Below, one piece after another: positions 1 to 64,000 of a stretch of 64,000 nucleotides of DNA. The stretch is from positions 351,772 through 415,771 of the forward strand of contig JBBHKE010003104.1 of assembly GCA_037447655.1 (NCBI GenBank), in the 5' to 3' direction. Position numbers and translations under genes: made by a program. Under the pieces are notes generated by a model, which saw only the letters and a list, made by a program, of their open reading frames with translations, was not told the DNA's origin and made no database searches. This DNA comes from Zygnema cylindricum (Eukaryota > Streptophyta > Zygnematophyceae > Zygnematales > Zygnemataceae). Every line of letters begins with the position of its first letter. Position 1 is the stretch's first letter.

Positions 1-1900
1 ACTACATATACTACAATAGGTAATTATGACTGCTATATTAAATTAATTATAATACTTATATGTAACTGACACAATATATATATTATAGCAGCCGGTAAAA
101 AGTGATATATTACATTTGTTTTAGCAGTTTTATCTAACTGTTGTATAATACATATTGTAAGGGCTAGTTATAACTGTTGTGCTATACTAATTATAACAAC
201 TGGTTATAACTGTTTTAATATATTGATTATAACGGTTATATCTAACTGTTATATCATAATTATTATAATGATATAATAATAATAATAAACTATATACTAT
301 ATCTGCTTGTAATATTATACTAAATTTAACAGCTAGTTGTAGTTTTTATGTTATATTTATCGTAAAAGTTATATCTAGCTGTTATATTTTATGAATTATA
401 ATAGCTATATCTAACTGTTATATTATACCACATATATTATACCACATATGACAGCTAGTTGTAAGTGTTATATTTTATTTATTATGACAGTTGTTATATG
501 TAGCTGTTGCATTATACTAAGCATAACAACTATATCTAGATGTTATATTTTATTAATTATAACAATTATATCTTTCTGTTTTACTATATTAAACAATTAC
601 ATAATTAACATTATATCTAATTGTTATTTTGTATATGTTACAACTTTAATATCTAACTGTGATAATGTATTAATTATTACAATGTTAACTTCATTATATA
701 CATTATAACATTTATATCTAAACAGTTATATCTAACTGCTATACTACACATATTATAGCAGGTTTAATGTAACTGTTATATTATTAGAGTTTTAACCAGT
801 TATATATTACATATAGTCTAACTATTATAATGTGTTAATTTTTATAGTGAGAACTAACTATTATATTATATTTTTTATAACAGTTTACATTATATTTATC
901 TTAACAGTTAAAATTAACTGTTATATTTTACATATTATAACAGTTGTATCTAACCGTTATATTATGTTAACTATTACAAGTATAATAAACTTTTACATTA
1001 TAGTAATTATAACAGTTGAAACTAACTGTCATATTATATATATATTATGACAATTATATCTAACCGTTACATTATGTTTATTATAATTGCTATTAGTATA
1101 TTACAAGTATAATAGTAGTTGTAACAGTAGTTTCATATATTATACTTCAACTATTATTATATACATTATTTATATTATAACTCCTACTTCAAATATATTA
1201 AACAGATAATAACGTGCATTATTGTATATACTACAAATATTACTTATGTTAAATATGTATTATAACGTTTTATAACGTATTATACTATATCAGTTACATG
1301 TGTTAGAAATATTATTCGATAAGTTATATATATTGTAATTGTCATTATATATACGATAATTATTATTAATACATATATTTTATAAATCATAACTATTATT
1401 ATTATATAAATTATACTCTTATATGTATTAAATATATTACATCTATTGCTATGTATATTATATGTATATATAACTTTTATTATGATATATATTACATATA
1501 TTATAACTAAACTGATTTATATATATTTAATATATTTTACTACTAAACTGTTGTTACATATATTACATATATTATTGTTGTTACTATATATATTATATAT
1601 ATATATATTAAAGCCATTAGTGTTATATATATTATATACATTGTACCTTTTATTCTATATTATACATATTATAAATGTTATTATAGGTATTATAGAAATT
1701 ATAACTAAACTGACTGTCTGTATATTTATCACGCGTGTGATAAATCCTTTTATTAGATCTATCATATATCTTGAGCAAATATTATACACATTATAATAAT
1801 TATTATTTTTTTATTGTTGTTGTTATTCTTATTATTATATATGTTAGTATCATTATTACTATTTAAGTCTAGAAACTTCCTAAACCACCCTTTTTAGTCC
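1..1900. repeat. AT-rich degenerate satellite with dyad symmetry
   Basis: Roughly 1.9 kb of very AT-rich DNA. From about 19 to 1130 the motif AACAGTTATATCTAACTGTT and its variants recur every few tens of bases in both orientations, so many units are self-complementary. From 1131 to 1900 the sequence becomes plainer TATA-rich low complexity. Open frames here encode only Ile/Tyr/Leu/Thr-rich strings expected from composition. I see no gene. Confidence 0.7.
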
Positions 1901-2010
1901 AACGATAAAACGATAATAATTATCTACTATAAAATATTACAACAAAAATAGAAATAAATACAATATAAAAATCCGAAACAAAAACAAAACAAGTAACAAA
2001 AAACAGGAGA

Positions 2011-2110
2011 ATGGGGGAGAGAGAGAGAGGGAGAGGGAGAGGGAGAGGAAGAGAAAGATGGAGAGGGAGAGGGAGAGGGAGAGGGAGAAGGAGAGGAGGG
2101 GAAGAGAGAG
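2011..2110. repeat. GA-rich (GAGAGG)n microsatellite
   Basis: An imperfect hexamer array of GAGAGG-type units. The Arg/Glu/Gly open frame on one strand and the Ser/Leu/Pro frame on the other are products of the repeat. The surrounding 1901-2850 is A-rich and holds no recognisable gene. Confidence 0.85.
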
Positions 2111-2854
2111 AGACTTGCAATGTAAGAAGGACACAACCACATAAAAGAGGGGAGACACAATGTGGGGATGATAGAAACACCCACCGAGAGGGAATACTTC
2201 GAGCAACCACATATAGGAAGAAGGCGAGAAAGAAAGGGCGTCTGGGGAAGCTACAACAAATGGGAGACATGGATAAATAAAAAGGTTTTAGTGTTAAAAC
2301 AACAAACATTATGGTTAGCTCACATGGAAAAGTTTAAAACGAAATTATTCAATATAATGCTACTTCATGTTTCATAGAAATTTTTGTTGTTGGATAAACT
2401 AATATTAATAGAGGGAGGAGGTAAGATAGAGTGAGAAACAAAAAAAAAAAAATAGAAAGAAAACGAGTTAAAAATATACTTACAATCTAAGAAACGGCAT
2501 CTCCACCACGAAGAAGAAGACACGAATGGTAAAAAGGGACCGGAACACGTAACCAAAGAGGGGAAAGAAAAGGAAGAGAAGAAAAAAAATTGGGCAAGTG
2601 AGATAAAGAAGCAAACGGAAAGACATGGATAAAAAAAACGTTGAATCAAAAAACGTTTTTTCAATTGTTGATGTTTTCGTTGTTGAAACAAACCACTGTT
2701 TAATAATTTAAAATTTAAAATTTCAAAAAAATAAATGGGCGAAAAAAGAAACGGGCAGAAGAATGTTTCGTGCCGCGTTTCCTTCCATAAACGGTTTTGG
2801 TTTTCACAGTGTAGCGTTGCGTTCGCAGTTGGCGATGCGCTTGGCGGTGCAAGG

Positions 2855-3345
2855 CGTCGTTACTCGAAAAAGCAAAGGGGGGGCGACGTGGATCTCTCAC
2901 AATGCAAGAAACAGACCTCGGAGGAGGTTCACAGAGCCCGAAAAATGCAAGGTTCAGTACTATAAGGTCATTTGGGGGTCATTCTGAGGTTTTTTTTTTT
3001 TTTTTTTTGTTGGTTCAGGTAAGGTTTGTTAGTTTTCTCGCCCGTGGAGAGTGCAGTACATGCCGCCCTAGCGAGCGATGACAAAAATGAGGGTTTTTTG
3101 GTGGTTGTGTTTTTTTTTAATAAAAAAAAACACAAATGAGAAAAAAACCTTAAACATATTTATACACACAACGTCCACGCGGCGCGGCGCGTCGTAAAAC
3201 GGAATGAAAGGGGGGCGACGTGGACGCGTGCACCGCATCCTCTCACGGCACTCACCATTTTTCTGTAGCTCAAAAATTGCTCGGTTCTGTACAGTACTGT
3301 ATGGTCATTTGCGTGGTTCACACTTGAAAAAGGGGAAAACATTAT
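2855..3345 (+). repeat. Degenerate direct duplication of about 135-155 bp
   Basis: Segments 2855-2990 and 3190-3345 share, in the same order, GGGGGGCGACGTGGA, a CTCAC patch, a GCTCAAAAATTG or GCCCGAAAAATG patch, and a GTACTRTANGGTCATTTG patch. Between them lie a T18 run (about 2992-3009) and an imperfect A/T-rich inverted repeat (3090-3155). No gene is evident. Confidence 0.5.
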
Positions 3346-3520
3346 GGTATGAAAACGGTACTTTTTTTTGTCTGCCGTGAACTAGCACGTGACGCTAGCC
3401 AACGTCAATTAGCGTGTCGTGATATGAGCCACTTGCCTGTACGAAAAAGGAAACGCTTTGCGGACATGATATGTACGACGCCTTCCAAAACAAACTGTAC
3501 TGCTCCGCAAGCGTTTGTAC

Positions 3521-3811
3521 CATAGTTTAAAAGTAGGCGTTTTTATGGTAGGCCTTTGGTAAGTTGTGTAATGGGCTTTTAATATGATTTTCTTAGACCA
3601 CTACTTTGATCAGCGACCGTCGGATCGTCCGAATCTAATGGTGTAAGTAAAAGTTTTTGGTCCGAATGTTTTAATTGGTCTAATTTTTGGTCCGAATGTT
3701 TTAATTGGTCCGAATAGGTCCAAATTCAATATGGTTCTTAAGGTCATATTTTATGTTTTTCATACAATAAGCATATTGTACGGGCCTACTTTCACCTACT
3801 TTTGAACTATG
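3521..3811. mobile_element. hAT-like MITE, 291 bp
   Basis: Terminal inverted repeats: the left end starts CATAGTTTAAAAGTAGGCG and the right end reads CCTACTTTTGAACTATG. It is bounded by a near-perfect 8-bp duplication, GTTTGTAC at 3513-3520 and GTTTGCAC at 3812-3819. An 8-bp duplication with short CA-starting inverted ends is typical of hAT elements; the element is far too short to encode a transposase. An internal 29-bp unit (TTTTTGGTCCGAATG...) occurs twice at 3652-3710. The element is homologous, in inverted orientation, to the ends and several internal blocks of the element at 46335-49293. Confidence 0.8.
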
Positions 3812-4774
3812 GTTTGCACATACCGAAAATAACCGCGGAGGAACTTAGAGCATGCCCAAAAAAAAACCACGGGCGCCCGAAAGAAAAAACAGCAAAGGAC
3901 CAAGCAGGACCAAGCGGACACTTCCCACGATTTATCTCTTCCTTTCACTTTCAACGTCCCAAAATTTTGATAAGCTTATCAAAACTTTCCGAAGCAAAGG
4001 CTCTTCTTTTATCCGTGTTCTTCTTGACATCCTCTTTCCGTTGCTAGTCGCCGCTCACTCCCAAGGTATCTTTACCCTCACCCTTGTCGTGGTTGTCTTT
4101 TTTCTTTGACATTTTAATTTTAAATATGCAACTATTGATGAATGTTTAGATTTTAATGTTAATCATGTTGCTCTCTAACCTATAGAAACTGTACTGACAG
4201 GCTAAAATGCTTCGTATTTAAATTTAAAATTTTTATAATTTTCATTTCATACTTTTTGATTTCATTATAAATATAACCGTTAGTTTTTGTAAATTACTCT
4301 TTAAATTTTATAAATTTATAAGATGAATCTTCTAAATTGGGATTTTCACTATTAATAAGTCGTTGTAAAGTTAAATTTGGTTTAAAAAGTTTTATAAAGT
4401 AAAAAATGAATCTGCCCAAAACTAGTTCATCTTCCCAATAATTAAATTGTCTTTTAGACTATAAGTTAAACCATTCAATTGAAGGAAGTTTATGATTATA
4501 ATTCACACACACCATATCCCTCACTCACATACCCACTCCTTTTTTATGCCATTTACTACTTGTACAAGCATTTGTAATAAGCGATGGAGATACACGATAA
4601 TGGACGACATCAACCTTTTGTTTTCAGTCAAATTTCACCAGAAGACACGCCTCCAAATAGACATGTCGCGAGAGGTGAACCAGAACTTGATTGTTGGACG
4701 AAACATGAAATTGAGGTTTTGTTGGCTAGTTGGGTCAAACTCCAAAAAAACCCAGGGAAGCATTGCACCAAAGA

Positions 4775-4993
4775 GCAATGGCACAAAATCGCAACTGCCA
4801 TCAAACAACAACCACACACTAAAGGTCGTTCCATTGCTTCATGTAAACAAAAACTAAGGGACAAAAAAAAGAAAATATAAAGATGCAATGGCACAAAATC
4901 GCAACTGCCATCAGTCAACAACCACACACCAAAGGTCGTTCCATTGCTTCGTGTAAACAAAATTAAAGGACGACAAAAAGAAAATATAAATAT
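4775..4993 (+). repeat. 110-bp tandem duplication inside the SANT-like pseudogene
   Basis: Two adjacent copies start with GCAATGGCACAAAATCGC at 4775 and 4885. They differ at several positions and by small indels, so the duplication is not recent. It repeats the third-helix part of the SANT-like domain and disrupts the frame. Confidence 0.8.
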
Positions 4994-5458
4994 GTAGTGA
5001 GAAGGGAGAAAAAAAACAAGGTGAAAAACCTCAAGGGACATTTTTTCCATATTAGACTCTATACTACACTATCGGTTTGACACTACGAGGCTGAAAGGTG
5101 GACAAAGAGAATTTGGAGCGTTTCAAGATATGGCATGTAATAAAGCGAGAACAAAAGTAAGTTCACACAAACGAGTGATACCTCAAAATGAGACACCAAA
5201 TCAAGGAAGGCAAAACTTAAACGAAAATGAACCTGGTCCAAAAAAACATAACCATCCAATTAGACAGAGTGAGATTAACGGCCATAAAGGAAGACAAAAT
5301 GAAGCAAGGGTGGGAGGCAGTCCAATTTTGGTGGATGCTTGAACAAGTGAGAAAACAAAAAAGAGGGTGGATGGAAAAAATGATGACATTTGTGAGGAAT
5401 ATAACGCATTTTATCCAAGCAAAAGTCATGCACAATGTATAATTCCAGACGAATGGTG

Positions 5459-6530
5459 TGTAGAAATTAATGGTATGTTTAAAATATTTTCTAGGTCTAA
5501 ATAAAAATATAGAAAGAAGCCGAGGCAGTATACCCCTATCTTCTCTCTCCAACTCTCAAACTTGTAGTAGTCACTGAGAAATTGGAGAGGAAGCTAAAAC
5601 CATGGCTACCTAGGCTATCCAAAGGTTTATAGGAAATATATATATTAGTTTATATACCGTTAGGGGTTCATTTACTAAAAGAATATGTGATGCCCCCAGG
5701 ATTTGATCGTGGTACCTGACGGACGGTAAGCAGGCGGTAGCCTTATCCGTTAAGTCTAGACTTAGTGTTAAGTACTATAAGGTTTGATATTTAATTAAAC
5801 ATTAATACGTAGGATAATTCAATTAACTAAAACAATTTACGGGGGACAAAAATCAAGTAATGTAAAAGTACAGATAACGGTTCGGATAAGAAACGAATAC
5901 CGCGTATTTATTTCTTTAGCGAAACGAATACCACGCATGTATTTATTACGGCTACAATTAAATGTGAACTTAATCGGACGGCCGAAATTAACGCCGAGAT
6001 CGCGGAAGAGGATTTCCACGGTTTTTGGTCATCGCCACATTGGATGACACGTGGCGGAATGACATTGGATCGCGGCATCTCTGAGGATAAAGGGAGCGGA
6101 TCCGGATATACCACGTGTCGACCTTTAGGCCATGTCGTACAGTGTCCATACAGAAAGTACACCAGCAGCTGTACTTTTATGTACGGAAGTGTAATCTGAT
6201 TTGCTCCGTACATCAGGAGATACAGTCTGTGAGAGAGATAGGACTTAGAAAAATTAGGAGATAGGACCCTCTCTCACAGAGAGCTTCTGTACAAAAGGTC
6301 AACTTTGACCCTCCATAACTTAATACTCAGCGGAGCAAATTCAGAGATTCTTTTTGATATCAACTCAAAGGAGTCTTCCTTTCACAGAGGAGAAGTTGGT
6401 TAGAGTTTTTCTCTGTCAGGGTGGCAGGTATTTTTGCTGAAACACAAAGGGGTGAGGGTTATCCTAGAGGCTTCTTGGAAGCTGTCCAATATGAGGACTT
6501 ATGGAGGTCTCACAGTTTCATGGTGCAAGA
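5459..6530 (+). mobile_element. Solo LTR of a copia family (TGTAGAAATTAATG type), 1072 bp
   Basis: Begins TGTAGAAATTAATG and ends GGTCTCACAGTTTCA, flanked by a perfect 5-bp duplication TGGTG (5454-5458 and 6531-6535). The last 20 bp hold an ATG that in complete relatives opens gag. Internal landmarks shared with the other LTRs are an antisense tRNA-like segment (about 5700-5765), an ABRE/G-box core ACACGTGGC (6047-6055) and a GTAC-rich inverted repeat (about 6147-6187). It is the same family as 47201-48243. It interrupts a SANT-like reading frame. Confidence 0.92.
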
Positions 6531-7510
6531 GGCAAAAAAGCAACGTTGATGAAGATGAAGGAGAGTGCGAAATGTGGGGGGGGGCTCTTAACATTACAGA
6601 AGAGAGGGTTATAGAAGTGTTCACCTTGCCGGAGAGCAAGAAATCTGTGCGCCAACCAAAACAAGATATAGCATGAAAACAACCACCATTCTCGCAATTT
6701 AGTGCCGATGTATCAAAATTCTCGAACCTTGTATGAACAAAAATTAGAGGAGTTCGTGAGGATGAAGAAAACAATGCCTCGTCCCAAAGAAATGATGATT
6801 TAAATTGGTTGGTGGGAAGAATTTCTAGTATTATCTTTAAGGCGGATCAATTTGACAAAGAGAAAATAGAGGCGTTACAAAGGTTTAACAATCCCAAAAC
6901 AAAGTCGATCGAGCGTCCACTAGTTTTTGACATTGACTGTCGACGCAAAGACGAAGAAGATAAATGGGAACAAAAATAGAAAGAAAATGAGAGAGAAGAA
7001 CTTATGGTTGCAATTCGAGAAGGGGAAATAAAACTTGAAGAAATGAAAGTGAAAAATGAGAAATGGGTCTAAACATTGTAGTGTGCTAAGCGCAGAGTGA
7101 ACTACTAAAAACACGCAGTAAGTAAGGTTTAATTTTAAAGGGTTATTTTTGACATGTTTCTTTCACCTGTAATTTAATAGACCACAACAAAGATTGTATA
7201 TTTGAAAAAACCATCAACAGTTCATATTAAGAATGAGCAGTTGCAAATCTAACCAAACACCCTAAGCATTATGAGCTCTGTTTTGACGTGTATTTAATAT
7301 ATGCTTCCTTTGCTTTTGTGTCTGATAAGGATGTAGGTCATTTTTTATGGATTAGAAGACTTTCGAACTATGGAATTGAAACAAACATAGAGCTAGCTCC
7401 TCGGATTCAAATTTATTGAAATAGAGTTTGTAGGATTGATTGTGTAAATTATATGAAATTCGTCGATAGATGCAAAGGCGACTGTGAAGAGGCACTATAT
7501 CGAAACTTCT

Positions 7511-7850
7511 TCGTAGTATATGATTTGTATTTTGTCGGTTTTTGAGGTCATTTAAGTCATGTTTTTTGTGTGAGTTTTAAGAGTGCAAGTCATTGTTTAT
7601 GGAATGTAAGGCATCCTCTTTGTAGTATATTTTTTGTATTTTGTCGGTTTTTGAGGTCATTTAAGTCATGTTTTTTGTGTGAGTTTTAAGGATGCAGGTT
7701 ATTGTTTGTGGAATACAACTCATCCTTTTCGTAGTATATGTTTTGTATTTTGTCAGTTTTTGAGGTCATTTAAGTCTTGTTTTTTGTGTGAGTTTTAAGG
7801 ATGTAGGTTATTGTTTATGGAATATAAGACATACTGATTATGGAAATGAG
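7511..7850 (+). repeat. Tandem array, about three units of 110 bp
   Basis: Units start near 7511, 7622 and 7730 with GTAGTATATNNTTTGTATTTTGTC and continue through GGTTTTTGAGGTCATTTAAG and a TTTTTTGTGTGAGTTTTAAG block. A partial upstream relative lies near 7328. The remainder of 7072-8690 shows no gene. Confidence 0.8.
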
Positions 7851-8726
7851 ATGAGACAGACGTGGGGCTACCACCTTAGATCCAATTTGTTCAAATAAAG
7901 TTTGTCGGGTTGCTCTTGTATAAATTATATAACATTCGCCAATGGAAGCGAACACCTATTTGAATGGGCACATTATAAAAGTTATTTTTTAGTTTATTTA
8001 ATGTATGTATGTGTCGATTTGAAAGTCATCTAAATCATTTTTTTTTTAATTCTCCAACTATGTGAAGACAACGATGCCCCATGTATGAGAGATGTTTGCA
8101 ATGCAAAACAAAAACACACTAATATGGTGATTTTGTAGGTAATTTTGGTCGAAGTGTAAATATAATTTGAACACCTATACATCTTCTATTCCAAACCTAC
8201 AAACTTTTACGGAAGTGTCTTCATTCTGATAAATTACACTGGTTATAAATGAAAGAAAAAGAATTCACAATGTGTATTTTTACATGGTTTCAATATTGTT
8301 AAAGAAACATAAAGTGATGATTCTAATATTATTCACAACGATACACGAGACCATTCAAAACCATTGATCTTGAAACCTATTTTGGTGAAAAGACATAGGG
8401 ATACAAAGTTCACACTTATTGTGTGATATTGTGATATTTCAATTTTATAGTATGCAAAACACTAAAAACAAACCACCTAGAACCAACCACAAAAGAGCAA
8501 AACATAAGCGTATAAACTTCAATTGCACGGCATTTCATCATGTAAACTATACAAAGGACGTAGAAAACAAGTAGTTATTAAAATAACATGCATAAAAATT
8601 GCATAAATACATATGTTAGACTCAAAAAACCCTTTTTGTAAATTTTATACAGCAAATAACAATGGTGGAATAGGTGGTGGTAGAGTGTGAATGTGTGTGA
8701 GAGAGGGTGAGGGTGAGTGAAAGTGT

Positions 8727-9090
8727 CGGTGAGAGAGAGAGAGAGAGAGGGAGAGAGGGAGAGAGAGAGGGAGAGAGAGAGAAAGGGAGGGAGGGAGGGA
8801 GGGAGGGAGGGAGGGAGAGAGGGAGGGAGGCAGGCAGGGAGGGAGGGAGAGATAGAGGGAGAGAGGGAGAGAGGGAGAGAGGGAGAGCGAAAGGGAGAGG
8901 GAGAGGGAGAGGGAGAGGGAGAGGGAGGGAGGGAGAGAGGGAGAGGGGGGGAAAGAGGGGGAGAGAGGGAGAGGGAGAGGGAGAGAGGGAGAGAGGAAGA
9001 GGGAGAGGGAGAGAGGGAGATGGAGAGGGAGAGGGGAGAGGGAGAGGGAGAGGGAGAAGGAGAAAGAGAGGGAGAGGGAGAGGGAGAGTA
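8727..9090. repeat. GA/GGGA minisatellite, about 365 bp
   Basis: Purine-only tract of mixed (GA)n, (GGGA)n and (GAGAGG)n units with rare C or T interruptions. The Arg/Glu/Gly and Ser/Leu/Pro open frames across it are artefacts of the repeat. Such polypurine tracts can form triplex DNA. Confidence 0.9.
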
Positions 9091-9177
9091 TAGACACAAT
9101 AGTGACGTGAGAAAGATGTTCTACAAGATGAGGGGCATTGCTTTTGTCGTCACATTTTGATGTATAATTAATATTAA

Positions 9178-9290
9178 TACAGTTATCAATACATATGATC
9201 AATATAGTAGAGTTATCAATACACATGATCAGTTATCAATACATTTGATCAATGTAGTTATCAATACGTTTGATCAATATTGTTGTAAGC
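9178..9290 (+). repeat. Short tandem repeat with AGTTATCAATACAYNTGATCA core
   Basis: About four to five degenerate copies of a 23-30 bp unit (AGTTATCAATACATTTGATCAATG). Related words continue irregularly to about 9440. Confidence 0.7.
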
Positions 9291-9459
9291 AATTAGTTTG
9301 GTACATAATTAATATTAGTACAATTTGTCCGTACAGTTAGACATTTTTATATGTAATTAATATTACTACAATTATCAATATGTAGATAATTTGTATGATC
9401 AGTATAGTTATAAATATGTTTGTTGAGTATTAGCACAAGTTTTTGTTGTAATTAGTATT

Positions 9460-10495
9460 TGTTGGATCTTAAAATAAATAGTTTCACTTAACAAAAATAA
9501 ATAACTCACACAAAATAAATGCTCAAAAAGAAACATAAAACATCACACAGCGGAAGCTCATAAAAGACAAGAGGATAATTAGCCAAAAAGAATTATAAGT
9601 GTTTTTTGCCGAATCCTCTTTACATAAACTCTTCTCTCCTCCTCTTCTCTCTTCAAAGATAAACTCTACACTCTTAAAAGATCACAAAAGATGATCATAC
9701 TCCTTAAAACCTCTTTTCTCCAAATGGATCACGAAGGATCCTTAACACCTCTTAATTGACCACAAAGGATCTGCTCTCTCTTAATTGACCAAAGGGTCTT
9801 TCTCTCTCTCTCTTAATTGATCACAAAGGATCTTCCCCTCTCTCTTAATCGATCACAAATGATCTACATCTTTTCTCCTCAGTTGATCCAAAGCTAATAC
9901 AAGGATATTCTGCACATGTATACTGCTGCCTATAAATACTCGTTACTCTACAAAGAGACAACAAGATAAGACAAGCATAACATAACGTATCGACGAAGTC
10001 TGTCCCTAGTTGACTGTGCACACTGAAATGAAAATTCCACGAAGGAAGGCGCACACGCTTCTTCCTTCGAAACGACTAACTCCAAAAGTTGACTTTACAC
10101 GTGTCGCTTCACGAACAAACCTGCACGCAAAATCAAACACCTGCGCACGCAAAACAAAAGTCACGCGAAACGAAATCGTACATTTCGTTCGCTGACTCAT
10201 CAAATGTTGACGTGAAACAAGGTCGTACGTTTCGGCGCCAAACATCAATACTCCGAAAGTACCAAACTCCAAACGTACTCCAATATTACTCCAAATGTGT
10301 ACTTGCGAATCGAAGTCGATCGCTTCGATCGCCAACCCGATATGAAAGTGACGTCCACCCGTGCGAAGTAATCGCACGAAATATCTCCATACAATTACAT
10401 AGACGCAATCAAAGTTAAGCGTTTCGTACGCGAACGCGAAATACATTGCGGTTCATTGAAGCGTCACTTTGCGCGATTCAACAATTAATCTAACA
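9460..10495 (-). mobile_element. LTR (TGTTAGATT type), probable 3' LTR of a minus-strand element
   Basis: Read on the minus strand it starts TGTTAGATTNATTGTTGAATC at 10495 and ends AAGATCCAACA at 9460 (1036 bp). Immediately upstream on the minus strand is a polypurine stretch, AATGAGAGGGGGAT, as expected before a 3' LTR. A near-identical copy lies at 26517-27550. The other end of the element and its coding region were not found; 11055-12060 to the right may be internal but shows no coding similarity. Confidence 0.75.
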
Positions 10496-11054
10496 ATCCC
10501 CCTCTCATTGGCAGAATCGCCAAATCACCTCGAAACAAAACTCCACGCGGGCGCACACGCTTCTTCCTTCGAAACGACTAACTCCAAAAGTTGACTTTAC
10601 ACGTGTCGCTTCACGAACAAACCTGCACGCAAAATCAAACACCTGCGCACGCAAAACAAAAGTCACGCGAAACGAAATCGTACATTTCGTTCGCTGACTC
10701 ATCAAATGTTGACGTGAAACAAGGTCGTACGTTTCGGCGCCAAACATCAATACTCCGAAAGTACCAAACTCCAAACGTACTCCAATATTACTCCAAATGT
10801 GTACTTGCGAATCGAAGTCGAACGCTTCGATCGCCAACCCGATATGAAAGTGACGTCCACACCGTGCGAAGTAATCGCACGAAATATCTCCATACAATTA
10901 CATAGACGCGAATCAAAGTTAAGCGCTTCGTACGCGAACGCGAAATACATTTCGGTTCATTGAAGCGTCACTTTGCGCGATTCAACAATGAATCTAACAA
11001 TCCCCCCTCTCATTGGCAGAATCGCCAAATCACCTCGAAACAAAACTCCACGCG
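10048..11054. repeat. 501/506-bp tandem duplication across an LTR-polypurine junction
   Basis: Copy 1 (10048-10548) and copy 2 (10549-11054) each contain about 450 bp of the LTR start plus about 55 bp of adjacent internal sequence. They are almost identical, with a few substitutions and one- to two-base indels. The duplication therefore created a second LTR start next to a second polypurine tract. Confidence 0.85.
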
Positions 11055-12060
11055 ATTTCGTCCTCTTTGACGATTCGCAAAATGACGTAACAATCCCCCT
11101 CTTTATTGTGGGAATCGTCGAACTCCAAATTCTTCCAAAATAAATATCAACGGACAAATGCGACACTGGTCAATCTGCCAATTGACGCAAAAGTCCAAGA
11201 TTCTCTTTTGTACTGCGAGAATCTCCTCAAAGCGTAACTAAAATCAATATAAGTCGCTCACTCCTCAAAAGGTAAATAAATGATTGCGTAATCATACACT
11301 AAATTTCCACGTGGCACATCCTCATTTGCTTGAACATCGTCAAACAATAATCGCATGCCGCTCCAAATTTATACGTAATCGGCCGTTGAATTTTCGAAAT
11401 CAAGGTCGAAATTGTTACTCCAATCAACGCCATCAAATGAATCTTCACCAATCAAAATACGTGTCCCAAATCAATCGTAACAAAAATATATCGAAAGATT
11501 AGAGACCGTCAAATAAAGTCTCTTCGCCCGCAAATCTATTACGACGTCTAAAACGGCCACCTGAATATCCGGCAACACTCCTTCTCCAAAGTACACTAGG
11601 CGTCCAATCGCCTCTCTTCGTACGAAACGACTTCTCCTATTGTCAAATGTGACTCCAAAAAAAATAATTCATTTTTCATGGAAAAAAAAAATGATGTCAC
11701 ATAGTACGGATACTGTACCATAACTGTTTGACGCTACCTAACGATATACGCTGATGACACAAAAAAAATATTGTCGCCAAAAAATATCCGTTAGTCTTCC
11801 AACTCTCTTCCTCTCATAATTACGCCATAATCAGATTGTGAAAATATAAATCTCCACGGCGCCTTTACCAATCCATATAGCGATTAATCGCTACTCTATT
11901 TTAGGAGGCTTTAACATGACCCCTTCTCGGACTTGCAACAGACACATTATCCAAACTTAAATTGGGACTCCTCTTTAACTTGCCACCGTACAAATAGCTT
12001 GCCACTCCACCAAGTCGCACGCACGCACGAAAATATAACTCCACTTTCTCTTTATCACTC
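11055..12060. other. Unassigned non-coding stretch between LTR and SHPRH-like gene
   Basis: A third polypurine-like word (minus-strand equivalent of AATCCCCCTCTTTATTG) occurs at 11090-11110, and AACTCCAAA words recur. This may be internal sequence of the retroelement at 9460 or part of the next SHPRH intron. I see no coding region. Confidence 0.4.
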
Positions 12061-12077
12061 GACGTCGAAAACGACTC

Positions 12078-12124
12078 AAATCTCCCTCTCCCTCTCCCTC
12101 TCCCTCTCCCTCTCCCTCTCCCTC
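12078..12124. repeat. (CTCCCT)n microsatellite
   Basis: About eight hexamer units of CTCCCT, lying beyond the last resolved SHPRH-like exon. Confidence 0.9.
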
Positions 12125-12312
12125 CAATTATTCTCTCCGTTCCCCATGGACCGGGAAATACATGAGAAATTCCATGTGTTGTTCATGTTTGTATATGTTA
12201 TAAGGTTTCTAAGTTTGGCAAGCAATTGTTGGTCACGAGGACGAAAAAAGAAAGAAAGGAAAGAGGCAGAAGACACAAGGAACAAAAAAATTGGAGGAGT
12301 AATAGTATATAC

Positions 12313-12464
12313 CTGCTTCCTTTGGCTCGAGCATACATGATGTTATTCGACTGTAAAGCATGTTCAACGAGAGAAAGAACATCTTCCCAACTGCTAAAGA
12401 CAAGAATTTTGGCTTTTGGGTCCTCCTGGACAATCCACTTTATTCTCCGAATCACTGCCTCTAT
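12313..12464 (-). CDS. SHPRH-like exon 15: start of helicase C lobe
   Basis: Reads IEAVIRRIKWIVQEDPKAKILVFSSWEDVLSLVEHAL..., the beginning of the SNF2 C-terminal lobe, and ends in a donor GTATAT with phase 2. The next intron begins here; neither the GLNL nor the GRVHRIGQ-type motif was found to the left. Confidence 0.88.
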
Positions 12465-15400
12465 CTGAAGAACACAACAAAATGAGCTCATAAGAAATTG
12501 ATGACAATATTTATAATATACCTGTGAAAATTGTTTGTGACATATGCTCCAGCATTTCATCACAGAAAACCTCATATTAATGCTTAAGGAAGGAAGTAAA
12601 AGTAAGACCAAATAAACATAGATAGACAAAATAATAAAGCAATCATAAAAAAGAACTCCAAAATATGCTGTCCAAGGTGAAAAAGGGTGCAAAAAGAACT
12701 TTTATAGGGAAAAGAATTTCTTGCTTCCGTATATACCCCAACCATTTTAGAAAAACAACAGACAAAGTATTCAGTCATTCTTTGAATGTAAAGTAAAAGA
12801 AAGGACAAAATAAGGCTCAAATCTTGAAATACATAATGCGAAGATCAAGTCAAATTGCTTCGCAAATAGCTACAAATAAAGATTGCGCCCACAGTTTTCA
12901 TGCACTGTAGGAAAGTTAATTTGTGTTGACAGTTTAGGGTTGGATTTGAGGGGCAGAATTCGAATTGGAAGTCCAGTTGGAGACCCGTTAAAAAATCCCA
13001 GGGGAGCTTGTGAGTGAAGAGGCCCTTCTTCCAATATCGAGAGGAAGCACACCGAAGTTGATAGCAAACAGGACAAAGCAACAAACATAGAACACTGCTG
13101 ACTTCTCTTCTCCTCCCCCCTTTCCGACCTCCACCCCTCTCCTCCTCTCCCTCCCCCTTCCCTCCCTCCTCCCCTCCTCCACCCCCCCTTCCCCCCAACC
13201 CCCCTCCATTTTGAACAGAGAATTCTATAACCTTTTATGCATATCAGGTAACCCATTTGCTGTCAAAAACTAACCAATAATAACTTATTCCAACCACGCG
13301 CAGTATCATTGTACAAATATGTAATGTTCACAAATCAGTAAATGAGAAAGACAGAGGGACAGGGAATCGGACTTGATTTTCACGGACAGTTCAAGACTTG
13401 ATTTACTGAGAAGAAGCATTCTTCCTTTTCAACCCAAAAAAAAAACAAACACCAGAATGACACTCCAGCTTACATACCGACTAAACCAAACCCCCAAAAT
13501 CTGACATCATCAGCTTTGCTTTTCCGTGAACCAGCATAGCAGATGATCTCTTACCTGCAATTTCTATTTCAACCCCATTTTCTCAATAGCCATCTGTCAC
13601 CGAGTCCCTTAAAGAACTAACTGCAAGAATTTATACATACCTTCGTTCCATACGACCCCTTAACCTCAATTGTTGATTCCATGGCTTCCTCGTCCGATAA
13701 CCTCTCGATTCTGTTTCCCCGATTCATATTTTTGGCCCGTGAGATAGCTACCTCGGCTAATATTTGTCGGCTTCGGCATGAAGGACAAGCAATTTGTCGA
13801 TCTCGGGAAACCTCAGCCATTCGCAGAAAACCTGGACATCATCAACTATCCTCCATTATCACGATTGCACGAAAGCATGGGTCAAAAACCTTTGCCGCTT
13901 GGAATTAGAGAAGAAACAGGAAAATAAGAAAGTGGCTCTTGATCACTTTGTTCCCCAGCTTTCAAGCATTTTGACCAACCAATTATTTTCGCTACATCTT
14001 GACTTCACCCGATTATCAAATCTAAGGACACAACGAAAACAAAGATATAATAGAGCTGTAACAAATTCTAAAAATCTTTGAATAGCGCTGCAATTCAAGG
14101 TGCAGATAAATCCAATACACAGAGTGTTATGAGCTATCCCCTTAGCACTAATAGTGTTGATTACGGCTATCAACAACAATCTTGGAACTATTTTGACAGT
14201 GCCCTTTTTACCCATGTACCCATGTTTTATATCAACAGATTTAGCTATTCCACCTTAGAAAACCCATCGAAAGTACTTATTACATTTCAACTACAACAGT
14301 GGTGGTAATTTCTTAGATGTTTTGGCGCCTTACAACGGACACAAAGAACATGACCACAGTGAAGCACAGCCTTCTCTCCTCCTCCCAGCCCTTCGTGACA
14401 CACAGGGCAAAATTCTTCTTCTGTTGCCCCTTCTGAGCCCTTCTCTCTTACAGCAGCCAGTCCCTGTGTCCACCCAAATGCAGTGGCCCAGTTTTTCAAC
14501 ATAGTGACAAAACTGTCAGATAATCAGTTTGACCAAGTGGAAAGAACGAACTCCCATCAATTTTCCCATAGACAGGCTCCACTCGAGTATGCAAAACAAA
14601 CAGATTAACATCTGGCTCGTTGGACAGAAATGGAAGGTTTTTTCAGGCATGACTAATCCTACCTTCAGATAACGTAGCTGGGACTGAGCTTTCTTCAGAG
14701 TATCTAATGCAGCAAATTTGTCTCCTGTAAGTCTGGCATTCATTTGTGGAACCTCCACAGGGAGGACCTTCACAAGTTGCTCTACTTTGTTGGTTACTTC
14801 TTCTCCCACCAAACGCAACTGAATACGCGTAGTTGCCATATGTAATTCATCCAGAGCACGTAAAACTTGTCTTTGAACTTCTGCTAAAGCTCGGGCTACT
14901 CCAAATTCACGGCGCATTGCCTGAGAGATCCCGGATTGCAGAAAAAAGCGTAAAACACACAAATATTAAACTGCTAAAAGACTTTGCAAAAAATGTAAAT
15001 AGAAAACACCTAAGATGCAGAAAGACACCAAGCTCAGGATATTTTAGAATGGATGCACCACCAGTATCACTTCCTCGTGTACACCATTCATCACTGATAG
15101 TATGGGTTGGATAAACAAGTAAGAAATCGTGACATGATTGATATCGGGATAGGTGCATTACACACAAACCTCAATTTTGAACCAAACATATTCCGCTAGT
15201 TTACATCAGAACCCAAAATTAGACTCGGTCCAATTAAATAGTGGACCGCAGTAACGATTGTGTGAAGTAAAGTTATAAAAAACCTAATGAATTCCAATAA
15301 CTAACACTTCTTGCCCCTTGATTATATGGACAAGGCACTTAACCCACCTCCAACTTTTCCAAATGCCTTTTCGCAGAGGAAGATAGATGTGCAGATGTTC

Positions 15401-18400
15401 CGTCCATCTGACGCAAACTATTTGATAGCAATCGTAAGACTCGCTCAGTCTCGGAAGGCGCCCAAGTCACCTGCACGACATCTCACACCTTTTCTGAGAA
15501 CCACAAGAATATCCGCCTAAAATCTGTTAAAAAAAACACCATTTCATTATGACAAACAGCCATACTAAAAAAGCAAAAAGAAGACCTATCAGAAAACCTA
15601 AACAAACCAAAATCAAGTGAGCAGTTGTGCCCTGTACACACCTGCACAATTGCGGCATCATTAGAAGATTTGCGTCGAACTTGAAGACTACTTGAGCTTT
15701 GGTCATTAGCAGAAAAAATGGCTCCTGACGCATTATGTATTGCCTTAAGTCGAGTTTGGTTTTGTTGCGCAAGAATAGCATCGGAGGCAGAAACCAAACC
15801 ACCTCTTCCAGCTGCTGTAGTACGCAAAAGAAAGAGGTGTCCTTCATATAACTGAAAACCCCCTCACATTTAAAAGGCAATTATTTTTCCCCCAATCAAT
15901 ACTTCCACAATTGAGTCACACAAGCAAATGGTGTTATATCAAAGTTTAAGAGTTTGCAGAAAAGTATAAATGCCAGGTTGGAACTCTGAAAAAGGATAAC
16001 ACCTCAAATTGCTCTTGGAGTTGACAATGCCGACAGGAGGGTCCTTCCATATTAAAATCACACGTTTTACAGTTAGCCGCCTCTTCAACTGCACCGAAGT
16101 CTTCTCTCTCTACCTGCCTTGCAAGAGTCTGCAATGAAGTGAGAACAACATTTCTGCCCTCCTCAATCGCGTCTATCTCCTTTTGTAACACAAATTGGAG
16201 ACCATGAATAGTGTCAAACCTGCAATCGCCCACAGCTCCATCATGTGAAACACATTAATAGACTGGCAAATTTCCCTGGTTTCCGGAGCTCAGTTTTAAG
16301 AGCTTCAGTAGACTGGCAAACAAGCAGTGTACATGGTTTTCGGCGCTCGGTTCTTAAGAACGTAAACACACTGGCAGACAAGGAGTGTACTGTAATTCCC
16401 ATGGTTTCCAAAGCTCAGTTTTAAGAACTTCTTACCGCAATGCCAGGCTCGATGCATTCTGGTGTCCTCCTCCCCTTCTGGTAGCAAGATGATCGGTTTC
16501 CAATAAAGAGTTTTTCACCCGTTTAATGAGCTCCGAGCCACCGTCAGGTCCTTTTGCTGCCAGTGACAATGCTGAAAGCCACCACATATTATTGTTTTCA
16601 TGGGAACTTACTGATGCCTGGGCCTCCATCACCTGCCACACACACAACAATGTTAATTCTTCAATACTCCAGCATGCCTCCCTTCTCCTTTCTTTTTCTC
16701 CCTTTTTTTCCATATATTGCACTCTTCTTCTAGTTTTTTCAGCACTAATGAGAAGAGGTGCTCAATATACGAATTCTTTTTACACTGGCCACTGTAATCA
16801 GTAAGCACGCTTGTTTTAGGTGCCCATATTGGGAAACATACAAAAAACCTGTGTAAATCACAACAATCCACAACAAGAAAACATGTGGACAACAAGCGTC
16901 CACATAATCCCATTTTTCCTCCACAAATTTCTATGGACCAAATGGTTTTCCATCCGAACAATGTGTTCGTCCATAATTACGGTGATCAGTGTAGATTTCC
17001 GGATCCCACCACTCATTAATAGATCTGCAATTCCTAAAGAGGGCCTGAAAAAAACACATCACCTGTTTGTAAATTTTTTCAAAATCTTTCGCAGACGTTG
17101 CCAATTTCGCATGGAAAGGGACCATGTATTTCTCCCGGATTTCCTGACACTGTTGCAAAAGCTTCTCATCTCGTAAGGTCCGTGGCAAATCCACATTTCC
17201 CAGGTGGTTAGTTTTGTCTTTCTTTTTCGCTCTCCTATGCTCCACAATTGGTATTTCTGATTCGACACATTTCCTACCATCTACTGCAACTGCTTCTTTT
17301 TCACAATCTAGCTTCTCTCCTTTCCTTTCAGAACCTAGCTTTTCTTCTCTTTCACAACCCAACCTCTCTCCTTCTCTTTCACAACCTAACTTCTCTCCTG
17401 CTTTCTCACAATCGAACTTCTTTCCTTCTCTTTCACAACCTAACTTCACTCCTACTCTTTCACAACTTAGCTCCTCTCCTTGTCTTTCACAACCTGACTT
17501 CTCTCCTTCACTTTCAAAACATAACTTCTTTCCTTCCACAGATGCCATAATTTCATTATCAAAAGATTGCAAGCTATCAGTTGCTGCTGAGATAGATTCA
17601 CACAATGAATAATATTGACTTGACAGCATATTCCCCGCAGGAACTGATTCTCCAGAGTTCTCTGTCCTTGCATTTGCTGATTGGTCCTTAACATCTAAAG
17701 CTATCTTTTTTCCACTACAAAATTTCACCTTATCTACTGTGACTCGTGCATAATTGGACTCAAAACTAGTATTTTCGCGTGAAATCTGAAAATCACCAGT
17801 TGCCTCCTCCAGACGGGTTCTTCCCCAGTTGGAGGATACCGAGAACCTCTGACGCTTGCCTGTCCTTTTTCTTTTTTTTGTAGTACTTTCCTCTACATGA
17901 TGTCCTATCTGTATATCCTCGTTACATCTCTTTTCTGCTGAACTGCTAAAAGCATGAGAGTTGAGCAAAAGTGCCAAATTATGCAATATGTGCAACTTTT
18001 GTAAAGGATCCGCGCGAAATTCTGTGGAGTTCTCATCCGCTGTCCTTAAGGCTTCCCGATAACATTCAGCCGCTAATTTTTTGGACCCCTCTATTGTGGC
18101 CAAAGCTGCAAGACCATTCAGGGCACTGATTAACAATCTCTGTGCTTCTTCCGCCTCTAAGCGTGCCTTATCTATCAGCATCTGCAAGCCATGCAAACAA
18201 AAACCAAACATAATTAATGTGCTGAAACCGAACCCAATATAAAAACAGAAAACAAACACATTACAGTGCTGAAATTGAGCTTTTAGTGTGGATTAGCCTC
18301 GTTCAAACTAAACATTGCTGACACAACTTTCACTAATTACGGTGGACAGTGTATAGTTACAAATGGGGCGATGCTGGACATGAGGATATAGAGTCCCACA

Positions 18401-21400
18401 TGTAAAATATCGTCCATACTCATTGGCTGTTGTCCAGTCTGTAGTGAACAAAGTCCCAAACCTCCGACTTGAGGATGACAACAAGCCTGTCGCAGACGCA
18501 AGAGAGGTCCAGCCAATTTTGCTAGCTCCACTTGAGAGAGAGTGGAGTCTGTAACGTCTTTCTCTTCTAATTTTTTCACTGTAGATGTAATTTCCTTGAC
18601 AGTGGAGGCATGTTCTTTAAATTTGGAAGCTATGCTGACTGGTGACTGTACGTCGCGGTCATTTCCTGAACAGACCTGATTGTCACCTGACTCCCAAGTT
18701 ACAATTCTCTCACAGGACTCATCCTTTCTTTTAGCAACAGAGATTCCAGAGCCAATATCCGCTGTCGGTTCTGTTTCTGCAGATGATATGGCTCTGCTTT
18801 GCTCTGTCGAACCCCCAGTATCAGTGTCTACATCTTGTTTTCCCTCAGTAAACGATTCTCCAAAATGCAGTGCCCTAGCATTTCGAAAATTTCTGTTCCG
18901 TGAACGATTATGGCGTCTAATGATGTCTTGAGCGGTTGATGCACAAGTGTGATGTTGACGTTTATAAAAATGAGCCTCGACTGGCGAAAAAGTAAGTCTG
19001 GAAAGGCGCATCTGCTGAGGTGGCAGCGCCAGCTCAGACGCCACATCTGCCTTAGAATTTCGCCACACAAGCGAACGCAGAAAACTGTGCAATTTTCCCT
19101 TTGCCCCTAACGCACCCTCCTGGGCCCCAAAATGCCTCCGTTAAAGGCAAATCTGGACAGCAAACAGGAAAATGAAGGAGCGACTAAGAAACTAATAGAT
19201 CAAACAATCGACGATTTAAAACCACAATAAAAGCTGCACTGTTGAACTTACTTCATAAGGGCGTTGCAGAACTCTGGTCCACCAATGTCGATGGCAGAAA
19301 GGCTCAGCCCTTAAGAATTCAAGCAGGCCGAAAACGTCGTCTACGTTTCGTTGTAATGGCGTTCCACTAATACACCACCGATTGATTGCAGGTAATCGTA
19401 AAGCCATCTCTGTAGCACGAGCTGTGGTGCTCTCCACTAACTGAGCCTCGTCCAAACAGACACGCCACCATTCTAAACGAGTGAGAGGTGTAGGCATAAC
19501 AGAGTACCTGAGCAAAGACAAATCCGAGAAAAGATCAGAATATATTTGACCGAAAACATATATTCCTGGCATTCTAAAAGAGTTAACCCCCATTGCCAGT
19601 CAAAGGCAAAGCCATAAACTTCAGTCATAATAGAGATTCAAGACCTATAGGTCAACTGATGAAGCTGTTCCACCTTCCATAAGACATCCTTTCTATTTGA
19701 TGTGTATGCTGACAGGCACTTCACGCAGAATGATTAGTCTCAACTCTCGGCCATGATGTTCTTTGGAAAGAGACTGTTTTACCTTTCCCTCTATTCTTCC
19801 TACTCTAAATAACTGAAGTTCTCTCTCTCTCCCCTCTCCCCCTCTCTCCCTCCCCCCTTCTCCGCCTCTGCCCCTCTCCCTCCCTCTCTTCCTCTCTCCC
19901 CCCCCTTTCCCTTCTCTCCCACTCCCCCTCTGCCTCCTCCATGGAAAAGTTCTCAGTTTCACCTCTTTTGGAATCTCAGGCTCCGTTCTTCCCCCTGATC
20001 AGAATCATGCGCCAGATCTGTCCTCAGCGTGTCATAAGTGGTGAGGACGATGTCGGCGGTTGCCAGGTCGTAAGCTCCCACAATCGTTTCACTTTTTGAA
20101 TAGGGCGAAAGCATGGAAATGCCCTTTTGTACACCATGATAAACCATCACTTGAAGCGTACCAGGACGAGTATGTCTGCAAAGGACCATTGTAAAAGAAC
20201 TTTGTCAACGAAAACCGAAATTATTGTAAAAGGAATTTTGAATAAATGCCAGAATTCTTGTGAAAGAACTTGTCAACAAATGACAAAATTCTTGTGAAAG
20301 AACTTGTCAAAAAATGCCAAAATTCTTTGCCTTGACTTAACGGGGTAATCACTGCCTTTCACACGTCCAGAATTGATAAGGTTGCTTCCAACGCAGGATA
20401 CTCTATAGCTTCACTCAGCAACAGGAGAATTGCAATTTTTTTGTACATTAACCTTTTACGAATAACGTAACCGGTGAGACAAAGTTCTGCAGGATAATCT
20501 TATTGCCCAAACATACAAAATATCTCAGCTGCCTAAAACATAAAAACAGTCTTCTTACCCACTGATAAAAATGAACTCCATAAACAGTACACCGTGTATC
20601 CTATTAGCGTTAATTTTTTTTGGCCAATTAAAACATCTTTCCTCAGTGGACACTTGTCAGATTGTTGATCCGACGGTTGCGATTGGAAGGCAAGATTCTC
20701 ACTTTCCGATTGGCGGCCTTCAATAAAAAATTGGAGATGTGCACGGAGGAAAGATGTTTTAAGTGGCGAGAAAAATATCATTACTATTAGCGATACACGG
20801 TGAACTGTTTTGTGAAGTCTGCAAAAAATCGTGGCAATTTGCCGCAAACATAAGGATTTTGTCATAACACTCCAGGCTTGGGAGTACACAAATGTCAAAT
20901 TTCTTGTGCTTTAGGAGTCTTAAGAAAAGAAAATTGCACCTGATAATCTCGTCCACCCACTGTTGTAAAATAGAAGCTGGGCACACGACAAGGGTAGCCC
21001 CACATTCCCCTTTGATTTGCTGCCCTCCTATGATCTGGGAACACTTTCCACAAACAAATCTACCTCCTCCATCCTCAATTTCTTCGCTTCCCCTTTCATC
21101 TTCCTTCCCAGCATTCCTCTTTTGCTTTTTATTTAAGTCGTTGCATAAGTCTGCCTTTGCTGTTCCAGAAATTTTACGTCTCTTCTTAAGGATGGTTGTT
21201 TCTCTCTCTCCCCCACTACCTTTACCTCCTTGGCCGCCCTCTCCTTGATTTTCTTGTTCTGATTTGCCATTTAACTGTTGTTCAGACCTGCTCAAGGAAC
21301 TGATACCAAACTTGTCTATAATTGGTGAGACGTTGTCATCACCTTGTGTCTCCGCCTCCGAAACCCTTTCAGCTCCATCACCTCCGATATTTCCTTTCCT

Positions 21401-24400
21401 AGACTCTGGTGTCTGTTCATAATTTATGGTACTTTGTTGTCCTTCAAAAGAAGAGGCCTCTATAACACAGTCCTTCACCTCGTTGTCTTCCTGCGTGTTT
21501 ATTTGACTATAGCCGAGCATTTCCAGTTGAGAACCACGGCCAGTAAGTTCGTTATGACCATATCCTTTTCGACGACCCCTTGTGACAGAAAGTGGTTTAT
21601 ACCCCACACAATTGGCATGTTGCCAAGCAAGACATGATTCACACTGTACCCAAACTATGTCAGGAAGATCATCCTCGATACCACAAGGACATTCTGTGCG
21701 TTCTCTCCTCCTTTTTGCCAGAATCTGTTTGACCTTGTCCTTGGCTGTATTTGCAGCTAAAGCTGAGCCTTTCCATCTATTCGCAAGAATACAAGCAAGA
21801 AGCTCTACAGTTTTACCAAGTCCCATTTCGTCGGCGAGGATTCCTCCTTTAACATGTTTTGAAGGACCAAATGGCTGTCTTGAAAAGCGACCCCTGCACA
21901 TTTGTAAAGCCAAAGAACATCGATCAGAAATGCCAAAAATCTCCTAACAGTCGATCCATCTAAATCCAGGTAGATATCATCGTGTGGATTATAGATGCAA
22001 ACAAAAACAGGTATCCATTTGGTAATCTCCGCCTAAAAATCTTTTCCCCTAGAGTGCTGTTTGAAAGGAATACTTTGGACTCCATCTATAAAACATTGAC
22101 GAATAAGGATGGGGCACAAAAGAGTAAGATAAGAAGCAATACAAAATAATCCATCATTAAATTTCAGAATTTTCCATTTGATATCCAGCTGCTAGTTTTC
22201 CTTTCGCATGCGATGAATCCGGTGTACACGGCAAGTGGAGAAATAACAGTCATCGATTAAACAGTTTGACACAGTTCCAACGCAATGCATCAAACAGTGA
22301 AGGACTTCCAAATTTGATAAAGTGAATGGCAACTCTTAATCCGTCAAGGAAAAAGAGTTTATATTGAATCCATATACTCCAACAATAGATATGGAGATGC
22401 AAAACAAATACTTATGAAGACATTGGCTAATATTACTTGATGGTTGAAAGGTGTCACAGCAGCACTTGTAAGACGACAATAGCTGCATAGAGAGCAAATT
22501 AAAAACTTGCCAATTCGTGAATAAATACCATGTCAGTTCGTTATCAAGTTAAGACCCGGTTGCTAAGGCCCGCGTCTTGCCTAAGGATCTATAATATTCA
22601 CCACCAATTTTTCAGTGTCAGCTATTATTTTGTCTCTAGCCAAATACTTATATTAGTACACTTACTGTGGCTTAGAGCGCACATCTCATACGGACATTAG
22701 AACCTGTGTAAGAATTTTTAAATTGAATAAGATAAGAAGATAGCATATTGACGGTCGACCTCTCCCATAATAATGTCAACGTTTCCCGAAGATCGTAATA
22801 TTTGCAAGGCACAGTGCATTTCTACGACTGATTTTGGCAGTAGTTTTTTTTTATCATCCCAAATAAAAAAAACTCTCCAAACTCTCGCTTTCGGTCTTCC
22901 ATGCTTACATAACGTTCTGCTTCGAATGTTTAAATGTACGAGATGGTTTTCATATGGACCACCAGGAACCTTTCTTCTGGACATTTGTTATTGATTCTCG
23001 CATTTCCCAATACACGCACAACACAAGCAAAAGAATATCCACCAGATTACCATTCTACTTGCGAATCGAGCTCAAATATTCGTAATAATCTACTTTTTGC
23101 AAATACCCTTGTACCCCTGAGGCGTGAAGCATACGTCCAGAAAGTTCCCAATTGACGGCTTCATCTTTTAAAACTATGTTGATACCTCAACTCCCCTAAC
23201 AAAATAAGAGTTACCTGTGATCAATGCCTCGGCCACGTAATCTTTAGTGTTAACTAATATCAAAAACCATCGCTAAGATAAGTTGTCCATAGCATTGAAG
23301 TTGACCAGCTAGACGGTCCCATCCCTATCATCCATTTTCTATTTGGCCCTTACATGTACCAAACCAAAGGCCAAAGGTGAGAGCTCACGTGTATGCGTTG
23401 TAGTAAACAAAATTCTTTCCATTTGAGGAATACATCCTCATCCAAAGCGGATGTGTCTCCGTATCCATCAAGTCCAAGGGATCAGGTGCAACGCCACTTA
23501 GTACATCTGTATCACATTTAGACGTATCCCTCAAAAGGTGGTCTTTGCTTTCCCGTTGAACCATCCAAAATGCAGCTCGTCGCTGATAAGGGCGGAGTAC
23601 CGGCAAAAGTGAAGGAAGAGGATCCTTCAATTCTGGCTCATGCCTGCATCCTTCACAATGAAGTGTGTGAAAAATGGGTTCAACACAGAGCCCTTAACAT
23701 TAAAATGTGTGAAAAATGCATTCCATTTGGCAGCTAATATCAAAACAGATGGCAGTTGACCCTTTCAAACAGTCAGGACAAAAGAAACGAGGACTAAACT
23801 TCTAACCCAGAAGAAGTCACTACAACGTCCATCGTTACTAGAGTTAAACGACTTTCGGGCAGTCAAAGGCGTTTAACACTGTGATCGACAGTTGGATTTT
23901 TGTTCTGAGTGAAGCAATCGAAAGATAACGGTCTTACCCTTCGATCATGATGTCATGATTGAAAATTGGAAAACTATGAAAGTTCTTTGACTGCCCGAAC
24001 AATGTCTAATTTTACTAACGGTGTTCGGTGTAGTTTCACAGAATCAACTACATGACTCCTGAAGCTTCCAAAAGGAGACACTCCATCGTTTTCAAGTTGT
24101 CCTGATACAAAAATCACAAGCATCTCCAATGTATGGTTCAATTTATCTCAAGCACGGCTGCTGCGGTACCTGACTACAGTTTTTAAACATTGAATAATAA
24201 GAAACGTGTTAACATTGATTTTTCAATGTGAATGTCAATATTCTATTACATTGGCATTGGTATGTCCATGATCAATTGGTATTCGTATGCTCATGATTAA
24301 TAGACTTGCAAAACCACCCCGTGCACTGTACAGCCTATTTAGAACATGACACCAGGAATGCCTTTCTAGGATGCTAGATACAATCTATTCAATGATTCAT

Positions 24401-25848
24401 GCTAACGAATCAACCCTAAATACCAAAAAAACCCTGAAAAACCAACAAAAACATTTGAAGTCGACCTTTAAACTTGAATTTACATTTTATGCAAAATTTA
24501 TAGCATTTTGAGTCCCAATTAATCACTTTTTCAATCGTCCCGTAACAATTATATCCCCTTTGCATTTACATGCATGAACCTCTTTAGCTGGCCCACTTAT
24601 GTGATCCCCTTCCGCCATTCCAGCAGTCATAATTGAGTTCATCCACAACTGACACGAAAAAAGAACGGAGGAGCTCACCACATACTTTCCAGGTTTTATT
24701 GAATCGTACAACTCCTGAGGTTCAAATTTCCGAACACCGCCGGGATGCATTTGAATCGTTCCTTCTTCCCATTTGGACCCAAAGCTGCATTCTCCAACAG
24801 TGACATCTTGACCAGAACGCTGCCACAACTTCGACCTCTCCTTCTCCACATCCCTCTCCCCTCTATCTTCACAAAAACGATTATCATTACCACTGTGCCC
24901 TTCCATACAAGAAGGAAGATTTGCAAGAGCCTCGGGAGAATGTTCCGGTCGAAGCCAAGCGACCAATATTGCCATCTGTTTGTGAATATGCAGCTGAGAT
25001 GTACTTGAAGGATCCCTCGGGGAGTCTGACAATGACGTCATTAACAGAACAACTGTAAAACCAAAGGATCCACCGACTCGCCTTAATGCTCTAAGAGTTA
25101 CTCTTTCTTGTGAAATAAGATCTACTAAAGCTGAGGCTTCGTCATCCGTGCAGTCTATTCGGCCAAAACTGGTGTGAGTTTGGGTTACAAGATGGTTACC
25201 ACCGTCTCTCTCCTCCTTTGTGACGTTGACTCCCTGACTGACTTCAGCAAGATTTTCGGAGTGATCTTCGTTTTGTCTGACGTCAGCAAGATTCTCGAAG
25301 TTATCTTCATTTTGTACAAAGCGGCGTAGATTTTGAGTGCAGCAAGGAGGAATTTTCGCGTTTACGTTGTCCTCATCTTCAGTAGGGCCATGGATTATTT
25401 CAACTAGTAGGTCTGTTGCTGCAATTTTCCGAACAGATTTCCGTACAGAGACCTTGCTACTTCCGTACATGGCATCTGCTGTCAACCACAAACGAGGTGA
25501 CCCGTGGCATGATGCTGATACCTTGGTTGCAGAAGGAAAAAAATAGCCCTCACTGTCACGAATTGCGGGTAAAATTTCCGTTATTTCGGCCACTTCAAAA
25601 ATAGCTTCATCTTCCGATACTGATGGAAGATCCAGGGGACGCCATGATTTAGGTGCTGAAATGGCGCCTTCTTCCTGTTTATTTTGGTCAGTTTCCAGTG
25701 GTTTTTCACTACAAGTGTCTTCAGTTAGGATGGAGCCCGGAAGGCAGTATTTCTCCGATGACGTAGCTGGAGGAGGCTGGACATTTTTACCAAGCGATGA
25801 AGCTCCGTCACTCCTCCTAGGATTTGTCGTTTTTCTTCTACGAACCAT
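12313..25848 (-). CDS. SHPRH: SHPRH-like SNF2 helicase / PHD / RING E3 ubiquitin ligase, 3' end missing
   Basis: Homologue of SHPRH, a nuclear Rad5-related SNF2 ATPase and RING E3 ligase linked in animals to PCNA polyubiquitination and DNA-damage tolerance. The start ATG (25848) has a strong context, CGCCATGG. Exons, with all GT-AG junctions and phases consistent: 25848-24686, 23643-23389, 21893-20940, 20175-19963, 19507-19252, 19119-18400, 18181-17063, 16632-16436, 16219-16003, 15851-15642, 15470-15348, 14920-14663, 14463-14334, 13831-13641, 12464-12313. Together they give about 2,052 codons with no internal stop. Order: N-terminal region, RPYQRRAAFWM start of the ATPase (about 408), Walker A GLGKT (K about 500), PHD, DEAQ box (881-884), TPR-like and coiled segments, RING (1914-1957), start of helicase C. 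The last exon ends in phase 2 at a good donor and motifs V-VI are not found in the window, so further exons should lie to the left. I judge it a functional gene cut by the window edge rather than a pseudogene. Confidence 0.93.
12465..13640 (-). other. SHPRH-like intron 14 with CT-rich tract
   Basis: An intron of 1176 bp bounded by GTATGT and a TTCTTCAG acceptor. A pyrimidine-rich tract at about 13104-13207 accounts for Gly/Glu/Arg open frames on the minus strand. No other feature seen. Confidence 0.75.
13641..14463 (-). CDS. SHPRH-like exons 13-14 encoding the RING finger
   Basis: Exon 13 (14463-14334) carries FCPVC, then LHCGHVLCVR and the first base of the next Cys. Exon 14 (13831-13641) supplies the rest of that Cys, then FLRM and ACPSC. 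Joined, the ligands form a C3HC4 RING (residues about 1914-1957). Exon 14 ends GSYGTK, which in the family is followed directly by the helicase C lobe. A more upstream acceptor (14514) is possible for exon 13 but breaks the phase. Confidence 0.88.
17063..18181 (-). CDS. SHPRH-like exon 7 with a 27-bp coding minisatellite
   Basis: A phase 0/0 exon of 373 codons. It starts with an alpha-helical TPR-like stretch (LLISALNGLAALATIEGSKKLAAECYREALRTAD). In the middle (DNA about 17295-17530) are about eight to nine imperfect 9-residue repeats of the CEREGEKLG type. It ends in helical sequence leading to IYKQ. Intron 7 (16633-17062) is unremarkable. Confidence 0.85.
19252..20175 (-). CDS. SHPRH-like exons 4-5: DEAQ box and rest of ATPase lobe 1
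   Basis: Exon 4 (20175-19963) carries TADIVLTTYDTLRTDL. Exon 5 (19507-19252) carries WWRVCLDEAQLVES (the DEAQ form of motif II, usual for SHPRH) and NRWCISGTPLQRNVDDVFGLLEFL (motif III region). Phases join exactly (AG plus A, AG plus G). Intron 4 (19508-19962) contains a CT-rich tract at about 19821-19941. Confidence 0.9.
19821..19941. repeat. CT-rich low-complexity tract in SHPRH-like intron 4
   Basis: Alternating (CT)n and CCCTCTC words. It lies between the exon 4 donor and the exon 5 acceptor. Confidence 0.85.
20590..20801. mobile_element. Non-autonomous inverted-repeat element in SHPRH-like intron 3
   Basis: The left end CACCGTGTATCCTATTAGCG is mirrored at the right end by TATTAGCGATACACGGTG. 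Further in, TTAAAACATCTTTCCTC (left, 20626-20642) is mirrored by the complement of a block at about 20743-20760. GATCCGACGGTTGCGATTGG and an imperfect complement lie near the centre. About 212 bp. I could not identify a clear target duplication. A diverged relative of its core lies at about 61795-61935. Confidence 0.6.
20940..21893 (-). CDS. SHPRH-like exon 3: Walker A and PHD finger with long insertion
   Basis: Contains GGILADEMGLGKTVELLACILANR (ATP-binding motif I), then a PHD finger: CPC, a second pair WVQCESC, WQHANC, and only about 175 residues later the final FVCGKC. The insert is Gly/Glu/Lys/Ser-rich with nuclear-localisation-like KKRRK. The exon ends at VVCPASILQQWVDEIIR (motif Ia region). 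Intron 2 (21894-23388) has no recognised feature. Intron 3 (20176-20939) contains an inverted-repeat element. Confidence 0.85.
24686..25848 (-). CDS. SHPRH-like exon 1 (N-terminal region)
   Basis: 387 codons plus two bases, ending at donor GTATGT. It opens with a basic segment (MVRRRKTTNPRR), then an acidic and low-complexity region. Two copies of a QNEDxxENLA motif lie adjacent at about residues 182-207. It ends in FEPQELYDSIKPGK, which in plant SHPRH proteins directly precedes the ATPase. Intron 1 (23644-24685, 1042 bp) holds nothing I recognise. Confidence 0.85.
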
Positions 25849-26516
25849 GGCGGAAAGTATGAAAGAAGAGTGAGAGCATTAAGGGCCCTTCGTTAGTGCT
25901 AAAACTTAACGGACGTGCGCGCACGTTTCTTCCCAAACAAAAAGTTCGACCTCACTCCATCATTAGGGAGGTGGCCAACTAAATTTAAGCACGTGGAAAG
26001 CGTCCAGAAAACAATGTCGGTTGTGTAACGCGTCACATTGCACGACCCTGGAAAGGAAAATGGAAAAATAATACACAGAAAATAGAAAACAAGGAAAAAA
26101 ATAAAAACAGTGACCCAAACACCGGTGACTGTTTAGCGTTTATGGAGCTGAGCACATACTGCTGTGAAGCCACAGGGTTTAGGAAACCTTTGGAAACGCT
26201 ATATCCTGTCTCCCCGTATAGTACGTGTAATTTAGGTGAGTTTCTGTATAGAACGCGTACTATAATAGGTAACAGTATATAGAGTGGCTAATTGTTTTCG
26301 CATAAGAAACCTTAGGTGTGAAATGTGTCAATGGGTGAGTTTAACGTTTCCAAAAGTTTCAACATTGCCCGAGTCTAGACCTACTGACCTAGGCATACGC
26401 ACGCGGCTGGATCTAAGGGGAAGGGGTCCCATCGGAAGGTACAATAATGAACATGACTAGCAGTTCCAGTTACTGACCCCTCAAAATCCCGCAAGTTCCC
26501 AATAGAATGTGACAAT
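25849..26516 (-). promoter_or_regulatory. Upstream region of the SHPRH-like gene
   Basis: Only 668 bp separate the start codon from a retroelement LTR at 26517-27550, so the promoter and 5' UTR must fit here or use the LTR. An imperfect repeat around GTATAGTACGTGTA and TATAGAACGCGTACTATA lies at 26215-26262. No certain TATA box or transcription start can be called. Confidence 0.35.
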
Positions 26517-27550
26517 TGTTGGATCTTAAAATAAATAGTTTCACTTAACAAAAATAAATAACTCACACAAAATAAATGCTCAAAAAGAAACATAAAACAT
26601 CACACAGCGGAAGCTCATAAAAGACAAGAGGATAATTAGCCAAAAAGAATTATAAGTGTTTCTGGCCGAATCCTCTTTACATCAACTCTTCTCTCCTCCT
26701 CTTCTCTCTTCAAAGATAAACTCTACACTCTTAAAAGATCACAAAAGATGATCATACTCCTTAAAACCTCTTTTCTCCAAATGGATCACGAAGGATCCTT
26801 AACACCTCTTAATTGACCACAAAGGATCTGCTCTCTCTTAATTGACCAAAGGGTCTTTCTCTCTCTCTCTTAATTGATCACAAAGGATCTTCCCCTCTCT
26901 CTTAATCGATCACAAAGGATCTACATCTTTTCTCCTCAGTTGATCCAAAGCTAATACAAGGATATTCTGCACATGTATACTGCTGCCTATATATACTCGT
27001 TACTCTACAAAGAGACAACAAGATAAGACAAGCATAACATAACGTAGCGACGAAGTCTGTCCCTAGCTGACTGTGCACACTGAAATGAAAATTCCACGAA
27101 GGAAGGCGCACACGCTTCTTCCTTCGAAACGACTAACTCCAAAAGTTGACTTTACACGTGTCGTCACGAAAACACCTGCACGCAAAATGTAACACCTGCG
27201 CACGAAAAACAAAAGTGACGCGAAACGAAATCGTACATTTCGTTCGCTGACTCATCAAATGTTGACGTGAAACAAGGTCGTACGTTTCGGCGCCAAACAT
27301 CAATACTCCGAAAGTACCAAACTCCAAACGTACTCCAATATTACTCCAAATGTGTACTTGCGAATCGAAGTCGAACGCTTCGATCGCCAACCCGATATGA
27401 AAGTGACGTCCACCCGTGCGAAGTAATCGCACGAAATATCTCCATACAATTACATAGACGCAATCAAAGTTAAGCGCTTCGTACGCGAACGCGAAATACA
27501 TTGCGGTTCATTGAAGCGTCACTTTGCGCGATTCAACAATGAATCTAACA
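26517..27550 (-). mobile_element. LTR (TGTTAGATT type), second copy
   Basis: 1034 bp, the same family and orientation as 9460-10495; by eye they differ at few positions, apart from a diverged patch near 27165-27225. The flanks are ACAAT (left) and CAAAT (right), which is not a convincing duplication. No primer site or polypurine tract borders it. Probably a solo or recombinant LTR sitting in the gag of another copia element. Confidence 0.75.
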
Positions 27551-28221
27551 CAAATGATTTTTTTGTACTCATCTAGGAGTTTCACAAATAGTGTATTAAT
27601 CTTCCTCTCCTCAGATTCTACATATCCCGCACTAGCAAGCTTAACATATAGCGCATTAATATCATTGCAAAACTCTATCATGCTACCGCCTTTATAAACA
27701 TAGGCATCTATTTCTTGTTTTACTAATTGCTGCCTCTGAATAGTTTCACTCTTATAAATCTCACTAAGTGCTTCCCATATCTTTGACCACTTCGTTAAGT
27801 TTATAAGAGTGATAGCTATGCACCTACACACGTTTCTAAGTATGAGATGCTTTGCTATAGTGTTTTTGTATTCCCATACTTTTTTGTCATTTTCTTCAGT
27901 TTTAATCCCTACAAGTGGTACCATAGGTGAGAGCCTAGCTCCCCTCACCATAGGTGTCCCTTTTTCCTTCTCCCCTATTTCCCCATCCACAGCAAGGTTT
28001 TACCCTTCACCTTCCATAGCATCTAAAATTCGGTTGATATTCCAGGCAGCCTCAGATGATTCTCTATAGTAAGCTCCTCCAAAGCCAAGTGGCGGACATC
28101 TATTTTGTCTCAAACAATTCTCCATAAGTGCATCTCGAAAAGCAATCCCTCCATCATAAATCCCCAATAAGTAAAGCCTGATCCATCCAACATAGGCACC
28201 CTAGATGGTGGGCCCATAACC
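27551..28221 (-). pseudogene. Copia element D gag, truncated and decayed
   Basis: Reading leftward from the LTR at 28222, the start VMGPPSRVP is recognisable, then a degenerate gag with stop codons, then an open stretch (27990-27555) matching the middle of copia gag (QRQQLVKQEIDAYVYKGGSMIEFCNDINALYVKLASAGYVES). It is cut off at 27550 by another LTR; protease, integrase and RT are absent. The primer-binding site 28206-28221 lies directly against the LTR. Confidence 0.75.
28206..28221 (-). other. Primer-binding site of element D, half tRNA-iMet type
   Basis: The plus-strand word TGGTGGGCCCATAACC equals 16 bases of the anticodon arm of plant initiator tRNA-Met as I know it, so the minus-strand RNA could pair with that arm. 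It touches the LTR with no spacer and encodes gag residues around VMGP. Confidence 0.75.
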
Positions 28222-29390
28222 TGAAACTCAATGTGCTCCATTGCCCACAAAAATCGCAGATCCAAAAGAAGCTTATGTAGATAGTGCCGACTCCAAGTTG
28301 ATGTAAACCCAAATGACTAACCCCTTGAAAATCACATACCCATTATAGTTTCATCCCTCTGAAATAAGACTTTCTGTGTGCTCAGTTCCACCTCAGAATT
28401 CAAAGTTAGAATATGAGTTTTGGACACATTCACCCACTTTGACTTTCCCTTATAAATGCAGCCACCCTCGAAGGCAAAAACTATGAATGACTACACACTT
28501 CTGTATCCTGGACTCCCCTGAGTCTGCAACAAAAAGAATCAATGAAAATAGTCAAGTAAATTGATAGATATGAATGGTCAAAGATGACCCTTTTGTATAG
28601 AAGCTCTCTCGGAGAGAGGCTGCTATTTTCTAAATTTTCTAAGTCCTATCTTTCTCTAAAACTTTATTTAATGACGTACGGCACCAATCAAATTACTATG
28701 TCGTATAGAAAAGTACATGTGCCGGTGTACTTTCTGTACGGCCATCGTACGACATGGCCAAAACACCGATACGTGTTATATCGAGATTTGTTCTTGTATT
28801 CTCTAGAGTTGTCGCAATCCAACGTTGTCGCGCCACGTGTCATATGACATGGCGATGATAGTAAAACGCCAAAAGTACATATTTTGTGATCGCGGCGCCT
28901 ATCGTGGCTATCGATCAAAACGGGATACAACTATAGGCGTTGAAACTACACGCACGGTATTTGTTTCGTCTTCGAAACAAATGCGAGGTATCCGTTTCAT
29001 TTAGTACATTAAAATCGTACAAAAACTGTATCTATGCATTGCGTATCGATATCCTGTTTAATAAACTACTCTATGTGTAACATAATAAATATATATAAAA
29101 CCTAATATCAATCATTAATCCTAGACTTATAGGTTAAGGCTTCCGGCTAATTTGACGGACGACAGGTACCCAGGTCAAATCCCGGGTCCATCAAATATTT
29201 TAAGTAACTCAATCGAGATTTGCCTTCCAATCCTCTTTAGACAGCCTAGGCAGCCATGGATCTAACTCCTCCTCAAGTCTTCAGTGACTGCGCAAGTGTG
29301 GGGACTTGAGTGAAGAGTTAGAGGCAAGCTCTCATTGTTTTGGCTTTTATTTAACACTCTCTAAACCTATATAATACTTAAATTTCAACA
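28222..29390 (-). mobile_element. 5' LTR of copia element D (TGTTGAAATTTAAG type), 1169 bp
   Basis: Minus-strand start TGTTGAAATTTAAG at 29390 and end CACATTGAGTTTCA at 28222. It contains the shared design: an ABRE core (28832-28840), a GTAC-rich inverted repeat (about 28710-28760), an antisense tRNA-like segment (about 29125-29190) and an ATG 20 bp from its end. It interrupts a Ty3/gypsy gag on its right. Confidence 0.82.
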
Positions 29391-30130
29391 CCTCCCCCGC
29401 TGGTGCTAGACCCAAACAGGTAGGATCTACGAAAGGTAAATTCTACCGAATTGGTCTTTTCTGCAATCTGAATAATTGCAGAGAGGCTAATGTCGTACTT
29501 TCTTGTGCGAGCCATTATTCCACATTCCTTCGGATGGAGACATTGAACCCTTGCACGTAACGATCCACGGCTTTGTCCCCCGTCATCGTTGGTATTTGAA
29601 CCTTGTATTCCAAGAATCGCTGAGTGTATTGTAACACTAAGGTGCATTGCTTTAGAACCAAGATTTTGTCCATCGCAGCCTTGACCGTGTTTATGGGTTG
29701 CTAAGTGTCACGGAGAAGCTGAATAAAAAGGGTCCAATTAGCGGGTATCTTCTCTCTCTTGACCATGGTCCTCCACCATGCTCTTGCTGCTCCTTTAAGA
29801 AGACCGCCCGCATAATGAATCTTCTCAAGATGCGATAGGCTGCGAAAATTCTCCAGGTAATGCGGAATAGAAAACAACCACGCCTCGAGATTCTTGTGTC
29901 TTACTGGGTGAAACTCGCCGGGAAGTTTAAACTTAGGTCGCATTAAATCTCTCTCTAGCCTCCATGAGTTATTTCACCAAGACGAGACTCCAAGTTTGCG
30001 ACGGTGTCACTCAGGTGAGCATTTTGTAATCTAAGGTTTTCTAACTCTTGAAAAACTTGCGCCAACATGTCCGCTGTGGATACGCCATGCTCTCCTATGC
30101 TGTTGAGTCATGAGTATCAACTTTGATACC
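29391..30130 (-). pseudogene. Ty3/gypsy element 1: leader and truncated gag
   Basis: An open stretch at 29943-29701 carries a typical Retrotrans_gag motif (GGLLKGAARAWWRTM). Coding similarity continues in another frame (YTQRFLEYKVQIPTMTGDKAVDRYVQG) until it is cut by the LTR at 29390. The upstream leader ends at a primer site (about 30115-30128, minus strand TTGGTATCAAAG), close to the standard complement of the tRNA-iMet 3' end. Protease and pol are missing. Confidence 0.72.
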
Positions 30131-30557
30131 AATGTAAACGGGATAGTAATAAACACCACACCCACAATGCACAGCGGAATAACCCCCAGAATCCCCTCGT
30201 AGCAACAACAGAGATACACATCATTCACAGTAAGAGTTGAACTTTATTAATAGGAAGGAGATTACAAGTTGGAAGCTCACTGCGAAAGTCTCCTGCCAAA
30301 GAGTCCCCCTTTGACTGAGTCAATTTGCTATTTAAACTGGCTAGCTGACTGTCCACTTGGCATTACACTTATGTACACGTGGACCTTCTCCGTCGACCAC
30401 GATCTTTCAAAGCTACCTTCTAGAACAATATGGTTCAAAATACATTCTGCGGCGTTGCTGTGCTGCCACACTGCACTGCTATGCTACATCTCTAAGTTGC
30501 AGCGCTGCTATGCTGCGCCAATCTGGCATCGCAGGTGCAGTGCTCTGAAACGCAACA
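30131..30557 (-). mobile_element. 5' LTR of Ty3/gypsy element 1, about 427 bp
   Basis: Its minus-strand end, CCCGTTTACA, abuts the TGGTATCAAAG primer site. The start is probably TGTTGCGTTTCAG at 30557. The right boundary is inferred only from TG...CA and the change of similarity. It appears to interrupt the gag of a second gypsy element to its right. Confidence 0.55.
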
Positions 30558-31900
30558 ATATTAGCCCCGTTTTTACCCGTAAGGTATAAAATTATGTAAC
30601 CCTGATACAATTGCTGTCTTAAAAGCTTCCCAATCAGCATTATCAAGAATCAAATTAGACCTCCTCTGAGTGTAATAACAAATCAGAGCATCACCTTTCA
30701 GACAGCTAACAACAAAAGAAGTGTAATCATCACAATCATAGTTTCCAGATTCTAAATAATACTCTATATGAAAAATCGAAGCATCTAACTCATCAATCTT
30801 CTTACCATTAAATGATGGTGCTTCATTGATAGACAATTTGGGATCCCTTATCTTCTTAGGTCTATCGTGATTATCTTCCCCTAAAACTGGCTTTTCTCTT
30901 ACTGCTCCCACCCTTTTGGTCATTAACATTATTTTTGGTGTGAATTAAATTAATTAGCTCATCCAATTTTTGATTTGAAACATTTCCATTTTCCTTAACA
31001 TCCTTCAATTTATTTTTCAACTTTGAAATTGTTTCATCCACAGCAACAGCATGATTATTATACTTTTGACTAATTTTTCAACACATTCAAGGCATTTTCC
31101 ATATCACGTTTCCATGCAGAATTTTCCATTATCACACAATCAAATCAAGGAATAAAAGGTAGAGTATAATTATCTAAAAGAGTTTGCAGCAGATTTGAAG
31201 ACCTCAAATTTCTCCAATCTTAGCCTTCCTTTCTTTAACAAATCTTTTGAAATATATCAAAATCTGAAAATCAAATAAACATTAAAAGTAAGTGAGTGAA
31301 AATTCAATATTCCCAAACATCGAAATAGAAAGAAAAAAATTTTCCCCTCAAATTTTGCAGCTGCAAAATCCAACGCTCTCAAAGGTAAATTCAACCACAA
31401 ATTTTGCAACAGTAAAATTGAAAGCAATCAAAGGTAACAATTTAGGGTTTGAAAAGTTTTAAGTCATTTCTGGACTCCTTTGCTTTTGAAGAAGTAAAGT
31501 GCTCCACTTTCGTTCTCCACCATTAACAAATTTCCCATTTCCCACTACATCAGGATCTTTTGTTCTCTAATCCTCACATCCTCACCTTTCATGGCTTCAA
31601 GCCCTCCCTCTACATATGAATCATTGCTAGGAGAAGGCAAGTTTGTTTGGCCTCTGGGTTATTGGAGTGAGTTTCAGCGGTGGCTACACTGCCCACCCCG
31701 CCTTAGTCCTTAGGAGCTGAGCTCGCCCTATATCTAACCAGCTGCCGTTGGTAGTGTGATCACCCGGTTTCCCTCCAACCCCGTACCAGTTCACATTGTG
31801 GTTCTAGTGACACAGGTTAGAGCACCCTCACCGGTCACGACAGTCGATATTCGAGTGAACAAACTTCTCTTTGGTTTCTAACCAAAGCTTTGATACCATA
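30558..31900 (-). pseudogene. Ty3/gypsy element 2: truncated gag and leader
   Basis: A minus-strand stretch at 30929-30573 encodes a second, different gypsy-type gag (APSFNGKKIDELDASIFHIEYYLESGNYDCDDYTSFVVSCLKGDALICYY). Further right is non-coding leader ending at a primer site (31881-31893, minus strand ATGGTATCAAAGC). The gag is cut at 30557 by element 1; pol is absent. Confidence 0.68.
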
Positions 31901-32295
31901 TGTAATAGGATTTCTAATCTCTCTGAAAATCACATTACTTCAATCAGTTTAAACCACACATTCCACAAATTGTAAAGTACACATCCACATTGGAAAGCAC
32001 TCACATAAGGATAAACTTTGAATTAGATGAAGCTTCTGTCCACTTAACATTAGCTTGGTCTCTAACCAACGTGGCTCAACCCTTCTCATTAATGTATTTT
32101 CCTCTACTCTTCACTCTTAAATATAATATCTCTTTAATACTAAAACACTACTTAATTAGTAAGAGATTTTAGTGTGAAAATGCCTATGCTCCAATTTGGT
32201 TTTAATCGCTAAGGACGAAGATCAATCAGAATTTTGTCAAACTTTTCTCGAAGGAAAAGATGTTTACTCTCCTTTAAGACTTCACTATTTATCCA
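31901..32295 (-). mobile_element. LTR of Ty3/gypsy element 2, right edge uncertain
   Basis: Its minus-strand end, GAAATCCTATTACA, lies next to the primer site. The opposite edge is not resolved: somewhere before 32296 the sequence becomes the truncated LTR of copia element B. Confidence 0.45.
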
Positions 32296-33163
32296 TAGCA
32301 AAAAGAATCTCTGAATTTGCTCCCCTGAGGAGTAAGTTATGAAGGGTCAAAGTTTACCTTTTGTACAAGAGCTCTCTGGGAGAGAGGGTCTAATCGATCA
32401 AATTTTTCTAAGTCCTATCTCTCTCTAAAACTCTATCTATTGAAGTACGGCACCAATCTTAATAGTGTATCGTACATAAAGGTACATGTGCCGATGTACT
32501 TTATGTACGGATATTGTACAACATGGCCAAAAAGTCGACACATGTCATTTTTGGATTCGTTCTTAGAATCCCAGGAGATGTCGTAATCCAATGTGATTGT
32601 GCCACGTGGCAATTGACGTGACGTCAACCGAAAACCGCCGAAAACCTTTTCCACGATCTCGGCATGCTTCGTGGCCGTCCGATTAAGCCGGATTACATTC
32701 GTGACCGTCATAAATACTTCCGCAGTATTTATTTCGCTTTCTAAACAAAATGCGCAGTATTCGTTTCGGATGTTCCGTACGCCGTACTTTACAAACTGTA
32801 TCTATGTTTAAAGATCCCGTTAAATGAAATAGACTACGTGTTAACATTTAAATAACTATCAAACCATATATCTTCATCCATGATGGCAGACTAAATCGCT
32901 AAGGCTACAGGCTAAGTGTTGGACGGTAGGTACCCGGTTCAAATCCGTACGTCAATTTATATTTTGGTAAATCTACCAAAATCTACAACCCGTAACTCTA
33001 TCTCTAATCATTATAGGCAGCCATGGCTCTAGCTCCCTCTTCAACCTTCAATGACTACGACAAGTGTGGGAGCTGAAGAGAGAAGTTAGAGGCAGACTAC
33101 CTCGGCTTCTTTTCTGCATTTTACCAAACCTAAAAATACTAAAATAACCTTTTTATTTCTACA
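32296..33163 (-). mobile_element. 3' LTR of copia element B, truncated
   Basis: Minus-strand start TGTAGAAATAAAAAGG at 33163, next to the polypurine tract AAAATAAGGGGAG. It is homologous to 43980-44898, but similarity stops at about 32296, so the distal part carrying the ATG end is lost. The antisense tRNA-like segment is at about 32890-32955. Confidence 0.85.
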
Positions 33164-33176
33164 CTCCCCTTATTTT

Positions 33177-36100
33177 CTAGTCACTCTTTCTTTTAAGACC
33201 ACACTTCTCCTGGCAGAAAATTAGTTTAGGGGAAGGAACAAGTTTGGTCATCATATCAGCTACCATTTCACTATCTGGTTTATACTCCAAACTGATTATC
33301 TTGTTTTCTACTTTCTCCCTAACAAAGCTAAGCCTAATGTCCATGTGTTTGGCTTTAAAGTGATGTTTAGGATTGGCAGAAATGGCAATGGCAGCCTGAT
33401 TATCACAAAACACTTTTTGGACACCACTCTTAAGTTGACCAAGCTCATCGAGCAAAGACTTGACCCACATTAATTCTTTTACAGCAGAGCAAGAAGCCAT
33501 GTACTCAGCTTCCATGGTGGACTGAGCAATGACTTTTTGCTGCTTAGTGCTCCTGCAGCAAGCCCGATCACCCACATACAATACATATCCAGATATGCAT
33601 CTCCTCATAGGAGCATCCCCATAGCTAGCATCACTCCAAGTGGTGATGTCAGTATTGTTCCCACCCAAATGCAACCATAGATCCCTAGTCCCTATGAGAT
33701 ATATAAGGACTCTCTTAGCTGCCTCCCAATTTTTCTTAGTGGGAGCATTCAGACTCCTACTTAGTACTCCTACAGCTGCGGCTATGTCCGGACGGGTACA
33801 ATTCATAAAATATATTAGGCTGCCCACTACTTGTCTATAAGGGATGGTCTGCATAAATCTTTTCTCTTCCGGGCCTACCTCATCATCTAAGATTATAACT
33901 CCCTCTTCCTCACTCCCCTCACTTCCCTTTTTTAATTCCATAGGAGTGGTACAACTATTAGCCTTGTCCATTTGAAATTTTTCTAACATGTTTCCAATGG
34001 CCTCTTTTTGAGTTAATCTTATTATTTTTCTATCTCTATCTCTCTCTACCTGAATTCCCAAAATATACCTTGCTTCTCCCATATCCTTCATCTCAAATCT
34101 TCCTTTTAAATCATTTTTCAACTTATTTATTTTATCCATAGATTTACTTAAAACAAGCAAATCATCGACATAAATTGCAATAAAAATAATTCCTTCCTCA
34201 TCTTCAAACAAATATATAGAGTGATCTGAGCTGATCCGAATATATCCCAAACCTGTAAAAAACTCATCGAGCTTCTTGTTCCATTGTCGGGGCGCCTGTT
34301 TCAGCCCATACATAGATTTGATCAATCGGCATACCTTGCTTTCCTCCCCTTGCTCCACAAATCCTTCGGGCTGTCGCATAAAAATTTCCTCTTCCAACTC
34401 TCCATGTAGGAAGGCCGTCTTGATGTCCCTCTGATGCACTTTCATGTCTTCTGCTGCCGCCATATTGAGAAGTATCCAAACCGAAAGAAACCTAACAACC
34501 AGAGCAAAAGTCTCCTCGTAGTCAATTCCCTCTTTCTGGGTAAATCCCTTCGCCACTAACCGAGCCTTGTAGCGCTCAATGGTGTTATCCCGGTTGAGTT
34601 TCAGCTTAAATACCCACTTACACCCATTTGGTTTCCTCTCAAGAGGACAATCCACCAACTCCCATGTATCGGCCGCCATAATTGAGGCCATCTCCTCATT
34701 TATGGCTGTTTTCCACCGGTTTCTTTCAGGACAAGTCATTGCCTCATTATAAGTTTGAGGTTCATCGGGGTGAGACAGTTTGGTTACCTTATTGTTAACT
34801 TGTCTCTCTTGCAGTCTTTTGCTGCTTCTTCTTCCTCCCTCAAACTCGGTTGCCGGATTAGATGGTTCTCTTGGATTTTTCCGAAAAGTTTCTACTTCTC
34901 CCCTATCCCTTGATTCTGGGTCGATTTCCACCACGTCTTCCGCTTCGGTTGGAGTTAATACTAGGGGTTCCACATTTGGGTCCTTCTCGATCTGATCCGT
35001 ACCTGCAAGATCATCATCTTGTTCAAATCCTGGATAGTTAGGAAGCTCAAAGTCATCAGAATTTTCTGACTCAAATCTGATCTTAATTGTCTTTGTATGC
35101 TTAAAGGGATCAATAGATTTTCCTTCATCCATAACCACTAGATGCTTCACTAGAATAATATCCTCTCTTTTGAGATCATAGACTCTATATCCTTTTACAT
35201 CTTCATCATATCCTAGTAGATATCCTGGTTTTCCTTTTGGGTCTAACTTCCAGTTTGACCGATCTGTGTCTAAACTGAACACTTGACTACCAAAAACCTT
35301 TAAGTGTGAAACATCTGGTTTTTGGCCTGTCCATCTCTCATAAGGTGTTTGGCCTTTTAGTGCTGAAGTAAGAACTCTATTTTTGAGATAATTTGCACAG
35401 TTCATTGCTTCGGCCCAAAACTTCTTTCCTATCTTCTTATCGGACAGCATACTCCTAGGACTATCACTCAGTGTTCTATTTAATCTTTCAGCTACACCAT
35501 TCTGCTCAGGATTTTCAGGAACTGTCTTTTGGTGTTGCACTCCATCTTCTCTCAAAAAATCCTCAAACTGGTTAGAGGTATACTCTCCACCATTGTCACT
35601 CCTTACTCTCTTGATTGAGGTTTCATGGAGTTTTTCACTCCATGCTTTATACTGTTTAAAGCATTCCTGAGCCTCTGACTTATTTTTCAAAAAATACACC
35701 CTGGAATACTGAGACCAATCATCGGTGATAGTCATCATAAATCTCTTTCCCCCGGGTGATGGCAATCTGGCCGGCCCCCAAATATCTGTGTGTACTAAAT
35801 CTAGAATCTTTTCTCCCTTTTAGGTGGGAGTTTTTGGGAAGGGTAACCTGTGTGCTTTACCTTGAGCACATCCACTACAATCACTTAGATTCTCACTTTC
35901 ACCGAACTGAATTCCTTCCACTACTCCCATATTTTTCATCTCTCTTAACTTATCTAGATTCACATGCCCAAGCCTCTTATGCCACATCATTATATCATGA
36001 ACACTAGCATAATAAAGTTTCTTCTTTTCATTGCTTAAAATCAGCCTAAACATCCCTTTACTACCTTTTTCAGCAGTGAAATAAACTACCTCCTCAAAGC

Positions 36101-37535
36101 TAGCAGTAAAGACTCCTTTCCTAGTACTAGTATCAAAACCCTTATCATCTAAAACAGACGTAGAGATGACGTTTTTGTTCAGCTCCAGAATAAACAACAC
36201 ATCGGAGAATGTAACTATAGATGTCTTTCCTTCTACTTACACTTTTAGATCTACCGATCCTACAACACTAGTAGTGACTATCCTCCCATCCCCGTACTCT
36301 ATCTCTACGGTGGGAATCTTTCGTATCTTAGTGAACAGGTGTTTATCTTTACACATGTGCATGGATGCTCTTGAATCTACAATCCAGCCTGCTTCACCTG
36401 TCAATCCACCGAAAGCACATTTCTGTTTTCGTGGAATTTCGACCTCGTTTTTCGTTTCCAACTCCTCATTCAATAGGAGTTCATCGTCCTCGTCCTCGGA
36501 TTGCGCCTGATGTACCTGTGTCACAAGGGCCTTTTTCTTTCCTCTCGGGGGTCCACCAGTCTGCCCCTCCTTTAACCGCAGCTCGGTTAACTTAGTGTAT
36601 TCAGCCATATAGTGCCCGGGTTTCTTACAAAAATGGCACAGTCCCTTAGGAGTCCTTAGTCCGAACTCCTCGGTCTGATTTTTCTGCCCATCCCCTCGAT
36701 AATTTCCAACCTGATTTCTGGAATCATTGTTTCGCCAATCGGTCCCGGCTGCCAAAGCTTGCCCACTCTTTCCTCCCCTTCGGATCTCAATTGTATTCTC
36801 GCGAACGAGAATCATCCCTACCACTGAATTCCAAATCCACCTTGAGTTCGCCAAGTCCTGCACACGGTTGACTATGTTCTCGAACTCCTCGGGTAACTTC
36901 ATCATTAAACAGTTAACCTTTTCCCTTTCACTAAATACTTTTCCAGCACTTTCTAGTTCCATGAAAAATGTAGCAAGCTCATTGCAAAAATCCAACATCT
37001 TCCCCCCTTTGTATACATACTCTTTAATTTTCTGATCAGCCAACTGTTGTTGCTGAATCGTACCACTTCGGTAAATCTCTATGAGAGCCATCCAAAGATC
37101 GGATGCCCTCTCTTCTTGCAAATGGGGAGATGCAAGCCTTTGAGTAAGATGGCGGAGGATGAAGTGCTTATCCGCCATATTGTTGTAGTCCCACGTATCG
37201 ATATCATTCTCGTCGTTCCTCGGAATAGGTGACATGAATGCCGAACCGGTTGCTATTTGTGTGACCGTCTCCTTCTCCTTGCCTTTGTCCACCACCTCTC
37301 CTTCCTTTGTCTCCTCTGTTGAAGATGAATCTGCATCTCTAGTGAATTTTCCTCTAGTAAACCCTGGAGGTATCCCAAGACTGGATGGACGCCTCACCCG
37401 TCCTCTCACTATTCCCCAAAACCGTTTCACCCATAGAGCTCCTGTCATCATACTTTCCCAGTATATGAAGCCAGCTCCATTGAATATGGGCACCCTAGAT
37501 GGTGGGCCCATAACCTGTAACTCTGAGACCACCAT
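33177..37535 (-). pseudogene. Gag-Pol of copia element B, two nonsense codons
   Basis: One continuous frame from an ATG at 37535, itself 20 bp inside the LTR, to 33177, about 1,453 codons. It is interrupted only by TAA at 36237-36239 and TAA at 35820-35822. Domain order: gag, zinc knuckle, protease, integrase (HKRLGH...CSGC zinc part, then the D,D,E core), reverse transcriptase (IYVDDLL) and RNase H (AQSTMEAEYMAS). Two further lesions hit key residues: the last zinc-knuckle Cys is Tyr, and the protease signature reads DSRAS where relatives read DSGAS. The element is recognisably complete but not autonomous. Confidence 0.92.
37500..37515 (-). other. Primer-binding site of element B, half tRNA-iMet type
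   Basis: TGGTGGGCCCATAACC on the plus strand, directly against the LTR edge at 37516, identical to the site of element D. It lies inside the gag frame. Confidence 0.78.
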
Positions 37536-37629
37536 AGGACCTCAGAGTAGGCAGCTCACACGAAGCCTCTAGGATAACCCTGACCCCTTTGTGTTTCAGC
37601 AAGAATAACTGCCACCCTGGCAGACCAAA

Positions 37630-38630
37630 TGTTGAAATAAGTAGTTTTTGTATTTTATAGTTTAAAATAAATTAGCGGAAACATATATAAGAAATGATGG
37701 CAGCCTGCCTCCATCTCTTCTCTCTCTCCCCCATACTTGTTGTAGTCACTAAAAGAGAGAGAGAGCGATGGAGCCATGGCTGCTTCAGCTCCATAGGAAG
37801 GACTAAAGAGTGACTTAAGTCACTCTCAACAAAAGGTTGAGTCCGGCAGGACTCGAACCCCCGACCGGTAGAGCGCGGCGTAGCCGTTAGCTCTAACTAG
37901 TCTGTCGTAGAAGTCCGTTAGATTATATTGGGTTTCATTCATATATAAACTGTTGTATAGTACCGAAATGATCTAACTGGAATATAAAACGAAACGAACA
38001 TAGAACTTGTTAAAGTTTAGTGCGAAACGTCATTTCGCACGAAACAAATGAAACAGACACTTTTAACGGTCGACATTTAATGTCGGATTTAATCCGACGG
38101 CGCACGTTGTCGCCGAGATCGCGGAATGGTCACTTTGGATTTTATGGACGTGGCATGACGTGGCGCCGCGTGGAAGGATGACATTCGGTCGCGGGAATTC
38201 CGAAGGAAATACGGACAAGTGGAAAAATGACACGCGTCCACTCAAGAGCCTTGTCGTACACCGGCCGTACAGAAAGTACATCGGCCATAGTACCTTTCTG
38301 TACTTTACAGTAATACGATTGGTTCGTACTTTAGTAGATAGGGGTTGTGAGAGGGATTTAGGACTTAGGAAATTTTTGGTAGACAGACACCTCTCTCTAA
38401 GAGAGCTTTGTATAAATTGGCATTTTTGCCGGCTTATAACTTATCGCCTGGTTGGCCGTTTTCAGTGATTCTTTTTCTACGCACTCAAGGGAGTCTAGGC
38501 TACACAGGGGTGCAGTCAAATTCTCAGTTTGCCTTCTTGGGCAGAAGTGGTCGTGGCTTAAAGTGGGTTAGTTAAATACTATCTAGAGGCTTCCTGTATT
38601 CTGTAGTCCAATGGAGGACACAGAATTGCA
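37630..38630 (+). mobile_element. 5' LTR of copia element A
   Basis: TGTTGAAATAAG...CAGAATTGCA, 1001 bp. Contains a perfect palindrome GAGTGACTTAAGTCACTC (about 37809-37826), an antisense tRNA-like segment with B-box GTTCGAGTC (about 37850-37912), a GTAC-rich inverted repeat (about 38268-38310), and the gag ATG at 38611. Confidence 0.95.
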
Positions 38631-41600
38631 AGTTATGGGCCCACCCTCTAGGGTGCCCACCTTCAATGGATCTGGGTTCATCTATTGGGAAGCCATGATG
38701 ATGGGAGCTTTAAGTGAAAAATGATACTGGGGTATCGTCAGTGGAAAAGTGAAACGTCCACCTTCGGGAACTCCACAAGGATTTGGGGGAGTAAGGTTTC
38801 CTGCAACAACGGCTGCCTCAGCGGAGGAGGCAGATGATGGGGACAGCAGTGTTTCCGAAAAGGAGAAAGGGAAGGAGACACCCCTCACTCCTATTGCCAC
38901 AGTATCGGGAACGGCGACCGTGAAGACCGTGGAGAACGATACTCAAATGTGGGAGGATGTAAACATGGCTGCCAAGAACTTCATTTTGAGGCACCTCACT
39001 CAAGGTTTGGCCACTCCTCATCTTCACATTTACAAGGCAGAAGAATTGTGGGAGAGTTTGGTGGAGATTTATAGAGCTGGAATTATTCAGGAGCTCCAGT
39101 TGGCTGAGCAAAAGCTATTGAGTTACACTTACAAAGGAGGAAAGATGTTAGATTACTGTAATGATCTTTCTTGTTTGTATATGGAAATGGAGAGTGCCGG
39201 GTGGACAGGTACAATGAAAATGAAAATTAACACCCTTATCATGAAATTACCAGATGAGTTCGAAAACATAGTGTACCGAGTACAGGGAATGCCTTATAGT
39301 TCATGGAAATGGAACACAGTAGTCAGGATGATACTTATGTTGGAAAACACAATGGAGATTAGGAGAAGAGGAAAGAGCATTCAAGCTCTAGCAGTAGGAG
39401 GGGACCGATGGGGGAAGGATCCGAAGAAACCTTATAGAGGGGAAAGAGATAATTCTGGGGGACAGAGGCCCCCAAAGGGTCTTTGTCATTATTGCAAAAA
39501 GCCGGGACACTTTATTGCAGATTGTGTCAAGTTGTCAGAGCTGAGGCTCCAAGAAAACCGTGGAGGGGGTTCTTCCGGAGGGAAGAAAAAGGCACTTGTG
39601 GTTACAAAAGTGTCAGGAGAAATCGAGGATGAGTCATTTGAGGAGGATGGGGAGCTTCTTCTTGACGAGAGTCTGGAGGAGAAGGAGATCCCTCGGAGGC
39701 AGAAGTGTGCCCTTGGAGCAATTCGGGAAGCTCCACGGGAAGGATGGATCATCGACTCAGGTGCATCCATGCATATGTGCCGTGATAAAGAACTCTTCAC
39801 TAAGCTACGAAAGATTCCTACTGTAGAGATAGAGTATGGGGATGGGAGAGTGGTTACTACAGATCTAGTGGGATCAGTAGATCTGAAAGTCTTAGTGGAG
39901 GGTAAGACCTCTATACTTACATTCTCAGATGTACTTTACATTTATCAGCTGAGTAAAAATCTTGTCTCTACGTCTGTGTTAGATGACAAAGAGTTTGATA
40001 CCTTCACCAGAAAGGGAGTCTTTACAGCTAAGTATGGGAATGAAGTTTACTTCACAGCAAATAAGGGTAGCCAAGGAATGTTTAGGCTTAACTTGAGTAA
40101 TGAAAAGAAGAATGCTTACTATGTTGGTGTTCCTAAGGTGATGATTTGGCATAAGCGTTTGGGGCATGTGCATTTTGATAGGTTAAGGGAAATGAAAAAG
40201 CTTGGGGTAGTAGATGGCATTCATTTTGGGGATAATGAAATAATGGATGATTGTAGTGGTTGTGCTCAAGGTAAGGCTCACAGACTTCCCTTTCCCAAAG
40301 CCGCCACATATAGAGGTGAGAAAGTGTTAGATTTGGTCCATACAGATATTTGGGGACCTGCAAAAGTACCTTCGGTTGGAGGAAAGAGGTTTATGATGAC
40401 AATAACTGATGATTGGTCTAGATACTCTAGAGTCTACTTTCTGAAAAATAAGTCTGAAGCATCCACTAACTTCAAAGAATATAAAGCTTGGAGTGAGAAG
40501 TTGCATGAAACCCCTATTAAGAGGATAAGGAGTGATAATGGGGGGGAATATACCTCTAACCAGTTTGAGGAATATCTGAGAGATGAGGGAGTGCAACACC
40601 AGAAAACTGTACCATATAACCCGGAACAAAATGGGGTAGCTGAGAGGTTGAATAGAACACTAGGAGATAGTGCATGCAGTATGTTGGCAGACAAGAAAAT
40701 AGGAAAGAGATTTTGGGCAGAGGCAATGAACTGTGCCAACTATATTAAGAATAGAGTCCTCACCTCAGCTGTAAAGGGAGTCACACCTTATGAGAGATGG
40801 GTTGGAAGGAAACCAGATATCTCACACCTTAAAGTATTTGGTAGCCAAGTTTACAGTCTTGACACGGATAGGAAAAACTGGAAACTAGATGCTAAGGGAA
40901 AACCTGGATACTTTGTGGGATATGATGAGGATGTTAAGGGATATAGAGTATATGACTTGGCAAAGAAAGATATCATTCTGGTCAAACACTTAGTTGTCAT
41001 GGATGAAGGGAAGTCATTTGACACCTTCAAATATACAAACAAGATTAGGATCAGATTTGAGTCTGAAACTGAGGAGAACTCGGTCGTTCCCGAAAGGGAT
41101 ATAGGTGACACCGTGATTACAGATTCAGGGGAGATCCAAGATACAGGAGACTCACCGGAAACCTCACATACTCCTATGGACTTCGAGGAGATAGAAGAAG
41201 CGGGACAAGAACCGGTTTCCATGGACAAGGGAGCCAATGAAACAGTGAGAAGAAATCCAAGACTTCCATCCATTCTTGCTTCAGAGTTTGAGGGAGGAAG
41301 AATGAGCAGCAAAAGATTACAGGAAAAACAAGTCGCTCATAAGGTAACTAAGCTATCTCACCCTGATGAGCCTCAGTCTTACTCGGAGGCAGTGAATAGT
41401 CCAGAGAAAGAAAGATGGATTAGAGCTATAAATGATGAGATGGCTTCTATCATGGAAGCAAATACCTGGGAATTAGCTGATTGTCCTCCAGACAGAAAAC
41501 CTATTGGGTGTAAATGGGTATTTAAACTAAAACTGAACCCAGATAATACCATTGAAAGATATAAGGCTCGATTGGTAGCGAAGGGGTTCACCCAAAAGGA

Positions 41601-42960
41601 AGGGATTGACTATGAGGAGACCTTTGCTCCAGTTGTTCGGTTCCCATCAGTAAGGATTCTCCTCAGCCTGGCAGCAGCGGAAGACATGGAAATCCATCAG
41701 ATGGACATTAAGACTGCGTTTCTTAATGGTGAGTTAGAGGAAGAAATTTTCATGAGACAACCCGAGGGGTTCGTGGAGGAAGGAGAAGAGAGCAAAGTCT
41801 GCAGGCTCATAAAGTCCTTATATGGACTAAAGCAGGCTCCCCGACAGTGGAACAAGAAACTAGATGAGTTTCTTACCAGTCTGGGATATATCCGTATAAG
41901 CTCTGACCATTCTATCTATATGTTTGAAGATGAGAATGGTGTCATTTTTATTGCAATTTATGTGGATGATCTGCTTGTGTTGAGTAAATCCTTGGAAAAG
42001 ATCAATAAGTTAAAAACAGAACTTAGAAGCAGATTTGATATGAAGGATTTAGGGGAGGCAAAATATATCTTGGGGATTCAGATGGAGAGAGATAGGGGGA
42101 AGAAGATTATCAGACTTACTCAGAAAGAAGCAATAGGTAATATGCTTGAGAAATTCCAGATGGAAAATGCTAACAGTTGTACCACTCCCATGGACTTGAA
42201 AAAAGTAAGTGATGGGAGTGTAGAAGGAGGAGTAATTATCTTAGATGATCAAATGAGTATTGAAGAGAGAGAGTTTATGAAGACTATCCCTTATAGACAG
42301 GTCGTAGGAAGTTTAATCTATTTTATGAATTGTACCAGGCCGGACATAGCGGCAGCAGTTGGAGTACTCAGTAGGAGTCTGAATGATCCTAGGAAGAGGG
42401 ATTGGGAGGCAGCCAAGAGAGTCATGAGATATCTGGTTGGAACCAGAGAGTTATGGTTGCATTTGGGAGGGGAGCACACTGACATCACTACTTGGAGTGA
42501 TGCCAGTTATGGGGACGCACCTATGAGACGATGCACTTCTGGGTATGTGTTGTATGTTGGGGAAGGTGCATGCTGTTGGAGCAGTAAGCAACAAAAGGTG
42601 GTTGCACAGTCCACCATGGAGGCTGAGTACATGGCCTCTTGTTCTGCTGTGAAAGAGTTGATGTGGGTCAAGTCCTTGCTGCAAGAACTTGGGTATATGA
42701 AGGAGGGAGTGCATGAAGTGTTTTGTGATAATCAAGCGGCCATAGCAATTGCAGCAAATCCAAAACATCATTTTAAGGCTAAACATATGGACATAAGATT
42801 AAGTTTTGTAAGAGAAAAAGTTGAGAATAAAATAGTGAATCTTGTATATAGATCTGATGAGGAAATGGTAGCGGACATGATGACCAAACCTGTACCCTCG
42901 CCGAAATTAAAATACTGCAGGGAAAAATGTGGATTAAAAGAAAAATTAAAAATAGACTAG
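38611..42960 (+). CDS. Gag-Pol polyprotein of copia element A, one early nonsense codon
   Basis: The frame opens at ATG 38611 inside the LTR and runs 1,450 codons to TAG 42958. A single TGA at 38722-38724 (codon 38) interrupts it where relatives have Arg; a CGA to TGA change fits CpG decay. A Met at 38749 gives an uninterrupted 1403-residue frame. Domains: gag, CCHC knuckle (CHYCKKPGHFIADC, from codon 292), aspartic protease (DSGAS, from codon 382), integrase zinc part (HKRLGH...CSGC) and D,D,E core (HTDIW, RSDNGGEY, PEQNGVAERLNR), reverse transcriptase (YVDD, codons 1117-1120), RNase H (STMEAEYMAS). All catalytic signatures I can check are present. Function: replication and integration of the element from a cytoplasmic particle. 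Confidence 0.95.
38632..38645 (+). other. Primer-binding site of element A, half tRNA-iMet type
   Basis: GTTATGGGCCCACC begins one base after the LTR and is complementary to the anticodon arm of plant initiator tRNA-Met. It includes the ATG complementary to the CAU anticodon and is read as Val-Met-Gly-Pro in gag. Confidence 0.78.
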
Positions 42961-42973
42961 AAAATAAGGGGAG
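42961..42973 (+). other. Polypurine tract of element A
   Basis: AAAATAAGGGGAG immediately before the 3' LTR; the same word precedes the 3' LTRs of elements B and C. It primes plus-strand synthesis. Confidence 0.88.
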
Positions 42974-43974
42974 TGTTGAAATAAGTAGTTTTTGTATTTT
43001 CTAGTTTAAAATAAATTAGCGGAAACATATATAAGAAATGATGGCAGCCTGCCTCCATTCTTCTCTCTCTCCCCCATACTTGTTGTAGTCACTGAAAGAG
43101 AGAGAGAGCGATGGAGCCATGGCTGCCTCAGCTCCATAGGAAGGACTAAAGAGTGACTTAAGTCACTCTCAACAAAAGGTTGAGTCCGGCAGGACTCGAA
43201 CCCCCGACCGGTAGAGCGCGGCGTAGCCGTTAGCTCTAACCAGTCTGTCGTAGAAGTCCGTTAGATTATATTGGGTTTCATTCATATATAAACTGTTGTA
43301 TAGTACCGAAATGATCTAACTGGAATATAAAACGAAACGAACATAGAACTTGTTAAAGTTTAGTGCGAAACGTCATTTCGCACGAAACAAATGAAACAGA
43401 CACTTTTAACGGTCGACATTTAATGTCAGATTTAATCCGATGGCGCACGTCGTCGCCGAGATCGCGGAATGGTCACTTTGGATTTTATGGACGTGGCATG
43501 ACGTGGCGCCGCGTGGAAGGATGACATTCGGTCGCGGGAATTCCGGAGGAAATACGGACAAGTGGAAAAATGACACGCGTCCACTCAAGAGCCTTGTCGT
43601 ACACCGGCCGTACAGAAAGTACATCGGCCATAGTACCTTTCTGTACTTTACAGTAATACGATTGGTTCGTACTTTAGTAGATAGGGGTTGTGAGAGGGAT
43701 TTAGGACTTAGGAAATTTTTGGTAGACAGACACCTCTCTCTAAGAGAGCTTTGTATAAATTGGCATTTTTGCCGGCTCATAACTTATCGCCTGGTTGGCC
43801 GTTTTCAGTGAATGTTTTTGCTACGGACTCAAGGGAGTCTAGGCTACACAGGGGTGCAGTCAAATTCTCAGTTTGCCTTCTTGGGAAGAAGTGGTCGTGG
43901 CTTAAAGTGGGTTAGTTAAATACTATCTAGAGGCTTCCTGTATTCTGTAGTCTAATGGAGGACACAGAATTGCA
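42974..43974 (+). mobile_element. 3' LTR of copia element A
   Basis: Same ends and length as the 5' LTR, followed at once by the CCAAA duplication. It carries the ATG at 43955-43957, which here leads nowhere. Confidence 0.95.
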
Positions 43975-44898
43975 CCAAAAACTATGACCACCTTCACCCT
44001 TGTAAAAGCAAGACTCCCTTGAGTCTATAGCAAAAAGAATCTCTGAATTTGCTCCCCTGAGGAGTAAGTTATGAAGGGTCAAAGTTTACCTTTTGTACAA
44101 GAGCTCTCTGGGAGAGAGGGTCTAATCAATCAAATTTTTCTAAGTCCTATCTCTCTCTAAATCTCTATCTATTGAAGTACGGCACCAATCTTAATAGTGT
44201 ATCGTACATAAAGGTACATGTACCGATGTACTTTATGTACGGATATTGTACAACATGGCCAAAAAGTCGACACATGTCATTTTTGGATTCGTTCTTGGAA
44301 TCCCAGGAGATGTCGTAATCCAATGTGATTGTGCCACGTGGCAATTTACGTGACGTCAACCGCAAACCGCCGAAAACCTATTCCACGATCTCGGCATGCT
44401 TCGTGGCCGTCCGATTAAGCCGGATTACAATCCTGACCGTCATAAATACTTCCGAAGTATTTGTTTCGCTTTATAAACAAAATGCGTAGTATTTGTTTCG
44501 ATGTTCCGTACGCCGTACTTTACAAACTGTATCTATGTTTAAAGATCGCGTTAAATGAAATAGACTATGTGTTAACATTTAAATAACTATCAAACCATAT
44601 ATCTCGAAGCATGATGGTAGACTAAATGGCTAAGGCTACAGGCTAAATGTTGGACGATAGGTACCCGGTTCATATCCTGGGTCCGTCAATTTATATTTTG
44701 GTAAATCTACCAAAATCTACAACCCGTAACTCTATCTCTTATCAGCATAGGCAGCCATGGCTCTAGCTCCCTCTTCAACCTTCAGTGACTACGACAAGTG
44801 TGGGAGCTGAAGAGAGAAGTTAGAGGCAGACTGCCTCGGCTTCTTTTCTGCATTTTGCAAAACCTAGAAAATACTAAAATAACCTTTTTATTTCTACA

Positions 44899-46334
44899 CC
44901 AGCCAGGCCAGAGTCAACGCTTCATGGAACAGGTTTTACTTGGGCCAATCATTGATCAACAAGGACTCGGACTGACCAATGCAAAAACGTGCGAAATCTC
45001 TTACTAACTACGTAGCATTTACCAACCAATCAAACGCTATGTTTCACTGCATAACATTTATGTGCAAAAGTGCGCGCCAAACGAAACGCGACTTCGCACG
45101 AACGTCCGTCGCAAATTTTGCACGGGAAAGTACACCGCTAATCGTTATTAGCGTGTAAATTTTTTAACCTTTAAAAATAATTACCGTGGTGTTCGCTATT
45201 TAAGAATTTGAAAACTTTAGAAAAAATCATACATTCTAATTGTTTGGTTATGGTAATATAGATCTTTGAAAAAATAATATCGGTGGCAAACACGCTTACA
45301 CTAATATAGGTCTCCGTACAAAATCTGACAAATCGTACACAAATCGTACATTCACTAGTCGAAACGCGGCTGTTGGACGAATATGTGCGAGCGGATTTTC
45401 TACGACCTTGTTTTTTTTCCTTTTTAGAACGCACATTCTCATGCGTCCGCTGTTACTAAAACTAATTTATTGTACATTTTAACTTAAAAATGTACATTTA
45501 TGTATGGTCTGACACTAACCGTACACCACTCTATTTAAGAGACAACGTACTGAAAATAACCCTAAATAGATTAGAGAAAAAATTAGAATGAACTACACTA
45601 ATGGAGAATAATAATAATAAAAAGCGGGACTGAATTAGCGTACACAATGCTAATAATGATGGGCGGTGTACCTACGAAATTTTATTAAGTGAAAGTGACG
45701 TTTCGTACTAAAATTGTTCGAAACGAACTATCGTGCGCACTAATCGACTAAATGTTTGACATACACGCGAAATTTCGGTACTAATTTGACCCTTAACCCG
45801 TTTCAATGATACGCACTTGTTAGTTTGACCCCGCGCTGTCACCTAAATACACCCATCGCTATTTCTTTTGAATTAAAACTCCAAATCGCGCGATTCTTTC
45901 GCGAACGTCTACCAAATTCATAATTTTATATTCCTAACCTTTAAATACCCATTTACGACCAAGTTCGATCCACTATTACTGTTATAGCAATAGCCATTAT
46001 GTTAATGTTAAACAGGAAAACATTAAAATTAAATTTTACGTTTCGCTGTATAGCGTTGACACATAACCGTCGTAAATTAGGCTAACCGGTACTGATACTT
46101 GATTTGGCGACGTCGTATATTTTTTAATATTTTTTGCGGATACTTATATTAATGTAGACAATCGCACGTACAATATTCTATTTTTGCTGTTCGCAAATTA
46201 GCGTAAATGCCGAAATTAACATAAACTTTTTTTTTTAACTTTGAATATCCTAATTAGCGTTAATGACTATATATTTTCTTTCAACACTATTTAAACTTTG
46301 ACACTAATAACGATTCGTGGTGTATCATTTGGAG
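44899..46334. other. Unassigned AT-rich DNA with short palindromes
   Basis: No coding similarity. It contains a CGCTAATCGTTATTAGCG palindrome (45131-45148) next to GTACACCG, and related GGTGTAC and TTAGCG words at 45633-45672. These words recur at 62950 and 63130-63180. It forms the left flank of the hAT-like element. Confidence 0.4.
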
Positions 46335-46881
46335 CATAGTTCAAAAGTAGGCGAAACTATGCCCATACAATATGCCTATTTATGCAAAACATACAATATG
46401 GCCTTAAGACCCATATTGTATTGGTAGCAAAATGAAAAAGAATAGTAACAAGGTTAAGTTGCACATCGATCGATAGAGAATTAAACGTCATATCTAAATT
46501 TTGAAAAACATTCAGACAAATTTTTATTTTTCCGTGAGTTTTGAGGTATTTTTTATTTGAAGGAGTTTTGAGGTTTTTTTTTTTAAATTGTCAGATTTTG
46601 GAGGATCGGACAGTCGTTGATCAAAGAAGCGATCTAAGAAGATCACATGAAAATCCCATAATACCACTTACGATAGGACTTACGTCCGCGTTTTATTTTT
46701 TCTTCCGGGTTTTATTTTCCTGCGGAATGTCATCCTACGCCTAATCAGTTCGCTAAAAAATTTCGTCCGGCGGCGTGCGCTGTACTATAATGATACGTCA
46801 GATTCGTACGTTTGTACACGAGTTTGCGTAACGCACACACATACAGTATGCCTACTTTGCGCAAGTTTTATCCCAAGTTTT

Positions 46882-49240
46882 TGTTGATATTTATGTATTT
46901 TCTAGGTGTGTTTTAGTATAGAAAAAGAGCAGAGGCAGTTTGCCTCTAACTCCCTTCTCCAAGCCCACACACTTGTTGTAGTCACTGAAGGCTGTACACA
47001 GAGCTAGAGTCATGGCAGCCTTGGCTCTATATGGAGACAGGGTGTAGAATTGGTAGACTTACCAAAAAGGTATTTGACGGACCCAGAAATTGATCTTGGA
47101 ACTTACCGTCCGTCAAACAACCCGTAGCGGTTGGCCTTATCCGTTTAGTCTAGGACTAATGCTAACACATATTGGGTTTGGCAGATATTTAAATAACATC
47201 TGTAGAAATTAATGTTTTTAAGTATTTTCTAGGTCTGAATAGAAAGAAAGAAGCCGAGGCAGTCTACCTCTAACTTCTCTCTCCAACTCTCAAACTTGTC
47301 GCAGTCACTGAGAAATTGGAGAGGAAGCTAGAGCCATGGCTACCTAGGCTATCCTCAGGTTTACGGGAAATTTATATTAGTCTAGGGATTAATAAAATAA
47401 CTGCGCCGGCGACAGGATTTGATCCTGGTACCTGCCGGCCGTCAGAGAGTAGATAGCCGGTTGCCTTAGCCGTTAAGTCTAGAAGTAGTGTTACATAGTA
47501 TATAGTACGATAATGATTTAAACATGTACACGTAGGATAAGTCATTTAACTATAACTGTTAACGGGATACATAGATATGGTAGTGTAAAAGTACGAATTG
47601 CGGTACGGATAAGAAATCAATACCGCGCATTGATTTCGTAAGCGAAACAAATACCGCGCATGTATTTATTACGGCTACGACCAAATGCGAGTTTATTCGG
47701 ACGGCCGGAATTAGCGCCGAGATTGCGGATGGAGAATTCGGCGGTTTGTGGGCATCGCCACATCGGATGACACGTGGCGAAGTTACATTGGAGCGCGACA
47801 TCTCCGAGGATTAAAGAAACGAATCCGGACATACCACGTGTCGACATTTAAGGCATGTCGTACAGTGTCCGTACATAAAGTACACCGGCAGCTCTACTTT
47901 TGCGTACGGAACTGTAATCTGATTAGTTCCGTACGTCAGTAGATAGAGTCTGTGAGAGAGATAGGACTGAGAAAAATTAGAAGATAGGACCCTCTCTCTT
48001 AGAGAGCTTGTGTACAAAAGGTCAACTTTGACCCTCCATAACTTACTGCTCAGGGGAGCAAATTCAGAGATTCTTTTTGCCATCGACTCAAGGGAGTCTT
48101 GTCTTCACAGGGGTGAAGGTGGTCAGAGTTTTTGTCTGCCAGGGTGGCAGTTATTTTTGCTTAAACACAAAGGGGTCAGGATTATCCTACTGGCTTCTTG
48201 GAAGCTCTCCACTCTGAGGACTTATGGAGGTCTCAGAGTTTCAGCATCTAGAAGGGTTTTCCATTTAACATGATTACGGTTTATATGGCATAGAAATAGT
48301 TGTACTTTAAAGTACGGACGAAACAAATAGTATGTACATTTGTTTCGACAGTCCGTATTTAATGTTGAAATAAATCAGACGGCCATGGTTAGCGCCGGCA
48401 TCGCGGAAGGACAATTTGGCAGTTTGCGGACGCCGCCACTCCGGATGACACGTGGCAACATCATATGGGTTTACGGAATCTTCAGAATGGAAGATAACAA
48501 ATCGAAAGTGACAAATATTGCAATATGGCATTGTCTTACAAAGTTCGTACAAAAAGTACTCCGACACCTGTACTTTCTTGTACGGTACCATTTTTCTGAC
48601 ATGGCATGACTTGGCGCCACGTGGAGAGATAACATTTGGAAGTAAGAATTCCGGGGATTATATGAACTAGTTTGGATATGATATATGTTGACCTAGTTTA
48701 GCCATGTCGTACGATGGCCGTACAAAAGGTACACCAGTACCTGTACATTTATGTACTATACAGTAATATGATTGGTCCATACCTCAATACTAGGGGGTTT
48801 AGAGAGGGGTTAAGGACTTAGAATATTTTAGGTAGGTAGCAGTCTCTCCCAAAGAGCATCTTGTATAAAAGGCAAACTTTGGCCAGCCATAACTATTAAC
48901 TTACTTAGCCATTTTCAGTGAATTTTTTTGCTGTAGACTCAAAGGAGTCCACGCTACAGAGGGGTGTAGTCAGTCAGAGTTTCTGCCTTCATGGGTGGCT
49001 GCATTTCTAAGGGAAAGTCAAAGTGGGTGAATGTATCCAAATCACATATTATAACTTTGCATTTTTGTGGTGGAACTGAGCACACAGAAAGTCTTGTTTC
49101 ACAAGGGTGAAGCTTTAATGGGGTTGTGATTGTCATGGGGTCAATCATTTGGGTTTATATAAACTTGGAGTCGGCACTATCTAGATTAGCTTCTTTTTTA
49201 TTTGTGAATTCTGTGTGGCAATGGAGCCCATAGAATTTCA
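46882..49240 (+). mobile_element. Solo LTR (TGTTGATATTTATG type), about 1.3 kb, itself interrupted
   Basis: Start TGTTGATATTTATG, end GCCCATAGAATTTCA, perfect 5-bp duplication GTTTT (46877-46881 and 49241-49245). It is split by the solo LTR at 47201-48243; the two parts sum to about 1.3 kb, like the sister copy at 56726-58031. The longer length comes from an internally duplicated block with two GTAC-rich hairpins (about 48550 and 48725). Confidence 0.92.
47201..48243 (+). mobile_element. Solo LTR (TGTAGAAATTAATG type), 1043 bp, innermost nest level
   Basis: Start TGTAGAAATTAATG, end GGTCTCAGAGTTTCA, flanks ACATC (47196-47200) and GCATC (48244-48248), a 4/5 duplication. Same family as 5459-6530. 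ABRE core at 47770-47778; antisense tRNA-like segment at about 47410-47485. Confidence 0.9.
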
Positions 49241-49301
49241 GTTTTGTGCACCTACTAAAGGCCTACTTTAAAAACGCCTACTTTTGAAGTATGATTTGGA
49301 G

Positions 49302-50100
49302 ATTGTGGACCAAAAAAATAAAATCAAAAAAATAGAAAAAGAGAACAAAAAAAAAAAAAGCCACAACCATTTCTATTGCGACCGTCTGATCAGAAATGTG
49401 TGACACGTGTGTTCGACGGCTGAAACAAACTTCAGACACTATAAATCTATAATAGAAAGGTTATTATATTTTCCAAAAAAATGAATGTTATTAGCGGGTA
49501 CACGGTGCAGTATTGTTCTGTACATTTGAGTATTGACAATATTTTATTTTATCTTTTTCAAAAAGTATCGAGCTGCGGTTGCCCAGCCAATGGTAGCGCA
49601 TGGATTCTCTCTTTGTCCCACACGTGCGGATGACTACGCTGCTTACGCCAACTTTTTGGCAGTTTGCACGTCCCAAGACCTCCTCTTCACAAGGAACAGT
49701 GGCTTACTGACATGGCACCACACAACTATATTCTCCCCTTTCATTAGCGCAATTTTCCCCCTTCTTTATTACGAGAAATTTGATATGAGCGTGCTTTTTT
49801 GTGTCACACCAGTCACATTCTCATGTTGAGAAAGTTTCGTGACACTTTTTTTGTACTCAAGTGCGAGTGCCAACACTTTAGGTATAGACAAACACATTTG
49901 GTACACTACACTATTTAAAATTGTTCAAGTTAGTGTAGTATGCTAATTAAACGTGCGCATATACATATGTATGAACCTCCACATTGGTCAAGGTTATCAT
50001 CCTTTAGGTTATGCATGGATGTTAAGTACGAGACTTTTGTCACAGATCTGCAAATCTGACAGATCGTGAAGCTAATGGTATATCCCCATATATTAAAGTA
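49302..50100. other. No gene seen
   Basis: AT-rich DNA. The patch 49370-49520 has GCGACCGTCTGATC and TTATTAGCGGGTACACGGTG words that recall the inverted-repeat element of SHPRH intron 3, so a decayed relative may be present. Confidence 0.35.
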
Positions 50101-50850
50101 TTTTTTTTCCTTCGCTTGGTCGGCGGCCTTCTCGAAGCTTCGGCCATGGCTTCCACTTATGGTTTTTTGATGTCTCTTTCTGTATCCGCCGTAAAAATTG
50201 GCGTACAGGTACTTAAACGAACGTTGTTTCAAAAATATTTCTATTGGTGAGCAAATCTCCTCCCTCCGCTCTGTCGTTTTCTATTAATCGAGTCTACTTA
50301 TTTCGGCCGATTTCCTTCTTACCGTTTGTGGCCATCTCGTGCCATCTAAGCCGCCGAAGTAAACGTGACATTAGTCAAGCATCAAAATTACATAAGATCA
50401 ACTCGTATTCGAGGGAATTGTTTTTAGCTGACACCTTTCCAGAAGCTTCAGCCATAGTTTCCTCTTCCGGTTTTTTCACATTCTCTTCGAGTATTCGGCG
50501 CCAAATTTGGCGTGCAGGTACTTTTCTGAAATTATTTTCAAATATCTTTCTATTCTTGGGAAAATTGGCTCCATCCGTTCTCCGGTTTTTTCATAATCGG
50601 CTCTACCAATTTTGGTTGATTTGTATTTTTTCTTCTTGTGGACGTCTCTTACCATCTTTATCCCTCAATTTGTCGTGCCATCTGCGCGCATTTCTGAGAA
50701 TTTCTTGTTTTGTCGACGGCACGGTCGCCTCCGCCAAGGTTTCCTACTAACTTTTCTCCACATCTCTTTGTTTCTCTAGTGGCGTGCAGTCGGCCGCAAG
50801 TTTGCCGCAAGTTTTTTTGAATATCTTTCTTCTATCACCTACAGAGCCTG
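50100..50850 (+). repeat. Degenerate direct repeats of about 300 bp, possible LINE 5' UTR
   Basis: Blocks starting near 50145 and 50450 share, in order, a GGYGYRCAGGTACTT word, AAATATCTTTCTATT, a CGGTTTT or CGTTTTC patch, CTACCA/CTACTT, and GTGCCATCT. A third partial block follows to about 50850. Tandem 5' monomers are common in LINEs; here this is an inference from position only. Confidence 0.45.
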
Positions 50851-51003
50851 TTTTATTTCACTTTTTATTTTACCTACTCGAGCCCACCAAGGAGAGCTTT
50901 CCGAGCGGCTTTTATCCTTCCACCTAGCGCGCCCAATCCCAAATCGGATTTGGCTGGTCCCTTGGTTACTACCTGTCTTCTACGGCTTAATATCTTGTTC
51001 TCT

Positions 51004-52638
51004 ATGGCTCCTCAAAAGCGGTGGGCATCTCGATCCCCATCTCCCTCTTCTTTCGATCACGTGCGGCCTCGATTAGGCGCCTCAATTGAGCGCCCTACCC
51101 CTCACTTTCCGAATCCCAAGGGTGAATCTCTCTCTCATTTGCAATCCCTTCAATTAGGTTATTTGCCAACCTTGCACGCGCAACCTCAACCTCCTATAAC
51201 CGTGTTCGACTCCACGAACTTAACCATGCCTGTCCACCCACAACCCACACCCACTGTTAACCCTATTCCATCCCCTTCTGTATAACTTCCTCATTCACTT
51301 CCGCATACTAGCCTTTATCGTCCTCCTCATCGTCGCGAACAATCACACCTTCAACTCTCTACCTCTCTTTAACGGCTATCTCCATCACGACTCCCAACTT
51401 CTCTTGGTGGTTCATTGGTATCGGATGTGGGTCCATCAAGCCAAACATCACATCCTCCATCTTTGACCCCTTTATCCCCGACCCCTCTAGTTTTAGAGAC
51501 AACATCAACTCGCGTACCCAGCGCGAAGCCTTCTCGAGTTCCATGTCCTGTGTGTGGCAAGTTGTACGGCGCAAGAGCAGGTGTCTCAAGACATTTGAAA
51601 GCTTGTCCGAAGACCAAGGCTAACATTCCTCCATGTTACCCTAAACATCCTACACACCCTCATGTTTGTCGTCAACCATCTCCGTCTGATTGGTAGTTTA
51701 TTCAGCACCTTGATGTTCTTGGGTGCTATCACTTGGGCTAACCGCGACCCCCTCCGTACACCCGTATTCCCCATCATCTTTGAGAACTTATCCAAGCATC
51801 TTTGCGTATTTCTTTGGATTTATTCGCTAATGATGTTTCAAATGAAGCTGCATGTCATCTCCTATTCATGTTTCAGCTTTAGGTTCTAATTTTGCCACCC
51901 CGAGGGGAAGCTAGTGGAGCTCGTGAGACTCGGGCTGGATGTTAGCATTTTTTGCGTGGCGATTAGGAGTCTTTTCAACAAGAGCACACAGATCGAGTTA
52001 TTGGCATTTTTGTCTCACCTCTTCGTCGTCGCGCCCCATTACCAAGTTCTACCGCGAGACTCAGCGAGCTGTCCTCCTTGGTCGTTTAAGTGAACTTTCT
52101 CAGGCTGCGAGCTCTTCGGCCTTTCACACCCTCTCCATCTTTAGAGGCAATTGTTAATTCGTTACGTTTGTTGCATCCTCCTGCACCTGATGATATCCTC
52201 TTATTTATTAAAGGGCATGATCCTCTTGAATCCTTTAATTTGGATGGTGAAGCATTTACCAAGGCCCTCGTCAAGTCCCCGCACCTTTTGGTAGGAGGTT
52301 CCTCTGGGATGGTTTTGCAATTTTGTGTCCTCCATTGGACTACAGAATTTAGGAAGCCTCTAGATAGTTCTACCGCGAGACTGCACGGAGCTGTCCTCCT
52401 TGGTTGTTCAAGTGAATTTTCTCAGTCTACGCGAGCTCTTCGGCCTTTCACACCCTCTCCATCTTTAGAGGCAACCGTTGACGCGTTACGTTTGTTGCAT
52501 CCTCGACACCTGATGACATCCTCTCATGTGTTGAAGGGCATGATCCTCTTGAATCCTTTAATTTGGATCGTGAAGCATTTACCAAGGCCCTCGTCAAGTC
52601 CCCGCACCTTTTGGTAGGAGGTCCCTCAGGGATGGTTT
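51004..52638 (+). pseudogene. LINE-like (non-LTR) remnant with C2HC finger
   Basis: Starting from ATG 51004 is a Ser/Pro-rich region. At about 51544-51606 an open stretch encodes CPVCGKLYGARAGVSRHLKAC, a single zinc finger of the kind seen at the N terminus of some non-LTR retrotransposon proteins. After frame changes, 52090-52310 reads LRPFTPSPSLEAIVNSLRLLHPPAPDDILLF...KALVKSPHLLVGGSSGM, which resembles the linker before the reverse transcriptase in such elements. The RT itself is not present: a copia LTR begins at 52639. Alternative: a decayed host gene. Confidence 0.45.
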
Positions 52639-52688
52639 TGCAATTCTGTGTCCTCCACCGGACTACAGAATTCGGGAAGCCTTTAGAT
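52046..52688 (+). repeat. 321-bp tandem duplication spanning a LINE-LTR boundary
   Basis: Copy 1 is 52046-52366 and copy 2 begins at 52367, both starting GTTCTACCGCGAGACT. Copy 1 ends with the first 51 bp of the LTR (52316-52366), then jumps back to LINE-like sequence. The copies differ at many positions, so the event is old. Confidence 0.85.
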
Positions 52689-53643
52689 AGTTGTTAACTA
52701 ACCCATTTTCAATGGCAACCACTGTTGCCCAAGCAAACAAGTTGACAATCTGACTACATCCCTGTGCAGCTTGGACTCCTCCAGTCCGTATGAAAAAGAA
52801 TCTCTAAAAACGCCCAATCAGACGATAAGTTATAAGGTGGCAAAGATGCCAAGTTTAAACAAACTCTCAAAAGGAGAGAGGTCACAACCTACCAAATTCA
52901 CTAAGTCCTAAACCCCTCTCACAACCTCTATCTATTGACGTAAGAACCAATCAAATAACTGTAGGGGTATAGAAAGGTAGTATGGCCGATGTACTTTCCG
53001 TACGGCCTGTGTACGGCAAGGCCATTGGGTGGACGCGTGTCCACTTTTAACTCGTCCTTATGTTCCCCATAATTCTTGCGACCAAATGTTATCCCTCCAC
53101 GTGGCGCCACATCATGCCACGTCCATAAACGCCAAAGTGCCCATTTCGCAATCTCGGCAGTGATATACGTCGTCGGATTATTTCCGAGATTAAATGTCGG
53201 CCGTCGAAACAAATGTCCGATTCATTTTTTTCGTGCGAGATAATGTTCGCACTATATAACGCTTGGTTTTGTGGGTTTTCGTTTGTCATTCCGTTAATTG
53301 AATTCATGGTCTTAACACTGTTTAAATATTTATCAAACCTAATGTATCCTAACGGACTTCTACGACAGATTGGATAGAGGTAACGGCTACGCCGCGCTCT
53401 GCCTGTCAGAGGTTCGATCCTGCCGGACTCAACCTTTTGTTGAGAGTGACATAAGTCACTCTTTAGTCCTGTCTGCTGAGCTAGAACAACCATGGCTCAT
53501 CCACCTTCTCTATCCCTTAATGACTTCAACAAGTATCGGGGGTAGAGAGAGGAGGTTGAGGCAGGCTGTTTGCCTTTTTCTTTTCCTATTTGTACTGAAC
53601 TATATAGACCTAGAAAATATCATAAAAATCAATAATTTCAACA
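52639..53643 (-). mobile_element. 3' LTR of copia element C, 1005 bp
   Basis: Minus-strand start TGTTGAAATTATTG at 53643 beside the polypurine tract AAAATAAGGGGAG; end ACACAGAATTGCA at 52639. Antisense tRNA-like segment at about 53362-53425; CACGTGGC core near 53089. Confidence 0.9.
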
Positions 53644-53647
53644 CTCC

Positions 53648-56600
53648 CCTTATTTTCTAGTCTAGCTTCAACTTTAGTCCACACTTTTCTCTACAATATT
53701 TTAACTTGGGAGAAGGCACTGGTTTAGTCATCATATCAGCCACCATTTCCTCATCTAATTTATATACAAGATTCACAATCTTATTCTCAACTTTTTCTCT
53801 CACAAAACTCAACCTTATGTCCATATGGTTAGCTTTGAAATGATGTTTAGGATTAGCTGCAATTGCAATGGCAGCTTGATTATCACAAAACACTTCATGC
53901 ACCCCTTTCTTCATATACCCATGTTCTTGTAACAAAGACTATATCCACATCAACTCTATCACAGCAAAACAAGAGGCCATGTACTAAGCCTCAATAATAG
54001 ATTGAGAAACCACCTTTTTTTGCTAACTGCTCCAATAACAAGCACCTTCCCCCACATACAACACATACCCAGAAGTGCATCTTCTCATAGGTGCGTCCCC
54101 ATAACTGGCATCACTCCAAGTTGTGATGTCAATGTGCTCCCCTCTCAAATGCAACCATAACTCTCTGGTTCCCACCAGATATCTCAAGACTCTCTTGGCT
54201 GCCTCCCAATATCTCTTCCTAGGATCATTAAGACTCCTACTGAGTACTCCAACTGCTGCCGCTATGTCAAGCTTGGTAGAATGCATAAAATAGATCAAAC
54301 TTCCTACGACTTGTCTATAAGGGATAGACTTCATAAACTCTCTCTCCACTAGACTCATTTGATCATCTAAGATTATCACTCCTCTTTTTACACTCCCATC
54401 ACTTACTTTTTTCAAGTCTATGGGAGTGGTATTACTGTTAGCCTTTTCTATCTGGAATTTCTCAAGCATATTACCTATTGCTTCTTTCTGTGTGAGTCTA
54501 ATGATCCTTTCCCCCCTATCTCTTTACATTTGAATTCCCAAAATATATCTTGCCTCCCCTAAATCTTTCATGTCAAATCTGCTTCTAAGATCTTTCTTTA
54601 ACTTATTGATATTTTCCAAAGACTTACTTAACACCAGTAGATCATCCACACAAATTGCATTTAAGATCACACCATCCTCATCTCCAAACATAAAGATAGA
54701 ATGGTCTGAGCTGATCCGGATATATCCTTGACCAGTGAGAAACTCATCTATTTTTTTATTCCACCGTCGGGGAGCCTGCTTAAGTCCGTATAAGGACTTT
54801 ATGAGTCTGCAGACTTTGCTCTCTTCCCTAGCCTCCACAAACCCCTCTGGTTGCCGCATGGAGATTTCTTCCTCTAACTCACCATTGAGGAAGGCGGTCT
54901 TAACAACCATTTGATGGATTTCCATGTCTTGCGCTGTTGATAGACTGAGGAGAATCCTTATTGATGGGAAACAAACAACTGGAGCAAATGTCTTCTCATA
55001 TTCAATCCCCTCCTTTTGGGTGAACCCCATTGCTACCAACCGAGCCTTATATCTTTCAATGGTATTATGTGGGTTCAGTTTTAGCTTAAATACCCATTTA
55101 CGGCCTATAGGTTTTCTATCTGGAGGATAATCTGTTTGCTCCCAAGTATTTGCTTCGATGATTGAAACAATCTCATCATTTATGGCTCTAATCCATCTAT
55201 CATTTTTTGGGCTATTTACTGCCTCCAAGTATGACTGAGGCTCATCAAGATGAGATATCTTAGTTACATTGTGAGCAACCTCTTTCTCTTGTATCTTTTT
55301 GCCGCTCCTTCTCCCCCCTTCAAACTTTGACACTAGAATAGAGGGAAGTCTTGGGTTTCTCCTTACTATCTCATTCCCTCCCCTATCCATGGAAGATGAT
55401 TCTGGTTCCTCCTCTTCTGTCTCCTCAAAGTCCATAGGAATATGTGAGGTATGTGGTAACTCTCCTCTATCTGAGATCTCCCGTGAATCTACAATCACTA
55501 TCTCGCTCATGTCTTTTTCGATAAAAATAGAGTTCTCCACACTTTCAGACTCAAACGTGATTCTTATCTTCTTAGTATATTTGAAGGGGTCAATTGACTT
55601 TCCTTCATCCATGACAACTAGGTGTTTGCCCTGAATGATATCTTGCTTTGCTAAGTCCTAGACTCTATATCCCTTGACATCCTCATCATATCCCACAAAA
55701 TATCTAGGTTTTCCCTTAGCATCAAGTTTCCAGTTTTTCTTATCCGTATCTAGACTGTAAACTTGGTTACCCAATACTTTAAGGTGAGAGATATGTGTTT
55801 TCCTTCTGACCCATCTCTCATAAGGTGTCATACCTTTGACTCCTATGGTAAGGACTCTATTCTTAATGTAGTTGGCATAGTTCATGGCTTCTGCCCAAAA
55901 TCTCTTTCCTATTTTCTTGTCAGCCAACATACTGCATACACTATCTCCTATTGTTCGTTTTAACCTCTCAGCTATCCCATTTTGTTATGGATTATGTGGT
56001 ACTGTTTTTCTGGTGCTGAACTCCCTCATCTCTCAAGTATTCCTCAAACTGGTTAGAGGTATATTCTCCCCCTTATCAGTCTTTATTCTCTTAATGGGGG
56101 TTCCATGGAGCTTCTCACTCCAAGCTTTATATTATTTGAACTAAGTTGGTGTTTCAGACTTTGTTTTTAGAAAGTAAACTCTAGAGTACCTAGACCAGTC
56201 ATCACTAATTGTCAAGATATACCTTTTCCCTCCAACTGAAGGTACCTTTACTAGTCCCCAGATATCTATGTGGATTAAATCTAGTACCTTTTCCCCTCTA
56301 TATGTGGCGGCTTTAGGGAAAAGAAGTCTGTGAGCCTTACCTTGGCCACAGCCACTACAATCATCCACCATTTTATCATCACTGAACTGAATGCCTTCTA
56401 ATACACCAAGCTTCTTCATTTCCCTCAACCTATCAAAGTGCACATGCCCCAACCGCTTATGCCATATCATCAACTTTGGGACAGCAACATCATAAGCATT
56501 TTTCTTTTTATTACTCAGGTTAAGCCTAAACATTCATTCGCTACCTTTATCTGCAGTGAAGTAAACTTCATCCCCATACTTAGCTGTAAAGACTCCATTT

Positions 56601-59298
56601 CTAGTGAAGGTATCAAACTCTTTCTCATATAACACAGATGTAGAGACAAGATTTTTACTCAACTGAGGAATATAGAGCACATCTGAGAAAGTGAGTATAG
56701 AAGTCTTACCCTCCATTAAGACTTTTGAAATTCTATGGGCTCCATTGCCATACAGAATTTGCAAGTCCAAAGGAAGCTAATCTAGATAGTGCCGACTCCA
56801 ACTTGATATTAACCCAAATGACTGACCCCTTGACAATCAGAACCCCAATATAGCTTCACCCTTGTGAAATAACACTTTCTGTGTGCTCAGTTCCACCACA
56901 GAATGCAACGTTAGAATATGAGATTTGGACACATTCACCCACTTTGACTTTCCCTAAGAAATGGAGCCGCCCAGGCAGGCAAAGACTCTGACCGACTACA
57001 CCCTTGTGTAGCCTTGACTTCCCTGAGTCCGCAGCAAAAAGAATCACTGAAATTGGTGAACTGAGTTGATAGTTATGGCTAGCCAAAATTTGCCATTTAT
57101 ACAAGGTGCTCTCTGGGAGAGGCAGCTACCTACCCGAAATATTCTAAGTCCTAAATCCATCTCTAAACCCTCTATTTCTGAGGTACGGACCAATCATATT
57201 ACTGTATAGTATATAAAGGTACAGGTACCGCTGTACCTTTTGTACGGCCATCGTACAACATGGCTAAATAGTCAACACATGTCCTATCCCGATTCGCTCT
57301 TATAATCCCCCGAATTCCTGCTTCCAAATCTTATCTCTCCACGTGGGGCCAGGTCATGCCACGTCAAAAAAAAGGTATCGTATAGGAAATTACACGTGCC
57401 GGAGTACTTTCTGTACGAAGAGTACGATATTGCCATAATGTGACATTGTCACATCCGGATTTATTGTGTTCCGTTCCGTAGATTTCGCAGCCTATAAGAT
57501 ATCGCCACGTGTCATTCGGAGTGGGGACGTCCGCAAACCGCCAAATTATACTTTCGCGTAGCCGGCGCTAATCACGGCCGTCCGATTTATTTTGGCATTT
57601 CAAACGGACAGTCGAAACAAATGTCCGTACTATTTGTTTCGTCCGCTACTAAAAGTACAACTGTTTCTATGCCCTATATACGGTAAGCAAGTTAAATGGA
57701 ATACCCTGCCTATAACTATTTAGATATTTATCAAACCCAATACGTCCTAACACTAGTCCTAGACTAAATGGACAAAGCTAATGGTTACGGGATGTTTGAC
57801 GAACGGTAGGTACTAGGATCAATTCCTGGGTCCGTCAATTACCTTTTTAGTAGATATACCTATTGTCTATTCCTGTCTCTTTGAAGAGCTTAGGCAGCCA
57901 TGGCTCTAGCTCCCTCTCCAGCGTTCATTGACTACAACAAGTGTGGGGGCTTGGAGAAGGAGGTTACAGGCAGACTGCCTCTACTACTTTTCTATCCTAA
58001 AACAGACCTAGAAAATACATAAATATCAACAACTTTCAAATCTACTGATCCCACTAGATCTGTAGTAACCACTCTCCCATCCCCATCCATCCCCATACTT
58101 TATTTCTACAGTAGGGATTTTCCTTAGCTTAGTGAAGAGGTCCTTATCACGACACATATGCATGGATGCACCTGAGTCGATGATCCATTGTTCTTATAGA
58201 GCTTCCCGAATTGCTCCAAGGGCACACTTGTGTCTTTGAGGGATCTGCTTCTCCTCCATACTCTCGCTAAGAAGAAGCTCTCCATCCTCCTCAGAGGACT
58301 CGTCCTCGGTTTCTCCTGTCACTTTTGTTACCACAGGTGCCTTTTCCTTCCCTCCGAAAGAACCCCCTCCACGATTCTCTTAGATCCTCAGATCCGACAG
58401 GTTGACACAATCCGCGATAAAGTGTCCCGATTTTTGCAAAAATGACAAAGGCCCTTTGGGGGCCTCGGTCCTCTAACCTGAACTCTTTCTCCTTTGTATG
58501 GCTTTTTCGGTTCCTCTGTCCACCTGTCCCCTCTGGCGGCTAGAGCTTGAATGCTCTTTTCTCCTCTCCTGATCTGAATCGTATTCTCTTGCACAAGTAT
58601 CATGCGGACCACTGTATTCCACTTCCATGAACTATCAGTCATTTCTTGTAATCGGTACACTATGTTCTCATACTCGTCGGGTAACTTCATGATGAGAGTG
58701 TTAACTTTCATTTTCATTGTACCTGCCCATGAAGCACTCTGTATCTCCATATAAAAACAAGAAAGATCATTACAGTAGTCTAACATCTTTCCCTCTTTGT
58801 TAGTATAATTTCCCAACTTTTTCTTTGCCAACTGGAGCTGCTGAATCATACCAGCTCTATAGATCTCTATCAAACTCACCCACAACTCCTAGGCCTTGTA
58901 AACGTGAAGATGGGGAGTTGCCAAAGCTTGAGTGAGGTGTCTCAGAATGAAGTTCTTGGTCGCGATGTTGGTGTCTTCCCCCATTTGAGTGTCGGTCTCC
59001 ACGGTCTTCACGATAGCCGCTCCGGGTGTTGTGGGAATAGGAGCAATAGGAGTAAGAGGTGTCTCCTTTTCTTTCCCCTTTTCGGACACACTGCTGTCCC
59101 CATCATCTGCCTGCTGATGTTGCTATAGAAAACCTTATTCCACCAAACCTTGATGGGGTTCCTTGAGGTGTACGTTTCACTTCTCCACTAACAATACCCC
59201 AGTATCGTTTTTCACACAAAGCCCTTGTCATCATGGCTTCCCAATAGATAAACCCTGATCCATTGAAGATGGGCACCCTAGAGTGTGGGCCTATAACC
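53648..59298 (-). pseudogene. Gag-Pol of copia element C, heavily decayed
   Basis: Minus-strand fragments in order: RNase H end (53935-53657), RNase H (54469-54023), linker and reverse transcriptase (55612-54524), integrase (55930-55658 and 56533-56141), integrase zinc region (HKRLGHVHFDRLR), then, beyond the solo LTR at 56726-58031, protease (DSGAS still present near 58160-58190), knuckle and gag (58885-58388, 59089-58889, 59340-59103). Many stops and frameshifts; the RT signature reads CVDD instead of YVDD. Same family design as elements A and B. Confidence 0.92.
56726..58031 (-). mobile_element. Solo LTR (TGTTGATATTTATG type), 1306 bp
   Basis: Perfect 5-bp duplication ACTTT (56721-56725 and 58032-58036). 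It sits in the protease-to-integrase region of element C, whose frame resumes on either side. Sister of 46882-49240, with the same internally duplicated promoter-like block and an ABRE core at 57504-57512. Confidence 0.94.
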
Positions 59299-60302
59299 TG
59301 CAATTTTGTGTCCTCTATTAGACTACAAAATTTTGGAAGCCTCAAGATAGTTTATAACTAACCCACTTTCAATGGCAACCACTGCTGCCCAAGCAAACAA
59401 GTTGACAATTTGACTGCACCCCTATGCAACCTGGACTCCTTTGACTCCGTAGGAAAAAAAATCTTTGAAAACGCCCAACTAGGCGATTGGTTATAGGGTG
59501 GCAAAGATGCCAATAATACAAACTCTCAAAGAGAGAGAAGACCATCTACCAGATTTTTCTAAGTCCTAGCTCCCTCTCACAACCCCTATCTATTGATTGT
59601 ACGAATTAATCAGAACAATGTACAATACAAGAAAGTATTATTGCCGATGTACTTTTTGTATGACCTTTGTCCGACAAGGCCATTAAACAAGCGTGTGTCA
59701 ACTTTTCACTCGTCCGTACATTCCTCGGAATTCCCGTGACCGAATGTTATATCTCCACGTGGCGCCAGGTCATGCCACGTCACAAATTGCAAAGTGACCA
59801 TTCCAAGATCTCGGCGATGATGTGCGCCGTTGGATAGAATTTAGTATTTGATCTCAACAGTCGAAACAAATGCCTGATTCATTTGTTTCGTGCATAATCA
59901 TATTCGTACTGTATTTAACTCGTTCTTTGTATCTATGTTTGTATTTTCGTTAATCGAAATATCTACCGTAATACTGTTTAAATATTTATCAAACCCTATA
60001 CACTCTAGCAAACTTCTACGACAGACTGGTTAGAGCGAACGGCTACACCATGCTTTACTAGTCGGAGGTTCGAGTCTTGCCGGACTCAACCTTTTGTTGA
60101 GAGTAACTTAGGTCACTCTTGTACTGCATAGGTGGAGCTGAGGCAGCCATGGCTCCACTGCTCTCTCTCTCCTTTAATGACTACAACAAGTATGGGGGAT
60201 ACAGAGAGATAGGTGGAGGCTGACTGCTTTCGCTCTCTTTTCTATTTTTATATTTAGACTTAGAAAATACTTATATTAAATCCTTTTTAGTTATTTTCAA
60301 CA
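59299..60302 (-). mobile_element. 5' LTR of copia element C, 1004 bp
   Basis: Minus-strand start TGTTGAAAATAAC at 60302, end ACACAAAATTGCA at 59299, followed by a degenerate half-tRNA primer site (59283-59298). The gag ATG position has become ATA. The outer flanks of the element (GGTTT at 52634-52638, CAAGT at 60303-60307) do not match. Confidence 0.9.
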
Positions 60303-60319
60303 CAAGTCAAGTGAGAAAA

Positions 60320-61040
60320 GTAGAAAAAACAAAATCGGGAAACCATGGTGTAAAGTTATTGAATCAGTGACGTCGACTTGTCACAAGTGAGCATGATGTC
60401 ACAATGTCACCAAACCCTAACATCTACAATTTCAAAAAAATCTAGACGTCTACCACTGTCACTGTTTTTGTTTGCATCACCCCCTAATCGACAAAAGTTT
60501 CGTAGTCGGCTTCAATCGTCACAAGTTGTACCCACGTCTACAACCGTCACATTTCAAAGTTCTGATTTTATTTTCGCCCATAGGGACGCTATTCAACGTA
60601 GTACGTAGAATCCTTATTACAGTCCAAAATACTTTATCAAAGTACCGATTGCATGGGGACCTACCCTAAGGGTGTTTGCTCATGTAACCGAAACTTTGAA
60701 ATGACACTTTGGATTTTAGCGCAGATTTTACGGTGTACTTTTCAAAGTGTTCCTTTTGTCAAGCGCTACTTGTGCCATCATTACTTCAAATATGTGACAG
60801 TTGTAGTCGTCTACAAAATGTGGGACACCCAACGATAGTACGAAGCGAAATGTAGACGACTACGAAACTTCCTAAAATTAATGACATCTACAAAAACGGC
60901 GACGGTTGTAGACGTCAATTTTTTGTGACATTGTAGATGTTTAGGGTTTTGTGACATTGCGAAGTCATGCTACTTTGTGATGTCATCAACATGTAATCTT
61001 TCCGCCATGGCTTCTCAATTTTTTTTTTTCCTTTTATAAT
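60320..61040. mobile_element. Foldback-like element, near-complete hairpin of about 700 bp
   Basis: The left arm (about 60320-60655) is repeated in reverse complement by the right arm (about 60660-61040). Matching landmarks include GGAAACCATGG versus the complement of CCATGGCTTC, AGCATGA, CAATGTCAC followed by AAACCCTAA and CATCTACAA, AGTTTCGTAGTCG, and CTACAACCGTCAC. The centre is near GGGACCTACCCTAAGGG. Identity is imperfect. No transposase. The left end lies within 20 bp of the LTR of element C. Confidence 0.72.
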
Positions 61041-61794
61041 TTGATATGCCATCAAAAATATCTGAACTAAGACAAAAAACATTCAAAAAAAAAAAGGAAA
61101 AAATATTATCTTTCAGTTGATACTATTATTGCTACATTTCATTAGAGATGATAGAAACAAGAGCGGTCGAATGAGAAAGATTGGGAGAGATGATGACATC
61201 GTAAACTTTTGCAAAGGAACCATGAATGAAAGTGGAGGTCCAAGATCCCAACAATTTTTTTTTCCGTACATACTTGTCATTTTTGTATGTACATGGGTGT
61301 ATCGAGCAGTGAAAAAAATAGCGTGTACTCTCTCTCGCTCAAAAAATTTCGAAGAAGTTTCAAGCGTGTAATATCGGCTTTCTATTCGTCGATAGGGTGT
61401 TATTTTGGTTAAAAGCAGGTTGCGATTTGAATCCAGTAGAAGTGTGAAGATGAGCTAGCATGACGTGGAAGTGGGTCGCCATGATAATAACGCCAAATTG
61501 ACGTACCATCCAAGTTCCAAGATGATGCAAAATGTACTTTGGTTTTTGCCCATTTTTCGTACGGCCTAAGTTATTCTCGTTGCAAGTCCATTTTTTTGTG
61601 AAAACGACGGGAAAAAACCCTTACTTGAACACATGGGCACACACCCTAAGACACGTTATTGTGTGTCCACATGTCAAAAAAACATATGCTACATTCGTAC
61701 AATTGACACAATTTAACTTTGATTTCCTTCTTAATTTTGTTTTCCTTTGTTTTTTTTTTCGTGGGAATAGGCTGATATCTTAGGATCCTCCGTA

Positions 61795-61935
61795 CCCATA
61801 TGTCCGATTGTAGATCTGACGGTTGCGATCGAAAGCTAAGATTCTCATCAAAAAATAAAGCTTCCGATTGGCGGTCTCAAAATGAAAGTCGGACAAGTGT
61901 GTATGCAAAAAAGATGTTTTGGGTGGCGAAAAAAT
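61795..61935. repeat. Diverged relative of the SHPRH-intron inverted-repeat element
   Basis: Shares GATCTGACGGTTGCGATCG, AAGATTCTCA, CCGATTGGCGG and AAAGATGTTTTGGGTGGCGA with 20660-20770 in the same order. A partial tail copy (CGCCACTTAAAAACATCTTTTG) lies near 63193-63215. The surrounding 61041-62940 shows no convincing gene. Confidence 0.55.
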
Positions 61936-63129
61936 TATTAACTATAATAGTGATTCAAGGTGTAGTCCGCCCCGCATACATCGAAACTACTGTACGGCTT
62001 TGGGAGCCGCATTTGCCGCCGGATTGGCCGTGGGACTTAGGACAGAAACTCAAATATTTGAAAGACTTTTTAGTGTGGCCAAACAGACCGATATACACCC
62101 AAAATCGAAGAAAAACAGAGAGAGAAACGCGTCGCTTCTTGGTCGAAAGCTGTGGAGCGTTCTTTCGACCTCGCCGATTTGGAGTGAGTGAAATATTTTA
62201 GCAGTAGTAAGTGGTCTTATGTCCTGACTGTGTTTTTGCCCAAATCAATGGAAATTAAAAAATATGTGAGAAGAAGTTTATGTTTTTAGTGTTTCACCTT
62301 TCCGTCTCATTCTCGCTCCTCCTTGTTTTTTGTCTTTAGTTCCGTGTCATCTTTTAGGTTTTGTCGAAGGGTTTTAGTTGGGATCGAAGTTGGGAAGTGA
62401 AGGAAGTTTTTAAGCATTAGGAAGTTTTGAAGCATTAGGAGGTTTTGGAGCTTGAGGAGTTGTAATATTCTCGGTGTATTTATTTCCAGGAAATAGATAG
62501 AGAAGAGTTACTTTACGACCTTTGAAGACGTTTTGTGTCCTTTTCGTTGGAGGTTGTTTTCCTCTCTTCGTGACATTTGTAGTCAAAGTGTAACGTGTAA
62601 AAATTACGACTTTGACCGTAATTTTTTTTTTTACGAAAGGTTACTATCAACTACTTTGTCATCAATTTTGTCGTCTATCTTATCATGAAATTTTAATGAA
62701 CACCAAGGGACCAAGTGGATGGAAGGCTTTTGTACTTAGACCTAAAATGGCGGTGCGTGAAAATGTTAAAACGTTGTCGGTCTATTCATTTTCTTTTACT
62801 TCTTTTTTTAGGGATTCATATTATATCGCTTACTAGTTGGTAATTTATGATAACGATACTAAACAGTTATCGGCCCTTTCAGATTTTTGGCGTTTTCGAT
62901 ATATATATGGTAGAGTAAGAAAGGTACGAAAAGTACAATACCCATCCCTACACCGCTAATCGTTAGTAGTGGTAAAGATTTATTAGTGTTAATGCGAAAT
63001 TAGAATTAACAATAGTAATTTAGTGCAAGGAAACGTTGCAGATTGTAGTCCACGTCATTAAATAATGTTGTTGACTTTATTTTGTGATTTTTGGTCAAAA
63101 GAAGTGGCTACCGAATTAGTGTTATTAAC

Positions 63130-63180
63130 ACTAATAACAATTAGCGTACACCGCTAATCAGTACGCTAATTGTTATTAGT
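63130..63180. repeat. Perfect 20-bp inverted repeat with 11-base loop
   Basis: Left arm ACTAATAACAATTAGCGTAC (63130-63149) and right arm GTACGCTAATTGTTATTAGT (63161-63180) are exact reverse complements around the loop ACCGCTAATCA. Related words occur at 62950 and 45131. Confidence 0.9.
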
Positions 63181-63529
63181 TTTAACGTTTTTTTCGCCAC
63201 TTAAAAACATCTTTTGTCTGTGCACACTTGTCCATGTTTTAAGAACACTGTATTTGTCGCTGTATTTTTTGAATTTCCTAGATTGACTTTTTTTTCAAGG
63301 CAAACTCGCTTTGTTTTTGACTTTGTTAATTTATTAAGTCATAGATTGATTGTATTTAGGTGTGAATCTGCAACGTGTGGTCAGGATTCGCCGTTGTTCA
63401 TGCAAATCCACTGTTTAGTGTGGATTTATTGTCATTATTGATGTTGAATTTCCGTAAAACGTTTGGTATCCTCGCATCTGCGATTTCACACTATGAGATG
63501 CGATGGTTTTCCAACGCATAGAACGAATT

Positions 63530-63575
63530 TTTCCCTCCCTCTCTCCCTTTCTCCCTTCCTCCCTCCCTCCCTCTT
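63530..63575. repeat. CT-rich (CCCT)n tract
   Basis: Short pyrimidine tract; the flanking open frames are compositional. 63220-63520 shows no recognisable gene. Confidence 0.75.
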
Positions 63576-63677
63576 TTCCTTGGTTGCCCACCTTCCCTCT
63601 TTACGTTTCTTTCTAAAGAAAGGTAAAGGGAGAGACAAGCTGTTCCTTTCAGACCGATGCGCTTGTTTGTAAACATT

Positions 63678-63772
63678 TCCAACAACATATTTTTAACAAC
63701 AGCATATTTTTAACCACAACATATCGACATATTTTTAATAACAACATGTTTTGAACAACAACATATTTTTTC
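63678..63772 (+). repeat. Short tandem repeat AACAACATATTTTT
   Basis: About five to six degenerate copies of a 14-24 bp unit built on AACAACATATTTTT. Confidence 0.7.
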
Positions 63773-64000
63773 TGAAAGGGTTGAAAGGAAACTTCTTTTG
63801 TTGGATTTTTTTGCAGCTTTTCTATTTGGCTATTTTGGGAGAATCTTATTTCATGTTTGAAATGACCTGTTTTGATTTGAACCCGGGAAAATACCTCTCT
63901 TCCATTCACAAGTAAGTTCACAAAATCCCCCTCTCTCCCCTTTCCCCTCTCCCGTCTCCCCTCTTGATTTCACCCTCGTTTTTATAGTTTGAATTTTTCT

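Follow-up and report, generated by a model that had tools for sequence, protein, structure and literature searches.

Ty1/Copia elements with a gag frame that runs from inside the LTR through a primer site complementary to half of the initiator tRNA

Introduction

Among plant Ty1/Copia elements, Osser, Bryco and some Gymco-II have a primer-binding site (PBS) complementary to a half-molecule of tRNA-Met, and the Bianca lineage has a half-tRNA-Ile primer, as passages of Neumann et al. (2019; PMC6317226) state. Drosophila copia uses a half-tRNA, and yeast Ty5 is primed by initiator tRNA-Met that has been cleaved internally, according to a passage of PMC5371799. Yeast Ty1 is described in part of PMC5454406 as having a 53-nt 5' UTR, a 334-bp LTR and a PBS at RNA nt 95-104 inside GAG. 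The first two of these values place the GAG AUG within the LTR, and the same part of that text reports a Ty1 PBS altered by silent substitutions within GAG.

The elements described here resemble Osser, Bryco and Gymco-II in their half-tRNA-Met PBS, a likeness of PBS type; the term 'start codon' is absent from the main text of PMC6317226, whose passages on these lineages mention neither a gag/LTR/PBS overlap nor primer fossils. They would share a half-tRNA primer with Bianca, but the half would be that of tRNA-Met and not of tRNA-Ile (same passages), and they would share a half or cleaved tRNA primer with copia and Ty5 (PMC5371799). They differ from Ty1, in which the primer is the 3' end of the whole tRNA-iMet, supplemented by boxes that pair to its arms (PMC5454406, in part), in that their site matches the anticodon half.

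Our literature searches, judged by titles and abstract openings and not aimed at primer fossils, found no paper joining a half-tRNA PBS and an LTR-internal gag start in a plant element. Those on gag starts in or near LTRs returned Ty1 papers and no plant case, and the matches to QVMGP or VMGPPS looked unrelated on the same basis. A half-tRNA-Met PBS and a Ty1-type PBS inside GAG have each been published separately. Drosophila copia differs from the present elements in that its gag starts downstream of the PBS.

Results

The window, by which we mean the whole analyzed stretch of 64,000 nucleotides, contains a nest of Ty1/Copia LTR retrotransposons in which element A is inserted inside the 5' LTR of element B. 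Its features are as follows.

37630-43974, + strand: element A; LTRs 98.4% identical, TSD CCAAA, polypurine tract (PPT)
37630..38630, + strand: 5' LTR of A (TG...CA), ending ...ATTGCA at 38630; CCAAA TSD either side
42974..43974, + strand: 3' LTR of A, with PPT AAATAAGGGGAG just before it
38611..38613, + strand: gag ATG of A, inside the LTR and 20 bases from its end
38631..38646, + strand: PBS of A, complementary without mismatch over 14 nt to tRNA-iMet nt 25-38 and read in the gag frame as Val-Met-Gly-Pro-Pro
38647..38657, + strand: 11-nt block TCTAGGGTGCC right after the PBS of A, exact in A, B, D and E
38725..42957, + strand: open gag-pol frame of A past the stop (Retrotran_gag_2, Pol_BBD, gag_pre-integrs, rve, RVT_2)
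37516..37629, - strand: end of the 5' LTR of B (114 bases), which A interrupts; the rest of this LTR, up to its start at 44898, lies on the far side of A
37533..37535, - strand: LTR-internal gag ATG of B
37500..37515, - strand: PBS of B, complementary to tRNA-iMet nt 24-39 at all 16 positions
37489..37499, - strand: 11-nt block after the PBS of B
36240..37535, - strand: gag frame of B, 432 codons open, counted from the LTR ATG
28222..29390, - strand: LTR of element D
28239..28241, - strand: LTR-internal gag ATG of D
28206..28221, - strand: PBS of D, complementary to tRNA-iMet nt 24-39 at all 16 positions
28195..28205, - strand: 11-nt block after the PBS of D
52639-60302, - strand: element E, decayed; 5' LTR 59299..60302 (ATG changed to ATA), 3' LTR 52639-53643
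59283..59298, - strand: decayed PBS of E, differing from the 16-mer at 3 positions
5459..6520, + strand: solo LTR, B-like family, with TSD TGGTG either side and an ATG at -20
47201..48243, + strand: solo LTR, B-like family, flanked by ACATC/GCATC and with an ATG at -20

Element A shows the Ty1/Copia arrangement, with TG...CA LTRs, a 5-bp TSD, the PPT AAGGGGAG, and integrase before RT in the order gag - protease - integrase - RT (Pfam domains in its frame: gag_2 59-205, Pol_BBD 341-424, rve 535-633, RVT_2 913-1156). The position of the LTR end is given alike by the LTR pair and TSD of A and by the solo LTR with a perfect TSD. The description of the elements as plant elements is based on the tRNA and the RT neighbors, besides the sequence-only reading mentioned next.

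A sequence-only reading of this DNA had placed the gag ATG of A inside the LTR. We find the same: the ATG at 38611 lies 20 bases upstream of the end ...TTGCA and is in frame with QVMGPPSRVP. The claim that the open frame of A crosses the LTR boundary into the PBS is correct as to the crossing, which is in frame, but A itself stops at codon 38, its own gag frame being closed by the TGA at 38722-38724. The 16-mer TGGTGGGCCCATAACC was confirmed as exact at 28206-28221 (D) and 37500-37515 (B), where it adjoins the LTR without a spacer. In both elements the LTR ends ...CA and GGTTATGGGCCCACCA begins with the very next base; A reads AGTTATGGGCCCACCC, and E has a decayed form. The complement of the 16-mer occurs with 2 mismatches at 38631-38646 in A, and 59283-59298 in E is the fourth site; none of 100 shuffles reached four matches.

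An ATG at -20 is found in 9 of the 11 LTR ends in the window; the exceptions are the two LTRs of the decayed element E, which read ATA and GTG. Translation from this ATG gives M-E-D-T-E-L-Q in A, M-V-V-S-E-L-Q in B and M-E-H-I-E-F-Q in D, followed by V-M-G-P-P-S-R-V-P. Across seven lineages the final 20 LTR columns contain no gap, and the most frequent base accounts for a mean share of 0.84, as compared to 0.53-0.77 for the eight 10-column blocks before them. Terminal LTR bases are expected to be conserved for integrase as well, so conservation of the LTR end is by itself no proof of coding. Upstream ATGs are also present in other LTRs of the window. Those listed upstream of -114 for B, and the ATG at -169 of locus L119, lie within the inserted element A rather than in the LTR of B and were therefore not counted against B. 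As in Ty1, the gag AUG is located in the 5' LTR and the PBS in the gag frame, by position and frame, in A, B, D and their copies. These data indicate that the overlap of gag ATG, PBS and LTR end is a real and well supported feature of these sequences.

Copies of each family were taken from the 352.8-Mb assembly of the same genome. Note that these copies, window elements included, were picked for their similarity; their counts characterize the families but are a weak test of selection. For the A family, all 40 scored copies were examined (the best 40 of 3557 candidates, A being one of them). The LTR ATG is present in 40/40, and gag is open for at least 140 codons in 33, A itself being among the other seven. 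The PBS begins GGTT in 37 copies and AGTT in three; the first PBS base of A is thus the rarer A, and the G of the 37 makes the match abut the LTR. For the B family (40 of 3856 candidates scored, 20 retrieved, B included), the corresponding counts are 20/20 for the LTR ATG, 16/20 for an exact PBS and 15/20 for a frame open over at least 140 codons; in 18 of the 20 ends the LTR ATG is the only ATG in the last 190 nt. The B-family row lacking a PBS, L122, probably represents the 3' LTR of its copy. For the D family (40 of 1739 candidates scored; 30 loci, D included, retrieved and all aligned), the LTR ATG is found in 29/30 and an exact PBS in 22/30, and the LTR ATG is the sole ATG within 200 nt in only 2 of 22 rows.

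Proteins from other organisms gave independent examples. A search with the RT residues of B alone listed 120 proteins, among which three full-length polyproteins start with 9-10 residues followed by QVMGP: P0002 (MGSSMETIESQVMGP; RT identity 80%), P0019 (MATDEDETQQVMGP; 54%) and P0020 (MAESDDENSQVMGP; 53%). Their N-terminal residues beside QVMGP differ from those of the window elements and from one another. A second search, queried with these three, brought the set to 238 retrieved proteins, some of which stop short of the N-terminus. In its 279,921 residues QVMGP occurs three times, always at those three N-termini, and P0148 has QVMG without the P at residues 35-38. The three are known as protein only, their LTR and PBS being inferred; if their DNA has the same layout, it should read LTR end CA and then GGTTATGGGCCC. 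A gag-based search with B yielded 4595 candidates, none at E <= 1e-5. In viral contigs, none of 29 pattern loci matched P0019 and none of 66 stretches coded for a relative; in prokaryote contigs, five distant Copia contigs were found, none with either primer-site motif searched. The three polyproteins are the best evidence that the overlap would be old and retained. The idea that the primer locks the Gag N-terminus gains support from them, since QVMGP is retained despite the differing neighbor residues.

Another in-frame AUG, that of GTTATGG within the PBS, could be the real start. On this reading half-tRNA priming would be correct, but Gag would start at this AUG, the complement of the CAU anticodon, as MGPPSRVP..., with the LTR ATG incidental. 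In its favor, the PBS AUG is flanked by G at both -3 and +4 in A, B and D, whereas A and B carry C at -3 of the LTR ATG; in 19 of 22 D-family rows a farther-upstream AUG is present at -122. We nevertheless consider this improbable: the LTR ATG is fixed at -20 without indels across lineages whose LTRs differ, 37 of 40 A copies have no other ATG in the last 190 nt, and the three divergent polyproteins have an open N-terminal extension ahead of QVMGP. Most likely, the LTR AUG is the Gag start and the PBS AUG an in-frame alternative; both may be used via leaky scanning.

A search of the genome with an initiator tRNA-Met sequence gave 12 matches: two at 72/72 bases, six full-length at 90-97%, one at 82% and three cut exactly at nt 39. 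ARAGORN called a tRNA-Met(CAT) at the match position in six of eight loci retrieved. The PBS is antisense to nt 24-39 of this own-genome tRNA-iMet, over 16 exact nt in B and D and 14 in A. Among 3196 overlapping 80-nt stretches covering both strands of the window, five had more than 10 nt of exact tRNA match (one of 14, four of 16), and the exact 16-mer was found in the window solely at the PBSs of B and D. Calculated duplex energies with the half-tRNA were -44.5 (A), -45.6 (B) and -45.1 (D), as compared to a minimum of -38.0 for 400 random window stretches. The site at the LTR border matches the anticodon part of tRNA-iMet and not its 3' end. Rfam gave no hits. We do not claim an RNA hairpin of PBS and 11-nt block: A, B and D have a similar local fold, but z over 35 nt was -1.5, -2.1 and 0.1 (E, 0.5), and over 80 nt -0.8, 0.4, 0.4 and 1.0. 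No exact complement of the leader, of at least 8 nt, was found elsewhere in A or B in the four stretches checked.

The proposal of a half-tRNA primer, which had rested on the anticodon-part match, holds against the genome's own tRNA-iMet and is extended by two proviruses, L071 and L072, in which the 5' LTR is followed by the complete antisense of nt 1-39 of the tRNA; they are two of the three matches cut at nt 39. Both 39-mers are identical to the tRNA gene in L066 (39/39). In L071 the LTR pair is 96.0% alike, both members ending ...GAATTTCA, with flanks AGCTG/AGCCG, and the 39-mer follows the 5' LTR only. Past it, gag resumes at GATGGAACAGAC, with GAT common to both parts. In L098, a normal relative, the PBS is followed by TCTAGGGTGCC and later by ...GATGGAACAGA; its GAT is at +35-37, as compared to +37-39 in L071, so that gag is shifted by two bases (+2 frameshift). 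L072, also a Copia element, carries this 39-mer at a different junction, after the 5' LTR tail ...CATTTCAATA. Three bases (ATA) separate ...TTTCA from the 39-mer, and the LTR end is uncertain. A zinc-knuckle-like stretch lies downstream, and late gag/protease matches start about 270-370 nt on; most of gag is apparently missing. As features of genomic DNA, 39-mers following a 5' LTR fit a tRNA half of defined length on the first cDNA, and we read them as putative fossils of the primer. Recombination with a tRNA gene could be invoked instead, given that tRNA-iMet genes of identical sequence are present in the genome. We regard this as very unlikely, because both pieces are exactly nt 1 to 39 with the tRNA 3' half absent, the adjoining DNA is element DNA, and the pieces stand after the 5' and not the 3' LTR. 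The third match cut at nt 39, L073 (nt 8-39), lies in a palindromic insertion within a Copia pol and is not accounted for by this reading.

Conservation of the PBS was compared to that of its flanks. Summed over the pairs among A, B, D and E, identity is 83/96 for the PBS, 87/120 for the LTR tail, 66/66 for the 11-nt block and 213/288 for the next 48 nt of gag. The PBS is thus better kept than the LTR tail and downstream gag but less well than the 11-nt block, which supports the expectation of stronger primer-site conservation in part. Within families the expectation was likewise borne out in one case and not in another. In the D family the PBS is less variable (9/480 variants vs 210/5454 in LTR, tail and gag flanks, omitting the ATG, the three columns preceding it and the 11-nt block; Fisher p = 0.023, which is too small because some rows are near-identical and hence not independent). 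The young A family shows no such difference (variant cells: PBS 3/640, gag 12/4000, LTR 4/1600). By these counts, PBS conservation inside families is modest in D and absent in A.

The variability of the PBS in family A, which is not below that of the flanks, and the adjacent SRVP codons, which lie outside the tRNA match and exceed the PBS in conservation across the four window elements, would suit an explanation in which QVMGPP is retained for protein reasons, the tRNA-iMet match is a by-product and reverse transcription starts elsewhere. VMGPP has 256 possible codings, yet B and D have the tRNA complement at 16/16; the site abuts the LTR, as is required of a PBS; and L071 and L072 have 39-nt tRNA copies at that point. 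These observations make such an explanation extremely improbable. Priming by the 3' end of whole tRNA-iMet, as in most plant Copia elements, can be dismissed: B has TGGTCTCAGAGT, 10/12 to the complement of the tRNA-iMet 3' end, but this stretch lies within the LTR, at -16, and so cannot define the LTR end, and its TGG is private to B (GAGGTC in 19/20 B-family ends vs GTGGTC in B); the best 12-mers reach only 6/12 (A), 6/12 (D) and 7/12 (E), so that for tRNA-iMet no better 3'-end match emerged; and the LTR ends and L071 and L072 contradict it.

Discussion

We think it very probable that these Ty1/Copia elements are primed by the 39-nt 5' half of tRNA-iMet at a PBS abutting the LTR, and that Gag is made from an AUG in the LTR through that PBS. 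The layout, its conservation, the complementarity to the genome's own tRNA-iMet genes and the two proviruses with 39-mers can be read directly in the DNA; from them we infer use of the primer in the cell and of the LTR AUG as the main start. The primer would comprise nt 1-39 of tRNA-iMet, with cleavage in the anticodon stem, on its 3' strand. Its last 15-16 bases would pair with the PBS and then prime minus-strand DNA. Translation of Gag would proceed from the AUG 20 bases inside the LTR across the LTR end, the PBS and the next codons. Because the gag frame runs through the PBS, the primer sequence would fix Q-V-M-G-P-(P) near the Gag N-terminus.

Once the minus strand had been made, plus-strand strong-stop DNA would copy the attached primer, normally as far as the PBS edge. 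The 39-mers suggest that such copying overran the primer: in L071 and L072 it would have continued to the tRNA 5' end, the surplus then being joined to gag (in L071, at the shared GAT). The PBS length, 15 nt in most A copies and 16 in B and D, would fit a plus-strand stop near tRNA nt 24-25. The modified G at standard tRNA position 26 is a candidate stop for plus-strand copying.

A broader reading is tentative, and we hold it to be rather unlikely: a widespread Copia clade would have its Gag N-terminus tied to the initiator tRNA, with translation and priming exclusive on each RNA and overrun copies dead, selecting for an early stop. If this were true, the PBS would supply an in-frame AUG as the complement of the CAU anticodon, and the annealed half-tRNA would cover gag codons 7-12, so that priming and translation would exclude each other on one RNA. 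A 5' half would let plus-strand DNA copy the primer to its 5' end, and incorporated copies would be dead elements, frameshifted or deleted because of the gag overlap. Fossils like L071 and L072 would be left, and a stop near tRNA nt 24-25 would be selected.

The half-tRNA primer assignment for plant Copia rests on complementarity in the passages of PMC6317226; the 39-mers of L071 and L072 would add genomic evidence of the primer's exact ends. QVMGP would make primer use visible in protein, so that such half-tRNA elements could be recognized from proteins alone. The question is raised of how one RNA segment could serve as the start of both translation and reverse transcription. The LTR-joined 39-mer is a signature that can be searched for in any genome.

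Conserved sequence adjoining the primer site

In each of the four Ty1/Copia elements of the window, the predicted primer site (PBS) is directly adjoined by an 11-nt block, TCTAGGGTGCC:

38647-38657, + strand, element A
37489-37499, - strand, element B
28195-28205, - strand, element D
59272-59282, - strand, element E

The block lies outside the tRNA match, yet it is present without any change in all four elements. When third codon positions were compared pairwise among the elements, 18/18 were identical in the block vs 57/96 in the next 48 nt. TCTAGGGTGCC may act as an additional cis signal or may be constrained at the protein level.

Other repeats and the adjoining host gene

The final 53 bp of one A-like LTR, together with its flank AAACCATCCC..., were found again 323 bp from the end of the E 3' LTR, probably due to a tandem duplication that took in both the LTR end and the flank:

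52316-52368 and 52639-52836, A-like LTR end and flank

The L073 locus elsewhere in the genome (G000:C1109:253850-256850) carries an insertion in a Copia pol. Within this insertion is a palindrome of approximately 760 nt with GGACAACA at its end. The next 32 nt are antisense to tRNA-iMet nt 8-39, and a portion of the insertion occurs a second time, inverted, approximately 0.8 kb away.

An ORF-bearing repeat occurs three times, once within the D gag region:

10009-10987 and 27136-27538, repeat with ORFs

Its ORFs contain 'RHFHIGLAIEAFDFDSQVHIWSNIGV' or a close variant, and the one copy examined had no match in Pfam. Based on its predicted domains, the following region is a host SHPRH-like gene adjoining the transposon nest:

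16934-21943, - strand, SNF2-related and SHPRH helical domains
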